DNA from: Halieaceae bacterium | GTDB lineage: Bacteria > Pseudomonadota > Gammaproteobacteria > Pseudomonadales > Halieaceae | Assembly: GCA_902631395.1 (NCBI GenBank) | Contig: CACOYM010000012.1 | Coordinates: 1-64,000 of the forward strand | Direction: 5' to 3' | DNA: 64,000 bases | Shown: piece after piece, positions 1 to 64,000 of the stretch | Layout of the letters: each line of letters opens with the position of its first letter | How positions within the stretch are numbered: position 1 is the first letter of the stretch | Notes under the pieces: generated by a model | The model's database searches: none | Seen by the model: the letters and a program-made list of their open reading frames with translations, nothing else | What the model was told of the DNA's origin: nothing | Program-made: the position numbers and the translations under genes

Positions 1-2
1 AG

Positions 3-848
3 CCAATCATTTCTACGGTGCCGCTGGGTTGGGGCGCCACTCGCGATTTCATCGCTGAGGTTATTGACACGCTAGGGTTGGACATTGACCCCGATACAGT
101 GGGCGAGAGTCGCCTTCCCTGGTACAGCCGCTCGGTTGACTCGACCTATCTCACAGGTAAGCGGGTTTTTATTTTTGCGGACGGTACCCATGCACTAGCA
201 GCTGCGCGAATGGCGCGGGATGAAATGGGTTTTGAAGTTGTGGGTTTGGGCACATATAGCCGGGAGCGCGCCCGCCATGTGCGAGCGCTGGCGACCGAGT
301 ATGGGCTCGAGGCGCTCATCACCGACGACTACCTTACCGTCGAGCGGGCGGTCACCGAAATGCAGCCTGAGTTGGTACTGGGTACTCAGATGGAGCGTCA
401 CATTGCCAAGCGTCTGGGTATCCCGTGCGCGGTGATATCGACGCCTGCTCATGTTCAGGATTACCCAGCGCGCTACTCGCCGCAAATGGGTTTTGAAGGT
501 AGCAACGTCATTTTCGACACTTGGGTTCATCCCTTGATCATGGGTCTTGAGGAGCACTTGCTCACTATGTTCCGCGACGACTTTGAGTTTAATGACGGCG
601 CGGTGCCGTCGCACCTCGGCAGCGAGGGCGGTGGTGGTGCACAGCAGCCAGACAATGTGACGCCCATATCGCCTCCCGAGCCCGGTGGTCTGGCCTGGGC
701 GGTGTCTGCCGAGAAAGAATTGAGAAAGATCCCATTCTTCGTTCGCGGCAAGGCGCGGCGAAATACCGAGCACTTTGCGCAGGAACAGGGGCTTTCTGTG
801 ATTGATGTCGAGACGCTGTATGAAGCGAAAGCGCACTTCAGTCGATAA
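3..848 (+). CDS. bchB: Light-independent protochlorophyllide reductase subunit B (3' part; starts before the window)
   Basis: BchB pairs with BchN to form the catalytic NB component of the dark-operative protochlorophyllide reductase, which reduces ring D of protochlorophyllide using electrons from BchL. The reading frame is open to the left edge, so the 281 visible codons are the middle and C-terminal part. Family-like stretches are [10 protein letters not shown] near the left edge, [11 protein letters not shown], the [20 protein letters not shown] segment and the C-terminal domain ending in [19 protein letters not shown], typical of the BchB C-terminus. A Gly/Pro-rich linker (about residues 200-225 of the visible part) precedes that domain. 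The N-terminal cluster ligands lie outside the window. The 3' end overlaps the start of bchH. Confidence 0.95.
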
Positions 849-2253
849 GGCCGACCATGCCTTGCGGGTGGTGTTGGTCACCCTAGATAACCACGTCAGC
901 GGCGCATGGTCACGGGCGGCCGTCGCACTATCCAAACAGGTGCCGGCACTTTCTGTGTCAGCTCATGCGGCGACCGAGTGGGACCGCGACCCCGTGGCCT
1001 TGGATGAAACCCTTGCGGCGATTGCCGAGGGGGAGATTGTGATTGTGACCATGCTTTTTCTTGAGTCGCACATTGAGGCGGTCCGAGGCGCACTGGCTGA
1101 TCGTCGCGAAGCCTGTGATGCAATGATCTGCTGCATGTCAGCACCTGAAATCATGCGCTTGACCCGGATGGGTCGTTTCCGCATGGACACGGAAGCGACC
1201 GGGGCACTCGCACTCTTGAAGCGACTGCGCGGTGGTGGCGACAAAACTGGGCGTTCCGCCGGTGCCCAGCAGATGACCATGTTGAGGCGCTTGCCACGTT
1301 TGCTGCGCTTCATTCCTGGCACAGCTCAGGATGTCCGCGCCTATTTTCTGACCCTACAGTACTGGCTGGCTGGATCCGAGACTAACCTGCGTCGGATGAT
1401 AGCCTTCTTGATCAATCGCTACGCAAGCGATGCGCACGCCGGCGTGCGAGACGCACTGACTTACGAGCCACCGCTCGAGTACCCCGACACTGGTCTCTAC
1501 CATCGGTGCCTGCCCGATCGTATTACCGATGATCCGAAACTGCTGTGCAATGCTTCCAAAAAAGCAGTCACTGGCGCGGTTGGCGTCTTGCTAATGCGCT
1601 CCTATGCGCTGTCGGGAAACAGTGCCCACTACGACGCGGTCATTGAGTCTCTGGAGGCGCGAGGTCTGCGGGTTATTCCCGCGTTTGCGTCGGGGCTCGA
1701 TGCGCGGCCCGCGGTAAAGGCCTTCTTTATGGAGAAGGGAGAGCCCATTGTCGATGCGGTGGTGTCGCTTACTGGCTTTTCTCTGGTTGGCGGCCCGGCC
1801 TATAACGATACGGACGCCGCGCAGGAAATGCTCGGGGCCCTCGACGTGCCGTATCTGGCGGTACAGGGTCTTGAATTTCAAAGCCTGCAGGACTGGGAGT
1901 CTTCGCCCATGGGCCTCATGCCCGTCGAGGCGACCATGATGGTGGCGATTCCGGAGCTCGACGGCGCTACAGGCTCGATGGTGTTCGGTGGTCGCTCAGA
2001 GCTCTCGGCCGGCGAAAAGTTTGACATGCAACCGGCGCCCGAGCGAATTGACCGTCTTGCAGACCGCGTTGCGCGGCTTGTTGCGCTAAGGCACAAGCCC
2101 CTTGCTGAGCGCAGGGTCGCAATCGTCTTGTTCAACTTTCCGCCCAACAGCGGCGCGGCAGGCACCGCGGCGCACCTCAGCGTATTCGAATCACTCTTCA
2201 ACACGCTCTCGGCGATGCGGATTCCCACGCGGAACTGCGTGACGCGATTCTGA
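820..2253 (+). CDS. bchH: Magnesium chelatase subunit H, N-terminal fragment of a frameshifted gene
   Basis: BchH binds protoporphyrin IX and, with BchI and BchD, inserts Mg2+ as the first committed step to bacteriochlorophyll. This 477-codon piece carries the N-terminal third of the family, including [10 protein letters not shown] at the start and a conserved block ending in [29 protein letters not shown]. It then runs into a foreign frame ([10 protein letters not shown], stop at 2251). The continuation of the protein lies one frame over from about 2214. ATG 820 is chosen over TTG 802 and ATG 805; it overlaps bchB by 29 nt. Either the gene is truly broken or the sequence has an indel error; alone this fragment could not be a working chelatase subunit. 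Confidence 0.9.
2211..2220 (+). other. bchH frame-change junction (likely short deletion)
   Basis: The ten bases GGCGATGCGG are read in frame 1 as part of S-A-M-R, ending the N-terminal half, and in frame 0 as G-D-A-D, leading straight into [10 protein letters not shown], the expected continuation. From family memory, about ten to thirteen residues (the GY.V..P segment) are missing between these blocks. A deletion between two copies of this 10-mer, of a length not divisible by three, would give exactly this junction. The two-copy ancestor is inferred, not seen. Confidence 0.6.
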
Positions 2254-2288
2254 CGGGTAATTCACAAAAGTTTGGCGCCGAGGCTAAT

Positions 2289-5448
<3,160 letters not shown>

Positions 5449-5449
<1 letters not shown>

Positions 5450-6150
5450 TGGCATCAGCGAGCTATCAAACACGTCGAGATGAGATCGAAACTTATTTCG
5501 ATCGCACCGCTGCCGATGCCTGGGCTGCGCTTACATCAGATGCACCGGTTAGTCGCATCCGGCGCACGGTGCGCCGCGGTCGTGACGCAATGCGCGAGAT
5601 GCTGATTAGCTGGTTGCCTGAGGATCTAACCGGTAGCACTTTAATTGATGCCGGCTGTGGAACCGGCACGCTGGCCATTGAGGCGGCGCAGCGTGGTGCT
5701 GAGGTGGTTGCTGTGGATCTGTCACCCACGCTGGTTAAGTTAGCCAGAGAGAGGTTGCGTGACATAAACCAAACATTGGACGTGACGTTTCTTGTTGGCG
5801 ATATGCGCGAAATGGATTTGGGGTCCTTTGATTACGCGGTTGCCATGGACTCGCTGATTCACTACGACGTCTCCGATGGTGTGCGGACGCTTGAGGCCAT
5901 TGCAGAGCAGATTCACAAGAAGATGGTATTTACCTTCGCGCCGAAGACGCCGCTACTTACGCTAATGCACGCCGCTGGTAAGTTATTCCCGCGGGCCGAT
6001 AGAGCTCCATCGATTGAACCGGTTTCGCCCAGCCGTCTTTTACGGCACGTGCACGAAGCGGATCTGACCCAAGACTGGGTGGCGGGTCGGTCGCATCGTA
6101 TTGATGTTGGGTTTTATAAATCCCACGCTTTGGAGTTGACGCGTCGATGA
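5449..6150 (+). CDS. bchM: Magnesium-protoporphyrin IX O-methyltransferase
   Basis: BchM transfers a methyl group from S-adenosylmethionine to the ring-C propionate of Mg-protoporphyrin IX, giving the monomethyl ester. The 233-residue protein shows the class I methyltransferase motif LIDAGCGTGTLAIEAA (about residues 64-79), AVDLSPTLV as motif II and VGDMREMD downstream, with the BchM-specific N-terminal YFDRTAADAWAALTSDAPVSRIRRTVR region. The start codon overlaps the bchL stop by one base (TGATG). The substrate comes from BchH/BchD/BchI, and bchH lies two genes upstream in the same operon. Confidence 0.96.
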
Positions 6151-7577
6151 GCAGGTCTGTCAGCAATGCAGAGACGCGCTTCGTGGGCTTCGGACACCGC
6201 TGGCTTCCCTTTGCTGATGCCGCGTCGGCAGATCTATCACTCGGTCGCCTGCTGCGGCTGTCTCTGTTCCAGTTGTCTACCGGTATGGCGATTGTCTTGC
6301 TGACGGGCACGCTGAATCGCGTCATGGTAGTGGAGCTCGGGCAGCCGGCTTCATGGGTGGCGTTGATGTTGGCGATTCCTCTTTTGATTGCTCCAGCGCG
6401 TGCATTGATCGGATACCGGTCTGACCACCACCGCTCCTACCTTGGCTGGCGTCGCATTCCATTCCTTTGGTCAGGCACCATGATGCAGTTTGGGGGCCTC
6501 GCTTTTCTACCCTTTGCCTTGATTCTAATGACCGAGCCACACTCCGGTTCTGCGTTTTTGGGTCCCGCTGCCACAATGGCGGCCTTCTTATTAACCGGGT
6601 TGGGCATGCATGTTGCGCAAACAGCTGGTTTGGCGCTCGCTACTGACCTTGCGTCAGAAGAAACCCGTCCCCGCGTCGTGGCGCTGCTCTACCTAATGTT
6701 GCTGGTTGGCATGATTGGCAGTGCGCTGATCTTCGCGGCGCTGTTGGAAGACTTCGGATACGTGCGGTTGATTCAGGTGATCCAGAGTGCGGCAGTGATC
6801 ACGCTGGTACTCAATGTCGTCGCGATGTTCAAGCAGGAAGTGCGCAGGCCCGATCTCACCGCTCATGCCTTGGCGCGTCCCACATTCGGCAAAGCGTGGC
6901 GCGACTTCATCACCTTGCCTCAGGCTCGCCGTCTGCTTTGGGCTCTCGGTCTCGGCACTATGGGTTTCACCATGCAGGATATTCTCCTTGAACCCTATGG
7001 AGCGGAGGTTCTGGGATTGTCCGTTAGTGGAACAACAATGCTTACGGCGATGTTTGCCGGTGGCATGGTGCTGGCGCTGTTGACTACTGCCCGGAGTTTG
7101 GCGAACGGTACAGATCCCATCTTGATCGCGTCCATAGGCGTTTTATTTGGTGTCGCAGCGTTCAGCTTTGTTTGCTTTTCGGCTCTAATAGATTCGAGGT
7201 CACTATTCCAAATAGGCGCGATTTTCATCGGCTTCGGCCACGGACTATTTGCGGTTGGCATGCTCACAGCAGCGATGATGTTTGGCGGAAAAAAAATGGC
7301 GGGGCTTACTTTAGGCGCGTGGGGCGCTGTTCAAGCAACTGCCACGGGTGTGGCGGTATTTTCTGGAGGAGCCATTCGCGACTTGGTTGTTGGCTGGGGG
7401 GAAGTGGGGCTGTTGGGTATGGCAATGCGGTCGCCTGCCGCAGGGTACCTATCGGTCTATGTTTTTGAAATAGCCCTTTTATTTTTGGCATTAGCTTCGC
7501 TCGGGCCACTGGCAAGGAGAGTGATGACGTCTGGTGAATCAGCAGACGGCCTGAAATTAGAGGATTTTCCTAACTAG
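6147..7577 (+). CDS. lhaA: LhaA/PucC-family light-harvesting 1 assembly protein
   Basis: A 476-residue polytopic membrane protein of the BCH1/PucC branch of the major facilitator superfamily. Family marks are LLRLSLFQLSTGMAIVLLTG at the start of the first membrane segment, LNRVMVVEL, and the cytoplasmic loop ARALIGYRSDHHRSYLGWRRIPF, with about twelve hydrophobic segments overall. LhaA supports insertion and assembly of the LH1 antenna, possibly by delivering bacteriochlorophyll. Position between bchM and puhA is the standard place for lhaA. The start overlaps bchM by ATGA. A transporter role for a pigment is family knowledge of low certainty; nothing here proves a substrate. Confidence 0.92.
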   Translation: MSRSVSNAETRFVGFGHRWLPFADAASADLSLGRLLRLSLFQLSTGMAIVLLTGTLNRVMVVELGQPASWVALMLAIPLLIAPARALIGYRSDHHRSYLGWRRIPFLWSGTMMQFGGLAFLPFALILMTEPHSGSAFLGPAATMAAFLLTGLGMHVAQTAGLALATDLASEETRPRVVALLYLMLLVGMIGSALIFAALLEDFGYVRLIQVIQSAAVITLVLNVVAMFKQEVRRPDLTAHALARPTFGKAWRDFITLPQARRLLWALGLGTMGFTMQDILLEPYGAEVLGLSVSGTTMLTAMFAGGMVLALLTTARSLANGTDPILIASIGVLFGVAAFSFVCFSALIDSRSLFQIGAIFIGFGHGLFAVGMLTAAMMFGGKKMAGLTLGAWGAVQATATGVAVFSGGAIRDLVVGWGEVGLLGMAMRSPAAGYLSVYVFEIALLFLALASLGPLARRVMTSGESADGLKLEDFPN

Positions 7578-7601
7578 TCTTCATACTTGGAGGGTTTTGT
7601 A

Positions 7602-8354
7602 ATGAGCGACGTATCATCTTTCTTAGATTTGACCTCAATTTTGTTCACATTATTCTGGTTATTCTTCATTGCATTAGTGCTGTATCTGCATCGTGAAGGT
7701 AAGCGAGAGGGGTGGCCACTTCAGCTGAATAATGGGGAGACTGCGGCTGGATTGGGTGGAATTCCTAAACCCAAGACTTATCGTAAACACCATGGCCAAG
7801 GGGACCGCGTCAGGCCTGGACCTGATGCACCCGAATACCACATCAACGCCGAGCCGCTGTATAACTCTGCGGGCGCACCTCTAAAGCCACTGGGAGACCC
7901 AATGGTGGACGGATTGGGCCCGGCGGCGTGGGCTAAGCGCGCGGACCAGCCAGATTTAACCGTTGATGGGCGGCCCAGGATCGTGCCGCTAAGAATTGAC
8001 CCAGAACATAGTGTTGTGTCTAAAGACCCTAACCCTGTCGGGAAAGCGGTCTATGGATGCGATGGCAAGCAGGGTGGCACCGTTGTGGATATGTGGGTTG
8101 ACCGAGCTGAACCAATGTTTCGCTATGCTGAGTTAGATGTTGCGGGCAAGCGTGTGTTGCTGCCGATGACAATGGCTCGAGTGTCAAAAAGTGGTGAGAT
8201 GAATGTGCGCTCAATCCGCAGTGATCAGTTTCAACAAGTGCCAACATTGGCCAACCCTGATCAAGTCACGCTTCAAGAAGAGGACCGAATAACTGCGTTT
8301 TACGGTGGCGGGACTCTGTACGCTATGCCTAACCGTCAGGAACCTAGTCTATGA
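7602..8354 (+). CDS. puhA: Photosynthetic reaction center subunit H
   Basis: PuhA is the H subunit that caps the cytoplasmic side of the L-M reaction center and guides proton uptake to QB. The 250-residue protein has one N-terminal membrane helix (LTSILFTLFWLFFIALVLYL), the following YLHREGKREGWPL, and a soluble PRC-barrel domain with YHINAEPLYNSAGAPLKPLGDP and the VDMWVDRAEPMFRYAEL strand block. ATG 7602 is chosen because GGAGGG (7589-7594) sits at good distance; an upstream in-frame ATG at 7587 overlaps this site. It is the first gene of puhABC-E and follows lhaA by 24 nt. Confidence 0.97.
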   Translation: MSDVSSFLDLTSILFTLFWLFFIALVLYLHREGKREGWPLQLNNGETAAGLGGIPKPKTYRKHHGQGDRVRPGPDAPEYHINAEPLYNSAGAPLKPLGDPMVDGLGPAAWAKRADQPDLTVDGRPRIVPLRIDPEHSVVSKDPNPVGKAVYGCDGKQGGTVVDMWVDRAEPMFRYAELDVAGKRVLLPMTMARVSKSGEMNVRSIRSDQFQQVPTLANPDQVTLQEEDRITAFYGGGTLYAMPNRQEPSL

Positions 8355-9037
8355 GAGAAGCACCAAAAAAAGAAAAACAGGTGGTGCGTGGGGCGGCACC
8401 ACTTGAGGATGCCAACCTTGCCGAAAGCTTGCCAGAGGATGAATCTCTAATCTGGCAAGGAAGACCAGAACCTAAGGCCATCGCTCTTCGTGCGATGTAC
8501 CTTTGGTACGTTGTGGCATATTTGCTGGTCTTGGTCCTGCTCAGGACTGGCTTCCTAGTAATGAGTGATGCGCCAATGAGTGAGTGGTCGGCGTTGTTGG
8601 CCTGGCAGTTATTAGCCAGCCTGTTTATTGTCGGCATCATATTAGGCTTAGCAGTGCTGTACGGTAGGTCTACCATTTACACCTTGACCAATAGGCGGTT
8701 GATCCTTAGGACCGGCGCAGCAGTCCCAATTCATGTCAACTTCCCACTAGAAAAAATCGCTTCAGCTGATCTTAAAGTTTTCTCGGATGGGACGGGTGAC
8801 ATCGCGTTGAAGCTTGAGAACAGCGATAAGCTTTATTGGTTGCTATTGTGGCCAAATGTAAGATCGTGGTGGGTCCGCCCACTCCAGCCTTTGCTGAGAG
8901 GTCTGCGTGATTTTGAGCTGGCTGCAAGTGCCTTAGCGAGTGCGGCGAGTGCTCAGTCCCCCGTATCTTTTGGTGAATTTAAGAGCGATTATGAGGACGT
9001 TTCGATGGCGGCTACAGCGCTGCCGCGTGCGCAATGA
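8351..9037 (+). CDS. puhB: Photosynthetic complex assembly protein PuhB
   Basis: PuhB is a membrane protein needed for efficient reaction-center assembly in purple bacteria. The 228-residue product begins with a charged tail, then ESLIWQGRPEPKAIALRAMYLWY leading into two to three membrane segments (about residues 48-66 and 80-103). It ends with a PH-like domain (YTLTNRRLILRTGAAVPIHV) typical of the family. The ATGA overlap with puhA and with puhC indicates one operon. No unusual residues were noticed. Confidence 0.9.
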   Translation: MREAPKKEKQVVRGAAPLEDANLAESLPEDESLIWQGRPEPKAIALRAMYLWYVVAYLLVLVLLRTGFLVMSDAPMSEWSALLAWQLLASLFIVGIILGLAVLYGRSTIYTLTNRRLILRTGAAVPIHVNFPLEKIASADLKVFSDGTGDIALKLENSDKLYWLLLWPNVRSWWVRPLQPLLRGLRDFELAASALASAASAQSPVSFGEFKSDYEDVSMAATALPRAQ

Positions 9038-9540
9038 TGGACGCGACTGCGGTGATATCACCGCCTAAATTGCTTCGCCTGATTCATCCGTTGGTGTGGG
9101 TGATGGTTTTGATGTTCGTGGTCTGGGGTGCAGGTGCTTTTCTCACTGATCAGAACAGGGCCGCGTTCCATAGTGCAGGCTCAGATCCGTCTGTTGTTTC
9201 AGAGCGAATTGTTGTTCGAGACTTGCCTAACGGGGCTGTAGGAATTTTCCACGCAGAAAGCGGGACCACGATTGCTCGCTACGAATCTGGGCAAGGTGCT
9301 TTCGTTAGAACAATCTTTAGAAGTTTGGTGCGAGACCGCAGGGTTCGCGGGGTCTCCGCGGCGCCAGTTTTTATTCTTTACACATTGGGTGATGGGGACA
9401 TAACAGTTGAAGATCCCAGCACTAATAGTCGGATTCAGCTAGAGGCCTTTGGTGAACCCAACGCTGAACATTTCCGGCAGATGTTCGATTTAGCAATAAA
9501 TCTATCCTCATTCCCACGTGATCCCACGCTAGGAAAATGA
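9034..9540 (+). CDS. puhC: Photosynthetic complex assembly protein PuhC
   Basis: PuhC is a single-pass membrane protein that influences the reaction center-LH1 core. The 168-residue product has one membrane segment (about residues 18-37, LVWVMVLMFVVWGAGAFLT), then a periplasmic-type domain with VVRDLPNGAVGIFHAESG and a GQGAFVRTIFRSLVRDRR stretch that is typical of the family. It overlaps puhB and puhE by 4 nt each. Identification rests on the conserved RDLPNG...GxGaFvRG-like pattern and on the gene order. Confidence 0.9.
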   Translation: MMDATAVISPPKLLRLIHPLVWVMVLMFVVWGAGAFLTDQNRAAFHSAGSDPSVVSERIVVRDLPNGAVGIFHAESGTTIARYESGQGAFVRTIFRSLVRDRRVRGVSAAPVFILYTLGDGDITVEDPSTNSRIQLEAFGEPNAEHFRQMFDLAINLSSFPRDPTLGK

Positions 9541-10289
9541 TTTGGATCGCACTGTTCGTTACCCTCTCGCTCTGGTGGCTGTTCACCGGGCTTGCTTTGA
9601 TAAGTGCGCATCAGAACCCACCAGTCAAAAGTCTGCTTTTTATGGTGAGCACGGCTGTGGCGTGCGTGTGCCTTTTTTACCTTCCTAACATTTCTGCTGA
9701 CACATCCGTAGCAGGCGTTTTCGTTGGATTTCTCTTTGCGTTGTTGATTTGGGCATGGCTCGAATTGATGTTTCTGATGGGGATTGTGACGGGGCCGAAT
9801 AAGTCATTAGCACCTCCCGGACTTGGCGTAGGACAGAAGTTTAAAATGGCGCTCGCGACGATGATTTATCATGAGGTGGTTGTCATTGCAGTGATTGGGT
9901 TGACGCTTTTGTTAAGCGGAGATCAGCCCGCTAATCAAATTGTATTTTTTGTGTTGTTGCTTCTTTGGCTCATGCGATGCAGCACCAAGCTTAATTTATT
10001 TTTTGGCGTTCGCCACTTTAATAACAGCTGGCTACCCGAGCGTCATAAACATGTTGCGAGTTACATTAGCGTAGGAAAAAACAGCGCCTTGATGGTACCT
10101 TCAGCCTCACTCGCCGCTTTATTCTCTGTGCTGTTGTTTTCACGTGGTTTCGCAACGGAGGACCCCTCGATTGCACTTAATTTGTTCCTCTTGGCGTGGG
10201 TAGCTACGCTGGCGGCTGTTGAGCACGTATTTTTGATGTATCGAGTTGGTGAGGAAGCACTCTGGCGGTGGGCGGTGAAGTCAGAATAA
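9537..10289 (+). CDS. puhE: Photosynthetic complex assembly protein PuhE (DUF3623 family)
   Basis: A 250-residue integral membrane protein with about six to seven hydrophobic segments. It shows the PuhE features WWLFTGLAL near the N-terminus, YHEVVVIAV in the middle and TKLNLFFGVRHFNNSWLPERHKHVASY in a polar loop. The role is assembly of the reaction center/antenna complexes; the biochemistry is unknown. It is the last gene of the bch-lhaA-puh operon. In many clusters acsF lies between puhC and puhE; here the two genes overlap by ATGA, so acsF must be elsewhere or absent. Confidence 0.88.
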   Translation: MIWIALFVTLSLWWLFTGLALISAHQNPPVKSLLFMVSTAVACVCLFYLPNISADTSVAGVFVGFLFALLIWAWLELMFLMGIVTGPNKSLAPPGLGVGQKFKMALATMIYHEVVVIAVIGLTLLLSGDQPANQIVFFVLLLLWLMRCSTKLNLFFGVRHFNNSWLPERHKHVASYISVGKNSALMVPSASLAALFSVLLFSRGFATEDPSIALNLFLLAWVATLAAVEHVFLMYRVGEEALWRWAVKSE

Positions 10290-10395
10290 ACGCTCGTATG
10301 CGATCAGGCTTGCCAAATTCTCTTCGTTGTTTTGTTAGTCAATCTGCACAAGCAAATACTTGTGGGGGCCTCCAGATAGGGCCGAGTTACATGCC

Positions 10396-10426
10396 GCTTA
10401 AATTTTAATAGGTTTATTAAAAGCGA
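10396..10426. terminator. AT-rich inverted repeat, possible bidirectional terminator
   Basis: Between the convergent ends of puhE and the molybdenum hydroxylase gene lies an 8-bp stem (TTTTAATA at 10403-10410 with TATTAAAA at 10415-10422, loop GGTT). It is flanked by a further CGCTT/AAGCG pairing with a small bulge. T-rich and A-rich flanks would suit termination from either side, but the stem core is weak because it has only A-T pairs. Confidence 0.4.
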
Positions 10427-10430
10427 TACC

Positions 10431-11219
10431 TCAAGCGCAAATATTGATAGCTCTTTTACAAAGGATCTCTAAAAGATTTAACTGGTAGTCCAGACTAGCC
10501 TCGGGATTTTCAGTCAACATGTTACAAGGAATGTGACTGTGGTCGTATACGTCTGGGTGAAATCTTGAACTCAGCGCTGACCCCAACGCTGGACATAGAA
10601 AAGCTGTCCTATTGGTCCCGACGACAGCAACTCGGCACCTCTTATGAAGCCTGCTTACTAAAACACCTACGATAGCATCAGAGCTAGATGCTCTGGTGTG
10701 CTTCAGATAGCTACCTTTACAAGGAAGCTCGAAGCATATTTTGATTATGAGCTCTCCTTCGCTTAAGCCTCCTTTGGAAAAGTAGTCTTCAGCCATATAG
10801 CTCGTTCTCGTCGTATGGATCGTTGCGTCCAGAGCAAGCAAGGCCGCGTTCCAGTCTGAAGACCGAATTTTAGAAGCTATTGCGCCTCCTATAGTTCCTC
10901 TATTTCTGGTCTGTGAATCACCAATGTTAGCGGCAAGCTCGCTTAAGACAGGCGCTTTTCGGGTAACAACAACTGAACCTGCTATTGCGGCGTGGCTCTC
11001 TCCTGCGCCAATTGATAGGGTCGAGCCCTCGATATAAACGCCACGCAACTGATCTATGGTGGATATATCTATTAAGTCTGAGACGTGTTGTAGCTCATGC
11101 TGAAGGCGCAGAACCAGTTCTTGACCGCCACTAAGGTAGATCGGGTTTTTCGACTCGCGATAGATTGCTTCAGCATCGGTAGTCGTTTTAGGGCTGTGAA
11201 ATAATGAGGAAATGGTCAT
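10431..11219 (-). CDS. FAD-binding (medium) subunit of a xanthine dehydrogenase/CoxM-type molybdenum hydroxylase
   Basis: A 262-residue PCMH-type flavoprotein subunit that would carry electrons from the 2Fe-2S clusters to an acceptor. Recognisable blocks are LSGGQELVLRL near the N-terminus (family AGGxSLL), IGAGESHAAI, the second FAD motif IGDSQTRNRGTIGGAIA and LLALDATI. After GTIGG the usual N..H..P..D pattern is altered (AIASKIRSSDW), so FAD binding may differ. It is slightly shorter than the usual 280-290 residues. ATG 11219 overlaps the stop of the upstream large subunit (ATGA), so they are co-translated. The substrate cannot be told from sequence. Confidence 0.82.
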   Translation of the reverse strand: MTISSLFHSPKTTTDAEAIYRESKNPIYLSGGQELVLRLQHELQHVSDLIDISTIDQLRGVYIEGSTLSIGAGESHAAIAGSVVVTRKAPVLSELAANIGDSQTRNRGTIGGAIASKIRSSDWNAALLALDATIHTTRTSYMAEDYFSKGGLSEGELIIKICFELPCKGSYLKHTRASSSDAIVGVLVSRLHKRCRVAVVGTNRTAFLCPALGSALSSRFHPDVYDHSHIPCNMLTENPEASLDYQLNLLEILCKRAINICA

Positions 11220-14050
11220 GCACTCCCAGCAGATTTTTTTATGCAGCGCCAAACTTTTTCAGGCGTAGCGGGCATTGATAAGCGCTCTCCCAGCGCTGAG
11301 TAAATAGCATTCATAACCGCTGGCGGAGCGGCTATTGCTCCAGACTCTCCGCAACCTTTCACTCCAAGAGGGTTGTGCTCACACAGCGTCTCGGTAAAAG
11401 AAATATCAAATGATGGAAGCATCTCCGCTCTTGGAACCGCATATTTGTTGAAGGAATCGGTTATCAGATCTCCCGAATCGCTATCGTATTTCACATGCTC
11501 CCATAGCGCCTGACCAATACCCTGAGCGATGCCACCATGTAACTGTCCTTCTACGATAGCCTCATTAACCACAGCACCAAAATCGTCGACTGCTGTGTAA
11601 TTAACCACTGCTACTAAGCCAGTATCAGGATCAATCTCTACCTCGCAAATGTGTGTACCGGACGGGTAGGTAAAGTTCTTTGGGTCATAAAACGCTGTAG
11701 CCTCCATCCCGGGTTCCAGGTCCTCCGGATAGTTGTGGGGGGCATACGCGATACGCACTATTTCTTGAATCGTCATTTGACCCTCACCGTCGGCACGTTT
11801 GAATACACCAGACGCAAACTCCACTGCCGATGATTGGCAATTCAAACAATGAGCTGCAATCACTCGCCCCTTTTTGACCAATTTTTTGGCGGCTAGCACA
11901 ACGGCCGAACCACCAACTGAGAGGGATCTTGAGCCATAGGTCCCCATACCCACAGGTGTGCGTCGGGTATCACCGTGTAGGACGCAGATATCCTCTATGG
12001 GTATACCAAGTACACTTCCTGCAACCTGTGCGAAAGTGGTTTCGTGACCTTGTCCTTGAGAATGAGACCCCGTGACAACCTCAAGTTTAGCGGTGGGTAG
12101 AAACCTAACGGTGGCTGACTCCCACAAACCGTAATCAGCGCCCAGAACACCCGCGATAGCGGAGGGCCCTATTGCGCATGCTTCGACATAGTTCGAAATA
12201 CCGATACCACGCTTCTTGCCCTGCTTCAGACTTTCTTGCTGCCTCTCTTTAAATGAAAAATATGCGGCACGCTCAATAGCTTTTTCAAAATGCGCTGGAA
12301 AGTCTCCAGAGTCAAACACGAGTCCTGTCGGTGTCTGATATGGAATTTGCTCCGGTTGAACTAAATTTCGGGCCCTTAACTCACATGGGTCTAGGCCTAG
12401 CTCACCAGCGGCATTATCAATCAAAGTTTCAATAACAAATGTTGCCTCAGGTCTTCCCGCTCCGCGATATGCGTCGACTGGTGAGGTGTTCGTATAAACA
12501 CCGGTCACATCCGCAAACACATTGGATATTGAATATGGCCCTGCAAGCATCATCGCATAGTTATATGTGGGGACAAGTGAACCAAACGGCGAGAGGTACG
12601 CGCCTAAATTAGCTAGCGTATTTACTTTGATTGCGGTTATACATGCATCCTTATCAAGCGCTATAGCCGCTTCCGTGAGGTGATCTCTCCCGTGAATATC
12701 AGCCGCAAAACTTTCTCCTCTAGTTGCGGACCACTTTACAGGTGCTTTTAGTTTTCGCGACGCCCAGAGGCAAAGACACTCCTCTCCATAGACAAAAATT
12801 TTAGAACCGAAGCTTCCTCCAACATCCTTTGAGACGACGTCTATTTCATGCTCTGGCGCTATGCCTACCTCTTCAGCCAGAACTCGTCTCAATATGTGCG
12901 GATTCTGGGTGGTGGCGTATAAAGTGTACCTCCCCGTCGCCTCATCATATTTGCCATTGGCCGCTCGAGTCTCTAGTGGTGCCGCTATTAAACGGTTATT
13001 CACTATCTGCATCGCTGAAACATGCTCTGCACAGCTAAACGCCTGCTCAACTGCTTCCTCGTCGCCTAATTGCCACTTGAAGGCTGTGTTGCTGTCTAGT
13101 GTTTGATGGACAGGTCGAGATTTTAATGCCGAATCTAGATTAGTAACGGCTCTGGATTCTTCGTAGTGGATTTTGATTTTCCGGACGGCTTGCTGTGCAA
13201 CTTTCCGAGAGGTGGCTACGATCATGGCTATCGGCTGTCCAACGTATTTGACCTTAGTGCTGCTTAGGAGCGGTCTACTTTTTGCACGCATAGGCTCCCC
13301 AGAAACATCCATGATTTGCCAGCTACAACTGGGGGGCATGAGCCCATCAGACAAAACGTCTTGTTCGGTAAATACCTCGCTGACTCCATCAAGGTCCTGC
13401 AGAGCTGACAGATCTATCTCGTTTATCTTTCCACACGCCACCTCGGAACGGACGAAGCTTGCATAAAGTTGGCCGGGCAACTCTATATCGTCAGTAAACG
13501 TAGCTTCTCCACACAACAGTCGGGAGTCCTCAACACGACCAGATTGCGTACAAAAACTCTCTGAATCAGGTTTGTCAGAATCCACGTCTTTAGCCGCTAA
13601 ACCAATCGCGCTGACAATGTTATGGTAGCCAGTGCAGCGACATAGATTTCCACGCAACTGTTGACGAATTCGGGCAGGGTTCGGATCCGGGGTTTTGTCC
13701 AAGTATTCAGATGCGTTCAGCAACATGCCTGGAGTACAAAATCCGCACTGCAACGCGTGCTGTGTTGCAAAATGACCTTGCAGAGATCTACGACAATTAG
13801 CTTCGGTTAAACCGTCGACGGTGGTTACAGGCTGACCGTTTACCTGAATCGCCAAAACTGAACAGCTCTTTACTGACTTACCATCCAGCAGCACAGTACA
13901 ACTCCCACACTGCGCGCTGTCACATCCTCTCCTGACACTCTTGATGCCCAAATCATCTCGCAGAACTGTCAATAGTGTGTCGACGTTGCTAACGCTGAGC
14001 TCATGTGCCTTACCGTTAATGACAAGTTTGAGCGGCGACTCCACAGTCAT
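11216..14050 (-). CDS. Fused 2Fe-2S and molybdopterin-binding subunits of a xanthine dehydrogenase/aldehyde oxidase-type enzyme
   Basis: A 944-residue fusion of the small (CoxS-like) and large (CoxL-like) subunits. The plant-type 2Fe-2S ligands are C43, C48, C51 and C63; the second cluster has C102, C105, C137 and C139. A linker near residues 150-170 leads to the molybdopterin domain, with EATFTDDIELPGQLYASFVRS, the cofactor-contact block SHSQGQGHETTFAQVAG, AYRGAGRPEA and the near-C-terminal GVKGCGESGAIAAPPAVMNAI with the expected catalytic Glu. AYRGAGR replaces the AYRCSFR of true CO dehydrogenase, so CO oxidation is unlikely. These enzymes usually hydroxylate aldehydes or N-heterocycles. 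It is in an operon with the FAD subunit and a membrane methyltransferase-like gene, inside a photosynthesis cluster. Confidence 0.9.
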   Translation of the reverse strand: MTVESPLKLVINGKAHELSVSNVDTLLTVLRDDLGIKSVRRGCDSAQCGSCTVLLDGKSVKSCSVLAIQVNGQPVTTVDGLTEANCRRSLQGHFATQHALQCGFCTPGMLLNASEYLDKTPDPNPARIRQQLRGNLCRCTGYHNIVSAIGLAAKDVDSDKPDSESFCTQSGRVEDSRLLCGEATFTDDIELPGQLYASFVRSEVACGKINEIDLSALQDLDGVSEVFTEQDVLSDGLMPPSCSWQIMDVSGEPMRAKSRPLLSSTKVKYVGQPIAMIVATSRKVAQQAVRKIKIHYEESRAVTNLDSALKSRPVHQTLDSNTAFKWQLGDEEAVEQAFSCAEHVSAMQIVNNRLIAAPLETRAANGKYDEATGRYTLYATTQNPHILRRVLAEEVGIAPEHEIDVVSKDVGGSFGSKIFVYGEECLCLWASRKLKAPVKWSATRGESFAADIHGRDHLTEAAIALDKDACITAIKVNTLANLGAYLSPFGSLVPTYNYAMMLAGPYSISNVFADVTGVYTNTSPVDAYRGAGRPEATFVIETLIDNAAGELGLDPCELRARNLVQPEQIPYQTPTGLVFDSGDFPAHFEKAIERAAYFSFKERQQESLKQGKKRGIGISNYVEACAIGPSAIAGVLGADYGLWESATVRFLPTAKLEVVTGSHSQGQGHETTFAQVAGSVLGIPIEDICVLHGDTRRTPVGMGTYGSRSLSVGGSAVVLAAKKLVKKGRVIAAHCLNCQSSAVEFASGVFKRADGEGQMTIQEIVRIAYAPHNYPEDLEPGMEATAFYDPKNFTYPSGTHICEVEIDPDTGLVAVVNYTAVDDFGAVVNEAIVEGQLHGGIAQGIGQALWEHVKYDSDSGDLITDSFNKYAVPRAEMLPSFDISFTETLCEHNPLGVKGCGESGAIAAPPAVMNAIYSALGERLSMPATPEKVWRCIKKSAGSA

Positions 14051-14056
14051 GCTAGT

Positions 14057-14665
14057 TCACGCTTTTCTCAAGCGGAGTAAAATAACTAACCCAGTAAAGG
14101 TGGGGATGAGCTGAGGAACTTTAGCCCGATACTCGACGTACGCCTGTCCGAATCTTTGCTGAAGCTCAAGCTCCTCGAGGGCTGCTATGAAACAAAAACC
14201 GAGTATGGCGGCCGAGCCCAGCAAGTAGGTCCCCAAGAAGTTACAAACGAGGCACCACCCGATAATACCGACGATTACTAAGGTATACCTTGGGTGGCGC
14301 ACGACCGTATAAGGACCTTCCGTTATGAGGCATTCCGAATTATTTCTTATCTCCGGAACCCCGGCGAAAGTACTGAGGCTCAAATGCGCTCGAACAGATT
14401 TTGAGAGCCAGATTGAGATGGCGTATATCAAAACCCCCGGAATTACAGTCAACCAGCTGAAGCCCAAATCAGGCCCCAGCAGGGTCTCACGCCAATGCCA
14501 TGCAACCCATGCGGCGATTGCCATAGTGATCGCCGCGGCACTGTAAGCGGGTATCACGCCTGCCTTGCGCCAAAACTTAAGACATCCATGAATCGTGATC
14601 CAGAAGGCCATAACTGCTGGAAGCACCAGTGTCACAAAAGTTGCGAGAATGAGACGGATATCCAT
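14057..14665 (-). CDS. Isoprenylcysteine methyltransferase-like (ICMT/PEMT fold) membrane protein
   Basis: A 202-residue protein with about five membrane segments. Its second half carries the ICMT-type signature: GPYTVVRHPRYTLVIVG, then an E-E-L-E-L-Q-QRFGQAYVEYRAKVPQLIP segment. Members transfer a methyl group from S-adenosylmethionine to carboxylate or amine groups of lipophilic substrates, but many bacterial ones are uncharacterised. GGAGG lies just upstream of ATG 14665. The stop is 6 nt from the start of the fused molybdenum hydroxylase gene, so it is the first gene of that operon. A lipophilic substrate shared with the hydroxylase is only a guess. Confidence 0.75.
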   Translation of the reverse strand: MDIRLILATFVTLVLPAVMAFWITIHGCLKFWRKAGVIPAYSAAAITMAIAAWVAWHWRETLLGPDLGFSWLTVIPGVLIYAISIWLSKSVRAHLSLSTFAGVPEIRNNSECLITEGPYTVVRHPRYTLVIVGIIGWCLVCNFLGTYLLGSAAILGFCFIAALEELELQQRFGQAYVEYRAKVPQLIPTFTGLVILLRLRKA

Positions 14666-14757
14666 TATTAACCTCCGGATGTTCGTTTTTATGGGCCGGT
14701 GGTTTTTCGGTGAAGATCAAGTTACCTTCAAGTTTCATGGTATCACGTTGCGATCAC

Positions 14758-15111
14758 ATGGCAGACATCAAGGTAAAAGACTTCATATTTGGTATGCCCA
14801 CAAGATTTGCCGCCGAAAAAGCGATTGGGCTAGAGGCGACTATCCAGTTCTTGATTAGTGGGCAGGATGGCGGCAACTTTGTGTTGCACATCAACAAAGG
14901 CACATGCACTGCCAATGAGGGGTTGGAAGAGTCACCAACGCTGACATTGAAAATGTCCAGTGAGACGTATATCGGTATGGCAATCGGACAGTTAAAGGGG
15001 CCTCAGGCGTTTTTTATGAGGAAGTTACGGTTCGACGGTGAAACAAAGCTGTTAATGAAAATGCACTCGCTTTTCCCTTCTGTCCACGAGAGCGATCTCG
15101 CGCAGCTTTGA
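14758..15111 (+). CDS. SCP2 sterol-binding domain protein
   Basis: A 117-residue single-domain protein with the SCP2 pattern: ATIQFLISGQDGGNFVLHINKGTCTANEG, then SPTLTLKMSSETYIGMAIGQLKGPQAFFMRKLRFDGETKLLMKM. SCP2 domains form a hydrophobic tunnel that binds lipids or acyl-CoA. ATG 14758 (MADIKVKDF) is preferred over the earlier start at 14710 because the domain begins there; no clear ribosome site is seen. It points away from the molybdenum hydroxylase operon, sharing a short divergent intergenic region. A link to carotenoid, quinone or lipid handling is possible but unproven. Confidence 0.75.
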   Translation: MADIKVKDFIFGMPTRFAAEKAIGLEATIQFLISGQDGGNFVLHINKGTCTANEGLEESPTLTLKMSSETYIGMAIGQLKGPQAFFMRKLRFDGETKLLMKMHSLFPSVHESDLAQL

Positions 15112-15166
15112 AGGTTGGCGTGATCTTCGCGGTTCAGGCACAAGCCAACGGCCTTGACTAAACACG

Positions 15167-16144
15167 TCACGTCACTCGCGGCATTCTGAATGGCAACAAG
15201 AACTGGACCCAAGGCAGACAAAAGCGTCGTAAATCCAAACTCTCATGCATGAACTCGCGACCATCCACGCACACTTGCGAGCGGGTGTAGAAGGGAGTGT
15301 CCTCGAGTGTTTTTACGCTCATATCCCGAGATACCGGTAATCTGGCAGGGCGAGCAACGCGCCACAGCGGGCCTCTAGATAAGTACTGAAGCGCCGGAAA
15401 ATCCTGCTTCCGCATTACTCCATCGTCATCTACTGAGAGCGACAACTGTTTACTGCCGCCGCCGGCAAGCTGAGCGTCGTAATGAATCTGACATCCGTGG
15501 GCGGCTGAATGTCCTCGACACCAGTTCCACGAGGAGAATCCTGTCTCAATCGGACGCGCGCCGTAGTTCGAATCGATGTAAGCCGACCCTGTCCATTCCA
15601 ATGCCGGTCGCTCCATAGCAACTCGCATTTGTGCAAGCGGTGCTATGGGCCACCACCAATGCTCACCTGCGTTGTCCAACTCGAAGCATGTGTCTCCACG
15701 CTGCTCAAATTGGACTTGAACGACACCACGCACTCGCTGCCCAAGAGGTGTCGCACGCTCATCGATCTCAATCGCTATTCCGGTGTCTGTCAGCCGTAAA
15801 GCGCTGGGGCCAATTGCAAGACACGTCGATGACTGTGTCAGGGCTGCGCTGTCGCGCTCGGTCATGCACCAGCGGGATTTACTCGGTCCGTAAAGAATTG
15901 CATTGAGACTGACATGATCCTCAGCGAGCGTGGTGCCTCTGGATCTTGAGCGGAAGTAATAAGGTGAGAAGACACTGCCGATAAAAGCGATCAGCGTAAT
16001 ACCGAATTTACCGCAGTCACTGAAGCCATCGACATACCACCACCGATAGCCCCCGGCGGGAACAGGGCGACTGAACCCTAGGCCATCTTTTGCTATGCCG
16101 GCGTCGCAGGGCGTTGAAGAGCACATCTCGTTGAATTGATTCAT
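15167..16144 (-). CDS. crtC: Carotenoid 1,2-hydratase (hydroxyneurosporene synthase)
   Basis: CrtC adds water to the end double bond of acyclic carotenes (neurosporene/lycopene), leading to the 1-hydroxy and then 1-methoxy carotenoids of the spirilloxanthin route. The family block GGYRWWYVDGFSDCGKFGITLIAFIGSVFSPYY is present, as are LNAILYGPSKSRWCMTER and the WSGSAYIDSNYG-like stretch (here WTGSAYIDSNYGARPIETGF). ATG 16144 gives 325 residues; an in-frame ATG at 16183 would add 13 residues but lies inside the first PpsR-type operator. Neither start has a clear ribosome site. It is transcribed divergently from crtE. Confidence 0.93.
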   Translation of the reverse strand: MNQFNEMCSSTPCDAGIAKDGLGFSRPVPAGGYRWWYVDGFSDCGKFGITLIAFIGSVFSPYYFRSRSRGTTLAEDHVSLNAILYGPSKSRWCMTERDSAALTQSSTCLAIGPSALRLTDTGIAIEIDERATPLGQRVRGVVQVQFEQRGDTCFELDNAGEHWWWPIAPLAQMRVAMERPALEWTGSAYIDSNYGARPIETGFSSWNWCRGHSAAHGCQIHYDAQLAGGGSKQLSLSVDDDGVMRKQDFPALQYLSRGPLWRVARPARLPVSRDMSVKTLEDTPFYTRSQVCVDGREFMHESLDLRRFCLPWVQFLLPFRMPRVT

Positions 16145-16177
16145 AGGGGTTGCGCGCTGTGGTTGAGTGGCGTAGGT

Positions 16178-16195
16178 TGTCATATAAATATAACA
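16178..16195. promoter_or_regulatory. PpsR/CrtJ-type operator, copy 1 (crtC-crtE)
   Basis: TGTCATATAAATATAACA fits TGT-N12-ACA, the palindrome bound by the redox/light repressor PpsR (CrtJ). It lies 34 bp upstream of crtC ATG 16144 and overlaps the alternative crtC start at 16183. The second copy starts exactly 26 bp downstream, the arrangement expected for cooperative binding of two dimers. Confidence 0.85.
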
Positions 16196-16203
16196 ATTTT
16201 AAC

Positions 16204-16221
16204 TGTCATATAAATTTGACA
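16204..16221. promoter_or_regulatory. PpsR/CrtJ-type operator, copy 2 (crtC-crtE)
   Basis: TGTCATATAAATTTGACA fits TGT-N12-ACA and shares CATATAAAT with copy 1. It ends 18 bp before the crtE start codon, so bound repressor would cover the crtE promoter/leader. An 8-bp gap separates the copies. Confidence 0.87.
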
Positions 16222-16239
16222 GAAAGGGGAGGGCTGCCC

Positions 16240-17118
16240 GTGCAAGACCCGCTGCTAGACTGTGAGGAAGATATCCGCGAATTCCTCGCAGAACATACTA
16301 CCTCTCAATGTCCGCCATTGCTGGCACAGGCCATGGAATATGCCGTATTCCCGGGTGGCGCCAGAGTGCGACCACGGCTGTGCATGGCAGTGGCACTCGC
16401 CAACAACAGCAGTGACCGGCCACTGGCCGCCGCCGCGGCGACCGCGGTGGAATTTCTGCACTGCGCCTCGCTCGTTCACGATGATCTGCCCTGTTTTGAC
16501 GACGCTATCGAGCGCCGCGGCAAACCCTCGGTGCATGCAAAGTTTGGCGAGCGGATTGCGGTACTAACTGGCGATGCCATGATTGTAGCGGCATTTCAAA
16601 CGCTAGCTGTTCATGCCATTCACCATGTCAGAGCTGAGCGCGTCCCGCTTGTGCTATCGATATTGGCCCGGGGTGTCGGCGCGCCCCATGGCATCGCAGC
16701 AGGCCAGGCCTGGGAGTGCGAGCCAAGCGTTGACGTTTCACGCTATCACCGTGCCAAAACCGGGGCCCTCTTCATCGCCGCAACCTGCGCAGGCGCGGCC
16801 TCTGCCGGTGTCGATCCCGGGCCGTGGGCCAATCTGGGTGCCTGCATCGGTGAGGCCTTTCAGGTGGCGGACGATATCAAGGACGCCGTCGGCGATCCGG
16901 AAACTATCGGTAAAGCGGTCGGACTTGATGCCAAGCTCGGACGCCCCAACGCTGTTCGCGAACTTGGCCTCGATGGGGCAACCCATCGGCTCAAGACGTT
17001 ATTGGAAAGTGGCCTTGAGAGCGTTCCCCACTGCGCGGGGCGCGACAACCTTTTGCGCCTCGTCAGAGCGCAATCGGAGCGCTTTGTTCCCGAGAAGATG
17101 GGACGCACCGCGGCCTGA
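16240..17118 (+). CDS. crtE: Geranylgeranyl diphosphate synthase
   Basis: CrtE makes geranylgeranyl diphosphate, precursor of both carotenoids and the bacteriochlorophyll tail. The 292-residue protein has the first Asp-rich motif DDLPCFDD at residues 81-88 and the second, DDIKD, at 211-215, plus FPGGARVRPRLC upstream as expected for the family. GTG 16240 is chosen because AAGGGGAGGG (16224-16233) is an excellent ribosome site; the frame upstream of it runs through the operators and is not coding. The gene is followed by crtF 3 nt later and is probably repressed by PpsR through the two operators. Confidence 0.94.
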   Translation: MQDPLLDCEEDIREFLAEHTTSQCPPLLAQAMEYAVFPGGARVRPRLCMAVALANNSSDRPLAAAAATAVEFLHCASLVHDDLPCFDDAIERRGKPSVHAKFGERIAVLTGDAMIVAAFQTLAVHAIHHVRAERVPLVLSILARGVGAPHGIAAGQAWECEPSVDVSRYHRAKTGALFIAATCAGAASAGVDPGPWANLGACIGEAFQVADDIKDAVGDPETIGKAVGLDAKLGRPNAVRELGLDGATHRLKTLLESGLESVPHCAGRDNLLRLVRAQSERFVPEKMGRTAA

Positions 17119-17121
17119 CTG

Positions 17122-18279
17122 ATGCTGGCTGATCCCGACACTTGGCCAGACCAACAGCCCGCCCCGTCAGATTGGCGGTGCCGATGGCGACTTTTTCGAA
17201 ACCGCTTGCTGGCAGACAGCAAGTTCCAACGTTGGGCTGCTAAAACGCCCGTGATAAGGCGCATTGCGAGCAAAAAAGCGGTTGAGCTGCATCATTTGAC
17301 CGCAGGCTTTGTTTATACACAGACACTGACCGCGGTTATTCAGAGTAACCTGCTGGCCGTTCTTCAAGGCCGCATTGAATCCACCAAATCAGTGGCGGCC
17401 ATGTGTGGACTTACATCGCCTGCCGCGCACACATTGCTGACCGCCGCTCAGGCGCTAAAGCTGACCGAGGAGGTCTCCCGGGGCTTTTGGATGTTGGGTG
17501 AGCGAGGTGCATCCGTGCTCGGAAACCCTGGCGTCGCAGATATGGTGAGACACCACGCGGTGCTATATCGAGATCTCGCCGATCCCTTGGCTGTGCTGAA
17601 ACACCGTGACAGCACTAGACTCCGCGATTATTGGAGCTATGTCCCGGGCAGCAGAAATCCCGATGAGGGCCACCGGGAGTACAGTCAATTAATGAGCAGC
17701 TCTCTGGCGCTCATTTCCGACCACATTCTCGATACCGTGCCACTGAACGACTATCAGACTCTGATTGATGTGGCGGGCGGCACGGGTCACTTCGCGCGCA
17801 TGGTGACCAAACGTCATCCCCACATTGCCGTAAGCGTGCTGGATCTCCCTGAGGTGGTCTCCGAGGCTAAAAATCAGCTACCCAACGACGATATACGCTT
17901 TGTGGCGACTGACATGTTCCGGTCGCCTTTACCTCAAGACGTTGAGTTGTTCTCTTTGATTCGGGTGCTCCATGACCATGACGATGAACCGGTAACCGGG
18001 CTCCTGAGCCGCCTGTGCAGCGCACTAAAGCCGGGCGGTCACCTCCTTATAGCCGAGCCGATGGCCGGCACGCCGGGTGCCGAGCCCATCGGAGACACCT
18101 ATTTCAGTTTCTACTTATGGGCGATGGGCAGCGGGCGACCCCGGAGCGCAGAGGAGCTCACCGCCATGTGCCTCGCCGCTGGATTCAGCGCCGTACGCGA
18201 ATTTAAAACCCCTATTCCAGCGCTAACGCGGGTGCTGATAGCCGAAAAAGGCCACGTTGAAGCGGCAAAAACTACTTAA
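17122..18279 (+). CDS. crtF: Hydroxyneurosporene/demethylspheroidene O-methyltransferase
   Basis: CrtF methylates the 1-hydroxy group of the acyclic carotenoids made by CrtC. The 385-residue protein has an N-terminal helical/winged region with LHHLTAGFVYTQTLTAVI and a class I methyltransferase domain: LIDVAGGTGHFARMVTKRHPHI (about residues 214-235), LDLPEVV, FVATDMF and the catalytic-type LHDHDDEPV region. This matches the plant-type O-methyltransferase 2 family to which CrtF belongs. It starts 3 nt after crtE. The 125-bp space downstream holds the bchC operators. Confidence 0.93.
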   Translation: MLADPDTWPDQQPAPSDWRCRWRLFRNRLLADSKFQRWAAKTPVIRRIASKKAVELHHLTAGFVYTQTLTAVIQSNLLAVLQGRIESTKSVAAMCGLTSPAAHTLLTAAQALKLTEEVSRGFWMLGERGASVLGNPGVADMVRHHAVLYRDLADPLAVLKHRDSTRLRDYWSYVPGSRNPDEGHREYSQLMSSSLALISDHILDTVPLNDYQTLIDVAGGTGHFARMVTKRHPHIAVSVLDLPEVVSEAKNQLPNDDIRFVATDMFRSPLPQDVELFSLIRVLHDHDDEPVTGLLSRLCSALKPGGHLLIAEPMAGTPGAEPIGDTYFSFYLWAMGSGRPRSAEELTAMCLAAGFSAVREFKTPIPALTRVLIAEKGHVEAAKTT

Positions 18280-18287
18280 GGGCTTTG

Positions 18288-18305
18288 TGTATTTAATATT
18301 TGACA
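18288..18305. promoter_or_regulatory. PpsR/CrtJ-type operator, copy 1 (bchC)
   Basis: TGTATTTAATATTTGACA fits TGT-N12-ACA and contains TTGACA, which can serve as the -35 element of the bchC promoter. It lies between crtF and bchC, the classical site of PpsR/CrtJ control. Confidence 0.85.
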
Positions 18306-18327
18306 GTTTTGAATGTTAATTTAAAAT
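18300..18327 (+). promoter_or_regulatory. Probable sigma-70-type promoter of bchC-bchX-bchY-bchZ-puf
   Basis: TTGACA (18300-18305) and TAAAAT (18322-18327) are 16 bp apart. Both boxes lie inside the two PpsR-type operators, so repressor binding would block polymerase. The start of bchC is 77 bp downstream. Confidence 0.6.
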
Positions 18328-18331
18328 GACA
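18314..18331. promoter_or_regulatory. PpsR/CrtJ-type operator, copy 2 (bchC)
   Basis: TGTTAATTTAAAATGACA fits TGT-N12-ACA, exactly 26 bp after copy 1 with an 8-bp gap, the same spacing as at crtC-crtE. It covers the predicted -10 element. Confidence 0.85.
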
Positions 18332-18404
18332 GTTGTGAACTAGTACCGCCTCGACGCCCCAAAAGGGTGCCTGGTCGGTCGAGAATAAGAAAGAGAGCAC
18401 CGCC

Positions 18405-19352
18405 ATGGGAGCAATGTCCACTGCGGTGGTTTTCGAGCAACCCGGGGAAATGCGTTTGCGCCCCGTCGAATTGCCCGAGCCCCACAGTACAGATTGCGTG
18501 GTTAAGGTCCACTGGACCGGCATTAGCACGGGTACCGAGAGGTTGCTGTGGGACGGTCGCATGCCCCCTTTCCCTGGCTTGGCTTACCCGCTAGTTCCGG
18601 GCTATGAAAGCGTCGGCAGCGTTATGTCCGCAGGTAACGAGACACATTTAGAAGTAGGGCAGCGGGTCTTTGTGCCTGGTAGTCGCGGCTTTACAGGTGT
18701 TCACGGGCTTTTTGGCGGCGCTGCGTGCTCATTGGTTGTGCCCGCAGAAAGATTGGTTTCACTGCCCTCGGGCTTGGAGTCAACGGGCGTTTTGTTGGCT
18801 TTGGCCGCGACGGCTTGCCACGCTGCACGTCGCATCGAAGACCTCGGCCCGCCCGAATTGATTATCGGTCACGGCGCGCTGGGACGCTTGCTGGCAAGAG
18901 TCACTAAAGCATGCTACGGGGTGACTCCCACCGTCTGGGAGACCTCTGCCGAGCGCCGAGAAGGCTGCCATGACTACCCGGTCCTTCCCCCTGCCGAAGA
19001 TGATCGGCGGAATTACCAGCGCGTCTGCGATGTAAGCGGCGCGAGCGGCATAATCGACGATGCCGTGCACCACCTCGCCAAAGACGCCACTATGGTGTTG
19101 GCTGGCTTCTATGCTGCCCCGATCCAATTTGATTTTCCTGCCGCCTTCATGCGCGAGATCGACCTTCGTATCAGTGCGGAATGGCAGCCGGAAGACATGC
19201 AAACTGCGATGGGCCTTGTCTCAGGGGGAGACCTGTCACTGAGCGGCATCATTACCCATGACCAACCTTTCAACAGCGCTGAAATCGCCTACGAGCAGGC
19301 GTTTTCCGATCCCCGCTGCTTGAAGATGGTCCTCGATTGGAGAGACGCATGA
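18405..19352 (+). CDS. bchC: 3-hydroxyethyl bacteriochlorophyllide a dehydrogenase
   Basis: BchC oxidises the C3 hydroxyethyl group to the acetyl group of bacteriochlorophyll a. The 315-residue protein is a medium-chain dehydrogenase relative with BchC blocks STGTERLLWDGRMPPFPGLAYPLVPGYESVG, GHGALGRLLAR as the dinucleotide site and the C-terminal DPRCLKMVLDWR. ATG 18405 or the in-frame ATG 18414 may be the start; 18405 is kept. Upstream are the paired PpsR operators. bchX begins on an ATGA overlap. Confidence 0.95.
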   Translation: MGAMSTAVVFEQPGEMRLRPVELPEPHSTDCVVKVHWTGISTGTERLLWDGRMPPFPGLAYPLVPGYESVGSVMSAGNETHLEVGQRVFVPGSRGFTGVHGLFGGAACSLVVPAERLVSLPSGLESTGVLLALAATACHAARRIEDLGPPELIIGHGALGRLLARVTKACYGVTPTVWETSAERREGCHDYPVLPPAEDDRRNYQRVCDVSGASGIIDDAVHHLAKDATMVLAGFYAAPIQFDFPAAFMREIDLRISAEWQPEDMQTAMGLVSGGDLSLSGIITHDQPFNSAEIAYEQAFSDPRCLKMVLDWRDA

Positions 19353-20347
19353 ACGCACCACAGAGTGCCAAGCTGTATGACCCGGGTCTAGAAGCATCTG
19401 GAGAGAGAGCCGATTTGCTCGCGTCCTCCGGGGAGGATGCACCTAAGACTCAGATAATCGCAATTTATGGCAAGGGCGGTATTGGTAAAAGTTTCACCCT
19501 CGCAAACCTCTCCTACATGATGGCGCAGCTGGGGAAGAAAGTGTTACTGATCGGCTGTGACCCGAAGAGTGACACCACATCTTTACTTTTTGGAGGCAAG
19601 GCGTGTCCTACCATCATTGAGACTGCCTCAGCGAAAAAAGCGGCCGGTGATGAAGTATCGGTAGGCGATGTCTGCTTCAAGCGCGACGGTGTGTTTGCCA
19701 TGGAGCTGGGTGGCCCTGAGGTGGGTCGCGGCTGCGGTGGTCGTGGGATCATCCACGGCTTTGAGACACTCGAAAAACTCGGCTTCCACGATTGGGATTT
19801 TGATTATGTGTTGCTCGATTTCTTGGGCGATGTGGTCTGCGGGGGCTTTGGATTGCCTATTGCGCGTGATATGTGCCAAAAGGTAATAGTCGTCGCATCC
19901 AACGATCTGCAGTCCCTTTACGTAGCTAATAACGTGTGCTCTGCGGTCGAATACTTCCGAAAACTCGGCGGTAACGTGGGTGTGGCGGGCATGGTCACGA
20001 ACAAAGACGACGGCGCTGGGCAGGCACAATCTTTTTGCAAGGCGGTTGGAATTCCTGAACTAGCTTCAATACCCGCGCATGACGACATTCGGCGCAAAAG
20101 TGCGTCTTACGAAATTATTGGGCGTCCGGATGGCGAGTGGGGGTCGCTATTTGGCGACCTGGCTACCAATGTTGCCGAGGCGCCGCCCCATCGACCAACC
20201 CCGCTTACCCAAGACGGGTTACTAGAGTTGTTTGATGGTGACACCGTTGGCCGTGATGTCGTCCTGCAACCCGCAAGCCTTGAAGACCTGTGCAATGTTG
20301 AGCATCTCAACAAGCCCTCTCTGGAAGTCATTTATGACACCATCTGA
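19349..20347 (+). CDS. bchX: Chlorophyllide reductase iron protein subunit X
   Basis: BchX is the NifH-like ATPase of chlorophyllide a reductase, feeding electrons to BchY-BchZ to reduce ring B. The 332-residue protein carries the P-loop GKGGIGKSF (41-49; the Phe after GKS is usual in BchX), GCDPKSDTTSLLFGG, and cluster cysteines in GRGCGG (C129) and DVVCGG (C164). A C-terminal extension ending in SLEVIYDTI is typical of BchX and separates it from BchL. ATG 19349 overlaps the bchC stop (ATGA). Confidence 0.96.
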   Translation: MNAPQSAKLYDPGLEASGERADLLASSGEDAPKTQIIAIYGKGGIGKSFTLANLSYMMAQLGKKVLLIGCDPKSDTTSLLFGGKACPTIIETASAKKAAGDEVSVGDVCFKRDGVFAMELGGPEVGRGCGGRGIIHGFETLEKLGFHDWDFDYVLLDFLGDVVCGGFGLPIARDMCQKVIVVASNDLQSLYVANNVCSAVEYFRKLGGNVGVAGMVTNKDDGAGQAQSFCKAVGIPELASIPAHDDIRRKSASYEIIGRPDGEWGSLFGDLATNVAEAPPHRPTPLTQDGLLELFDGDTVGRDVVLQPASLEDLCNVEHLNKPSLEVIYDTI

Positions 20348-21812
20348 CTCAGTCATTGCCGTCGATAGCAATCCTCCAAAGGAAGTGGCTGGGTGTCACG
20401 CTGGTGAGGAAGTTATGCGCGATGCGGCTGAGAAAGCGGGAAAGAGTGCGCAGCTCGAGCAATACGATAAGGACTATCCCACTGGACCGCATGATCAGCC
20501 GCAAAGTATGTGTCCGGCGTTTGGCTCGCTTCGCGTCGGTTTGCGAATGCGTCGCACGGCTACAGTGCTATCTGGCTCTGCTTGTTGCGTGTACGGTCTG
20601 ACTTTTACGTCGCACTTTTATGGTGCGAAACGGACCGTTGGCTATGTCCCCTTTGATTCCGAGTCACTGGTGACGGGAAAACTGTTTGAGGATATTCGTG
20701 AAGCGGTGCATGAGCTGGCGAATCCTGACGAATATGATGCGGTCGTAGTGATTAATTTGTGCGTACCGACGGCTTCCGGAGTCCCATTAGATCTGCTTCC
20801 CAGAGAGGTCAATGGCGTTCGAGTGATTGGCATCGACGTCCCAGGATTCGGTGTCCCAACACACGCAGAGGCAAAAGATGTGCTAGCTGGGGCGATGCTT
20901 GGTTACGCGCGTGGCGAGATCCAATCAGGTCCTGTTGCCAAGCCAGAAAGTTTGACAACAGATAAGACTGGGCAAACTGTGGCATTGGTGGGTGAAATCT
21001 TCCCCGTCGACGCTATAACGATCAGCCGAATGCTCGGCCCAATGGGCTTAAAAGCGGGACCGGTTATCCCTACTCGTCAGTGGCGAGAGCTCTACTCAGC
21101 GCTGGACTGCTCTGCGGTGGCAATGCTCCATCCTTTTTACGCGGCTACCGCGCGAGAATTTAAGGCCGCCGGCCGACCTCTTGTGGGCTCAGCTCCGGTA
21201 GGGGTGGACGGGACAAGGGACTGGCTAGCTCATTTGGGCGACGTGTTAAACCTGCCCAAAAAGAAGATTGATGCGGCGATAAATGCTCAGCTCTCAGCGA
21301 TCCGCGGAGTGTTGGAGGCTAACCCTATCGATGCGCGAATCACACTTTCTGGCTACGAGGGATCCGAGCTAATTGTCGCCAGGTTGCTCATCGAGAGCGG
21401 TGCTAACGTTCGCTATGTTGGAAGTGCGTGTGCCAAATCGGACTGGTCTGCCCATGACTGCGAGTGGCTTGAGTCCCGCGGTGTTAGCGTGAAGTTCCGA
21501 GCATCATTAGAGGACGATCTGTACGCTATCGACACCTTCGAGCCTGATATTGCAATTGGTACTACACCGGTTGTGCAACACGCTAAAGAGCTGTCAATCC
21601 CCAGTCTCTATTTTACCAACCTGATCTCGGCTCGACCTCTGATGGGTGTTGCTGGCGCAGGATCACTGGCTCAAGTAATAAATACTGCGGTCGCTGGGCG
21701 CGAGCGCTTCAGAAGCATGGAGTCATTTTTCGCTGGCGTCGGCAGCGGCACCAAAACTGGCATTTGGACACCCCAAATCATCGAAAGACATGGCATGGGG
21801 GAACCAGGCTAA
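20334..21812 (+). CDS. bchY: Chlorophyllide reductase subunit Y
   Basis: BchY forms the catalytic component of chlorophyllide reductase with BchZ. The 492-residue product has the conserved [33 protein letters not shown] block near the N-terminus with cluster cysteines, [17 protein letters not shown], the GEIFPVDAI linker and ATTPVVQ-type C-terminal region ([33 protein letters not shown]). ATG 20334 gives a 14-nt overlap with bchX; the frame further upstream only shadows bchX. bchZ starts on its last base. Confidence 0.95.
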
Positions 21813-23269
21813 TGTTGGTTCTTGACCACGATCGCGCTGGCGGGTACTGGGGCTCAGTGTACATGTTCACAGCCGTGAAAGGGCTACAAGTCATCATAGA
21901 CGGGCCTGTAGGTTGCGAGAATCTGCCTGTGACGTCGGTGCTGCACTATACCGACGGACTTCCTCCCCATGAGTTACCGATCGTCGTAACAGGACTGGCA
22001 GAGGAGGAGCTCGGACAACGTGGGACTGAGGGTGCACTGAGACGCGCCCACACGACGCTTGACCCCAAAAAACCCAGCGTAGTTGTTACTGGATCGATTG
22101 CAGAAATGATTGGCGGTGGCGTTACACCTGAGGACACCAATATTCAGCGTTTCTTGCCGCGCACTATTGATGAGGACCAATGGCAAAGTGCGGACCGGGC
22201 TCTGGTTTGGCTGTGGGATCAATTTGGTAAGGCTAAGGCCAAGAAGAGGCGCAAGGCGAAGAAGGTTGATGACGGCATCAAGCGGGTGAATCTCATAGGC
22301 CCCGCTTACGGTTATTTCAATACTCCTTCTGACCTCGCTGAACTCCAGCGCTTGGTTGAGGGTATTGGCGCCGAAATTAATATGATTTTTCCGCTCGGTT
22401 GCCCACTGGAAGACATAGTGTCGTTGGCCGACGCCGATGCAAATGTATGTATGTATCGCGAGTACGGCCGTAAACTTTGTGAAATTTTAGACAAGCCTTA
22501 TTTTCAGGCGCCAATTGGCCTAGATAGCACCACGAAATTTCTGCGAGCTTTGGGCGAAGAGCTTGACCTAGATCCAGAGCCCTTCATTGAGAAAGAAAAG
22601 CACACCACGCTGAAGCCAGTGTGGGATCTTTGGCGTTCCGTAACGCAGGACTTCTTTGGAACTGCGAGCTTTGGCGTGGTTGCCACAGAGACCTATACGA
22701 GAGGTTTACGTCACTTTCTTGAGGGCGAGCTCGGCCTACCTTGCGCTTTCCACTTCGAACGCAAAGCTGGCGTTAAACCAGACAACCAGAAGGTACGCGA
22801 CGCGGTTTATAAATCTGGAGCGCTTTTGGTATTCGGCGGTTACAACGAACGCATGTACGTAAATGAGGCGGGCAATAAAAGTATGTACATCCCTGCTTCG
22901 CTTCCGGGCACCATAATCCGGCGGCATACCGGCACTCCGTTTATGGGATATGCGGGTACTTGCTACATCGTGCAGGAAGTCTGTAACGCTCTGTTTGATG
23001 CCCTATTCAATATCTTGCCGTTGGGCACTGATCTCGACAAAGTTGAGGCGACCCCCGCCCGAGCTGCAGAAACCCTCTCCTGGGCCGATACCGCACAAAA
23101 CGGTCTAGACAGTATTGTTGCATCACAGCCGATTCTTGTTCGGATCTCTGCAGCCAAGAGGCTGAGGGACGCAGCAGAACAAATCGCGAGGTCTGCAGGG
23201 GTTGCCACAGTAGAAATTGAGCATGTTCAAAACGCGAGCGAAAGTTTGCAATTTGGAGATGCAGCATGA
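21812..23269 (+). CDS. bchZ: Chlorophyllide reductase subunit Z
   Basis: BchZ is the partner of BchY in chlorophyllide a reductase. The 485-residue product has [51 protein letters not shown], ending with a region resembling the BchB C-terminus. A Lys-rich insert ([12 protein letters not shown], about residues 144-155) interrupts an otherwise conserved stretch. ATG 21812 shares its first base with the bchY stop (TAATG), and GGGGGAA lies about 8 nt upstream. The end overlaps the next small gene by ATGA. Confidence 0.95.
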
Positions 23270-23523
23270 ACGTTCCCGTACCGCATAAAATAGAAGAGGC
23301 TAGTGTAATGAAACCACAAGTTCTCAACCGACCTATCGATCGCCGCAAAAAATTCGATCAAATTCAATTCAAGTTTGTGTTCATCGTGATTTTTGCTTGG
23401 TTTCTCTTCGCGGAGACGATGAAGACCGTAAGTTTGTCACGAGACAACACAGAGAGGAATTGGTGGAAAGAGGCGCTGACACAAACGAATAGTGTTGTGC
23501 CGTATCTCTTCATGAGGGTGTAA
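23266..23523 (+). CDS. pufQ: Small single-pass membrane protein, PufQ-like
   Basis: An 85-residue protein with a basic N-terminal tail ([16 protein letters not shown]), one membrane helix ([16 protein letters not shown], about residues 37-53) and a C-terminal tail [21 protein letters not shown]. PufQ proteins of purple bacteria have the same layout and a similar tail (W..EA....P.(I/L)F.), and sit between bchZ and the puf structural genes as this gene does. PufQ affects bacteriochlorophyll supply to the puf complexes. Overall identity to known PufQ looks low, so the symbol is tentative. Start overlaps bchZ by ATGA; an internal ATG at 23308 is a second option. Confidence 0.6.
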
Positions 23524-23612
23524 GCGAGTCAATTAGTTCTGGTTCGCTGAAGAATAGATATTCACTTTAGGAAGAAAAATAGGCGCCGAGCGTCTACAAG
23601 GGAGAGCTAGAT

Positions 23613-24437
23613 ATGTCGATGCTGAGTTTCGAAAAAAAGTATCGCGTCAAGGGAGGCACGCTCATTGGAGGTGATCTGCTCGATTTTTGGGTAGGACCCT
23701 TCTATGTTGGCTTTTTTGGTGTGACAACTGCAGTGTGCGCGATTTTGGGTACCGCACTAATTCTTTACGGTGCAGCCCAGGGTGACACTTGGAATGTGTG
23801 GAGAATCAGTATCGAGCCACCCCCGCTGAGTTACGGCCTGAGCCTCGCACCCATGAACGAGGGTGGACTATGGCAAATGATCACCATATTCGCATGCGGT
23901 GCCTTTGGGTCATGGATGCTGCGTCAAGTTGAAATATCTCGGAAGTTAGGAATGGGGCTTCACGTTCCTTTCGCTTTTGGATTCGCAATATTCGCGTACG
24001 TTTCACTGGTGGTCATAAGACCTTGGCTACTAGGAGCGTGGGGGCATGGTTTTCCCTACGGCATTATGAGCCACCTTAATTGGGTAAGCTATATCGGCTA
24101 CCAATACGCGGCTTTTCACTACAACCCCGCTCATATGATCGCGGTGACGTTCTTCTTCACAACCTGCCTGGCATTAGCGATGCACGGATCGCTGATTTTA
24201 ATGGCTACAGATCCAAAGCGCGGCGAGCACGTGAAAACGGGTGAGCATGAGAATACGTTCTTCCGAGACAACATTGGTTACTCCATTGGCGCGCTGGGCA
24301 TTCACAGGCTTGGCATGTTCACTGCCATATCGGCTGCTTTCTGGAGTGCCATCTGTATGTTGATCAGCGGGCCGTTATGGAGTGAGTCGTGGCCCTCTTG
24401 GTGGAACTGGTGGCTCGAGCTGCCAATTTGGAGCTAA
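23613..24437 (+). CDS. pufL: Photosynthetic reaction center subunit L
   Basis: PufL is one of the two core reaction-center proteins binding the special pair, accessory bacteriochlorophylls, bacteriopheophytin and quinones. The 274-residue protein has five membrane helices, N-terminal [34 protein letters not shown], helix [27 protein letters not shown] and LAMHG with quinone/iron-site histidines, and ends [15 protein letters not shown] 23613 has GGGAGAG upstream; ATG 23619 is the alternative. Unusually, no pufB-pufA lie before it. Confidence 0.98.
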
Positions 24438-24451
24438 AGGAGACCTTTGAA

Positions 24452-25369
24452 ATGAGAGAGAACTTAAATATTTTTACAAAAGTTCAGGTAGCGGCTCCTG
24501 ACTATCCCGGCGTACCGATCGGCGACGCACAACATAACCGCGTTGGTGGTATCTATCACAGCACATTCATGGGTAGATTTGGCGACGCACAAATTGGACC
24601 CATTTATTTAGGTGCTACTGGCATCGCCTCAATCATCTCCTTTTTTGTTGCCTTTTTTATCATGGGAATGAATATGGCAGCGTCTGTGGATTGGAGCCCG
24701 ATTGAGTTTATGAAGAATTTCTTCTGGCTTACTCTTGATCCGCCACCAGCCAAATATGGGCTTAGTTTCCCTCCCCTGTGGGATGGCGGCTGGTTTCTCA
24801 TCGCTGGCTTCTTCCTGACTGCGTCCGTAATGCTGTGGTGGTGGCGCACCTTCAAGATCTCCCAGAATCTAGGCATGAGTAACTACCTTGCTTGGGCGTT
24901 TGGATCCGCAATCTGGCTGTTTTTAGTACTGGGCTTCTTACGTCCTATCCTAATGGGCTCCTGGTCAGAGGCTGTGCCATACGGGATTTTTTCTCACTTG
25001 GACTGGACTCAAAACTTCTCGCTCCGGTACGGGAATCTTTTTTACAACCCGTTCCATATGCTGTCGATTGCCTTCCTTTACGGATCAGCAGTTCTGTTCG
25101 CGATGCACGGTGCGACGATTCTCGCGACTTCTCGATATGGGGCAGATAGAGAAATTGATCAAATTACTGATCGAGGCACAGCAGCGGAGAGAGGTGCATT
25201 GTTCTGGAGATGGTGCATGGGTTTCAACGCTTCAATTGAATCAATACACAGATGGGCTTGGTGGTTTGCAGTACTCACGGTCATCACCGGAGGAATCGGA
25301 ATATTGTTAACAGGGACCGCAGTCGACAACTGGTACTTGTGGGCTTTGGAGCGAGGCATGGTCCCGTAA
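24452..25369 (+). CDS. pufM: Photosynthetic reaction center subunit M
   Basis: PufM pairs with PufL in the reaction-center core. The 305-residue protein begins at ATG 24452 after a strong AAAGGAGA site (24436-24443). Five membrane helices are seen with [61 protein letters not shown] and the helix E iron-site region [15 protein letters not shown]. It ends at the normal M length without the extra C-terminus that contacts a cytochrome subunit in some groups. No pufC follows. Confidence 0.98.
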
Positions 25370-25661
25370 GCAATAAATTATTAGCGGGGTGTTTCTCTTC
25401 GGCTGCATTTCGACTAGTGAGAACCCCACCACCATAAACGAATTTAAAGAGCTTTGAGGATGAAATATAAAACGGGCCATACAGAAGCCTTATCAAACCT
25501 CGCTAGGGCAGGTAGGAATTTGTGAGCATTGATAGTGCTCGCAAATGGGGACGAGTCGGCAACGATACACGCTGCACTCGTCATGTAAGAGTGTCGCTTC
25601 GGCAGTCCAATTGGACTCCATCGCCGACACACGATTACCTATTGCAATAGGAGGAAACTAT
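25370..25661 (+). promoter_or_regulatory. Structured pufM-pufB intercistronic region (four hairpins)
   Basis: This 292-bp spacer has no gene but several inverted repeats: GGGGT..TTCTC/GAGAACCCC (25386-25427, with a bulge); an 11-bp stem ATTTGTGAGCA/TGCTCGCAAAT with one G-U pair (25518-25546); GACGAGT/ACTCGTC (25550-25582); and GTGTCG/CGACAC (25591-25630) enclosing the perfect palindrome AGTCCAATTGGACT (25604-25617). Such structures in puf mRNAs are known to block exonucleases and set the antenna to reaction-center ratio. No T-run follows any stem, so they look like processing/stability elements rather than terminators. Confidence 0.6.
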
Positions 25662-25787
25662 ATGAGTAGTCTAAGCGAAAGTGAGGCTAAGGAATTCCAT
25701 TCAGCTTACATCATGGGATTCACGGGCTTCACTATTGTAGCCATAGTCGCACATTGGTTGCTCTACATGTGGAAACCCTGGTTCTAA
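25662..25787 (+). CDS. pufB: Light-harvesting 1 beta polypeptide
   Basis: A 41-residue antenna peptide. N-terminal SLSESEAKEFHSAYIMGFTGFT, then a single membrane helix with the bacteriochlorophyll-ligating His in IVAIVAHWLLYMWKPWF; both the EAxEFH motif and AHWL..W.PW are hallmarks of LH1 beta chains. AGGAGG (25649-25654) lies 7 nt before ATG 25662. It follows pufM after the structured spacer instead of preceding pufL. Confidence 0.96.
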   Translation: MSSLSESEAKEFHSAYIMGFTGFTIVAIVAHWLLYMWKPWF

Positions 25788-25809
25788 GGAGCCAGGAAAT
25801 CTGATAACG

Positions 25810-25828
25810 CGTGAGGGTGGTTCTCACG
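25810..25828 (+). other. Hairpin between pufB and pufA
   Basis: CGTGAG/CTCACG with a 7-nt loop (GGTGGTT) lies in the 65-bp pufB-pufA spacer, followed by an A-run. A role in mRNA processing or stability is likely; termination is not, since no T-run follows. Confidence 0.5.
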
Positions 25829-25852
25829 TAAAAAAATTGATGGAGTAAAAGT

Positions 25853-26047
25853 ATGCACAGACTATGGATGATGTTTGACCCGCGCCAAGTGATGGTAGCA
25901 ATTTCTGCTTTCCTATTCACTTTGGCGCTGATGATCCATTTCATTCTGTTGAGCACCGAGCGCTACGACTGGCTTGGTGATCCAAACGCTGGCGGCATGG
26001 CCGCAGTCAGCGCTCAACAGGAAGCAGCTCCTAACATTAGAAGCTGA
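25853..26047 (+). CDS. pufA: Light-harvesting 1 alpha polypeptide
   Basis: A 64-residue antenna peptide. N-terminal [22 protein letters not shown] and the ligand His in [16 protein letters not shown] are typical of LH1 alpha chains. A C-terminal tail rich in Ala/Gln/Glu ([15 protein letters not shown]) may be trimmed. TGGAG lies upstream of ATG 25853. It is the last gene of the puf operon, followed 7 nt later by a terminator-like hairpin. Confidence 0.96.
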
Positions 26048-26054
26048 GAAGTGG

Positions 26055-26074
26055 GGGGCTTTATAAAAAGCCCC
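26055..26074 (+). terminator. Terminator-like hairpin after pufA
   Basis: GGGGCTTT/AAAGCCCC, an 8-bp perfect stem with loop ATAA, seven bases after the pufA stop. The following AAATTGTTT is only moderately T-rich, so it may act as an mRNA 3' end protector as well as a terminator. Confidence 0.75.
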
Positions 26075-26243
26075 AAATTGTTTCGACCCGTGGCGAGGCC
26101 ATCTGTGCTTAGCCAGTTACGGAGCAAGCCAAGAAGTTGCGATCACCCTGCCCCCAGAGCTGTCGATCGCTGGAGACTTTGATGCTTTTGCTGCGCAACC
26201 TCTCTTCTAGAGAACGGGTCATTTACCTTTACCAAGAATTCAC

Positions 26244-26849
26244 ATGTTGGAATTAAGGCAGGAAGCACAAGTCGTATCGTTTGATAATGAACGTATTATC
26301 GCAGTGGAGCCCGACGACCGGATAGTTGGTTATCCCCGTAAACTAGAGGCGCATCTAGGCGACGGCACCCTGCATCGCGCCTTCTCCATATTTCTTTTCA
26401 ACGAAAGTCAACAGGTACTGCTTCAAAAGCGCAGCCAGAGTAAGTTTTTGTGGCCTGGATTTTGGTCGAATACATGCTGCAGTCACCCCAGAAAAGGCGA
26501 GAGCTTAGAGCAAGCGGCTCACCGTAGAATCAGAGAAGAGATGCGGTGCGCGGCGAGTCTCCACTTCGTATATCGGTTTACCTATCATGCCACATACCTA
26601 GATGTTGGCTCTGAGCACGAAATTTGCTCTGTCTACGTGGGAAAGGCCCGAGGTACGGTAACCCCCAATCGAGAGGAAATTGACGCGCACCAGTGGATAG
26701 AGTTCGAGGACTTGGATGAGTGGGTAAACGCTTCGCCAGAGGCATTCACCCCGTGGTTTAAGATGGAGTGGAACAAACTGCGTGGCAGCTCAATCTCAAC
26801 AGAACTCTCTGTCTTGGGCCGGGCTAGTCCTGCTAGGATGAGTGATTAG
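26244..26849 (+). CDS. idi: Isopentenyl-diphosphate delta-isomerase, type 1
   Basis: Idi interconverts isopentenyl and dimethylallyl diphosphate, supplying CrtE and the bacteriochlorophyll tail. The 201-residue Nudix-fold protein has the type 1 active-site Cys in WSNTCCSHP, a Nudix-like region GESLEQAAHRRIREEM, and the second catalytic block EHEICSVYVGKA with the expected Glu residues. It is about the usual length. The last 4 bases overlap the convergent HemN-like gene. Presence of idi inside the photosynthesis cluster is a feature also met in other phototrophic proteobacteria. Confidence 0.93.
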   Translation: MLELRQEAQVVSFDNERIIAVEPDDRIVGYPRKLEAHLGDGTLHRAFSIFLFNESQQVLLQKRSQSKFLWPGFWSNTCCSHPRKGESLEQAAHRRIREEMRCAASLHFVYRFTYHATYLDVGSEHEICSVYVGKARGTVTPNREEIDAHQWIEFEDLDEWVNASPEAFTPWFKMEWNKLRGSSISTELSVLGRASPARMSD

Positions 26850-28159
26850 ATGCACCGGTAAGCGGGCGACGAGTCCGACAAGTGCACGGGCAGCCACTCC
26901 TGCCCCAAAGACGTGATCCTCAATCGCTGATCGGTATGTTCAAGCACGCCGAGATCAATGAGGGGCCTAAGACGCTTTTCCATGGCAGCGTTACCGGCAG
27001 GGACTTCCTGATTACACAACAGTTGCCTTAGCAGGTAACGCAACCCGACATCGTTGTTCGAATCTAAGAGTCCTAGCCTCGGCCGAAGTTCAGACGCTTT
27101 CGCATCTTCATGCCAATCCTCTAGCTGCTGGGCATTTTCGATGAACATCCCCGGCAGTTCGCTTATTGCCCCCAATCCGACTCCGAAAATCCAGGTTTGG
27201 GGATGCTTATGGAAACCATACGTGCTTATAGATACGTTCTCTGCCTCGCAAGAGACCGCCAACTCATGCGCCGGGTGTGCAAACGTGCTCAAGCCCAGAG
27301 CCGTATATCCGGAGCTTTGCAACGACTCTGCTAGTTGGTTGTACAGAGCAAGCTTCTCGGCCAATGACGGCAACTTCCTTTCCGGTAATGCGGCTTGGTG
27401 CGGAAATCTTTTTTCGCGCTTCACAAACGGATAACACTCGATCCAATCGACACCTAATGAGACAAGCAGATCGAGGCTGGAGGCAAGCGTATCTGGCGTT
27501 TGGCCCGGCATACCGAATAATTGGTCAGTGCCTACTGACTGAAACTCTAGCTCACGAGCCAGCTTTATTACGTCCTCAAGCATTTCAGCCGATTGGTAAC
27601 GACCGATCTCGTTCTGCACGGTCGGGTCCATATCCCTGACCTGTAATTTTAGTTCCTTTACCCCCAAACCTTTCAGAAACGTTAGCTGCGAGCGTGACGC
27701 TCTTCTCGGATCAAGTTCAAAACTAAACTCTGTTTGAGGCGTAACTTCGAAATTTTCAGCAATTGCTGAGAATATTTGCCCAAGCAACAAATCCGACAAG
27801 CAGTTAGCCGACGCGCCAATGATCTGCAGATTACACAACTCCCTCTTCCCGCCGACGAGCTTAGCAGTTGACTGAAGTTCGTCTATGACAGCGGCCGCAT
27901 ACTGCTCCTGCATTTTGCTGTTGGCCAGTGCGACAGCGATTACGCCGCAGGTAAGGTCGAGCGCTGGACACAAAGGCAAAGAGACGACTAGAGACACGCG
28001 TTCGTTTGGTTTACTACGCACAGTGGCGTAGGCGCGGTTTTGAAGCTCGGTAGAAATAATGGTGTGTGTGCGTCCGATAGAGAAGTTACTTAACTGCTCC
28101 ACCGTGGTCTCAGAACCGGACTTACAACTGCCGTGAGCATTCGTATTAGCCACTTGCAT
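26846..28159 (-). CDS. HemN-family protein with incomplete radical-SAM signature
   Basis: The 437-residue protein aligns by eye with oxygen-independent coproporphyrinogen III oxidase along most of its length: FELDPR, QLTFLKGLGVKELKLQVRDMDPTVQ, DQLFGMPGQT, YTALGLSTFAHPAHELAV, FGVGLGAISELPG and the HemN C-terminal domain. But the cluster motif C-x3-C-x2-C-x-C reads C64-x3-D68-x2-C71-x-V73, so the middle cluster Cys is Asp, and the GGGTP SAM-contact motif is GASAN (115-119). The frame is intact and has a GGGGGG ribosome site, so it is not a dead gene. Either Asp serves as a ligand or the protein has another role, for example heme or tetrapyrrole binding. Genuine HemN activity is doubtful. Confidence 0.8.
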   Translation of the reverse strand: MQVANTNAHGSCKSGSETTVEQLSNFSIGRTHTIISTELQNRAYATVRSKPNERVSLVVSLPLCPALDLTCGVIAVALANSKMQEQYAAAVIDELQSTAKLVGGKRELCNLQIIGASANCLSDLLLGQIFSAIAENFEVTPQTEFSFELDPRRASRSQLTFLKGLGVKELKLQVRDMDPTVQNEIGRYQSAEMLEDVIKLARELEFQSVGTDQLFGMPGQTPDTLASSLDLLVSLGVDWIECYPFVKREKRFPHQAALPERKLPSLAEKLALYNQLAESLQSSGYTALGLSTFAHPAHELAVSCEAENVSISTYGFHKHPQTWIFGVGLGAISELPGMFIENAQQLEDWHEDAKASELRPRLGLLDSNNDVGLRYLLRQLLCNQEVPAGNAAMEKRLRPLIDLGVLEHTDQRLRITSLGQEWLPVHLSDSSPAYRCI

Positions 28160-28419
28160 TTACCCCCCTGGAACCTTGTTCCGGCTGTCTGGGTCTTACT
28201 GCAAGAGGGCTTATGGGTTAAAACCGACCTGACCCCCAGATCCAGTACATTTTTTTGTAATATATTTTTTTCGGGAGCGTGGGTCAACCCGCAACAAAAC
28301 AACTTCTCCGAACCCCAAATCCATGAGAAAGCGGTCGTCGCTATGAGCTGACGACAATGGCGTATTGCGGAATAAGGGTTTCCAGCGGCTCATTATTCAT
28401 CTGGCAGGCCTGTGTGCCT

Positions 28420-29460
28420 CTAGTCGCGATGGCCGGCCTGAGCGCGGCCCGCCATCTCATCGCGTTCTTTCATCACCATGAATAGCTCAAGCATCCAAGA
28501 CGCCCTAGCGGAAAAGTTCCGCGGTTGATTTGGATTCCTCCACTCTTCCGTTTTGGGCACAGCGTCGAGCAAGAACTGGTTCTCTGTAGCGCAGGGCTCC
28601 AGCATGCATTCCGGTGCCGCACCGGGCCCACGGATTAAACCGAGAAGGATCCCAAGCTTTCGTGGTAGCGATACGATCGCGCGTTGATGAATCGACTCGT
28701 AACCGTTAAGTGCAACAGTGTGCCCGATCTCGGCATAAAGGCGACGTGCAGCGAGAATGCCTGGCCTGCAACCGCGAGGCAGTTGGCGGATGCCCTCGTC
28801 GGCCAATTCATAGCGTCGCTCGGCTTCTACAAGAATTTGTTGTATTACCTGTGTAAGTTGTGCGCTAGGCGCGGGATTGCATAGGAACCTATCAGGGTCG
28901 ATACCGGCCTCATGGAGGAGGTCATGCGGCAGATATAGCCGCCCGGCGCGGGCATCCTCACCCACGTCCCGGCAGATATTAGTCAGTTGCATGGCCACGC
29001 CTAAATCGGCTGCGCGCGCTAGCGTCGAATGATCTTTAACTCCCATTAGAATCGCCATCATGACGCCAACGGTGCCAGCGACACGGGCGCCGTAGTCACA
29101 GACTTCCGCCAGCGTGTGGTAAACCCGTCCGTCGGTGTCCCACTCAAATCCCTCAAGCAGGGCATCGAGCAGGCCCCTCGGTAATTTGTGGTCGATTACG
29201 ATCTGACTCAGCACCCGATCGATCGGGTAATTTTCAGGTCGGCCATCGTAGATGAAATCGAGTCGCCGATGAAGTGACGTCAGAGCCCGGCGAGGGTCAT
29301 CGCCAAGATCCACTAAATCGTCAGCGATACGGCAGAACGCATAGAGCCCGGATGCCGACTCTCGGACTCCTTGTGGTAAGAAATGAGAGGCGATATAAAA
29401 AGATTTGGAGCCATGGGACAGCAACCGACGACACTCGCTCATGTCGGTATGAGGCGTCAT
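28420..29460 (-). CDS. crtB: Phytoene synthase
   Basis: CrtB condenses two geranylgeranyl diphosphates to phytoene. The 346-residue protein has the two Asp-rich motifs in YAFCRIADDLVDLGDD and LTNICRDVGEDARAGRLYLPHDLL, and the ARVAGTVGVMM block. ATG 29460 (MTPHTDMSECRRLL) is preferred because it matches the family N-terminus; a GTG at 29481 would overlap the crtI stop by 8 nt. The gene lies 13 nt after crtI on the minus strand, the usual crtI-crtB order. Confidence 0.95.
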   Translation of the reverse strand: MTPHTDMSECRRLLSHGSKSFYIASHFLPQGVRESASGLYAFCRIADDLVDLGDDPRRALTSLHRRLDFIYDGRPENYPIDRVLSQIVIDHKLPRGLLDALLEGFEWDTDGRVYHTLAEVCDYGARVAGTVGVMMAILMGVKDHSTLARAADLGVAMQLTNICRDVGEDARAGRLYLPHDLLHEAGIDPDRFLCNPAPSAQLTQVIQQILVEAERRYELADEGIRQLPRGCRPGILAARRLYAEIGHTVALNGYESIHQRAIVSLPRKLGILLGLIRGPGAAPECMLEPCATENQFLLDAVPKTEEWRNPNQPRNFSARASWMLELFMVMKERDEMAGRAQAGHRD

Positions 29461-29473
29461 GATCTGGTGGTCG

Positions 29474-31006
29474 TTACGCACGTTGGGTCGCGGCTGCAGG
29501 GATCAATTGGTCGATCACTTTGGCGGAAGAGATCACTGCGGGCATGCCGGCACCGGGGTGGGTGCCCGCGCCGACGAGGTACAAGCCTTTTATATCCTCA
29601 CTGCGGTTGTGCGGCCTGAACCAAGCACTTTGTGTAATCCGGGGCTCATAGCCAAAGGCGGCCCCCTTGACTGAGTTCAGCCGGTCGTGGAAATCCTGTG
29701 GGGTCAGGAGTCTGGATGTGACGATGCGCTCGCGCAGGCCGGGGAGCATGGTCTCTTCCAATCGTTGGCACATCCGCTCTCTGAACGTCTCGGCATAGGT
29801 GAGCCAATCCACATTTGCGTCTAGGTGTGGCACCGGCGCCAACGCATAAAACGTGTCGCAGCCCTCAGGCGCAAGCGAGGGGTCTGTCTCTGTGGGTCTG
29901 TGCAGGTAGAGGCTAAAGTCATCGGCCAGCACTTTGCGCTTAAAGATGTCGTCTAGGAGACCTTTATAGCGCGGCCCGAGAATGACGGAGTGGTGAGGGA
30001 CATCGTGGTACTGTCCTTTTGTGCCGAAGTACCAGACGAACAATCCGTTTGAAAAATGTGACCGGTCGATTTTGCGATCCGTCCATCTTTTGCGATGCAT
30101 CGGCTTGATCAGGTGTCGGTAGGTCCACGCCGCATCTGCGTTGGAGACCACGATATCGCCGTGCAGTGTTCGGCCATCTGCCAGTTTTACGCCTCGCACC
30201 TTTCCTTTGTTCACCAGAATCTCTTGTACTTCAGCATTGCACTCGATCTTGCCGCCTTGGCTTTCGATCAGTCCGGCCATGCCTTTGACGATGCTACCGG
30301 TGCCGCCCATCGCGGACCACACTCCGAAACGCTGTTCTAAAAACGAGATTAGCGTGTAAACACTGGTGACCGAGAAGGGGTTGCCACCGATTAATAGTGG
30401 GTGAAAGCTCATCGTCATACGAAGCTGTGGGTCACGTATGTAGCGCGAAACTAGTTTGAATACGCTCCGGTCAGCCCGCAGTCGGATTAGCTGCGGCATA
30501 AACTTGAACAGCGCTAGCAATGAGTCAAAAGGTTTGTCGACCAGCCCCTCAAACCCGACCTTGTAGCGATCCTCACTGGCCTTCAGGTAGCGCTCGTAGC
30601 CTGCGACATCGTCAGCGTTGTAGCTTTTTATTTGTTCAATGTTCCGATCCTTGTCGCCGGAGTAATCGAAGACACGTCCATCGTCAAAGCGAATTCGGAA
30701 AAACGGATCCATGGGTCGCAAGTCAATATCATCAGCGAAGGTTTTGCCGCAAAGTTTCCAAAGTTCCTCTAAAAGGAAGGGTGCCGTGACAATCGTGGGG
30801 CCCGCGTCGAAGGTGAAGCCGTCTTGTTGATAGACATAGGCCCGGCCGCCCGGTGCATCGAGCTTTTCCAGCATATGAACCCGATAGCCCTTGGTGCCCA
30901 AGCGAATGGCTGCGGCTAGGCCACCAAAGCCCGTGCCGATTACCAAAGCCGTGGGACGAGTATCCTGCCTTTCGAGTGCCCGGAATGCCGATTCCGCAAT
31001 ATTCAT
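29474..31006 (-). CDS. crtI: Phytoene desaturase
   Basis: CrtI carries out the successive desaturations of phytoene to neurosporene/lycopene, using FAD. The 510-residue protein has the dinucleotide site VIGTGFGGLAAAIRLGTKGYRVHMLEK near the N-terminus, DAPGGRAYVYQQDGFTFDAGPTIVT, and the C-terminal FAD-contact region GLYLVGAGTHPGAGMPAV. Without crtA in the window and with crtC, crtD and crtF present, lycopene to spirilloxanthin is the likely route. The PpsR-type operator lies about 20 bp upstream of the ATG. Confidence 0.96.
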   Translation of the reverse strand: MNIAESAFRALERQDTRPTALVIGTGFGGLAAAIRLGTKGYRVHMLEKLDAPGGRAYVYQQDGFTFDAGPTIVTAPFLLEELWKLCGKTFADDIDLRPMDPFFRIRFDDGRVFDYSGDKDRNIEQIKSYNADDVAGYERYLKASEDRYKVGFEGLVDKPFDSLLALFKFMPQLIRLRADRSVFKLVSRYIRDPQLRMTMSFHPLLIGGNPFSVTSVYTLISFLEQRFGVWSAMGGTGSIVKGMAGLIESQGGKIECNAEVQEILVNKGKVRGVKLADGRTLHGDIVVSNADAAWTYRHLIKPMHRKRWTDRKIDRSHFSNGLFVWYFGTKGQYHDVPHHSVILGPRYKGLLDDIFKRKVLADDFSLYLHRPTETDPSLAPEGCDTFYALAPVPHLDANVDWLTYAETFRERMCQRLEETMLPGLRERIVTSRLLTPQDFHDRLNSVKGAAFGYEPRITQSAWFRPHNRSEDIKGLYLVGAGTHPGAGMPAVISSAKVIDQLIPAAATQRA

Positions 31007-31018
31007 AATTAATAGACA
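31001..31018. promoter_or_regulatory. Degenerate PpsR-type half operator at the crtI start
   Basis: ATTCATAATTAATAGACA keeps the right half (ACA) and A/T-rich core but has ATT where TGT is expected. It is 7 bp from the good copy and overlaps the crtI start codon (31004-31006). It may be a weak second site or chance. Confidence 0.35.
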
Positions 31019-31025
31019 TTTAAAC

Positions 31026-31043
31026 TGTCATATAGAATTGACA
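31026..31043. promoter_or_regulatory. PpsR/CrtJ-type operator upstream of crtI
   Basis: TGTCATATAGAATTGACA fits TGT-N12-ACA and resembles the crtC-crtE copies (TGTCATATA...TTGACA). It sits between bchO and crtI on the minus strand, so it can control crtI-crtB separately from the upstream bchI-bchD-bchO transcript. Confidence 0.85.
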
Positions 31044-31111
31044 GTGTAGCAGTGCTAAGAGGGGGTGGACAGCCTTCTTTTGCAGTGCCTGTGGGCTTAC
31101 ACGCAGGGCGT

Positions 31112-31978
31112 TTAAGCCGCCATGTCTCGAAATATCTTGGCGATGGCCTCAGGGTCCTCTTCATGGGCAAGATGCCCAAGGGCCGGTAGCCGAAAGCACC
31201 GGCCATGTTGCAGATTCGTCGCGACAGATAAGCTCCGCTCAGGAGGAATGGTTTTATCGCCCTCGGCGCCGATTAACCAGATGGGCATTTGCAGTTGTGG
31301 AAGCCGCGCGAGAAGCGGCGGCAAGTCCCAGCCCGCCATCATGCGCAACGTGCCGGAGATGTGGTCCGGGTTGCCCATGAGCGTCTCATAGCAACGCGAC
31401 ATGAGTGGATCGACTGATGAGCCCGTATCCGAGAGCATCGCGGGTGTTGCACGCCATCGTAAAACGGGGGACGCCAGTAATTTCGGTAGCCAGTGATTGT
31501 GGGCCAATAAGCGAGCGGCTTTTGAGAAGATTGGGGCTGCAATTGAGCCGAAGGGGTTAAACGCAGCGTTAATGCCGAGGATTCCCTTGGGTGGAGCAGT
31601 CACCTGCAATGCAAATTGGGTGGCCAATGCCGCACCAGCTGAATGGCCAATGACCCAACGCGGTGAGGCATCAAGCTTCGTCATCAGCGATATCAAGTAG
31701 TCCGCAAACTCGGCTAATCCAACCTGCTCCGGGGCCAGCAGTGCGGAGAAACCTTGCCCGGGCAAATCTGGAACAATAAATCGATATTTGTGCCGTAAGG
31801 CTCTCACAACGCCGTCAAAAGAGTGCCCAGACGCCCCTGCGCCGTGGAGCAACAAGACATCCTCGCCGGTGCCAGAAATCCGAACGTAAAACGGGCCACC
31901 CGGCACATCAATAAATTGGCTGTCATCGGCGCCCGGCCAGAAGGTTGCAGCGGCGCGCCATGTCTCCATTGAGTTCAT
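31112..31978 (-). CDS. bchO: Alpha/beta hydrolase, magnesium chelatase-associated BchO
   Basis: BchO is a conserved photosynthesis-cluster hydrolase whose exact reaction is unknown; it is placed with the magnesium chelatase genes. The 288-residue protein has LLLHGAGASGHSFDGV as the oxyanion region, the nucleophile elbow GHSAGA, a late Asp in IGAEGDKTIPP and the catalytic-type His in PALGHLAHEEDP. ATG 31978 overlaps the bchD stop (ATGA), completing bchI-bchD-bchO. Confidence 0.92.
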   Translation of the reverse strand: MNSMETWRAAATFWPGADDSQFIDVPGGPFYVRISGTGEDVLLLHGAGASGHSFDGVVRALRHKYRFIVPDLPGQGFSALLAPEQVGLAEFADYLISLMTKLDASPRWVIGHSAGAALATQFALQVTAPPKGILGINAAFNPFGSIAAPIFSKAARLLAHNHWLPKLLASPVLRWRATPAMLSDTGSSVDPLMSRCYETLMGNPDHISGTLRMMAGWDLPPLLARLPQLQMPIWLIGAEGDKTIPPERSLSVATNLQHGRCFRLPALGHLAHEEDPEAIAKIFRDMAA

Positions 31979-33720
31979 AGGCTGCTGGCGCGGATAGCCT
32001 TATTCAATGTTTGTGCGTTAGCTTGCGGTAGCGCGATATATTTACCGATCAGGGTCTCGGCGAGTTCACGCGCCCTAGGCTGGGGTCGTTGCGCTGTATC
32101 GATAATCAAACCACTGCTGGAGCTAAGCGCAAGTCTGCGCGCGGCCTCTAATGCATCTCGAGTACCCGCTTCGCGATTGCGTGTGCCGTCCCGGGCGACG
32201 TTAGCAGCACCGTCAGTCAAGATGACATAGTGTGTGGCTGTGCCCTGCTTTGCGGCGCGCTCAGCAATGTCTCGGGTTAGCTCTAGTGCAGCCGCCATGG
32301 GTGTTGCGCCACCGCCTGGCAGAGCGGCTAGGGCCCTCTTCGCGCGCACCAATGATCGGGTGGGTGGGAGCAATAGTTGGGCCGTCTCGTCGCGAAAGGC
32401 GATTAGTGCGACCTGGTCTCGCCGCACATAACAATCTGCGAGCAATAATTCGACAGCTCCCTTGGCCTCCGCCAATCTTTGCATTGCGGCTGAGCCGGAC
32501 GCGTCGACCACGAACAGCGTCAGGGTATCCCTGTGTTGCTGAAAACGTGTGAGATGAATGTCGTCACGACGGATCTCGAGGCTGCGGGACTGCGAGCGGT
32601 CAGCGGTCTCTCGCTTACGCAGCCGTTGCCAGGGTGCCGCGGCGCGCAACGTCGCAAGAATATTAATTCTGCCGCCGCGACGATGGTCTCCACGCATGAC
32701 GCCCGTTGGCCGCCCTCGGTTCTGATGCCGATGCTGCTCGCCGGAACTGCCGGTGCTACTCTGGCGCGTTTTCACTGCACGGGTTTGCAACTGCTCCAAA
32801 AGGCCCTCTGGTAGCTGCGCCATGGCCGCCTCCAGAATCCGTTCCTCGTCCAAAGGTTGTTGTTCTGTAGCAGGCGTTGGCTCTCTATCTTCGCTCTCTG
32901 GTTCCTCGGGCTCCGGTTCGGGGGTTGGTGGCTCGGCAGCCTCGGGTAGCTGTTGTGCGCGCGGTAGCAGGCATAAACGCAATGCGCGGCCGATGTCGTG
33001 CTCAGCAACATTTGTCTCGCCCGCAAGTGCTGCACAGCCCCGTGCAACTTTGACCGCCGAGAGCACGGCCCGGGGAGAGTTAACGCCCAGTGACAGAGCA
33101 AGAGATGCCAATGCAGCTAATTGCTCGTCGGTTAGCTGAACATCGCTCAGTAAAGCGCGGGCCCGCTCGACGTGGTGCGGCATGAAATACTCGTCTTCGA
33201 CATCATGGATACCGACCTCGGTCATATATAGGGTGATCCCCAATCGGTCTGCCAGAGCGCTGTGCAGCCACTCACTCTCGGTCCCCTCGTCTTGTGCAAT
33301 AACTGCCAGTCGAGCAGGTATCTGTGCTTCGATGGCGTCTCTAGCCACTAAAATCTGCCCGTTATCTAAGGCCGAGCAAAGATGATGAACGGTGTTACGA
33401 GGGAGTCTCTCGGCCATGGCAGCGATAATAAGTTGATCGTCACATTCACCGAGTAATCCTGTCTGGGCAATGGGTTTGCCGCGCTGCAATGTGGCGCCCA
33501 GATCGATGCCACCAAGAAGGCGGCCCTCCGAAATATTGGCCGGGATTTTGCGCAGCTGAGGTTGGCCCGACAGCTTATTGAGGCGCTTCAGAAAGTGGTC
33601 TCGGACGGGGCCGGGCGGAGCTCGGAGGTGGATCCCGCCAAGCGGATGGCCGATCAGTGCGAGGAGTGCGGCAGACCACTCGGCATCTGCCCAGAACGAG
33701 TTATCTTCAGTCGCAACCAT
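31975..33720 (-). CDS. bchD: Magnesium chelatase subunit D
   Basis: BchD forms the double-ring complex with BchI in ATP-driven Mg insertion. The 581-residue protein has an N-terminal AAA+-like domain lacking a proper Walker A motif, a Pro/Glu-rich linker (about residues 260-292), and a C-terminal von Willebrand A domain with the MIDAS DASGS (406-410) and GGGATPM. ATG 33720 is chosen; the frame runs 58 codons further upstream but those lie inside bchI. The start overlaps the bchI stop by 14 nt and the stop overlaps bchO by 4 nt. Confidence 0.95.
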   Translation of the reverse strand: MVATEDNSFWADAEWSAALLALIGHPLGGIHLRAPPGPVRDHFLKRLNKLSGQPQLRKIPANISEGRLLGGIDLGATLQRGKPIAQTGLLGECDDQLIIAAMAERLPRNTVHHLCSALDNGQILVARDAIEAQIPARLAVIAQDEGTESEWLHSALADRLGITLYMTEVGIHDVEDEYFMPHHVERARALLSDVQLTDEQLAALASLALSLGVNSPRAVLSAVKVARGCAALAGETNVAEHDIGRALRLCLLPRAQQLPEAAEPPTPEPEPEEPESEDREPTPATEQQPLDEERILEAAMAQLPEGLLEQLQTRAVKTRQSSTGSSGEQHRHQNRGRPTGVMRGDHRRGGRINILATLRAAAPWQRLRKRETADRSQSRSLEIRRDDIHLTRFQQHRDTLTLFVVDASGSAAMQRLAEAKGAVELLLADCYVRRDQVALIAFRDETAQLLLPPTRSLVRAKRALAALPGGGATPMAAALELTRDIAERAAKQGTATHYVILTDGAANVARDGTRNREAGTRDALEAARRLALSSSSGLIIDTAQRPQPRARELAETLIGKYIALPQANAQTLNKAIRASSL

Positions 33721-34750
33721 TCTCGATAGCACCATCGAAGAGCTCATTGATGACGCGCTCGACGCGAATGTCAGCACTAGAATCGTCAAGCGGGTCACGG
33801 CGTAGCCGGTGTCGGAGCACTGACGAGGCAATCGCACGAAGATGCGCGAGAGTTGCCGAATTGGCGCCTTCGAGGGCAGCAAGGGCCCGCGCACTGCGCA
33901 CTAGGGTCAGTTCTCCACGCAGTCCGTCTGTACCGAGGGCGAGGCATAAACTGGCCGCAGTCTCAAGTATCTCGGCAGGTGTATCGATGGCGTCGAGCGC
34001 GGACCGCGCGACTTCAATTTTTTTGCGCAGCGTGCGCTCTTTACGCGACCATTTCTTGCGGAAGGCTGCGCGATCCTGATCAAACGCCTCCCGCAGGCGG
34101 ATGATGTCCACGCGCGTTGCCACGTCAGTGGGCGTACGCACATCAACTGAGAGGCCGAATCGATCCTGAAGTTGGGGCCTCAGTTCGCCTTCCTCAGGGT
34201 TGCCACTGCCGACCAGAACAAAGCGGGCAGGGTGTCTGACGCTAAGTCCCTCGCGTTCCACCACGTTCACACCTGATGCAGCGACGTCTAGCAGCGCATC
34301 GACAATATGGTCCTCGAGTAGATTGACTTCATCAACGTACAAGAAGCCTCGATTCGCCTGCGCCAGCAGACCAGGTTGAAACGCTTTTTCGCCGTTGACT
34401 AGCGCGCGTTCGATATCAAGTGCGCCGACGACGCGATCCTCGGTGGACCCCAGAGGTAGATCGACAACAGGGATGGTGACGGTTGCGGAGTCGAGCGTGT
34501 CTTTGGCTTTGGCGCATTGATCGCAAAGCTCAGATCGGGGGGCATGTGGATCGCATTTGTAGACGCAGTCGCGAACTACATCAATTTTTGGTAGCAGGGC
34601 GGCGAGTGCGCGAATGGTTGTGGATTTTCCGGTGCCGCGCTCACCCATCACCAGTACGCCACCTATGCCAGGGTCCACTGCAGCAATGGTCAACGCCCTG
34701 CGCATGTCGTCTTGTCCGACGATGGCGGTAAACGGATAAGCGATGGTCAT
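33707..34750 (-). CDS. bchI: Magnesium chelatase ATPase subunit I
   Basis: BchI is the AAA+ ATPase of magnesium chelatase. The 347-residue protein has YPFTAIVGQDDM at the N-terminus, Walker A GERGTGKST (36-44), Walker B FLYVDEVNLLEDH, and the sensor block VGSGNPEEGELRPQLQDRFGLSV. ATG 34750 is preferred; nine further in-frame codons upstream do not resemble the family. It is the first gene of bchI-bchD-bchO and faces a divergent hydrolase gene. Confidence 0.97.
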   Translation of the reverse strand: MTIAYPFTAIVGQDDMRRALTIAAVDPGIGGVLVMGERGTGKSTTIRALAALLPKIDVVRDCVYKCDPHAPRSELCDQCAKAKDTLDSATVTIPVVDLPLGSTEDRVVGALDIERALVNGEKAFQPGLLAQANRGFLYVDEVNLLEDHIVDALLDVAASGVNVVEREGLSVRHPARFVLVGSGNPEEGELRPQLQDRFGLSVDVRTPTDVATRVDIIRLREAFDQDRAAFRKKWSRKERTLRKKIEVARSALDAIDTPAEILETAASLCLALGTDGLRGELTLVRSARALAALEGANSATLAHLRAIASSVLRHRLRRDPLDDSSADIRVERVINELFDGAIENGCD

Positions 34751-34877
34751 TGAGGCCCCCTGTCTGACCCTTGCCACTTGAACCGTGGAGCCCCAGTTTT
34801 TTACGAAACAGGGCTACCCGTCCGGGCGTCAGACAACTTATACTAATTAAGTGTCAAATGTAATTGATGGTTATACC

Positions 34878-35804
34878 ATGGCTAAGCTGCTGATGCCTGC
34901 TTTGGACGCGGAACAATTTTCGTTTCCGCTCAATGGTGGAATCACCCTTCGAGGCTATCGGGGAGAGGTCAGCGAGGGAACGCCATTGTTGCTGCTGCAT
35001 AGTGTAAATGCCGCACCCAGCGCGATGGAGATGCGTCCCCTATTCGAATACTACCGTGACAAGCGGCCTGTTTTGGCGCCTGACTTACCTGGTTTTGGAA
35101 TTTCTGATAGGCCCAATGTCCCCTATTGTAGAGACATGTACGCGCGTTGGTTGGCTGAGTGGATAGGCAGTCTGGACGCGCCCGCCGACATAGTGGTGTT
35201 GTCGCTGACAGGCGAGTTTGTCGCGCGAGCGATCCTTGAGCAAGGCCTCGAGGTCAAAAGTCTCAGTCTCATTTCGCCGACGGGTATGGGTCTGCGTACG
35301 CCTCCCGCTGCACCTAATGGGTCTCGAATTGATCGCCTCCTGACCTCTAGTTGGGTAGGTCGTCCACTGTTTAATATGCTTACCAGCAGAATTAGTATCC
35401 GCTGGTTCCTAGGGAAGGGATTTGTGGGGGCGACCCCTGAGCATCTGCTGCGATATGCCAAAGAGACAACTCGCCATCCTGATGCGCATCATGCGCCGCT
35501 CAAATTTTTAACCTTCAGTCTTTTCACCGAGCAGGCCGTATCCCGGTTATATAGCCGGCTAAAGTTGCCGTGCCTAGTGCTATACGATCGCGATCCCAAC
35601 ATCAGCTTTGAGCGTCTGACCGAGCTGACCGAGGTGCACAGCAACTGGGCCGCGAAACAGTTATCTCCCAGTCTTGGCCTCCCGCATTGGGAGTTGACAT
35701 CAGAGACGATCGCGGCGCTGGAGGACTTCTGGACCCCGCCGGATCAGGGTGCGATGCGCTCAGGTCAAATCCGAGAGCACGGCGCACGCCGCGAGTCGGC
35801 CTGA
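34878..35804 (+). CDS. Alpha/beta hydrolase with a modified nucleophile elbow
   Basis: A 308-residue alpha/beta-hydrolase fold protein: LLLLHSVNAAPSAMEMRPLFEYY, PVLAPDLPGFGISDRP, the elbow VLSLTGEF and a late YDRDPNIS/LPHWEL pair for the acid and His. The nucleophile position S109 is kept, but both glycines of GxSxG are lost (V-L-S-L-T). Activity is therefore uncertain. ATG 34878 is preferred; GTG 34851 would add nine residues. It is transcribed away from bchI and its end overlaps convergent crtD by 45 nt. The location suggests a pigment or lipid-related role, but none can be assigned. Confidence 0.75.
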   Translation: MAKLLMPALDAEQFSFPLNGGITLRGYRGEVSEGTPLLLLHSVNAAPSAMEMRPLFEYYRDKRPVLAPDLPGFGISDRPNVPYCRDMYARWLAEWIGSLDAPADIVVLSLTGEFVARAILEQGLEVKSLSLISPTGMGLRTPPAAPNGSRIDRLLTSSWVGRPLFNMLTSRISIRWFLGKGFVGATPEHLLRYAKETTRHPDAHHAPLKFLTFSLFTEQAVSRLYSRLKLPCLVLYDRDPNISFERLTELTEVHSNWAAKQLSPSLGLPHWELTSETIAALEDFWTPPDQGAMRSGQIREHGARRESA

Positions 35805-37247
35805 TAAGGTTGCCATAGGCACCCCGGGGCCAGGATGAACACTCCCGCCGGACAAGTAGAGCCCCTTTAAACGGCTTTTCGCGCCGGGTCTCGTAAAACT
35901 GGACCAAAGTCCATGTGAGGCACCGCCATAGAGTGAGCCCCCAGTGCCGGGGAAACGCCCGTGCCAGTCATTGGGGGTGGTGCTGACGCAATCATCGTCC
36001 TTAAACTGGACGCTAAGCCCGCAGCGGTCTAGCACGGCCAATGCGTTGTCCCGCGTTCTCAGCACGTCACTGCCGGACCAGGTTTGGCGATCGCCATCTG
36101 CGGGTGCATTTACCAACATGAGTAACCGTTCTGATCCGTTGAACGAGCCGTTTGGGCCACGATCCTGAGCGCAGAGGTACACGGTGGGTTTTTCGGGAAC
36201 GTGCCTTTCGCGAAATATGGCGCTGAATTCGCTGGGATAATCTGACTCGAAAAACACGTTGTGATGATCCAGTTGGAAGCCCGCGGTACTGCCTTTGATG
36301 CACCAGGTCAGGGCAGATAAAGCTCGGTCCTGATGGGCTCGGGGTTTCACCGCGCGCATCGCTTCCGCACCAAGTTGCCCTCTGGCAAGTGCCTCTGTGT
36401 CCCCATTGAAAACTACGACGTCGGAGGGAAGCGAGGTGCCGTCTTCGAGGCGAACGCCGCAGGCTTTGTTGCGTTTTACGAGGATCTCGCTGACATGCGT
36501 ATTGAGATGCAGGTCCACGCCGAGTTCGCGCGCGAACTCTGACATGACATTGGCTAATCGATGCATGCCACCGTCGACCAGCCAAACACCCTCAAGCTCG
36601 ACGTGGGCAATCAACATCAGTGTGGCAGGTGTGGCTAGCGGCGATGATCCGACGTAAGTGGCGTAGCGTGCGAAGAGCTGTCTGAGACGCTCATCTGAAA
36701 AAAAGCGTCCCAGTGCGCGCCAGAGATTTGGAGCGGGTCGCGCTGCCATCAAAGAGCTTGGGTGATGACGCCTCAAGACGCGGCCTACTAAGGTTACTGG
36801 ATCTGGTTTCGATGCCTTCATGAAGGTATCGGACAGAGTCTCGTGAATGCGCGCACTGTGCTCATAGAAGCGCTCAAATCCCTGTGCGTCATCACGACCC
36901 GCAAACATCTCTATGGACTTGCGAGATCGCTCTGCGTCGGGGTATAGGTCCAGCTGTCCGCCGTCCGTCCAAGCGTGGCGCGCAATGATTGGGCTCTCTA
37001 GAAGTGTGATTCGCTCGCTGAGACAAGCGCCCGCGTCGGCAAAGAGTCCTTCAAAGATCGAGCGCATCGTCAGAACTGTAGGGCCGCCGTCTACCGCTTT
37101 ATCGTCGACCTCGCGGGCGTGCATCTTGCCCCCCGGTGCAGGACCGCGCTCAAGGAGCGTGACGCGGAATCCGGTCCGCGCGAGATCGATGCTGGTAGCC
37201 AACCCTCCGGCTCCAGCCCCGACTACAATGGCGTGACGATCCGTCAT
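35760..37247 (-). CDS. crtD: 1-hydroxycarotenoid 3,4-desaturase (methoxyneurosporene dehydrogenase)
   Basis: CrtD introduces the 3,4 double bond into 1-hydroxy/1-methoxy carotenoids, an essential step to spirilloxanthin. The 495-residue CrtI-family flavoprotein has VVGAGAGGLATSIDLARTGFRVTLLERGPAPGGKM, DGGPTVLTM in place of the CrtI DAGPTIVT block, and GLYLSGGSVHPGPGVPM at the C-terminus. ATG 37247 overlaps the stop of the upstream membrane protein gene (ATGA), so they are co-transcribed. The DGGPTV and GGSVHPG variants are typical of CrtD rather than CrtI. Confidence 0.92.
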   Translation of the reverse strand: MTDRHAIVVGAGAGGLATSIDLARTGFRVTLLERGPAPGGKMHAREVDDKAVDGGPTVLTMRSIFEGLFADAGACLSERITLLESPIIARHAWTDGGQLDLYPDAERSRKSIEMFAGRDDAQGFERFYEHSARIHETLSDTFMKASKPDPVTLVGRVLRRHHPSSLMAARPAPNLWRALGRFFSDERLRQLFARYATYVGSSPLATPATLMLIAHVELEGVWLVDGGMHRLANVMSEFARELGVDLHLNTHVSEILVKRNKACGVRLEDGTSLPSDVVVFNGDTEALARGQLGAEAMRAVKPRAHQDRALSALTWCIKGSTAGFQLDHHNVFFESDYPSEFSAIFRERHVPEKPTVYLCAQDRGPNGSFNGSERLLMLVNAPADGDRQTWSGSDVLRTRDNALAVLDRCGLSVQFKDDDCVSTTPNDWHGRFPGTGGSLYGGASHGLWSSFTRPGAKSRLKGLYLSGGSVHPGPGVPMATLSGRLAACAVLSDLT

Positions 37248-37993
37248 GCGAGGCCTAATTTGCGTCGGGCGGGCCGTGTGATGACCCGTTGGTGGTAGAT
37301 GATCAGCGTGAGACCTACGACTAGAGGAACGGCCCAAAGCCCCGGTTGCAGCGCCAGCTCAGGAAGCAGTCGCACCGCGCCGAAAGCAAAGAAGGCGGTG
37401 TAAACCGAGATACCCGCGCCGACAAGGCATTTTATGTGTTCCTTTATGCGATCGGTTGGCAGTGGCTCCGGTTTGTAGATGAACCACAGATTGGTCGCGA
37501 CGGTGGCAAAGCCCACCATCGATATGCCCATCATCATGGGCTCTAGAGCGAGAACACCCCTGGCGAGGCAGTTGGTGGAGACCGCGGTTAGTAACGCTTG
37601 TGAAAGCAAGTTATGCCACGCACGGTTGAGCCGATGGTTACGACCATTACGCAAGCTTAACCAGCCTTGCCAGGCCAGGTTGATCGTTAGTGTAGCGAGG
37701 TACAGCATCATCCAGCCGAAGATGTTGGTGATCGCCTGCGGGTCCGAGAAGATGTCATGCTGTGCTAAATGCGGATGCGTGCCAGTGGGGTCAGACAGCG
37801 TGGTCAGGCTGATCGCGACCGCGGTAAAGCCGGTTGCGATCATCGACTGCACAAAAATCGTCCCAGCGCGCCGGTGGAGTGCGCTACCTTTTTTACCCGC
37901 AATGGGAATCCACACTACGACGAGCCCTACCGTGCCCGTGACGATGTGGAGTCCGACCAACCACTCAAAAAGGGTGTGGGTCGACAGTATCAC
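37244..37993 (-). CDS. DUF2306-like integral membrane protein
   Basis: A protein of about 249 residues with six to seven membrane segments. The first part, LHIVTGTVGLVVVWIPIAGKKGSALHRRAGTIFVQSM, resembles DUF2306 proteins (His-rich ends, LHRRxG). No function is known. GTG 37993 is chosen because it follows a run of ten G on the coding strand; ATG 38035 is in frame but would abut the divergent P450 start with no ribosome site. The frame continues far upstream inside the P450 gene, which is not meaningful. It is joined to crtD by an ATGA overlap. Confidence 0.7.
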   Translation of the reverse strand: MILSTHTLFEWLVGLHIVTGTVGLVVVWIPIAGKKGSALHRRAGTIFVQSMIATGFTAVAISLTTLSDPTGTHPHLAQHDIFSDPQAITNIFGWMMLYLATLTINLAWQGWLSLRNGRNHRLNRAWHNLLSQALLTAVSTNCLARGVLALEPMMMGISMVGFATVATNLWFIYKPEPLPTDRIKEHIKCLVGAGISVYTAFFAFGAVRLLPELALQPGLWAVPLVVGLTLIIYHQRVITRPARRKLGLA

Positions 37994-38035
37994 ATCCCCC
38001 CCCCCATACTTCTCTCGTTCTGTTGGGGAGCTCAT

Positions 38036-39421
38036 ATGACAGTCGCCGAACTCTATATTCCTCCCAAACCACTCTCGCTGTGGTCTGTTGTTGCATTGGC
38101 TCGGGTGCTCTGGAAGGGCGACGGTAACTTGCTCGAGTTGTTGCCCGCCGCTGCCTATCGCTTTGATATTGGCAACCTGGGCTACTCGCGGCGGTCGACC
38201 GTGCTGTTTAACGACCCTGATGCGGTTCGCGAGATCATGCGCGACGCTGACGGCGTCTTCCCGAAAAGTGACCTGATGGTTAGCGCTTTGGAGCATTTGA
38301 TTGGTGACAGCATCTTTGTCACCGACGGCGAGCGCTGGAAGCGTCAGCGCGCCATGATCGATCCTGCGTTTTCGCACATGCGGATCAGCCACGCTTTTGG
38401 TGCGATGAAAGCCGCAGTCGATGATCATATTTCGACTTTGCAGGAGAGGGCGGCTTCGGGCGAGACGTTTTCCCTTGATTTGGCGATGAGTCACTTGACC
38501 GCCGATATTATTTGCCGCACGGTTTTCTCGACACCACTGCAGACCGGTGTGGCCGTCGACATTTTCGAGGACTTCAACCTGTTCGAGCGCTCTGCAGTGC
38601 AGGTAGACGTGCTGCGCCTGATCTTCAAACCTGCTTGGAGTGATGTTCCGCAGCCCCCGGAAGTGCTGGCTGCTTGCGAGCGCATTCGCCGTCATCTTGG
38701 CACGTTGGTGGACTCGCATCTTGAGCACCCGGCGTCTTTTGATGACATTGCGACTACTGTGATTGCCGCTACAGATCAGCAGACCGGCGAGCGGTTCACG
38801 CGTGAGGAGCTGATTGATCAGCTCGGTGTTTTTTTTCTGGCTGGCCACGAGACCACGGCGAGCGCGCTGACTTGGGCATTTTACATGCTCGCTGACCGGC
38901 CGCATTGGCTTGACCGATTGCGCGCGGAGGTTTCTTCGGTGGTTGGCGATGCCCCGCTGACTTTTGAACACACGCGTCAACTGCCACTCATCAAGGCTTT
39001 TTTCAAAGAGACCCTGAGGCTTTACCCTCCGATTACCTTCATGCCTCGTGTCGCACTGCGCGAAGCTACGGTGGCGGGGCGACGCTTGCGCAAAGGCGCC
39101 TTGGTGATGATCGCGCCCTGGACATTGCAGCGTCACAGCAAATGGTGGCCGGACCCACATGCTTTCAAACCTGAGCGCTTTCTGCCCGAGCAGGAAAAGA
39201 CCGTGGCGCAGGGTGCCTATATTCCCTTTGGGCAAGGGCCACATACCTGTGTGGGAGCCGGTTTCGCGCAGACCGAGAGTGTGCTGATTCTGGCTGAATT
39301 GGCGCGGCGCTTCGATTGGATATTGACCCCGGGTCAAACTGTGCGACCCGCAGCGCGCATGACGACCCGTCCAGTGGAGCAGGTCACGCTTCACGTTCGC
39401 CCCCAAGGGTCTCAAGGTTAG
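38036..39421 (+). CDS. Cytochrome P450
   Basis: A 461-residue class I-type P450: I-helix AGHETT (269-274), ExxR in KETLR (325-328), PERF and the heme-binding loop FGQGPHTCVGAG with Cys405. GGGGAG lies 5 nt before ATG 38036. No N-terminal membrane anchor is obvious. It lies next to crtD in a carotenoid-rich cluster lacking crtA, so oxygenation of a carotenoid is a reasonable guess, not a demonstrated one. Its end overlaps the convergent ATP-grasp gene by 38 nt. Redox partners may include the nearby rubredoxin system, though P450s normally use ferredoxins. Confidence 0.9.
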   Translation: MTVAELYIPPKPLSLWSVVALARVLWKGDGNLLELLPAAAYRFDIGNLGYSRRSTVLFNDPDAVREIMRDADGVFPKSDLMVSALEHLIGDSIFVTDGERWKRQRAMIDPAFSHMRISHAFGAMKAAVDDHISTLQERAASGETFSLDLAMSHLTADIICRTVFSTPLQTGVAVDIFEDFNLFERSAVQVDVLRLIFKPAWSDVPQPPEVLAACERIRRHLGTLVDSHLEHPASFDDIATTVIAATDQQTGERFTREELIDQLGVFFLAGHETTASALTWAFYMLADRPHWLDRLRAEVSSVVGDAPLTFEHTRQLPLIKAFFKETLRLYPPITFMPRVALREATVAGRRLRKGALVMIAPWTLQRHSKWWPDPHAFKPERFLPEQEKTVAQGAYIPFGQGPHTCVGAGFAQTESVLILAELARRFDWILTPGQTVRPAARMTTRPVEQVTLHVRPQGSQG

Positions 39422-40577
39422 GCGCGTCCAACCGTTTCGCCTCGTACCAATGCCAAGCGATGTCGCACTGGCTGGCGTCGCCAATCGGCATGCGCTTGCG
39501 AATCGATTTCCAAATAAATTCCCAACAGAGTGGTGTCATCAGAAGAAAGGGGAGTGGGTCTCGCCAGGACCACACCACATCGCGTGACGCCAACAGATCT
39601 CTCCAGCAGCTCAGAAGCTTCCGTATGCGCAAGCGCAGTAAGTGCTTGTAAGCCTCCGTCAGAGTCGAGTAGCTCCACTGTGCCCGCTTGCCCGCAGGCG
39701 CAATCGAGGCAACCGCCGATGCGTTGCCCATGACTGCGGCGCCCAGCCAAGCCTCGTCAATAAAATGGATGCCGCTGCTGGCCCGTGGGTTACACTCGAT
39801 CCCCCATGGAATGCCGCCACGGTCCAAAATAAAATCGAAGCTTATGAATCCTGTGGTGCCAGTGTCTGCCAAAAACTGCTCAATCCATTGTTTCACCGAG
39901 AACGGTGTCGGTGCACTTTTGAATCCCACCGCAACAGTGCCGCTGTGCGTGCTACCGCGGTAGCTTGCAGTGGCTATTGCCCGCCCGTCCACTACCCAAC
40001 TGATGGTGTAAAGATGTGTACCATCGACCTTGCGCTGCACCAGCAGATTGTTGGAGGGCGGAGGCAATGTGCTGCCGGGGGGAACGAATGAAACGTCGGT
40101 GCCTGAGCAACCCCGTCGGGGCTTCAAGACGCATTCGGTTTGGCGAACCAAGCCGCGAGCTTCCGGGTCGGCAGTGGTAAATACAGACGGCGCCGTCACA
40201 CCCCGTTCAATGGCGTGATTCACGAAGGCGAGTTTGTCATGCCATTGCGTGACCCACGAGGCCGAGGGCCCCACGTAGCGAACGTTTTTTGGTAGCTTCG
40301 GCGCGAGGTTGGCCACGTGGCAGATTTCTTCTGATACGGGTATGAGGTCAGTCACTTGCTCCCGATCGATGATGTCGAGAATATCGCTTTCCCATGCGCG
40401 AATATCGGTATTTGGCGCTGTTACCTGAAAGTTTTTGGAGACCGAAAGGCTGACTGAGCATAGCTGGCGCTTTAGTGGATCGGCCACTAGAACACGGACA
40501 CCATGGCGATGAAGGCTGCGCGCCAGCGTTAGCGCCTTTGGAAATCGCCCAACTGTGAGAAGTGCCGTTCTGTTCAC
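39384..40577 (-). CDS. ATP-grasp domain protein
   Basis: A 397-residue protein with an N-terminal preATP-grasp fold (TVGRFPKALTLARSLHRHGVRVLVAD, IPVSEE), the ATP-grasp core CVLKPRRGCSGTD...LLVQRKVDG, GFISFDFILDRGG and the metal-binding IECNPRASSGIHF. Residues after about 290 are basic and Trp-rich with a short hydrophobic stretch (DPLPFLLMTPLCWEFIW) that may touch membrane. ATP-grasp ligases join a carboxylate to an amine, thiol or other nucleophile via acyl-phosphate. The substrate is unknown. Start is GTG 40577. Its place beside P450 and crtD is unusual. Confidence 0.8.
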   Translation of the reverse strand: MNRTALLTVGRFPKALTLARSLHRHGVRVLVADPLKRQLCSVSLSVSKNFQVTAPNTDIRAWESDILDIIDREQVTDLIPVSEEICHVANLAPKLPKNVRYVGPSASWVTQWHDKLAFVNHAIERGVTAPSVFTTADPEARGLVRQTECVLKPRRGCSGTDVSFVPPGSTLPPPSNNLLVQRKVDGTHLYTISWVVDGRAIATASYRGSTHSGTVAVGFKSAPTPFSVKQWIEQFLADTGTTGFISFDFILDRGGIPWGIECNPRASSGIHFIDEAWLGAAVMGNASAVASIAPAGKRAQWSYSTLTEAYKHLLRLRIRKLLSCWRDLLASRDVVWSWRDPLPFLLMTPLCWEFIWKSIRKRMPIGDASQCDIAWHWYEAKRLDAPNLETLGGEREA

Positions 40578-41185
40578 GATTTTGCGCCAATACTGCCCCT
40601 TTGTAAAAATACTTTTACTTTATTTGCGTCTAACAATCTATACATATTGTTGCCGCTGACGGATCCCGCTGGTCATTGCTGAGGAAATGTTTTTAATGAA
40701 ATGGACGGCGCGAGACGGTTACGTCCAGATTTCGGGGCCAGGGGTAGATGCTTTCTTGATGGCAGAAAGCAGCGCCAGTTGAGTCACAAGTAGGGCAAAC
40801 TTTGGTCGCTGTTAAGGCCTTCCGGCAACGAGCGCGGAATTACGTGGGAGACAGTGGGCGTGTTTGTTTTGCTTCTGTAGTGGCAGTGCAGCGAGCCGAG
40901 ACGCTGTTTAACAGAGGCGAGTTGCGCTATCGTGAGTATCCACTGACATGCACGAATTGTGCGGTCTCCCAGTCGGCTATGATCGTAAAGTAAGTTATGA
41001 ACGCTAAGTTGGCGATAAATCAGGCGACGCACCTCGCTTGCGGTGGAGGTTGCGCCCAGCAAACGCGCATTGTGATTCGATAAAGAAGCCCCGCGCACTG
41101 CGTTCTTGCGTGACACCTGTGCAGCATGCTGGCACTCTGCACGCCGTTATCACAGAAGTACTCGAGATAGAGAGGAATGCCATTT
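40578..41185. other. Gene-poor spacer at the edge of the photosynthesis cluster
   Basis: About 600 bp without a convincing gene. It holds an inverted repeat ACAAT-N8-ATTGT (40633-40650) about 55 bp upstream of the ATP-grasp start codon, which could be an operator. A 28-codon frame (40696-40782) with AGGA upstream is seen, but has no recognisable character. No RNA gene or insertion element was recognised. Confidence 0.4.
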
Positions 41186-42562
41186 ATGGCTCAATGGGAA
41201 TGCATAGTCTGCGGACTGATTTACGACGAGAAAGAGGGCTGGCCCGAGGACGGCATTGCGCCTGGTACCAAGTGGGGAGACGTACCTGACGACTGGACCT
41301 GCCCGGACTGTGGTGTGGGTAAAGAAGACTTTGAATTGATTCCGGGATCTGATGCAGAGGACGCCCCTGCAGATGATGCAGACGCCGAAGGCGCTGCCGA
41401 TGCCAGCGCGCGATCCGTCGTGGTGATCGGGTCCGGACTGGCCGGTTATGGCCTGGTCCGCGAGTTGCGACGCAAGGACGAATCCGTTGCAATCACGGTT
41501 CTGACGTCTGATGGGGGCGAGGGCTATTCAAAGCCGATGATCTCGACGGGCTACACCAAAGACCTCAACGCTGACAAGCTGGCGGCACAGAGCGCCAAGG
41601 AGTTGGCAGAACAGCTTAATGTGACCGTCCGCACTCGTACCCGGGTCGCCAGTATTGATACCCAGACACAAACTGTGCATCTAGATGGTGGTGAGGTGTT
41701 GCCCTACAGCGAGTTGGTGCTGGCATTAGGGGCCGAGTTAATTCGACCACCCATTGGCGGTGATGCCGCTAATGATGTGCTTGGGGTTAACGATCTGGAT
41801 GATTACCGGCGCTTCCAGGATCTGTTAGCTGCCAAAGGCGCTAAAAGGGTTGCCATAATCGGCGCAGGGTTGATCGGCTGCGAGTTCACCAACGATCTAT
41901 TGAACGGCGGTTTTACGGTCGAGGCTGTCGACCCCATGGGTTGGTGTTTACCGACGCTCTTGCCGGAGCAATTGGGTCGGGCCTTACAGGCGGCCCTTGA
42001 AGAAAAGGGCGCGACCTTCCATTTTGGTCCGCTAGCCACCGAAGTGAACCGAGCTGGTGAAGGTTACGCGGTCACTCTGAATAATGGTGAAACCATCGAG
42101 GCCGATGCGGTGTTGTGTGCTGTCGGTGTAAGACCGCGCACGGGCTTAGCGAGCGATGCGGGCATTGAGGTGAATCGTGGGATCGTTACAGACCGGCAAC
42201 TGCGCACCAATGCACCCAACGTCTTCGCCATGGGCGATTGCGCCGAAGTGGCCGGCCACGTGCTGGTGTATGTGGCGCCACTCATGGCGGCGGCACGTGC
42301 ATTGGCTGCAACGCTCGCTGGTGAGGCGACTGATGTCAGCTATCCAGCGATGCCGGTGGCGATCAAAACACCGGCCTGCCCGGTGGTGGTATCGCCACCC
42401 GCTAGAAACGCCGAGGGTGAGTGGCACTTTGAGGGCGATGCGCCCGATATCAAAGCGCTATTCCGATCTGGTGCGGGCGATCTGTTAGGCTTTGCGCTGA
42501 CCGGCCAAGCGGTCAAAGAGCGCATGGCATTGACCAAAGACTTACCCGCGATTCTCGGCTGA
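41186..42562 (+). CDS. Rubredoxin-rubredoxin reductase fusion protein
   Basis: A 458-residue fusion. Residues 1-55 are a rubredoxin with Fe ligands C6, C9, C39 and C42 (CIVCG...CPDCG). An Asp/Ala-rich linker (about 56-75) leads to an FAD/NAD(P)H pyridine nucleotide reductase with VVVIGSGLAGYG, VAIIGAGLIGCEF and NVFAMGDCAEV. Rubredoxin reductases pass electrons from NAD(P)H to rubredoxin for alkane hydroxylases or oxygen/peroxide reduction; here donor and carrier are one chain. ATG 41186 (MAQWEC) has GAGAGGA 10 nt upstream; ATG 41177 is the alternative. It borders the photosynthesis cluster, so it might feed an oxygenase there. Confidence 0.92.
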   Translation: MAQWECIVCGLIYDEKEGWPEDGIAPGTKWGDVPDDWTCPDCGVGKEDFELIPGSDAEDAPADDADAEGAADASARSVVVIGSGLAGYGLVRELRRKDESVAITVLTSDGGEGYSKPMISTGYTKDLNADKLAAQSAKELAEQLNVTVRTRTRVASIDTQTQTVHLDGGEVLPYSELVLALGAELIRPPIGGDAANDVLGVNDLDDYRRFQDLLAAKGAKRVAIIGAGLIGCEFTNDLLNGGFTVEAVDPMGWCLPTLLPEQLGRALQAALEEKGATFHFGPLATEVNRAGEGYAVTLNNGETIEADAVLCAVGVRPRTGLASDAGIEVNRGIVTDRQLRTNAPNVFAMGDCAEVAGHVLVYVAPLMAAARALAATLAGEATDVSYPAMPVAIKTPACPVVVSPPARNAEGEWHFEGDAPDIKALFRSGAGDLLGFALTGQAVKERMALTKDLPAILG

Positions 42563-42575
42563 AGTGGCTGAGGCG

Positions 42576-43496
42576 TTAACTGCTCAAAAGCGCTTCCAGT
42601 TTTTCCTGATCAGCAATAAAGCGCCGAATCCCATCGCTTAATTTTTCCGACACCATCGGGTCCTGATTATTTGCCAATAGAAAATCGCTGTGACTGATTG
42701 TTGCTGGCCGGGGGGATCTGTCCCCGCTGTCAGACAAGCGTCGCGGCAGGACGCTCTCGTCGGCTTCCAGATGCTTCAACAGATCAGGGCTAATGGTCAG
42801 TCGATCACAGCCAGCGAGCGCCTCAATCTGGCCAGTGTTGCGGAAGCTCGCTCCCATGACGACGGTGTTGTAACTGTGGGCTTTGAAATGGTTGTAGATC
42901 CGAGTAACTGATTGGACGCCGGGGTCGTCGGTTGGATCTTGAATCACGGGATTCGTGTTGGCGATGTACCAATCGGTAATGCGGCCGACAAAGGGCGAAA
43001 TCAGAAACACCCCTGCGTCGGCGCAAGCACAGGCCTGTTCAAAACTGAAGATCAGCGTGGCGTTACAGTGGATGCCGTGCTGCTCGAGCTTCTGCGCCGC
43101 CCGAATCCCCTCCCAGGTCGCCGCAACCTTTATGAGTACGCGATCGCTGCCGATGCCTGCGTCCTCATAAAGCCCGATGAGTTTCTCGGCTTTGGAGATT
43201 GTTGCCTCAGTATCGAAAGAGAGACGTGCGTCGACCTCTGTGCTGATGACGCCCGGGATGACTTGATTGATCTTGGCCCCGACGCACACCGAAAAGCGGT
43301 CAATCTTCTCAGCCACAGCATCTTGAGATGCCGTCAGCGCAGCGACTTCATCAGCGAACTCCGGCAACGCCGCGGCCTTGAGCAACAGCGAAGGATTTGT
43401 GGTGGCGTCCGTGGGTTTAAGCCGTGTAATGGCCTCGAGATCACCCGTATCTGCCACGACTGTGGTCATGGCGCGCAGCTGTTCTAGCTTGTTCAT
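42576..43496 (-). CDS. tal: Transaldolase
   Basis: Transaldolase of the non-oxidative pentose phosphate pathway. The 306-residue class I enzyme has [13 protein letters not shown], the Schiff-base lysine K123 in [32 protein letters not shown] and [11 protein letters not shown]. Length and motifs match the TalB type. It is convergent to the rubredoxin reductase gene with 13 nt between, and its 5' side faces the dehydrogenase at 43634. No unusual feature was seen. Confidence 0.96.
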
Positions 43497-43633
43497 GAAT
43501 TACCGCTCGCTTGGGACCCGGAAAAGCAGCGCCCACAAAAATCTCGCTTTCTAGCGTGAGCTTAGCAGAGTGATCCCGTTTATGGGCGGTTAGCCCTTAT
43601 ACTGAAGGGTCTTACATCGACGGAAAACTTGAT

Positions 43634-44638
43634 ATGCACGCCATGAAGCTCAACGCCCCGGGCGGCCTCGACCAGCTCCGCCCCGCCGAGATTGAACCCC
43701 GCGCGCCGGACTTTGGTGAAATACAGGTCGATATCAAGGCCACCTCACTCAACTTTCATGATTACGCAGTCGTGACGGGGCTGATCCCGGCGGGCGATGG
43801 TCGAGTACCTATGTCTGACGGTGCCGGTGTGGTGACCGCAGTTGGGGAGGGTGTAACGACTTTTGCCAAGGGGGATCGGGTATTGAGTTATTTCTTTCCC
43901 AACTGGGCGGGGGGCAGGCCAACGTTGCCCGATCTACTGGGCGTGCCCGGAGATCACGTTGATGGCTTTGCCGCTCAGACCGTGACCATGCCAGCCACAG
44001 CCTTCAGCCGCATGCCTGCCAACCTCGATTTCGAGGCGGCGTCGACCCTGAGCTGTGCGGGGTTGACCGCCTGGCGTGCTCTGGTAGTTGAGACGGATCT
44101 CAAGCCTGGGGACTGGGTACTAGTGCAGGGCAGCGGCGGCGTGTCCGTGGCGGCGCTGCAAATTGCGCGCATGATGGGCTGCCGCGTGATCGCCACCTCG
44201 TCCTCCGATGCCAAGCTTGGGCGGCTGGGGGCGCTGGGCGCCGAGGGACTAATTAATTATAAGACGCACGCTAACTGGGGTGAAAAAGCATTTGAGCTGA
44301 CGGGCGGCACTGGTGTGAATCTCGTGGTCGAGGTGGGTGGCCCGGGGAATCTCCCTCAATCGATCAGCGCGCTAGCAGTGGATGGGTGCATTAGTCTGAT
44401 CGGAGTACTCACCGGTTGGTCAGGAGAGGTGCCCACCGCGGCATTGATGACCAAGAATGGCAGACTCAGTGGCATTACCGTAGGCAGTCATGCGGATCAG
44501 GCCAATATGATTGCCGCGGTAGAGGCGCACGGCATGCAGCCGGTCATCGATAAAACCTATCCACTCGCTGAATTGACTGATGCCTTCCGGTATCAGGAGT
44601 CACAACAGCACTTTGGTAAGATCTGTGTCAGTCTCTGA
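43634..44638 (+). CDS. Zinc-independent medium-chain alcohol dehydrogenase/quinone oxidoreductase
   Basis: A 334-residue NAD(P)-dependent medium-chain dehydrogenase. It has a GroES-like N-terminal domain (SLNFHDYAVVTGLIP, MSDGAGVVTAVGEGV) and a Rossmann fold (VLVQGSGGVSVAALQIAR). The structural-zinc Cys cluster is absent and the catalytic Cys position is Asn, as in quinone oxidoreductase-like members. The substrate is not predictable. It stands alone between transaldolase and two secreted proteins, with about 80 bp to the next gene. Confidence 0.88.
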   Translation: MHAMKLNAPGGLDQLRPAEIEPRAPDFGEIQVDIKATSLNFHDYAVVTGLIPAGDGRVPMSDGAGVVTAVGEGVTTFAKGDRVLSYFFPNWAGGRPTLPDLLGVPGDHVDGFAAQTVTMPATAFSRMPANLDFEAASTLSCAGLTAWRALVVETDLKPGDWVLVQGSGGVSVAALQIARMMGCRVIATSSSDAKLGRLGALGAEGLINYKTHANWGEKAFELTGGTGVNLVVEVGGPGNLPQSISALAVDGCISLIGVLTGWSGEVPTAALMTKNGRLSGITVGSHADQANMIAAVEAHGMQPVIDKTYPLAELTDAFRYQESQQHFGKICVSL

Positions 44639-44719
44639 AGCTGCCCGCGTTTGTGGTCGACATCGTTCTGCCATAGTGTGGCGATTGAAGCTGAAACCTA
44701 ATCAAATAAGGGGAGAAAG

Positions 44720-45319
44720 ATGACACGTTTTTTGATTGCAGCGGCGATCGCTGTTCTGGGTATCAGCGCCCAGGCCGGCGAGCCCAATGGAGCGCACGAC
44801 GGCATTGAATGGCAGGTCTGGGCTTACTCTTCGGCGGCACCGGCGCCGCTAGGCACCAATGCTACAGTGCTGGGGTTGGATGGCTCGTTACTCCGCGAGG
44901 GTACAAACGGATGGACCTGCATGGTGGGTAACCCGCGCCCTGCACCTGAGGGCGGTTGGCCCACGGCTCACGACGCCATGCCTGTGTGCACTGACGATGT
45001 GGGCATGAAATGGATGAGCGATTTCATGGCGGGTAAGGCACCCGAGATTGAGCGCGATACCTTTATGTGGATGCTTCACGGTGACGTGGGTGAGGACAAC
45101 ACTACCGCTGGCGTGCTCAATCAAGCGGATGCCAAGGACCCCTTGCAGTGGATCGAGTCGGGCCCACATTTGATGCTCCTGCCCCGCGAACCTGCGTCTC
45201 TGGATGGCATGAGCGATGACTTCAACACTGGCGCGCCTTATGTGATGTTTCCGGGTACGCCGGGCGCTCATGTCATGATCCCGACCAACGGCTACTACAA
45301 GTATCAGGATCCACGATAA
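44720..45319 (+). CDS. Secreted protein of unknown function
   Basis: A 199-residue protein with a clear signal peptide (MTRFLIAAAIAVLGISAQA, cleavage likely near residue 19). The mature part has two cysteines in WTCMVGNPRP and MPVCTDDVGM that could form a disulfide, many Pro/Gly and a C-terminal TNGYYKYQDPR. No family with a known job is recognised. GGGGAG upstream supports ATG 44720. It is followed 53 bp later by another small secreted protein, so the two are probably co-expressed. Confidence 0.8.
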   Translation: MTRFLIAAAIAVLGISAQAGEPNGAHDGIEWQVWAYSSAAPAPLGTNATVLGLDGSLLREGTNGWTCMVGNPRPAPEGGWPTAHDAMPVCTDDVGMKWMSDFMAGKAPEIERDTFMWMLHGDVGEDNTTAGVLNQADAKDPLQWIESGPHLMLLPREPASLDGMSDDFNTGAPYVMFPGTPGAHVMIPTNGYYKYQDPR

Positions 45320-45372
45320 ACCCTGGCAGGGGCTGCTTGCGTATGGGGCCTCGCCACCAAAGGAGAACACCG

Positions 45373-45780
45373 ATGACAGTGATTAAGACGACAGCGCTTG
45401 CGCTAACGGCTTTGCTGATATCCGCGACCTCGGCAGCAGGCCACCACGAAGAATGGGAAGGCCCGATGCTGGCTGCCAAGCCTGGACAGATTGTGATTGT
45501 TTACTACTGGCCCTGCGCTGACGCAGATAGCGGAATGTCCGTGCTTAAGGAAATGATTGCCTATGAGCGTGGTGCCTCGCCCCATCCTTACTCGGCGGCG
45601 CCGGCGATCCATTCAGACGGTGCGTTGGTATCTGTTGACGTGCATTCATCTGCCGAGTCGATGGACAAAGCCGTTGCCTGGCAGCAGTCCGACGCAACGT
45701 GGCAGGCGCAATTCGCTGAAATGGAAGCTGCGTGCGGTTCAGCGGACGATCTTTCCACCAATGTGCTGACCATGAAATAG
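45373..45780 (+). CDS. Small secreted protein of unknown function
   Basis: A 135-residue protein starting MTVIKTTALALTALLISATSAAG, a signal peptide, followed by HHEEWEGPMLAAKPGQIVIVYYWPCADADSG. Two cysteines (YYWPC and EAACG) may pair. The strand-helix pattern recalls ferredoxin-like dimeric barrels, but this is only an impression. AAAGGAG lies upstream of ATG 45373. It probably shares a transcript with the secreted gene at 44720. Confidence 0.78.
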   Translation: MTVIKTTALALTALLISATSAAGHHEEWEGPMLAAKPGQIVIVYYWPCADADSGMSVLKEMIAYERGASPHPYSAAPAIHSDGALVSVDVHSSAESMDKAVAWQQSDATWQAQFAEMEAACGSADDLSTNVLTMK

Positions 45781-45960
45781 AGCATCATCGAACCGATCGC
45801 GAGCGCGAACTTGGCCGGGTCTTTTACGCTCGCTCATGCGGGGCGCACTCAGGCGAAATTAAATGTGTTGCGACAGGGCAGGGTTAGCTGTGATAACGAT
45901 AAGTCGAGACACGCTGCGGTCAGCAGCAAAAATTCGCACCAATAGCGAGAGCGGTCAATC

Positions 45961-46143
45961 CTACATCCGATCCGTTCGCTCATCGCGTTCGTTGCGCACT
46001 TGTTTGCGATGCTCCCAGATGGCGTAGGTCATGACGACAACCCCTAATGCAACCAGCAGCAACACTTGAGTCATACTAAAACCGTAAAGCCCGCATTCCG
46101 TAAGCCGTTCGATGAGGGAATAACTGCTCACAGGACATTCCAT
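45961..46143 (-). CDS. Possible small single-pass membrane protein
   Basis: A 60-codon frame with one hydrophobic helix (MTQVLLLVALGVVVMTYAIW, residues 24-43) and a charged C-terminus (EHRKQVRNERDERTDRM). The pattern resembles small inner-membrane proteins; an internal ATG at 46074 gives a 37-residue version that begins right at the helix. No clear ribosome site is seen for either start, so expression is uncertain. Confidence 0.35.
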   Translation of the reverse strand: MECPVSSYSLIERLTECGLYGFSMTQVLLLVALGVVVMTYAIWEHRKQVRNERDERTDRM

Positions 46144-46367
46144 AAATTGATTACCGCAGCGACGCCCTCATAGTGTAAGCGATTAATAGCGGACCTTTAT
46201 TTTGAGGGACCTGAGCTGCTCGCAGCAAGCAGTCAAGTGCCGCATGATCAATCCCTCTGCTTGCTCCGCCTTAAAAAGAGGCCCAGCAGCGCGGTGCAAC
46301 CCCGGAAGCGCATTTTGAGAACGCTGCTCGCTGAGTTTGAGGCGACACGCGGCGTTCCGCGACAAGG
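46144..46367. other. Spacer downstream of sat
   Basis: No gene, terminator or RNA was recognised here. A 60-codon frame on the minus strand begins 2 nt after sat but has no protein-like character. Confidence 0.3.
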
Positions 46368-47570
46368 TTATTTCCCTACAGGGCCGTCGATTTCCTGATA
46401 GTAGGCCATCAGAATATCAGCGACCTCAGGTCGTGAGAATTCGGGGGGAGGCGCAACACCCTTGCCTAACATCTCACGTACCTTGGTGCCGGAAAGCAGC
46501 ACGAAGTCCTCAGGACTGTGGTCGGGCGCATCACGCATCATTACCACGCGACCGAGTTTTTTACTAAAAGCAGTGTGGTCGGCAGGATAGATCTTTATCT
46601 TCAGCGCGCCGCCGGGCACCTCCTCGTCAAAGATTGTTTGTGCATCAAAACCACCGTAGTAGCTACCCACGCCGGCGTGGTCGCGGCCTACGATCAAGTG
46701 GGTGCAGCCTGCGTTTTGGCGGAACACGGCATGGAGTACCGCTTCGCGGGGCCCCGCGTAGAGCATATCGAAACCATAGCCCGTGACCATCACTGAATTA
46801 GGCGGAAAGTACAGTTCGACCATTTTGCGGATTGACGCGTCACGCACATCGGCGGGAATATCACCGGGTTTCAGTTTGCCCAGCAGCATGTGAACCAACA
46901 CGCCATCGGCAGCGAGATCCTCCATGGCCATGCGGCACAGCTCTTCGTGGGCACGGTGCATGGGGTTCCGGGTTTGGAAGGCCACCACGCGCTCCCAGCC
47001 ACGTTCGGCGATCTCGCTTCTAATCGCCATAGCCGTGCGAAAGGTATTAGGGAAGTCTTCTGCAAAATAGGAATAGTTTAGGACTTCAATCGGACCTGAG
47101 ATCACAGTGCGGCCCTGTGCAGTAAAAGCTGCAACACCCGGGTGCTCGGGGTCATCGGTGCGGAAAACTTTTTTAAGAATGGTCAGGATATCGTCATCTG
47201 ATAGAGTCTCAACAGCCGTGACCGTCATCACCGCCAGTAGCGGGTGGCCTTCACGATTGGGGTCAGTCAGCCCCAAGCGCTGGCCCGCCTGTACCGGGCA
47301 GCTCTCTGCCAGATTGACTACCGGTACGGGCCAGAATAGGCCGTCGCTGGTGCACATGTTCTGCGCGACTGAGAGCGCATCGCTACGATTCATGTAGCCA
47401 GTTAACGGTGTGAAGTAACCCGCACCCATCATCACAGCATTCGCCGCGGCAGCTGAGCTCACCATCAGTGAGGGCAGCGTGAGCGCCTCGGCTTCGAGTT
47501 CGCTGAGTCGCACGTCATCAACAATCAGGGGGCGCAGTTCACCTGCGCCGTGGGGTGCAATCAATGCCAT
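46368..47570 (-). CDS. sat: Sulfate adenylyltransferase (ATP sulfurylase), monomeric type
   Basis: Sat activates sulfate with ATP to adenosine 5'-phosphosulfate. The 400-residue protein has the catalytic QTRNP (199-203) and HRAH (205-208) motifs, GRDHAGVGSYYG, and the late FVLLSGTKVREML. It lacks a fused kinase domain. It is followed upstream on the same strand by cysC and an SLC13 permease, so SLC13-cysC-sat is a sulfate uptake and activation set (transcribed toward lower coordinates). Use for sulfation or for assimilation cannot be told here. Confidence 0.95.
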   Translation of the reverse strand: MALIAPHGAGELRPLIVDDVRLSELEAEALTLPSLMVSSAAAANAVMMGAGYFTPLTGYMNRSDALSVAQNMCTSDGLFWPVPVVNLAESCPVQAGQRLGLTDPNREGHPLLAVMTVTAVETLSDDDILTILKKVFRTDDPEHPGVAAFTAQGRTVISGPIEVLNYSYFAEDFPNTFRTAMAIRSEIAERGWERVVAFQTRNPMHRAHEELCRMAMEDLAADGVLVHMLLGKLKPGDIPADVRDASIRKMVELYFPPNSVMVTGYGFDMLYAGPREAVLHAVFRQNAGCTHLIVGRDHAGVGSYYGGFDAQTIFDEEVPGGALKIKIYPADHTAFSKKLGRVVMMRDAPDHSPEDFVLLSGTKVREMLGKGVAPPPEFSRPEVADILMAYYQEIDGPVGK

Positions 47571-47595
47571 GGTATCTCTCGTTTAAGGGACTCTA

Positions 47596-48219
47596 TCAAG
47601 CTGCTGCCGGAATGAGCCCTTGCTTCTCTAGCAGATCTAGCAGGTGCTCTACTTCTTCCTCCAACGACTGTTGGTCGGTATGCAAATGTACTTCTGGTGC
47701 CATGGGGGCCTCGTAGGGATCATCAATTCCGGTAAAATTCTTGATCTTTCCTGACCGGGCTTTCTTATACAGACCCTTAGGGTCGCGGGCCTCTGCCGCT
47801 TCGAGGCTGCAGTCCACGAATATCTCGACGAACGGCATATTGTCGGCCTCGTGCAACTCGCGCACGATCTGGCGATCGATCAGATAAGGGCTAATAAAGC
47901 TGCTCAGCACGATTACACCGCTATCCACGAATAACTTGGAAACTTCGCCCACCCGGCGAATATTCTCGGCGCGGTCCTCAGCGCTGAAGCCTAGGTTCTT
48001 GTTGATGCCCAGCCTAATGTTGTCACCGTCAAGTCGGTAAACGAGTACGCCGCGCTGGTAGAGCGCCTGCTCGAGTGCCACCGCGATGGTGCTTTTGCCG
48101 GAGCCCGACAGGCCGGTAAACCACAGGGTCGCGCCGTTGTGACCCAGTAACTTCGCGCGCTCCGGGCGATTGATTTCACCGCCGTGCCAGCGCACGTTGG
48201 TGGCTTTTTGCTCACTCAT
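47596..48219 (-). CDS. cysC: Adenylylsulfate kinase
   Basis: CysC phosphorylates adenosine 5'-phosphosulfate to PAPS. The 207-residue protein has Walker A GLSGSGKST (36-44), the substrate block RLDGDNIRLGINKNLGFS, and RENIRRVGEVSKLF, DPKGLYKKARSGKIKNFTGIDDPYEAP. It lies 25 nt upstream of sat on the same strand. Making PAPS suggests either the PAPS-dependent assimilation branch or sulfotransferase use. Confidence 0.95.
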   Translation of the reverse strand: MSEQKATNVRWHGGEINRPERAKLLGHNGATLWFTGLSGSGKSTIAVALEQALYQRGVLVYRLDGDNIRLGINKNLGFSAEDRAENIRRVGEVSKLFVDSGVIVLSSFISPYLIDRQIVRELHEADNMPFVEIFVDCSLEAAEARDPKGLYKKARSGKIKNFTGIDDPYEAPMAPEVHLHTDQQSLEEEVEHLLDLLEKQGLIPAAA

Positions 48220-48303
48220 GGGGGACGTTCTCGCTAAGAAAGCGGCAGTCTACGCGGTGGGTGCGGTCTAGAAAAGGGTGAGGGCGCGTTGCAAAGTTGC
48301 TGT

Positions 48304-50079
48304 CTAAAGCGGCCAGACCAATAAAATCGTTGGGACTGCTGTGACGACCACTAAAATCTCGAGCGGCAGGCCCATGCGCCAGTAATCGCCAAAGCCATAA
48401 CCGCCCGGGCCCATGATTAAGGTGTTGTTCTTGTGTCCAATGGGAGTCAAAAAGGCGCAGGAAGCGGCCACTGCGACGGCCATGAGAAAAGGATCCGGGC
48501 TCACCTGCAACCGTTCGGCCACGTCGAGAGCAATCGGGGCTGAAATCAGCGCAGTGGCGACATTGTTGAGCACATCAGACAGTGTCATCGTCACCAGCAT
48601 GAGCGCTGTGAGAATCAGCGTCAGTGGCCAGCCGTCTGTGGCGCGCACAAACAAATCTGCAAGCAGCTGAGTCCCGCCGCTTCCCTCCAACGCCACGCTG
48701 ATTGGGATCATTGCACCGAGTAATACCACCACCGGCCACTCGATCGATTCATACACCTGCGACAGCGGCACGATATCGAGCACGATGAACAGCACCGCCA
48801 CACAGGCGAGTGCGATGGGTAGATAGATTAGCTCTAGGCTTGCCATCACAATGGCACCAGCAAAAATCAGAATCGCCTGTCGAGCCTTCTTGCGCTGGAT
48901 TACGTCGAGCCCGCGGGGCGCTAACGACAGGCAACCGAGCCATTCTATGATGTCATCCAGGGTGTCTTCGGGACCCAACAATAACAGCAGATCACCGGCC
49001 TGAATCTCGACCTCCCGTAAGCGCTCGCGCAGGCGCATGCCGTTGCGGGAAATCCCCAATAGAATGACGCCACGTCGATAACGCAGCCGCAAAGCGGCCT
49101 CTGTGCGGCCGACCACGCGCGAGGTTTGCGGCACTGCGACTTCGCGCATGACGGTGGTGCCCGACAGGGCCTTGGATGGCCGGTTGGAGTCGGTGTAGCT
49201 TAGCGACACCGTGCCCGCGAATGCCTCGATACCTTCTGGGCCACCTTCAACCACAATGCGGTCCTCGGCTTGTAAGGTGGCTCCCGCCGCCATGCCGGGC
49301 AGCCGCTCGCCATTGCGAACCAAACCGAGAGTTTGCACACCCGCTTCGTCGGCCTGAGTGTCGAGTTGCCGCAGTTTTTGCCCAATCACTCTAGCTTCAT
49401 TGGGCACCCGCAGCTCGACCAGGTAGCTGTCAAGGTCTTCGATCGATGAGGGTATGCTTGCCGAGGTACGTTCCACGGGGATCAACCGCCAGCCAATTAG
49501 CGCGACGTAGGCAATACCGACAGCGGCCACCACGAGACCTACCGGGGCGAATTCGAACATGGTGTAAGGGTCGCCCAGAGCTTCACCTCGGAAGGTCGCG
49601 ATCACAATATTGGGGGGTGTGCCGATCAAGGTAATCATCCCGCCCAAAATCGAGGCGAAAGAGAGGGGCATCAGCGTGAGCCCGGGGTTGCGCTGGGCTT
49701 TGTCCGAGGCCTGCAAGTCGATGGGCATGAGCAGAGCGAGTGCGGCGACGTTATTCATTACCGCCGACAGCGCTGCCGATACGCCTGCCATGACGCCGAT
49801 ATGGCGCTGGATTCTGCTTGCGCCGTCTAATATTGCACCGGCCATCATTTCGATGGCACCGGAGAGGTAGAGCCCGCGGCTTATAATTAGTACCAGTGCA
49901 GTGATGATGACCGCTGGGTGGCCAAACCCGGCAAAGACCTCGTCGGTGGGGATGAGCCCCAGTAGGTAGGCAAGGAGCAGTGCACCAAACGCTACTAGAT
50001 CGTATCGGTATCGACCCCAGATCAGGAAGACAAACAATGCGCCGATCAGCACAAATAAAATCCCCTGGCCAGTGGTCAT
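48304..50079 (-). CDS. SLC13-family permease with two TrkA-C domains, probable sulfate transporter
   Basis: A 591-residue membrane protein with two halves of about five or six membrane helices each. Between them are two TrkA-C (RCK-C) domains, one with EARVIGQKLRQLDTQ and one with VPQTSRVVGRTEAALRLRYRRGVILLGISRNG. Motifs NNVAALALLMPI and GTPPNIVIATFRGE are typical of the divalent anion:Na+ symporter group. Adjacent sat and cysC make sulfate the likely substrate. ATG 50079 overlaps a short frame upstream by ATGA. Confidence 0.9.
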   Translation of the reverse strand: MTTGQGILFVLIGALFVFLIWGRYRYDLVAFGALLLAYLLGLIPTDEVFAGFGHPAVIITALVLIISRGLYLSGAIEMMAGAILDGASRIQRHIGVMAGVSAALSAVMNNVAALALLMPIDLQASDKAQRNPGLTLMPLSFASILGGMITLIGTPPNIVIATFRGEALGDPYTMFEFAPVGLVVAAVGIAYVALIGWRLIPVERTSASIPSSIEDLDSYLVELRVPNEARVIGQKLRQLDTQADEAGVQTLGLVRNGERLPGMAAGATLQAEDRIVVEGGPEGIEAFAGTVSLSYTDSNRPSKALSGTTVMREVAVPQTSRVVGRTEAALRLRYRRGVILLGISRNGMRLRERLREVEIQAGDLLLLLGPEDTLDDIIEWLGCLSLAPRGLDVIQRKKARQAILIFAGAIVMASLELIYLPIALACVAVLFIVLDIVPLSQVYESIEWPVVVLLGAMIPISVALEGSGGTQLLADLFVRATDGWPLTLILTALMLVTMTLSDVLNNVATALISAPIALDVAERLQVSPDPFLMAVAVAASCAFLTPIGHKNNTLIMGPGGYGFGDYWRMGLPLEILVVVTAVPTILLVWPL

Positions 50080-50369
50080 GACAGCGGCTCGTTAGTCCGC
50101 AGCGCGGCCTTGCTGGTGCGGTAGCTCTCGCATCTCGGACCGCTGGCAAAGGGTGCTATCAAAATGACGGGCACTATCGTAGATTGACTGCTTACCCTAA
50201 GTTTAGGCAGCAAAGTATCGACGAGCTGTATTGGACTGTGGAGGTGGATGTCCATCATGGCCCTTAGAGTAACCATTTCTTGAAAAGATTCCGACGCGGT
50301 AGTGATGAGGGTGCTGGCGTCGTTGATCAGCTCGTCTAGCTCGGCGATGGATACCGCTACGTATGCCAC
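50076..50369 (-). CDS. Possible small protein upstream of the SLC13 permease
   Basis: A 97-codon frame starting at GTG 50367-50369 whose stop overlaps the permease start by ATGA. Residues 5-35 (AVSIAELDELINDASTLITTASESFQEM) look like an amphipathic helix, but the second half has no protein-like pattern and no ribosome site is evident. The overlap is the main reason to mention it; it may be chance. Confidence 0.2.
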   Translation of the reverse strand: MAYVAVSIAELDELINDASTLITTASESFQEMVTLRAMMDIHLHSPIQLVDTLLPKLRVSSQSTIVPVILIAPFASGPRCESYRTSKAALRTNEPLS

Positions 50370-50609
50370 CTATTCCGCATCTTGAAAAGCGAGCTGGCAC
50401 CAGCTGATTCGCTAGCCCTCATATTTGCCCGAGGTACTAAGATCACCCGCGTGGATTATTTTCGTCGAGTACTGCAAGATCGACTTGCACTTTGCCGTCT
50501 CCAAACCGCGATTGGAATCGGTGATCAGTACTGAGCGGCCTTTGAGATCAAGCCGGCGTGTGCTGGGTGCCATAGGCACCAGTCATAAATAATTAAAAGT
50601 GAGGCTTAA
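50370..50609. other. Spacer upstream of the VOC gene
   Basis: A gene-free region of about 240 bp with no strong hairpin, repeat or promoter recognised. It should hold the divergent promoters for the sulfate genes and the VOC-amidohydrolase genes. Confidence 0.3.
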
Positions 50610-51143
50610 ATGAAGCAGTTTGCGAGCGGACATGCAATGCAGAGCGCCTGGGTGGTGGATGACCTCGACGCAGCAGTCGATTCGTGGTTGAAGGTAGGGG
50701 TAGGCCCTTTCTTTTTTGTTGAGTATACAGCCGAGCTTTTTGAGAACACCACCTATAGGGGCAGCCCCAGCCCAATCTCGATGAAGATCGCGCTGGCGCA
50801 AGCGGGGGATATGCAAATTGAGTTGATTGAACCTACCGGCGAGCAGAAAAATATCTACCGCGATACGGTGCCTGAGGGCACAACGGCCTTTCATCACCTT
50901 TGCTATTGGAGCGATGATATCGATGCTGAAATCGCAAGCTTGGTAGCGCAGGGTTACGAGGTCGCTGCCACCGGACAGGTTGCCGGCGGCGGTGCCACCT
51001 TCGCCTATGTGGATACCAGCCCGGTGCTTGGCCACATGACGGAGCTTCTGACCTACTCAGACGACATTAAGGGGCTCTTTGACATGGTGGCGGCGGCCTC
51101 TATCGATTGGGATGGCAGCGACCCCAAGCGCCGACTGGGTTAG
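50610..51143 (+). CDS. VOC-superfamily (glyoxalase/dioxygenase fold) protein
   Basis: A 177-residue protein with the VOC pattern: HAMQSAWVVDDLDAAVDSWLKVGVGPFFF, then MQIELIEPTGEQKNIYRD and HHLCYWSDDIDAEIASLVAQGYEV and GHMTELLTYSD. The H...E...H...E positions expected to bind a metal are present (H9, E73, H95 and E150 approximately). GAGG lies upstream of ATG 50610. The substrate is unknown. It begins a run of same-strand genes ending with the D-amino-acid enzymes. Confidence 0.8.
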   Translation: MKQFASGHAMQSAWVVDDLDAAVDSWLKVGVGPFFFVEYTAELFENTTYRGSPSPISMKIALAQAGDMQIELIEPTGEQKNIYRDTVPEGTTAFHHLCYWSDDIDAEIASLVAQGYEVAATGQVAGGGATFAYVDTSPVLGHMTELLTYSDDIKGLFDMVAAASIDWDGSDPKRRLG

Positions 51144-51152
51144 TAGACGGCC

Positions 51153-51560
51153 GTGGCCTGCACAACCGAGCAGCTCTCTGATATGCAGTGCATTAGTGAT
51201 GTGGCATTACAATACTGCCGGGGCGTTGATCGTCTGGATGCAGACCGGATGCAGTCTGCTTACTGGGGGGGCGCGACCGATGACCACGGCGTGTTTGTGG
51301 GTGACGCTTGGGAGTTCTGCGGGATGTGCGTGGAGGCGCTCAGGCCCTCGCGAAGCACGAACCAATGCGTTTTGAAGCACGCTATTGAGCTTATCGATGC
51401 GCACGCCGTGGCGGGTGAAGTCTACAACGTGACTAACTCTCTTCAGGACGCGCAACCCGTGCGCGACCTCTGGGCGGGGCGCTACCTTGACAAGTACGAG
51501 AAGCGCGTTTACGAGGGGCGTATTATCGACAGCGTCTGTGTGCACGAGGGTAGGCATTAG
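51153..51560 (+). CDS. SnoaL/NTF2-like small domain protein
   Basis: A 135-residue protein of the SnoaL_4 type: DVALQYCRGVDRLDADRMQSAYWGGATDDHGVF, NQCVLKHAIELIDAHAVAGEVYNV and AGRYLDKYEKR...RIIDSVCVHE. Such cone-shaped barrels bind small hydrophobic molecules or act as dehydratases or isomerases. The end looks slightly short relative to relatives, with an irregular KRVYEGRI where a GxWRI stretch is usual, so a small lesion is possible. Start GTG 51153 has no clear ribosome site. Confidence 0.65.
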   Translation: MACTTEQLSDMQCISDVALQYCRGVDRLDADRMQSAYWGGATDDHGVFVGDAWEFCGMCVEALRPSRSTNQCVLKHAIELIDAHAVAGEVYNVTNSLQDAQPVRDLWAGRYLDKYEKRVYEGRIIDSVCVHEGRH

Positions 51561-51647
51561 GCGCCTGTAAATGCGATGGATCTCGATACCAGAAAATTCC
51601 GGCAGGGCAGTCCAGATCGACCCTTTGCGGGCCGACCAATAGGGCGT

Positions 51648-53180
51648 GTGAGTAACATAATTTCAACCGCTCTGATTTCGACAACGGCCGTGACGTGGCT
51701 GACCATCGCGTCGTCATTATTAGCCGATACGCTGATTATCAATGCTCGCATTATTGATGGTTCGGGATCACCCGCGATGTTGGGTAGTGTGCGGCTCAGT
51801 GGAGACCGTATTTCTGCGCTGGGCGATTTGACGGCAGATGGCGCAGACCAAATCATCGATGCCAATGGGCTGGTACTGGCACCCGGTTTCATCGATACCC
51901 ACAGCCATTTAGACAGTTCGATCTTAAGCGATCGCAACGCGCTGGCGATGGTAACTCAGGGCATTACCACGGCAGTAGTTGGGCAGGATGGGGACTCACC
52001 TTATCCTCTGACAGATTTCTTTGCTGCGCTGGAGGCCACACCAGCCAAAATCAATGTGGCAGCTTATGCTGGGCACAACACCCTGCGTGACGAGGTGATG
52101 GGAGCGGACTTTAGACGCGTCGCGACAGATGAAGAGATCGCGAGAATGTCAGGCTTGTTGCAAAAAGAGCTCGCTGCAGGTGCCTTGGGGCTCTCGACGG
52201 GCTTGGAAGATGAGCCTGGTATTTACAGCCAAACTGATGAAGTTATGTATCTCGCGCAGCTTGCGGCCGAAACCGGCGGGCGCTACATCAGCCATATCCG
52301 AAGTGAGGATAGATGGTTTGACGATGCGCTGGAGGAGATTATTGAGATTGGCAGAGTGACTCGCATGCCGGTGCAGATATCGCATCTCAAATTGGCTATG
52401 GCCTCACAGTGGGGTCGCGCCCCTTGGATTATCCAGCGACTCTATGCGGCGCGCGAAGAGGGCATTGACCTCACGGCAGATATCTACCCCTACACCTACT
52501 GGCAGTCGAATATGATGGTTTTGTTGCCAGAGCGTGACCCGATGGATCTGGACGATGTAGACTTTGTCCTTGCCGAGCTCGCTCCCCCAGACGGCATTAT
52601 CTTCACGCATTTTCCCAGTCAGCCTAGCTATGTCGGTATGACTCTCACGGAGATTGCTGCGGTTCGCCGGCAAACACCTGTAGAGACCTTCTCAGCACTG
52701 GCTCAGCTGTCGATATCACACGAGGCGGCGACGGGTGAAGCCGGTAACATGATAATCGGCACCAGCATGCGAGAGGATGACATTGCCGCTTTTATAGCCT
52801 GGCCCCACGCCAATATTTGTACCGATGGCGGCCTACGTGATCGACATCCGAGGGGCGCAGGCAGTTTTCCCAGAGTGCTGGGTCGCTATGTCCGTGAGCA
52901 GGGCATACTGAGCCTTGAGGACGCGATTCATCGCATGACAGCGCTGCCAGCTCGGCACATGGGGTTTGGCGAGCGTGGTGTGATTGCGCCGGGAATGATC
53001 GCTGATTTGGTGATGTTTAACCCAGACACCATTATCGATCGCGCTACCATCAGTGCACCTTTTGCAACCTCCGAGGGTATTCACAGCGTGTGGGTGGCGG
53101 GGACGCTGGTATTGCACGAGGGCGCGGTGAACGAGGCCTTTCCCGGCCGCGTGATTCGCCGGACCAGCACAGAGCTGTGA
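51648..53180 (+). CDS. N-acyl-D-amino acid deacylase-type amidohydrolase, probably exported
   Basis: A 510-residue amidohydrolase of the D-aminoacylase family: metal motif APGFIDTHSHLDSS, GQDGDSPYPL, LSTGLEDEPGIYSQTDEV, the metal-lysine equivalent region and VQISHLKLA, and a late TDGGLRDRHPRGAGSFPRVLGRYVREQ. GTG 51648 (AGGG upstream) gives a signal peptide SNIISTALISTTAVTWLTIASSLLA; ATG 51576 would place a charged stretch before it. The enzyme would release free D-amino acids from N-acyl forms. The next two genes appear to handle D-glutamate, so the set may degrade peptidoglycan- or peptide-derived D-amino acids. Confidence 0.85.
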   Translation: MSNIISTALISTTAVTWLTIASSLLADTLIINARIIDGSGSPAMLGSVRLSGDRISALGDLTADGADQIIDANGLVLAPGFIDTHSHLDSSILSDRNALAMVTQGITTAVVGQDGDSPYPLTDFFAALEATPAKINVAAYAGHNTLRDEVMGADFRRVATDEEIARMSGLLQKELAAGALGLSTGLEDEPGIYSQTDEVMYLAQLAAETGGRYISHIRSEDRWFDDALEEIIEIGRVTRMPVQISHLKLAMASQWGRAPWIIQRLYAAREEGIDLTADIYPYTYWQSNMMVLLPERDPMDLDDVDFVLAELAPPDGIIFTHFPSQPSYVGMTLTEIAAVRRQTPVETFSALAQLSISHEAATGEAGNMIIGTSMREDDIAAFIAWPHANICTDGGLRDRHPRGAGSFPRVLGRYVREQGILSLEDAIHRMTALPARHMGFGERGVIAPGMIADLVMFNPDTIIDRATISAPFATSEGIHSVWVAGTLVLHEGAVNEAFPGRVIRRTSTEL

Positions 53181-54178
53181 TTGAAATCCCCGGGCCTCAC
53201 CTCCTGTTTCTGGGGGATGTCACCAACCCTCTAGATGCCAAAACGGCGATGGGCCTCCGTGATTGGCGGCCCGAGCGCTGCATCGGGCAGTACCGACTGC
53301 CCGGTTGCACAGTGGATCTCGGTTTACGTGACATGAACTTCAGCGATGCCGTTGCAGCAGGGGCCAAAGACATCGTGATTGGGGTGGCGCCCTCGGGCGG
53401 CTTCCTCCAGACCGAGTGGGTGTCGACGCTCATTGAGGCAATTTGGTCGGGGCTCTCGGTGGTCAGCGGTTTGCATCGAAAACTCAGTGAACAGCCAGAG
53501 CTTGTCAAAGCCGCCGCAGCATCGGGGCAGCAACTCGTTGACGTTCGGGTGCCGCCTGCGTTGATCCCCATCGCCAGCGGGCGCCAAAGGTCGGGTAAGC
53601 GCCTATTAACGGTAGGCACTGATTGCTGTGTGGGTAAAAAATATTCCGCGCTCGCACTCCATAGGTCGATAAAACAGCGGGGCATCGCCGCAACATTCAG
53701 AGCCACGGGTCAGACCGGTATCTTGATCGCGGGCGCGGGCATCCCAATGGACGCGGTGGTTTCGGATTTTCTCTCGGGCGCCGCAGAAACACTCACACCC
53801 GATGCCGCAGCGGATCATTGGGATGTCATAGAAGGGCAGGGGTCGTTGTTTCACCCAGCGTATGCCGCGGTCAGTCTCGGATTGCTTCATGGCAGTCAGC
53901 CTGATGCCATGGTGCTGTGCCACGCGACAGGTCGAACGGTGATTGACGAATATGAGAACTATCCAGTGCCTGATTTACGCGAGTGTGTCGCTCAGTATGA
54001 GCAGGCCGCCCAGATCACAAATGGGCAAGCACGCGTAGTAGGTGTCAGCCTCAATACTCTGGGGCTCGATGACGCCAGTGCGCTGACCGCTTGTGATGAA
54101 ATTGGTAGCCTAACGGGCTTGCCTTGTGTCGATCCGCTGCGCCATGCGCTTGATCCGGTGCTCGATGCCTTGCCCTGA
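53177..54178 (+). CDS. dgcN: DUF1611 protein, probable D-glutamate N-acetyltransferase DgcN
   Basis: A 333-residue DUF1611 protein. N-terminal LFLGDVTNPLDAKTAMGLRDWRPERCIGQYRLPGC, then LRDMNFSDAVAAGAKDIVIGVAPSGGF and a nucleotide-binding-like loop TVGTDCCVGKKYSALAL and RATGQTGILIAG. In marine Proteobacteria a DUF1611 protein (DgcN) and an enolase-superfamily partner (DgcA) have been described as a D-glutamate catabolic pair; the same pair occurs here. GTG 53177 overlaps the stop of the deacylase (GTGA). The symbol depends on that pairing. Confidence 0.78.
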   Translation: MIEIPGPHLLFLGDVTNPLDAKTAMGLRDWRPERCIGQYRLPGCTVDLGLRDMNFSDAVAAGAKDIVIGVAPSGGFLQTEWVSTLIEAIWSGLSVVSGLHRKLSEQPELVKAAAASGQQLVDVRVPPALIPIASGRQRSGKRLLTVGTDCCVGKKYSALALHRSIKQRGIAATFRATGQTGILIAGAGIPMDAVVSDFLSGAAETLTPDAAADHWDVIEGQGSLFHPAYAAVSLGLLHGSQPDAMVLCHATGRTVIDEYENYPVPDLRECVAQYEQAAQITNGQARVVGVSLNTLGLDDASALTACDEIGSLTGLPCVDPLRHALDPVLDALP

Positions 54179-54253
54179 CGTGACCTATGGTGTGGCATTA
54201 GATCGGACGACAGCCGCCGCTCTCCACTGCATATTTGGCCGGGCGGTGACGCA

Positions 54254-55228
54254 GTGAGACTGACCCTTGCGCCTAGAAGCTGGAAGATGGTGGCACCCTT
54301 TGTGACTGCGGGCGAGACCGTGAACCACATTGACGTATTGCACGTGATGCTGGAACACGAGGGTCATGCAGGAAGATCTGAAACTATGGGCGTGGACTAC
54401 TTTGGTGAGACTGTTGAGAGCATGCAAACTGAACTCTCAGCGCTAGATCCCCTGGCGATCGCTCAGTTAGACCGAGGGACGATACAAACCTTGCTGCCGC
54501 CGGGCGGCAGCCGCAATGGCCTCGACTGCGCGCTGTGGGACATACAAGCCAAACAGACCGCGGGCGGGATAAGCGCGCTGACAGGTATAAGTCTGAAGCC
54601 CCTAGACACGCTCGTCACCATATCACTCGATGACCCCGACGCCATGGCGAGACGAGCTCATGAAGCTCCCGATCTCAAGCGACTTAAACTCAAATTAAAT
54701 GCAAGAGAGCCCCTCGATTGTCTGCAGGCAATCCACGAGGCACGCCCAGACGCACAATTGGTTATTGATGCCAACGGCAGTTGGACCTCAGAGTTGTTGA
54801 TGGCGGCGGGCGACACCCTCGCGCGATTTAAAGTGGCGCTGCTCGAGCAGCCTCTGGCAGCTGGTAATGACGACGCGCTCGAGAGCCTGCGTTACCCAGT
54901 TCCGCTCTGCGCCGACGAATCCTGCCAGAGCAGTGCCGACCTCGAGGCAGTGACAGATCGATACGATGCAATCAACATCAAGTTAGACAAATGTGGCGGC
55001 CTGACCAATGCGCTGGCGATCCGTGAGTGGTGTAAGCAAACTGGTAAGTTAATCATGGTGGGTAACATGCTCGGTTCTTCACTAGCCATGGCACCGGCTT
55101 TGGTGGTGGCGCAGGGCGCCGACTTTGTCGATCTAGACGGTCCGCTGTGGCAGCAGTCTGATGTGGCGTCGCCTCTAAAGATTGATCACGGTTGCATCCA
55201 GCCTCCGCTCAGTCGCCTCTGGGGTTGA
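54254..55228 (+). CDS. dgcA: Enolase-superfamily epimerase, probable N-acetyl-D-glutamate racemase DgcA
   Basis: A 324-residue mandelate racemase/dipeptide epimerase-type enzyme: KLKLNAREP (KxK general base), VIDANGSW, LLEQPL, CADESCQS for metal ligands, and INIKLDKCGG with the second lysine. These are the catalytic residues of the Ala-Glu epimerase branch. Paired with the DUF1611 gene upstream it would racemise N-acetyl-D-glutamate. GTG 54254 is the start used; the 75-bp gap from dgcN has no strong ribosome site. The end overlaps convergent DUF3501 by 20 nt. Confidence 0.8.
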   Translation: MRLTLAPRSWKMVAPFVTAGETVNHIDVLHVMLEHEGHAGRSETMGVDYFGETVESMQTELSALDPLAIAQLDRGTIQTLLPPGGSRNGLDCALWDIQAKQTAGGISALTGISLKPLDTLVTISLDDPDAMARRAHEAPDLKRLKLKLNAREPLDCLQAIHEARPDAQLVIDANGSWTSELLMAAGDTLARFKVALLEQPLAAGNDDALESLRYPVPLCADESCQSSADLEAVTDRYDAINIKLDKCGGLTNALAIREWCKQTGKLIMVGNMLGSSLAMAPALVVAQGADFVDLDGPLWQQSDVASPLKIDHGCIQPPLSRLWG

Positions 55229-56006
55229 CCCCTATACCGCTCTCTTCTGGGCTGTCTCCGCCCGTTTCCTGCTTACACGCCATGACTACCCGCAGTGGTG
55301 GATACTTGGGCAGCGTCAAGCTGGGCGGACCGACTCCGGCAGTTGGAAACGTGGTTTTAGTTGTCGTTCGCATCACAGATGTTGGCGCCATGAAGCAACT
55401 GGGATTACTAGGTGCATTCAAGTCCCTGCTCAATACGTGTCGAGCCATCGCAGAGAGGGGTGCGGCATGCTGTGCGGCCGTATCCCCCCAGATGATTTCT
55501 GAGGCGGGCCCGCAACGGGCAGTGGGTCGGAAGATAAATGCATGAACAGCTGCCAATGTACCAGTTGATGATTCACGTGAGCGTCCGCGCAGCACTTGCC
55601 CAGAGAGGCGGAGAGCAACGCTAAAGGCGTTGGCGGCAATACACTGTATCCAATAAAGGGAGGCGGGGTTATCTCCGCCATCTACAAATAGTGTTGCACA
55701 AAGCTCACCCTGATAAGAGGGCACCAGCAGATTGCATCGAGAAAAAACCTCTGCCATGTCTTGGTGCGAGGGCTGGGTGAGCCACCGCAGCTCTTCCTGA
55801 ATTTGCAGCCATGCAGTGAATCTGGTCTCAAATACCAGGCTAAGGTCCTGGCTGAGTCGCAATCGCCGCTGTTTTCGATGTTGTGTTGCCAAGCGAAGCA
55901 AGTCAGCGCGCTCCTCCTCATAATCCTCGTTGCTTAGGAGATCAGAGGCAGTCAGCTTTGATGTATTGGCGTAGATTTTTTGCGCCAAGCGGAGTGATTT
56001 CGTCAT
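55209..56006 (-). CDS. DUF3501 family protein
   Basis: A 265-residue protein. Residues about 20-200 match DUF3501: KLTASDLLSNEDYEEERADLLRLATQHRKQRRLRL, LVFETRFTAWLQIQEELRWL, NLLVPSYQGELCATLFVDGG and LAAVHAFIFRP. Relatives are about 200 residues long, so the last 65 residues (from about RDLNAPSNP) look like read-through of low-complexity sequence and may show a lost stop. ATG 56006 has GGAG 7 nt upstream; ATG 56033 lacks one. A Fur-like box lies 36 bp upstream, so expression is likely iron-responsive. The function of the family is unknown, though it often sits near Fe-S oxidoreductases. Confidence 0.7.
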   Translation of the reverse strand: MTKSLRLAQKIYANTSKLTASDLLSNEDYEEERADLLRLATQHRKQRRLRLSQDLSLVFETRFTAWLQIQEELRWLTQPSHQDMAEVFSRCNLLVPSYQGELCATLFVDGGDNPASLYWIQCIAANAFSVALRLSGQVLRGRSRESSTGTLAAVHAFIFRPTARCGPASEIIWGDTAAQHAAPLSAMARHVLSRDLNAPSNPSCFMAPTSVMRTTTKTTFPTAGVGPPSLTLPKYPPLRVVMACKQETGGDSPEESGIGVNPRGD

Positions 56007-56041
56007 CTGAGGCTCCGAAAGATTATTTTTCATATAGTATT

Positions 56042-56060
56042 GATAATCATTCTCATTCGC
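56042..56060. promoter_or_regulatory. Fur-like box
   Basis: GATAATCATTCTCATTCGC matches the 19-bp Fur consensus at about 14-15 positions on either strand. It lies 36 bp upstream of the preferred DUF3501 start (56006) and about 150 bp before the peroxiredoxin gene. Iron repression of the DUF3501 gene is the simplest reading. Confidence 0.6.
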
Positions 56061-56213
56061 AATAAAGTGCAGTCACTGGGATTTAATTTTCTCGCGCGCA
56101 ACGGTCCAGAGGGTTAAAGTGCTGGCGGGCCGGGGTGTAGTGGTCTCGTATTCAATGTTCCAAAGACGGACGACGTTCCCCGGAAAAGCAAAAAGATCGA
56201 GAAGGATTAAGAC

Positions 56214-56837
56214 ATGAGCGTTTTGGTTGGAAAAGAGGTCCCGGGTTTTATCTCTCAGGCTGTGCTACCCGATGGTGAGCTAGTGGACGATTTTGATCTG
56301 GAAAAATTTATCGCGGAAAAATATGCCGCGGTATTTTTTTACCCACTTGATTTTACCTTCGTCTGCCCGTCGGAGATCATTGCGTTTTCTCACCGGACAG
56401 AGGCGCTTGCCGCCCTCGACTGTCAGGTAGTCGCTATCAGCACGGATTCACACTTCACCCACAGCGCATGGCGTAACACAGCTTTGGAAAATGGTGGTAT
56501 CGGTGCCGTGCCTTTCCCAATGGTGGCTGACATGACACGCGAAATCGCGTCCGGTTTCGGGATTTTATCAGAGCCTGGCAACTCATATTACCCACCCGGG
56601 GTTGCTATGCGGGCGACTTTTGTCATTGACAAGAGTGGCATCGTTCGACATCAGGTCGTCAATGATGAGCCGTTAGGCAGGAACGTCGATGAAGTGGTAA
56701 GAATTGTTGACGCGCTGCAGTTTTTCGAGGCGCACGGCCAAGTCTGTCCTGCCGGCTGGAATAAAGGTGATGCTGGAATGGAGACTACGTCGAGCGGTGT
56801 CGCGAGTTATTTGTCAGAACACGCAGAGGCGCTATAG
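56214..56837 (+). CDS. 2-Cys peroxiredoxin (AhpC/Prx1 type)
   Basis: A 207-residue thioredoxin-fold peroxidase. Peroxidatic C51 lies in FYPLDFTFVCPSEI and resolving C178 in GQVCPAGWNKG; STDSHFTHSAWRNT and the catalytic Arg region AMRATFVIDKSGIVRHQVVND complete the active site. It reduces H2O2 and organic peroxides with thioredoxin or AhpF-like donors. A GAGAAGGA site lies upstream of ATG 56214. Useful protection in a cell with photosensitising pigments, but the gene is outside the pigment cluster. Confidence 0.95.
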   Translation: MSVLVGKEVPGFISQAVLPDGELVDDFDLEKFIAEKYAAVFFYPLDFTFVCPSEIIAFSHRTEALAALDCQVVAISTDSHFTHSAWRNTALENGGIGAVPFPMVADMTREIASGFGILSEPGNSYYPPGVAMRATFVIDKSGIVRHQVVNDEPLGRNVDEVVRIVDALQFFEAHGQVCPAGWNKGDAGMETTSSGVASYLSEHAEAL

Positions 56838-56867
56838 ATCATTTAGGAATAGTCATTGCGGGGGCAA

Positions 56868-57452
56868 ATGATGTACGACATAGAGAAGTTTTGGAAAGGC
56901 GTCGGCTACTTACTGCTCGCCTCAACCGCAACGGCGGTGCCCGTGCTCCTCCTAATCAGTGGGGTTGGGGTGAGCCAGCAGAGTGACGCGGGCAACACGG
57001 GTTGTTTCTGCGACAAGCACTGGAGCGCCATGTGCGGGTGCGGCTTATTCAACGCTAGAGTGTGGTTGGGTTGCTTGCGATCAGGGATCGAGTTGGTCGA
57101 GGTTTGCCGTCTCAATGATGCCGAGCCGCAATTGGTCAAAGCTTTTGTGGCGGGCAAGCTGTTTTTTCGCGAGCACGAGGTGACTACAGACGCTATAAGC
57201 GTTTTGGCAGATACCACTTCGGTGCTCCACTTGTGCCTTAAGCAGCGGAGTGACCACGATTTAGCGACAGAGGTTGTAACGTCGACGGCACATACGCTCT
57301 CGCGAGTGATGCAAAGTGAGAGCCTTCGACGCGAGGCGATGCAAGCCTGTAGTCATCTCTTGACACTGAGTGAGATCCCGCAACAAGTGCCCGCTGTAGC
57401 GCAGCTAGCGATGGCTCGCTACGTTCAAAGCCCAGATTCCGTGGCACATTGA
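56868..57452 (+). CDS. Membrane-anchored protein of unknown function with a Cys-rich segment
   Basis: A 194-residue protein with one N-terminal hydrophobic segment (YLLLASTATAVPVLLLISGVGV, about residues 14-35). Close after it is a Cys-rich stretch GCFCDKHWSAMCGCG and further Cys in LGCLRSG and VEVCRL. The C-terminal two thirds are mostly helical. The four clustered Cys could bind a metal or form disulfides. No family is recognised. ATG 56868 or 56871 follows GGGGGC. It lies 30 nt after the peroxiredoxin gene and may share its transcript. Confidence 0.55.
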   Translation: MMYDIEKFWKGVGYLLLASTATAVPVLLLISGVGVSQQSDAGNTGCFCDKHWSAMCGCGLFNARVWLGCLRSGIELVEVCRLNDAEPQLVKAFVAGKLFFREHEVTTDAISVLADTTSVLHLCLKQRSDHDLATEVVTSTAHTLSRVMQSESLRREAMQACSHLLTLSEIPQQVPAVAQLAMARYVQSPDSVAH

Positions 57453-57552
57453 CGCTGGGAAAATTGTGGTCCTCTAGCTGTATGTTCTGATTTGTTTGAC
57501 GTGTCAGATGCACTAGCGTTAGAGCGGCGGTTTATCGGATTTATACCCTTTT

Positions 57553-58719
57553 ATGAACAGAAAAAAGCACATTCAGGAATTTTTCGCCCGATTGATTGCG
57601 ATTAGCATGCTTCACGGCGCTGCACTGTCGAAGGCGGATCAGCAGGCTCTGCTAGATGAAGAGGTGATCCCAAGGCGGTACACCTTCTCATGGATGTTTA
57701 GTGATTCAGACACCATGAAGCCCCGCGGCGGCACGACCACCGGTCCCGAGATTCAGTTGGACACACGCACGTCAGAGGCGTTCGTTAGTCTGCAGGCTCC
57801 CGACCTCGATATTAGAGAACGCGATCGGCGCGCGATTTTGGCCATGGCAGGCGATTATCGCACCAGCTTTGATTTTATCGAGACGGTGGGCTTTACAGTA
57901 GATTACCAGCCCAGGGCACCTTACCAAAGCTGGGGCACTGAGCGAGTTTACGTGGTGGCCAATGAGCCAGGCTTTGTGAGTCTACAGCACATTCTAGTGA
58001 TGCATTTTTTAGACGCAGACGGTTTTGAATCTGACGCCATGGTGGTGAAGCATTGGCGCCAAGATTGGCAGTATGAGGATACGGAAGTGCACGCGTTTCA
58101 AGGTCGAGGCGCCTTTGTTCGCCGACCGCTTGACCCAGCTGGCCGCAGTGGCTCTTGGACCCAAACGGTATATCAGGTCGATGACTCGCCACGTTACGAG
58201 GCGGTAGGGCGCTGGACTCACGCTCCGGGCGTGTCGTACTGGCAATCAGATGATCGGCGTAGGCCGCTTCCCAGACGAGAGTTCAGCGTCCGCGATGATT
58301 ACCACGCGTTGTTCGGTTCCCACCGCGTTACAATTTTACCCTCAGGGTGGACGCAGGAGGAGGATGCCCTAAAGCTAGTATTGGATGAGAACAATCGACC
58401 GTCTAGCTCGCAGCCTTACCTGGCGAGAGAAACCGGGCTATCCCGCTACGATCGTGTGCTCGACTACGATTTCAGCGCTGGGGATGAGTATTGGCAGGAC
58501 ACGAGCGCCTTTTGGTCACGGGTGCGCAATTATTGGGATGCCCTATATAAAGCAGAGTCGGCATTCAGCCTAGTCAAATCAGTGAACGGAACGCCAATGT
58601 TCATGGCTTTATTTGGTATGGCCGAGGAGAAGTTTGAATCTGAGGCTGATATGGATGAGGCTATCGCCACGCTTCTGGCTTCATACGTCACCATATCTCC
58701 TGCGCCCTCTGCAGGCTGA
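57553..58719 (+). CDS. DUF6607-like protein, possibly exported
   Basis: A 388-residue protein with a weak N-terminal signal-like segment (LIAISMLHGAALSKA). The middle has FVSLQHILVMHFL..., MVVKHWRQDWQYEDTEVHAFQGRGAFVRR and GSWTQTVYQVDDSPRYEAVGRWTHAPGVSYWQS, the pattern I associate with DUF6607 proteins, whose job is unknown. Many Trp and charged residues suggest a beta-rich domain. It is near a Fur-type box and peroxiredoxin, but a link is not shown. ATG 57553 is used; no strong ribosome site is visible. Confidence 0.65.
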   Translation: MNRKKHIQEFFARLIAISMLHGAALSKADQQALLDEEVIPRRYTFSWMFSDSDTMKPRGGTTTGPEIQLDTRTSEAFVSLQAPDLDIRERDRRAILAMAGDYRTSFDFIETVGFTVDYQPRAPYQSWGTERVYVVANEPGFVSLQHILVMHFLDADGFESDAMVVKHWRQDWQYEDTEVHAFQGRGAFVRRPLDPAGRSGSWTQTVYQVDDSPRYEAVGRWTHAPGVSYWQSDDRRRPLPRREFSVRDDYHALFGSHRVTILPSGWTQEEDALKLVLDENNRPSSSQPYLARETGLSRYDRVLDYDFSAGDEYWQDTSAFWSRVRNYWDALYKAESAFSLVKSVNGTPMFMALFGMAEEKFESEADMDEAIATLLASYVTISPAPSAG

Positions 58720-59045
58720 GATCTGAGACGTTAATCCCCAAGACAGCCCGCGCTGTAGCTTTGCGAGAGAGAACTAAAACCTGTGATTCCTGCTCTGCTG
58801 AGACTCCAACCTTGATTCGGTGTCGTTCTGGCCTATTTAAAAACTGGAAATTTTTCTGCCGGCGTTGCAATGAGCGTTTGAAGGACGAACACCCCAATAG
58901 CTATCAGTACGGCGGCACGTGGAAGCGCTTTAAAAGTTAGCATTTTCGCAACCCAGAGGTGCGCTAAACCGGCTGCCCTTCAATCAGTAAAGAGCCTATC
59001 TAAACAATTGCTGGAACACCTTTACACTCCTGCCCTGCCATAAAT
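58720..59045. other. Spacer with one possible small gene
   Basis: About 320 bp. Apart from the 36-codon membrane peptide frame on the minus strand (58833-58943), no gene, repeat or terminator is evident. Confidence 0.3.
58833..58943 (-). CDS. Possible 36-residue membrane peptide
   Basis: A short frame encoding a basic start (MLTFKALPR), a hydrophobic helix (AAVLIAIGVFVLQTLIA) and a short polar tail ending EKFPVFK. The layout is that of a small membrane protein, with positive residues on the inner side. No convincing ribosome site precedes it. Support is only the amino-acid pattern. Confidence 0.35.
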   Translation of the reverse strand: MLTFKALPRAAVLIAIGVFVLQTLIATPAEKFPVFK

Positions 59046-59750
59046 ATGATGATTATGGCACTGCCTGTGTTTGCGCTTTTGGTCGTCGTGGAGATGCTCT
59101 ACACCGGTTCTCAGGGGCGCAATGCTCATGCGCTAAAGGACTTTGGCGGGTCGATGTCGCAGCTCAGTATTAACAGCTTAGTGCTGCTCGCCATTGGCGG
59201 TGCGCTTATGAGCCGTCACGTTTTTCCATATCAGTTTTGTGTGCTCGAGGTGCCCAACGCCGTTTTGGGGTGGGTCCTCACCTTTGTGGTGATCGACTTT
59301 GTTTTTTACTAGTACCATCGGGCGCAGCAACGAATACGCTTTATGTGGTGCGCCCACGGGATGTATCAATCCAGTGAGCACATGAAGTTGGAAACCGCGC
59401 TGCGGCAGTCACCGCCGGGACCCTAAACCCGCACACTTTTTTATTGGCCCTCGCCGTTACTTGGTTTTCACCCGTTCATGGTCGCTGGTGCCGGCGCGGT
59501 GGCGACGATTTACGCTCTCTTCACCGACACTGAAGTTGTGAGAAAACTCGCGGCGCCTTTTGAGCGTTTGCTCGTAACACCTGCGCATCACGGCTCGAAC
59601 CTCGAAGATGTGGATCGCAACTATGGCAATGTGTTGATCGTGTGGGACCTGCTCTTTGGCACTTTCGAGCCTGAGATGGCGCCGGTGCGTTACGAGTTAC
59701 TGATAAACATCAACAACCATAACCTGTTGCGAATCGCTCTCACCGAGTAG
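59046..59750 (+). pseudogene. Decayed sterol desaturase/fatty acid hydroxylase-family gene
   Basis: The first part (59046-59312) encodes the membrane N-terminus ending DFVFY, then a stop (TAG) where Trp or Tyr is expected before YHRAQQRIRFMWCAHG. The His motif HxxHH is damaged (AHGMYQSSEH). A further stop follows in TALRQSPPGP at about 59424. The C-terminal part reads again in another frame (59478-59750): HPFMVAGAG-like start, VTPAHHGSNLEDVDRNYGNVLIVWDLLFGTFEPE, a family hallmark with HH.SN..Y.D.NYG. Several stops, frame changes and apparent deletions show an inactive gene rather than a single sequencing error. Confidence 0.82.
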
Positions 59751-59851
59751 GTGCGATTGTTCGAAGACTCTTTTCAGGCTCGGTTATTGAGGCATTTTGG
59801 GCAACTGTGGCTGTGCCCGCCTCGCGCGCAACGGGTGCCACCCGAGGCGAA

Positions 59852-61597
59852 CTAACCATCAGCCTTTTGCTCGGTAATCCAAGCCTCGATCGACTCCTCC
59901 AGCATCGGCAGCGTGATGCTGCCCATAGCAACTACACGGTCATGAAAACTGCGAATGTCAAAATCGTCACCCAGCGTGGTTTCCGCCTGCGTGCGTAACC
60001 GGCGGATTTCTAGCATACCCAGCATGTAGGAGGTAGCTTGCGCGGGCCAAGATATGTAGCGGTCGATCTCGTTCTGAATATCCACAGGCGCCCAACCCGA
60101 GTTGGCCATCATGTAGTCCACCGCCTCCTGGCGGGTCCAGCCCATGGTGTGCAGGCCGCTGTCTATTACCAAGCGCGAGGCTCGGGCGATCTGATCAGAG
60201 TACAAACCAACACGGTCCAGTGGAGAAGGGTACAGGCCTAATTCATCAGCCAGTCGCTCTGAATAAAGTGCCCAACCTTCACCATAACCCGAGTTCCACA
60301 AATAGCGCGCCAACCGATGCTGCTGAGCACCCAATTCTAATGCGATCGCGCCCTGCAGGTGATGCCCGGGGAAGGTCTCGTGGTGTAGCGTGGCCAATTG
60401 GTTCGAGCGTGAACGGCCGGTGGGGTCGGTTACGGCGATATAGAAAATACCCGGCCGGGTGCCATCTTCAGACGAGGAGTGATACTCGCCTGAGCCGCTC
60501 TCGGCGAACTCGGGGTAGGGTTTGACCAGCACGTCGGCCTTGGGCAGCACCCCAAACGCTCTGGGCATGGCGGCCTTAACCGCATCCAGCGCATCGGTGG
60601 AGTACTTCAGCACCGCGTCTTCGCTGTCAAAGGTAAACGCCGTGTCCTCGTTCACGCGCCGCAGGAACTCCGAGACGTCACCGCCACCAAAGTGCTCGTC
60701 CAGCGTGACCTGAATCTCCTTCCGAATATTGGCGACTTGCTCTAGCCCAACAGCATGGATCTCGTGGGCAGGTACGTCCTTGGTCACGAACGCCCGTACC
60801 AGCGCGCGATAGCAGTTTTCACCCTCGGGGTTGCCCAGGACGGCCAGCGTTTCTCGCGCGTCTTTGAGGTATTCGTTCTCGACAAAGTCAGCGTAACGAT
60901 GCAGTGCCGGGGCAATCTCCTGGTCATAGATTTGTGTCACCGCGACCTGAAAGGCCGGGTCGTTACTGCGCGAGGCCGGGCCCATAAAGATACTGTTGGG
61001 GCCAATGAGTGAGCGCACCTGCCCGGGCACCGCCTTGACCGTCACCTGCGGCGCGCTGTAGCCGAGCCGCAAGCCTTCGCGCAGGTTGGCAATCTCATTA
61101 TCGATGTAGGTGGGCACTGCTCCGAGACGCGTAAGCGCTTGCGCTCTCAAATCAGCTGTCTCAACCGGCTGAATATCGAAGACAAACGGCAGCCAGGTAT
61201 GCCAGCTTGTGGTGGTGCTCGCGCCCCAGAGTTCGTTGCGGCAAATGCGTGTAGCGGCGGCGCTCTCAAGCTGCTCTGTTAAGAGGCCGTGCGTCACCCA
61301 GTCGCGGCTACCGATCTCCTCTGGCTCGCCGATAAGCGCCAGCTCTCCAAGCCAGGCATCCTCCTTTGCCTCCCATGCGGCCATCGCAGCCAAGGAGTTG
61401 TCGGGAAGCCGGTCGTGCCGGGTGCCCTCGATCGAATAGTAGGTGCCCATCAGCGCATCGGATTCCAGCAGCTCGGCAAGATACTCATCGGCAAGCCGCT
61501 CAATTGCACTGGGCGCAGCAGGTGCGTCCGTGCAAGCGGCAAGTGCCAATGTGAGGTAGCCTGCGGCAAGGCCGTGCAGAAAGGTTGAGATTTTCAT
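59852..61597 (-). CDS. DUF885 family lipoprotein (putative metallopeptidase)
   Basis: A 581-residue protein with a lipoprotein-type signal (MKISTFLHGLAAGYLTLALAAC; lipobox LALAAC), then the DUF885 domain: SAIERLADEYLAELLESDALMGTYY, the zinc-like motif LATLHHETFPGHHLQGA and YGEGWALYSERLADELGLY, and PAQATSYMLGMLEIRRLR. Relatives are thought to be peptidases with an M3-like HExxH variant (HHExxPGHH). ATG 61597 begins the signal peptide; the longer frame upstream adds no family sequence. It lies 10 nt beyond the end of the glycosylase gene on the same strand. Confidence 0.88.
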   Translation of the reverse strand: MKISTFLHGLAAGYLTLALAACTDAPAAPSAIERLADEYLAELLESDALMGTYYSIEGTRHDRLPDNSLAAMAAWEAKEDAWLGELALIGEPEEIGSRDWVTHGLLTEQLESAAATRICRNELWGASTTTSWHTWLPFVFDIQPVETADLRAQALTRLGAVPTYIDNEIANLREGLRLGYSAPQVTVKAVPGQVRSLIGPNSIFMGPASRSNDPAFQVAVTQIYDQEIAPALHRYADFVENEYLKDARETLAVLGNPEGENCYRALVRAFVTKDVPAHEIHAVGLEQVANIRKEIQVTLDEHFGGGDVSEFLRRVNEDTAFTFDSEDAVLKYSTDALDAVKAAMPRAFGVLPKADVLVKPYPEFAESGSGEYHSSSEDGTRPGIFYIAVTDPTGRSRSNQLATLHHETFPGHHLQGAIALELGAQQHRLARYLWNSGYGEGWALYSERLADELGLYPSPLDRVGLYSDQIARASRLVIDSGLHTMGWTRQEAVDYMMANSGWAPVDIQNEIDRYISWPAQATSYMLGMLEIRRLRTQAETTLGDDFDIRSFHDRVVAMGSITLPMLEESIEAWITEQKADG

Positions 61598-61607
61598 TGC
61601 AAGTAGT

Positions 61608-62300
61608 CTACTGGAGTCGGTTCTGCCCGTGACAAAAAGAAACGATGCGACTGAGCTCAGCGAGTGATCTGCCGCTTTGATCGCGGAGGTCATTGAAGTA
61701 GGCCTGAGCCGCCTTTAACGCGCGCTGGCTGGTGCGGCCCCCATCTACAATGCCGTGGCTGCGCAAGAAGCCCTCGACATCCTGTGTAAACAAGAAGGTA
61801 TCGACACCAATAGCCCTAAGCGCAAAGGGCCCTGAGTTGCCACCGAGCCGGCTGCCGTACTTTTTTAGGTAAAGCCACAGGCCAATGATATCGTCGCTGG
61901 GCCAGCCCGAGATGAACTCGCCAAAAGATTGCTTCTCACGCCGTTCTGTTTCATCGATCATCATGGCGTTCTCGCGCACGGTTTTGACTTTGCTGAAGTT
62001 GCGGATAATGGCCGGATCCTGCGCCTTACGCTCCAGCATGTCGTCCGGCATCATTAGGAGCCTCTCGACGTCGAACGCCCAGAAGACTTCCTCAAATTGC
62101 GGCCACTTTTTTTCGACCACACGCCACACAAAGCCTGACTGAAAGATCTTGCGCGTGAACTCGGCCAGGTATCGATCGGAGCCCAGCTTTTTGAGTTGGG
62201 CTCTGCTCTTGGTTTTGGGTAGCAGCGCTTTGAGGGCTTTTTCGCCACCCTTGCGCTCGCAGGCGTGGTCGTAGAGGCAGTTGTAGTCGGGTAGAGCCAT
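61608..62300 (-). CDS. DNA-3-methyladenine glycosylase I family protein
   Basis: A 230-residue HhH-fold base-excision glycosylase relative: RYLAEFTRKIFQSGFVWRVVEKKWPQFEEVFWAFD, IGLWLYLKKYGSRLGGNSGPFALRAIGVDTFLF and the C-terminal LRSHGIVDGGRTSQRALKAAQAYFNDLRDQSGRSLAELSRI. This fits Tag-type enzymes, though the zinc-binding Cys/His of classical Tag are not obvious, so it may be a divergent branch. ATG 62300 (MALPDYNCLYDHA) is chosen; the frame upstream is not family-like. It is co-directional with the DUF885 gene 10 nt away and divergent from the ABC gene. Confidence 0.8.
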   Translation of the reverse strand: MALPDYNCLYDHACERKGGEKALKALLPKTKSRAQLKKLGSDRYLAEFTRKIFQSGFVWRVVEKKWPQFEEVFWAFDVERLLMMPDDMLERKAQDPAIIRNFSKVKTVRENAMMIDETERREKQSFGEFISGWPSDDIIGLWLYLKKYGSRLGGNSGPFALRAIGVDTFLFTQDVEGFLRSHGIVDGGRTSQRALKAAQAYFNDLRDQSGRSLAELSRIVSFCHGQNRLQ

Positions 62301-62487
62301 AAGCCTATGGTATCGCCATCCAATAGCGCTGACACGACTCTCCACCATGCAGGCGAGCGCCGCACAAGAAATCAGCGGTGCAGCCCCACAGGGCTTGGTC
62401 AGTCGGCGATAATACGTGCCTGTCATGCCCGACCCGTAGGCGATATGACAGCGCTGACTAAATCACCCACCCCTAGCATGGAGCGGT

Positions 62488-64000
62488 ATGCGAGGCCACC
62501 AATTCTATGAGGACAGACCGGCCAGCGGCCTGTTGCTAATGCGCGAGCTGTGGGCTCGGCTCTCGCCAACACTGCGTGCGAGTCGCGAGCGGGTAGGGCT
62601 CGCGCTTTTGTGCCTGCTGACTGCCAAGGTGGGCCTTCTATGTATTCCTTTCCTGTTGAAAGCATTGGTGGACGGCCTCGACACCAGCGCAGACCAATTA
62701 GCGCTGCAGGTCGTCTTGCTACTGGTCGTGGCCTATGGTGCGGCGCGCTTCAGTAACACGCTATTTGGTGAGCTCAGGGATACACTTTTTGGCCGCGTCA
62801 CTGAGAAGGCTATGCATAGCATTGGCCTGCAAACTTTTCGTCACGTGCACAGCCTCGACATTGACTACCACCTGAACCGACGTACCGGAGGACTTGCGCG
62901 GGATATCGAGCGCGGTACCAACGGCATCAGCTTTTTGCTTCGGTTCTTTATTTTCAACATCGCACCCACGGTTTTTGAGATTGTGATGGTGGCGATCCTG
63001 CTGCTCATTAACTACGGGGCCGAGTACGCCGCGGTGATTGCGGTATCGGTGTTTTTTTATGGCTGGTTTTCGTTTCAGGCGACGCGCTGGCGCACCCAGT
63101 ACGTGCGCGAGGTGGACGCCGCTGATTCCGAGAGCAACGCGCGCGCGGTCGACAGCCTACTCAACTATGAGACGGTGAAATACTTTAATAACGAAACCTT
63201 CGAGGCGGATCGATACGATGCCTCGCTCGATGTTTGGGAGCGGGCGCGGCGCAAAAACCGCCTGTCGCTTTTTGCCCTGAACAGCGGGCAGGCACTCATT
63301 ATTGCATCGAGCCAAACTCTGATGCTCGGTATGGCAGCGGTGTCAGTTAATCAGGACAGTATGACGCTCGGCGACTTTATTCTGATAAGCCAGTTCATGC
63401 TGCAGCTCTTTATGCCTCTCAGTTTTCTCGGCTTTGTGTATCGTGAGATCAGGGGAGCCATGGCCAATATAGAGAGGCTCTTTGAGGTCCTTAAAGAAAC
63501 CCCATCGCTACAGCTCAAGTGCACCAACGAAACCCTCGCGGTGACCGACGGACGAATCCGCTTCGCCGACGTTAGCTTCGCGTATACGCCGGATAATCCT
63601 GTGCTACAACGGTTCAATTTAGAAATCGCAGGGGGCGAGACTGTGGCCATAGTGGGCGCCAGCGGGGCGGGTAAATCGACCCTGAGCAAGCTGCTTTTTC
63701 GTTTTTTTGACCCGACTAAGGGCACCGTTGAAATCGACGGCACCGACATTCGTTCAGTGAATTTGGGCTCGGTGCGCCGCGCCATTGCCGTCGTACCCCA
63801 GGAATGCGTGCTGTTTAACGACTCGCTTCGAGAAAATATTCGTTACGGCCGGCCCACCGCAACCGATGAAGAGGTGGCGGAGGCCATTGAAGCCGCTTAC
63901 TTAACAGATGTGATTGAGCGGCTGCCCGACGGACTCGAGAGTATTGTGGGAGAGCGCGGACTAAAGCTCTCGAGTGGTGAGCGCCAGCGGGTATCGATTG
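62488..64000 (+). CDS. Atm1-type ABC exporter, fused membrane and ATPase domains (runs past the window)
   Basis: The 504 visible codons cover the membrane domain (six helices, starting near FLLKALVDGLD) with the Atm1/HMT1 block GLQTFRHVHSLDIDYHLNRRTGGLARDIERGTNGISFLLRFFIFNI, NYETVKYFNNE and most of the ATPase domain: Walker A GASGAGKST, Q-loop VPQECVLFND and signature LSSGERQR at the right edge. Relatives export glutathione-bound metals or Fe-S precursors, or give heavy-metal tolerance. ATG 62488 has GGAG upstream. The frame is open to the window end, so the C-terminus is missing. Confidence 0.93.
   Translation, partial: MRGHQFYEDRPASGLLLMRELWARLSPTLRASRERVGLALLCLLTAKVGLLCIPFLLKALVDGLDTSADQLALQVVLLLVVAYGAARFSNTLFGELRDTLFGRVTEKAMHSIGLQTFRHVHSLDIDYHLNRRTGGLARDIERGTNGISFLLRFFIFNIAPTVFEIVMVAILLLINYGAEYAAVIAVSVFFYGWFSFQATRWRTQYVREVDAADSESNARAVDSLLNYETVKYFNNETFEADRYDASLDVWERARRKNRLSLFALNSGQALIIASSQTLMLGMAAVSVNQDSMTLGDFILISQFMLQLFMPLSFLGFVYREIRGAMANIERLFEVLKETPSLQLKCTNETLAVTDGRIRFADVSFAYTPDNPVLQRFNLEIAGGETVAIVGASGAGKSTLSKLLFRFFDPTKGTVEIDGTDIRSVNLGSVRRAIAVVPQECVLFNDSLRENIRYGRPTATDEEVAEAIEAAYLTDVIERLPDGLESIVGERGLKLSSGERQRVSI

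Follow-up and report, generated by a model that had tools for sequence, protein, structure and literature searches.

What does a HemN-like protein do in a photosynthesis gene cluster when the middle Cys of its putative [4Fe-4S] cluster motif has become an Asp? The question is raised by a gene in the window, the whole stretch of 64,000 nucleotides analysed here, which covers a large part of the photosynthesis gene cluster in a single genome (G000; assembly of 2.3 Mb, 88.8% complete). An earlier note on this DNA had offered two answers, an Asp-ligated cluster or a new non-radical role. Our reading, to which we give a probability of about 0.6, is that the gene specifies a HemN-like protein of the Halieaceae photosynthesis gene cluster in a pseudo-radical-SAM form, which has no [4Fe-4S] cluster and is retained as a non-radical protein.

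The window gene and its product

The gene (26846..28159, minus strand) is a single, intact open reading frame (28159..26846) of 437 amino acids with an ATG start, and a Shine-Dalgarno-like G-rich run (AGGGGGG, read by eye) lies immediately 5' of the ATG, in agreement with the intact frame and ribosome site of the earlier note. As also described there, it is located between idi and crtB in the photosynthesis cluster. The gene idi (isopentenyl-diphosphate isomerase, 26244..26849, plus strand; TIGR02150 151 bits, cut-off 105.8), the constant neighbour of the family, is convergent with it, and the end of idi (26849) overlaps the stop of the window gene by 4 bases. On the other side lies crtB (phytoene synthase, 28420..29481, minus strand), whose best NCBIfam match is NF045921 (368.5 bits, below the cut-off of 500). 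The reaction-centre genes pufL and pufM occupy 23613..25369 (plus strand; PF00124), and the interval from pufM to idi (25370..26243, plus strand) contains pufB (25545-25787; NF040862 67 bits, cut-off 61) and no pufC; PF02276 had no match in the genome of the window. Ten window ORFs were checked with NCBIfam, and pufL/M and pufC with Pfam; the names bch, puh, lhaA, pufQ and crtI were assigned from sequence and transferred by BLAST.

Two further places in the cluster were recorded. An 85-aa ORF between bchZ and pufL (23266-23523) stands in the place of pufQ, a name that is a guess for this ORF; NCBIfam gave no match to it, and pufQ is reported absent from the NOR5/OM60 clade in the excerpts of PMC3176799 and PMC12654162. 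Between puhE and crtC (10431-15111) there are four ORFs, one of them of 944 aa and molybdenum-hydroxylase-like by eye, in a slot that in some related genomes is occupied by a relative of the window gene with the complete three-Cys motif (the C form).

The solved structure nearest in sequence to the window protein is that of E. coli HemN (1OLT, E 4e-37), which is also the best Foldseek match of the predicted model (E 5e-33, TM 0.81; mean pLDDT 82). The HemN fold is therefore kept, as had been claimed, but the C-terminal domain, said to be retained as well, is recognised weakly (HemN_C 18.2 bits, below the cut-off of 24). By its fold and its Pfam Radical_SAM score (29.8 bits, barely above the cut-off of 29.5) the protein is a member of the radical SAM superfamily. 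It lacks the three-Cys site for a SAM-binding [4Fe-4S] cluster: direct reading of the motif gives LCPALDLTC, that is C64-x3-D68-x2-C71-x-V (codons for C64-PAL-D68-LT-C71 at 27947..27970, minus strand), with the Asp in the middle position that the earlier note had reported. In the phmmer alignment to 1OLT, along which residue numbers were counted by hand, Cys62, Cys66, Cys69 and Cys71 of the E. coli protein correspond to Cys64, Asp68, Cys71 and Val73, and Tyr56 and His58 to Val58 and Ser60. The loss of GGGTP had also been recognised correctly, but its replacement had been given as GASAN; G111-G-G-T-P115 of E. coli HemN aligns one residue away, with IGASA (114-118; codons at 27806..27820, minus strand), so that Gly111 and Gly113 become Ile114 and Ala116. 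The five rows with the same cluster motif, which we call the D clade, read IGASA or FGASA/FGAAA/FGDSA in this SAM loop. Glu145, Arg184 and Asp209 of E. coli HemN have roles in SAM binding, and the residues at these positions are retained in the D clade. The structure models give low confidence to the cluster loop whichever form, Asp or C, is modelled, and so do not speak for or against a cluster.

A photosynthesis-cluster family apart from HemN and HemW

Of 140 genomes searched in the bacterial family, 106 gave matches, canonical HemN and HemW included; most genomes in the comparison are incomplete environmental assemblies, in which apparent gene absences can be gaps. Searching the genome contigs with the single window protein found no relative, and searching them with the alignment as query found 39 loci. 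The fetched loci yielded 65 cluster-linked rows, of which 64 are distinct: 54 are C-x3-C-x2-C, five C-x3-D-x2-C (G000, G094, G095:C8, G066 and G099:C198), two T-x3-D-x2-C (G065 and G007), one S-x3-C-x2-G (G062) and one C-x3-G-x2-S (G097), and one (G103) is without the motif part, which leaves 63 readable. In a tree of 73 rows the family forms a clade separate from canonical HemN (support 99/97). Most of the loci viewed have the order puhE-gene-idi, which is also seen on the D-form contigs in G066 and G099; in some the gene lies between puhE and crtC, and in the window, G094 and G095 it lies between idi and crtB. An order-wide scan found the reaction-centre family in 12 of 390 genomes, five of them outside the family of the window. 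Three of these five were examined for the gene (G307 and G415, with one match each, were left out): C-form genes occur together with pufC in G249 and G298, with the order puhE-gene-idi in G249, which belongs to another family of the order, and G272 has pufC and a HemW-like match only. A hemN downstream of the puh genes is described for the NOR5/OM60 clade in the excerpt of PMC3176799, and is very likely the same gene. Among the matches listed in the open-licence literature, neither titles nor abstract starts mention an Asp form of HemN or a link between hemN and pufC.

The residues that define HemN are missing from the whole family. None of C-x3-C-x2-C-x-C, NFQGY and [VI]QDF occurs in any of the 64 rows, and all three are present in 12 of 12 canonical HemN compared (NFQGY, and HNxxYW below, cannot be judged in the three short rows G071, G106 and G107, nor the cluster motif in G103). 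Rows with a letter at the fourth-Cys position never have Cys there. This fourth Cys acts in catalysis in HemN according to the excerpt of PMC10964404, which also names Tyr56, His58, Gly111 and Gly113 as catalytic; the positions of Tyr56 and His58 are variable even among C forms, and all four are altered in the D clade. With the fourth Cys (C-x-C) and VQDF missing from every row, the family does not match HemN or HemW. Canonical HemN was rejected for the window protein, which scores 186 bits with TIGR00538 (cut-off 325) and is devoid of the motifs. HemW was rejected as well: HNxxYW, given as its heme motif in the excerpt of PMC11834973, is in 0 of 64 family rows (three too short) and is present in a separate HemW-like protein of the same genome (L002). 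PsgB (TIGR04419) reached 23.4 bits against a cut-off of 300.

Within the genus, TIGR00538 is above its cut-off in one of 57 genomes (G102) and 54 of the 57 have HemF, the genome of the window among them, so coproporphyrinogen oxidation in this genome does not depend on the window protein. Judged by its residues, the C-form parent family is not a coproporphyrinogen dehydrogenase and probably binds a [4Fe-4S] cluster and SAM. This HemN-like gene should not be annotated as coproporphyrinogen dehydrogenase from sequence alone.

Repeated loss of the cluster Cys and selection on the Asp form

Four further contigs from Halieaceae of the Luminiphilus type have the C-x3-D-x2-C motif, in proteins 46-80% identical to that of the window, which rules out a single mutant allele or an assembly error, and the five rows form one clade (support 100/100). 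The fixed, cluster-linked subfamily foreseen by the earlier note thus exists; three-Cys relatives, which if universal would have pointed to a single allele, make up 54 of the 63 readable rows.

The cluster Cys was lost more than once. Grouping all Cys-less rows in one clade is rejected (p-AU 5.9e-48), and so are a clade of the D rows with G065 and G007 (1.9e-5) and one of G065 with G007 (9e-4). G007 clusters with the C forms G012/G013 (support 98/93) and has PSR ahead of its Asp (PSRD versus PALD). The position of G065 in the gene tree is unsure because of long branches: it has Ala66, Leu67 and Asp68 in common with the D clade, and the gene's own tree does not reject D+G065 (p-AU 0.079), but the core photosynthesis genes place it far from the D clade (p-AU 4e-68, in a quick tree in which the G095 row is mosaic). 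From the tree tests and the PSR of G007 it follows that Asp arose at least twice. In another lineage, that of G062 (L057) and G097 (L051), the cluster Cys was lost in two ways, with pufC kept and no Asp gained. In G007 (L132, 13039-15441), the T-x3-D-x2-C gene is followed by an ORF that is acsF-like by eye, and idi is elsewhere, near pufM.

Ligation of clusters by Asp is known from BchNB and from a ferredoxin, and the D clade could likewise still bind a [4Fe-4S] cluster via Cys64, Asp68 and Cys71, as an active radical SAM enzyme with altered redox properties. All five D-clade rows have Cys64, Asp68 and Cys71, with the residues at Glu145, Arg184 and Asp209 likewise retained; the presence of Cys64, Cys71 and these three residues also weighs against a cluster-less protein. 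Nevertheless, none of the four positions named catalytic in the excerpt of PMC10964404 keeps its residue in the D clade, and G065 and G007 acquired Asp with Thr replacing the first Cys, which leaves at most two of the usual cluster ligands. Since Asp is found in these two lineages without the first Cys, its main role is unlikely to be that of a cluster ligand. An active, Asp-ligated enzyme is therefore improbable in our view, and of the two roles offered by the earlier note the non-radical one fits better, because the D clade has lost the Tyr56, His58, Gly111 and Gly113 residues and two lineages have T-x3-D-x2-C.

The losses could also mark a gene on its way out, Cys loss being the first sign of relaxed selection. 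Fast stems would agree with such a remnant: relative to the core photosynthesis genes, the distance ratio is 10-11 for the D clade against C forms and 19-24 for G065 (G007, with 2.6-3.1, and G062/G097, with 5.5-6.4, are not clearly fast). So would the several different Cys losses across the family and an omega (NG86) somewhat above that of most C-form pairs, namely 0.11, 0.15, 0.14 and 0.16 in four D-clade pairs against 0.04-0.12 in the eight C-form pairs with measurable dS (dS was saturated in 6 of 18 pairs, G062-G097 included); nine other genes compared between G000 and G094 gave 0.03-0.09, with bchO saturated. An omega of 0.11-0.16 is however that of a clade under strong purifying selection, slightly weaker than in most comparisons, and not of a decaying gene. 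Within the D clade the rate is back inside the range of the family (G000-G094 ratio 5.5; C-form pairs 2.6-8.4), Asp68 and Cys71 do not vary in the D clade, G065 or G007, and the reading frames of the five D-clade rows, G065, G007, G062 and G097 are intact. We consider a vanishing remnant improbable, and the relaxed selection that the earlier note had named as evidence against its proposal is not supported.

The changes in the D clade are concentrated. Of 38 columns at least 95% conserved among the 54 C forms, the D rows retain 27-30, G065 32, G007 33, G062 26 and G097 28. Six of the columns conserved in C forms are altered in all five D rows (67, 68, 114, 116, 118 and 247), and five of these six (67, 68, 114, 116 and 118) belong to the cluster loop and the SAM loop. 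On a single fast branch of the window's lineage, one cluster Cys would have given way, along with the glycines of the SAM loop and the Tyr and His that are catalytic in HemN, and the resulting non-radical protein would have persisted afterwards under purifying selection. Absence of the cluster is what the motif suggests, and the Asp form may keep only a binding, assembly or regulatory role in tetrapyrrole or reaction-centre assembly.

The Asp form, pufC and known systems

Among the 140 genomes, 53 have reaction-centre genes and 47 have pufC. The motif is readable in 51 of the 53 (G082 had no match, G103 a partial one), and pufC is absent from seven of the 53. In G000, G094, G095, G065 and G007, pufM and idi are on one contig with no pufC between them, and all five carry an Asp form. 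G071 and G108, also without pufC, have C forms, but their puf genes stop at the contig edge, so that the absence is uninformative. Among the 44 pufC-positive genomes with a reaction centre and a readable motif, 42 are C-x3-C-x2-C. Weighing against a link are the two exceptions (G062 and G097), in which Cys was lost with pufC present, G095, which carries both the Asp form and a C form, and the pufC-positive G099 bin, which has a C-form cluster plus a 3.2 kb contig, probably a stray, with a D form, a second puhE and idi. On the core-gene tree, pufC must have been lost three times. The independent pairs, three in number, agree in direction (p 0.25) but are too few for significance, for which a sign test would need at least six; the association was moreover noticed post hoc, after the data had been seen. 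Perhaps the Asp switch is tied to PufC loss. The accompanying absence of pufC, together with descent from a photosynthesis-cluster family wholly without HemN-defining residues, goes beyond what the earlier note had described.

Linkage instead of function could explain the association, in a manner compatible with a cluster-less protein, if the stretch pufLM-idi-gene was inherited or transferred as one cassette; one event could then carry pufC-less puf genes and the Asp form together. The contig G095:C8 (L033) is a mosaic of this kind: positions 1-9440 match G110, of the C type, at 91% identity; the section carrying pufLM, idi and the Asp form shows 82-86% identity to the overlapping parts of D-type contigs; and the remainder is once more nearer the C type. 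From these alternating stretches, pieces of the photosynthesis cluster seem to have been exchanged between relatives. The Ala66, Leu67 and Asp68 shared by G065 and the D clade, with the D+G065 grouping at p-AU 0.079, also agree with a cassette. Against it, G007 groups with G012/G013, has PSRD and not PALD, and carries the gene apart from its puf genes, and the core photosynthesis genes separate G065 from the D clade. Linkage is a serious candidate, with a chance somewhat short of even. G095:C8 also begins with a C-form copy riddled with frameshifts, which overlaps the copy on G095:C20 (L036) with 93% identity.

As a functional explanation, the parent C form, mostly located between puhE and idi, would bind [4Fe-4S] and SAM and serve as a radical SAM factor for tetrapyrrole or reaction-centre maturation, with its radical function required chiefly by organisms that make the tetraheme subunit PufC. 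Loss of PufC would then lead to the same Cys-to-Asp switch, and leave a non-radical assembly or tetrapyrrole-binding factor. We hold this maturation scheme as a tentative and, on present evidence, rather doubtful proposal. If the cluster-less reading of the Asp form is true, conversion of a radical SAM protein into a conserved protein without a cluster would have happened repeatedly within a photosynthesis operon, and genomes with and without PufC would provide a natural experiment on the role of 'hemN' in these marine gammaproteobacterial phototrophs.

Compared with known systems, the window protein resembles HemN (TIGR00538, 1OLT) in overall fold, barrel, the residues at Glu145, Arg184 and Asp209, and its best NCBIfam match, but differs in its score below the cut-off, in the three missing motifs and in the four changed catalytic positions. 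By tree and synteny, the window gene is a member of the group of the NOR5/OM60 hemN, whose slot downstream of the puh genes is described in the excerpt of PMC3176799, but it has Asp at the middle Cys and a changed SAM loop, and in the window, G094 and G095 it has moved to the idi-crtB position. With HemW the family shares a HemN-like fold and the missing fourth Cys, but not HNxxYW. PsgB is, by its name, a HemN-related, non-iron pseudo-SAM protein without a cluster. To our knowledge it has no link with photosynthesis, and the window protein falls far below its model's cut-off, but it offers a precedent for a cluster-less relative of HemN.
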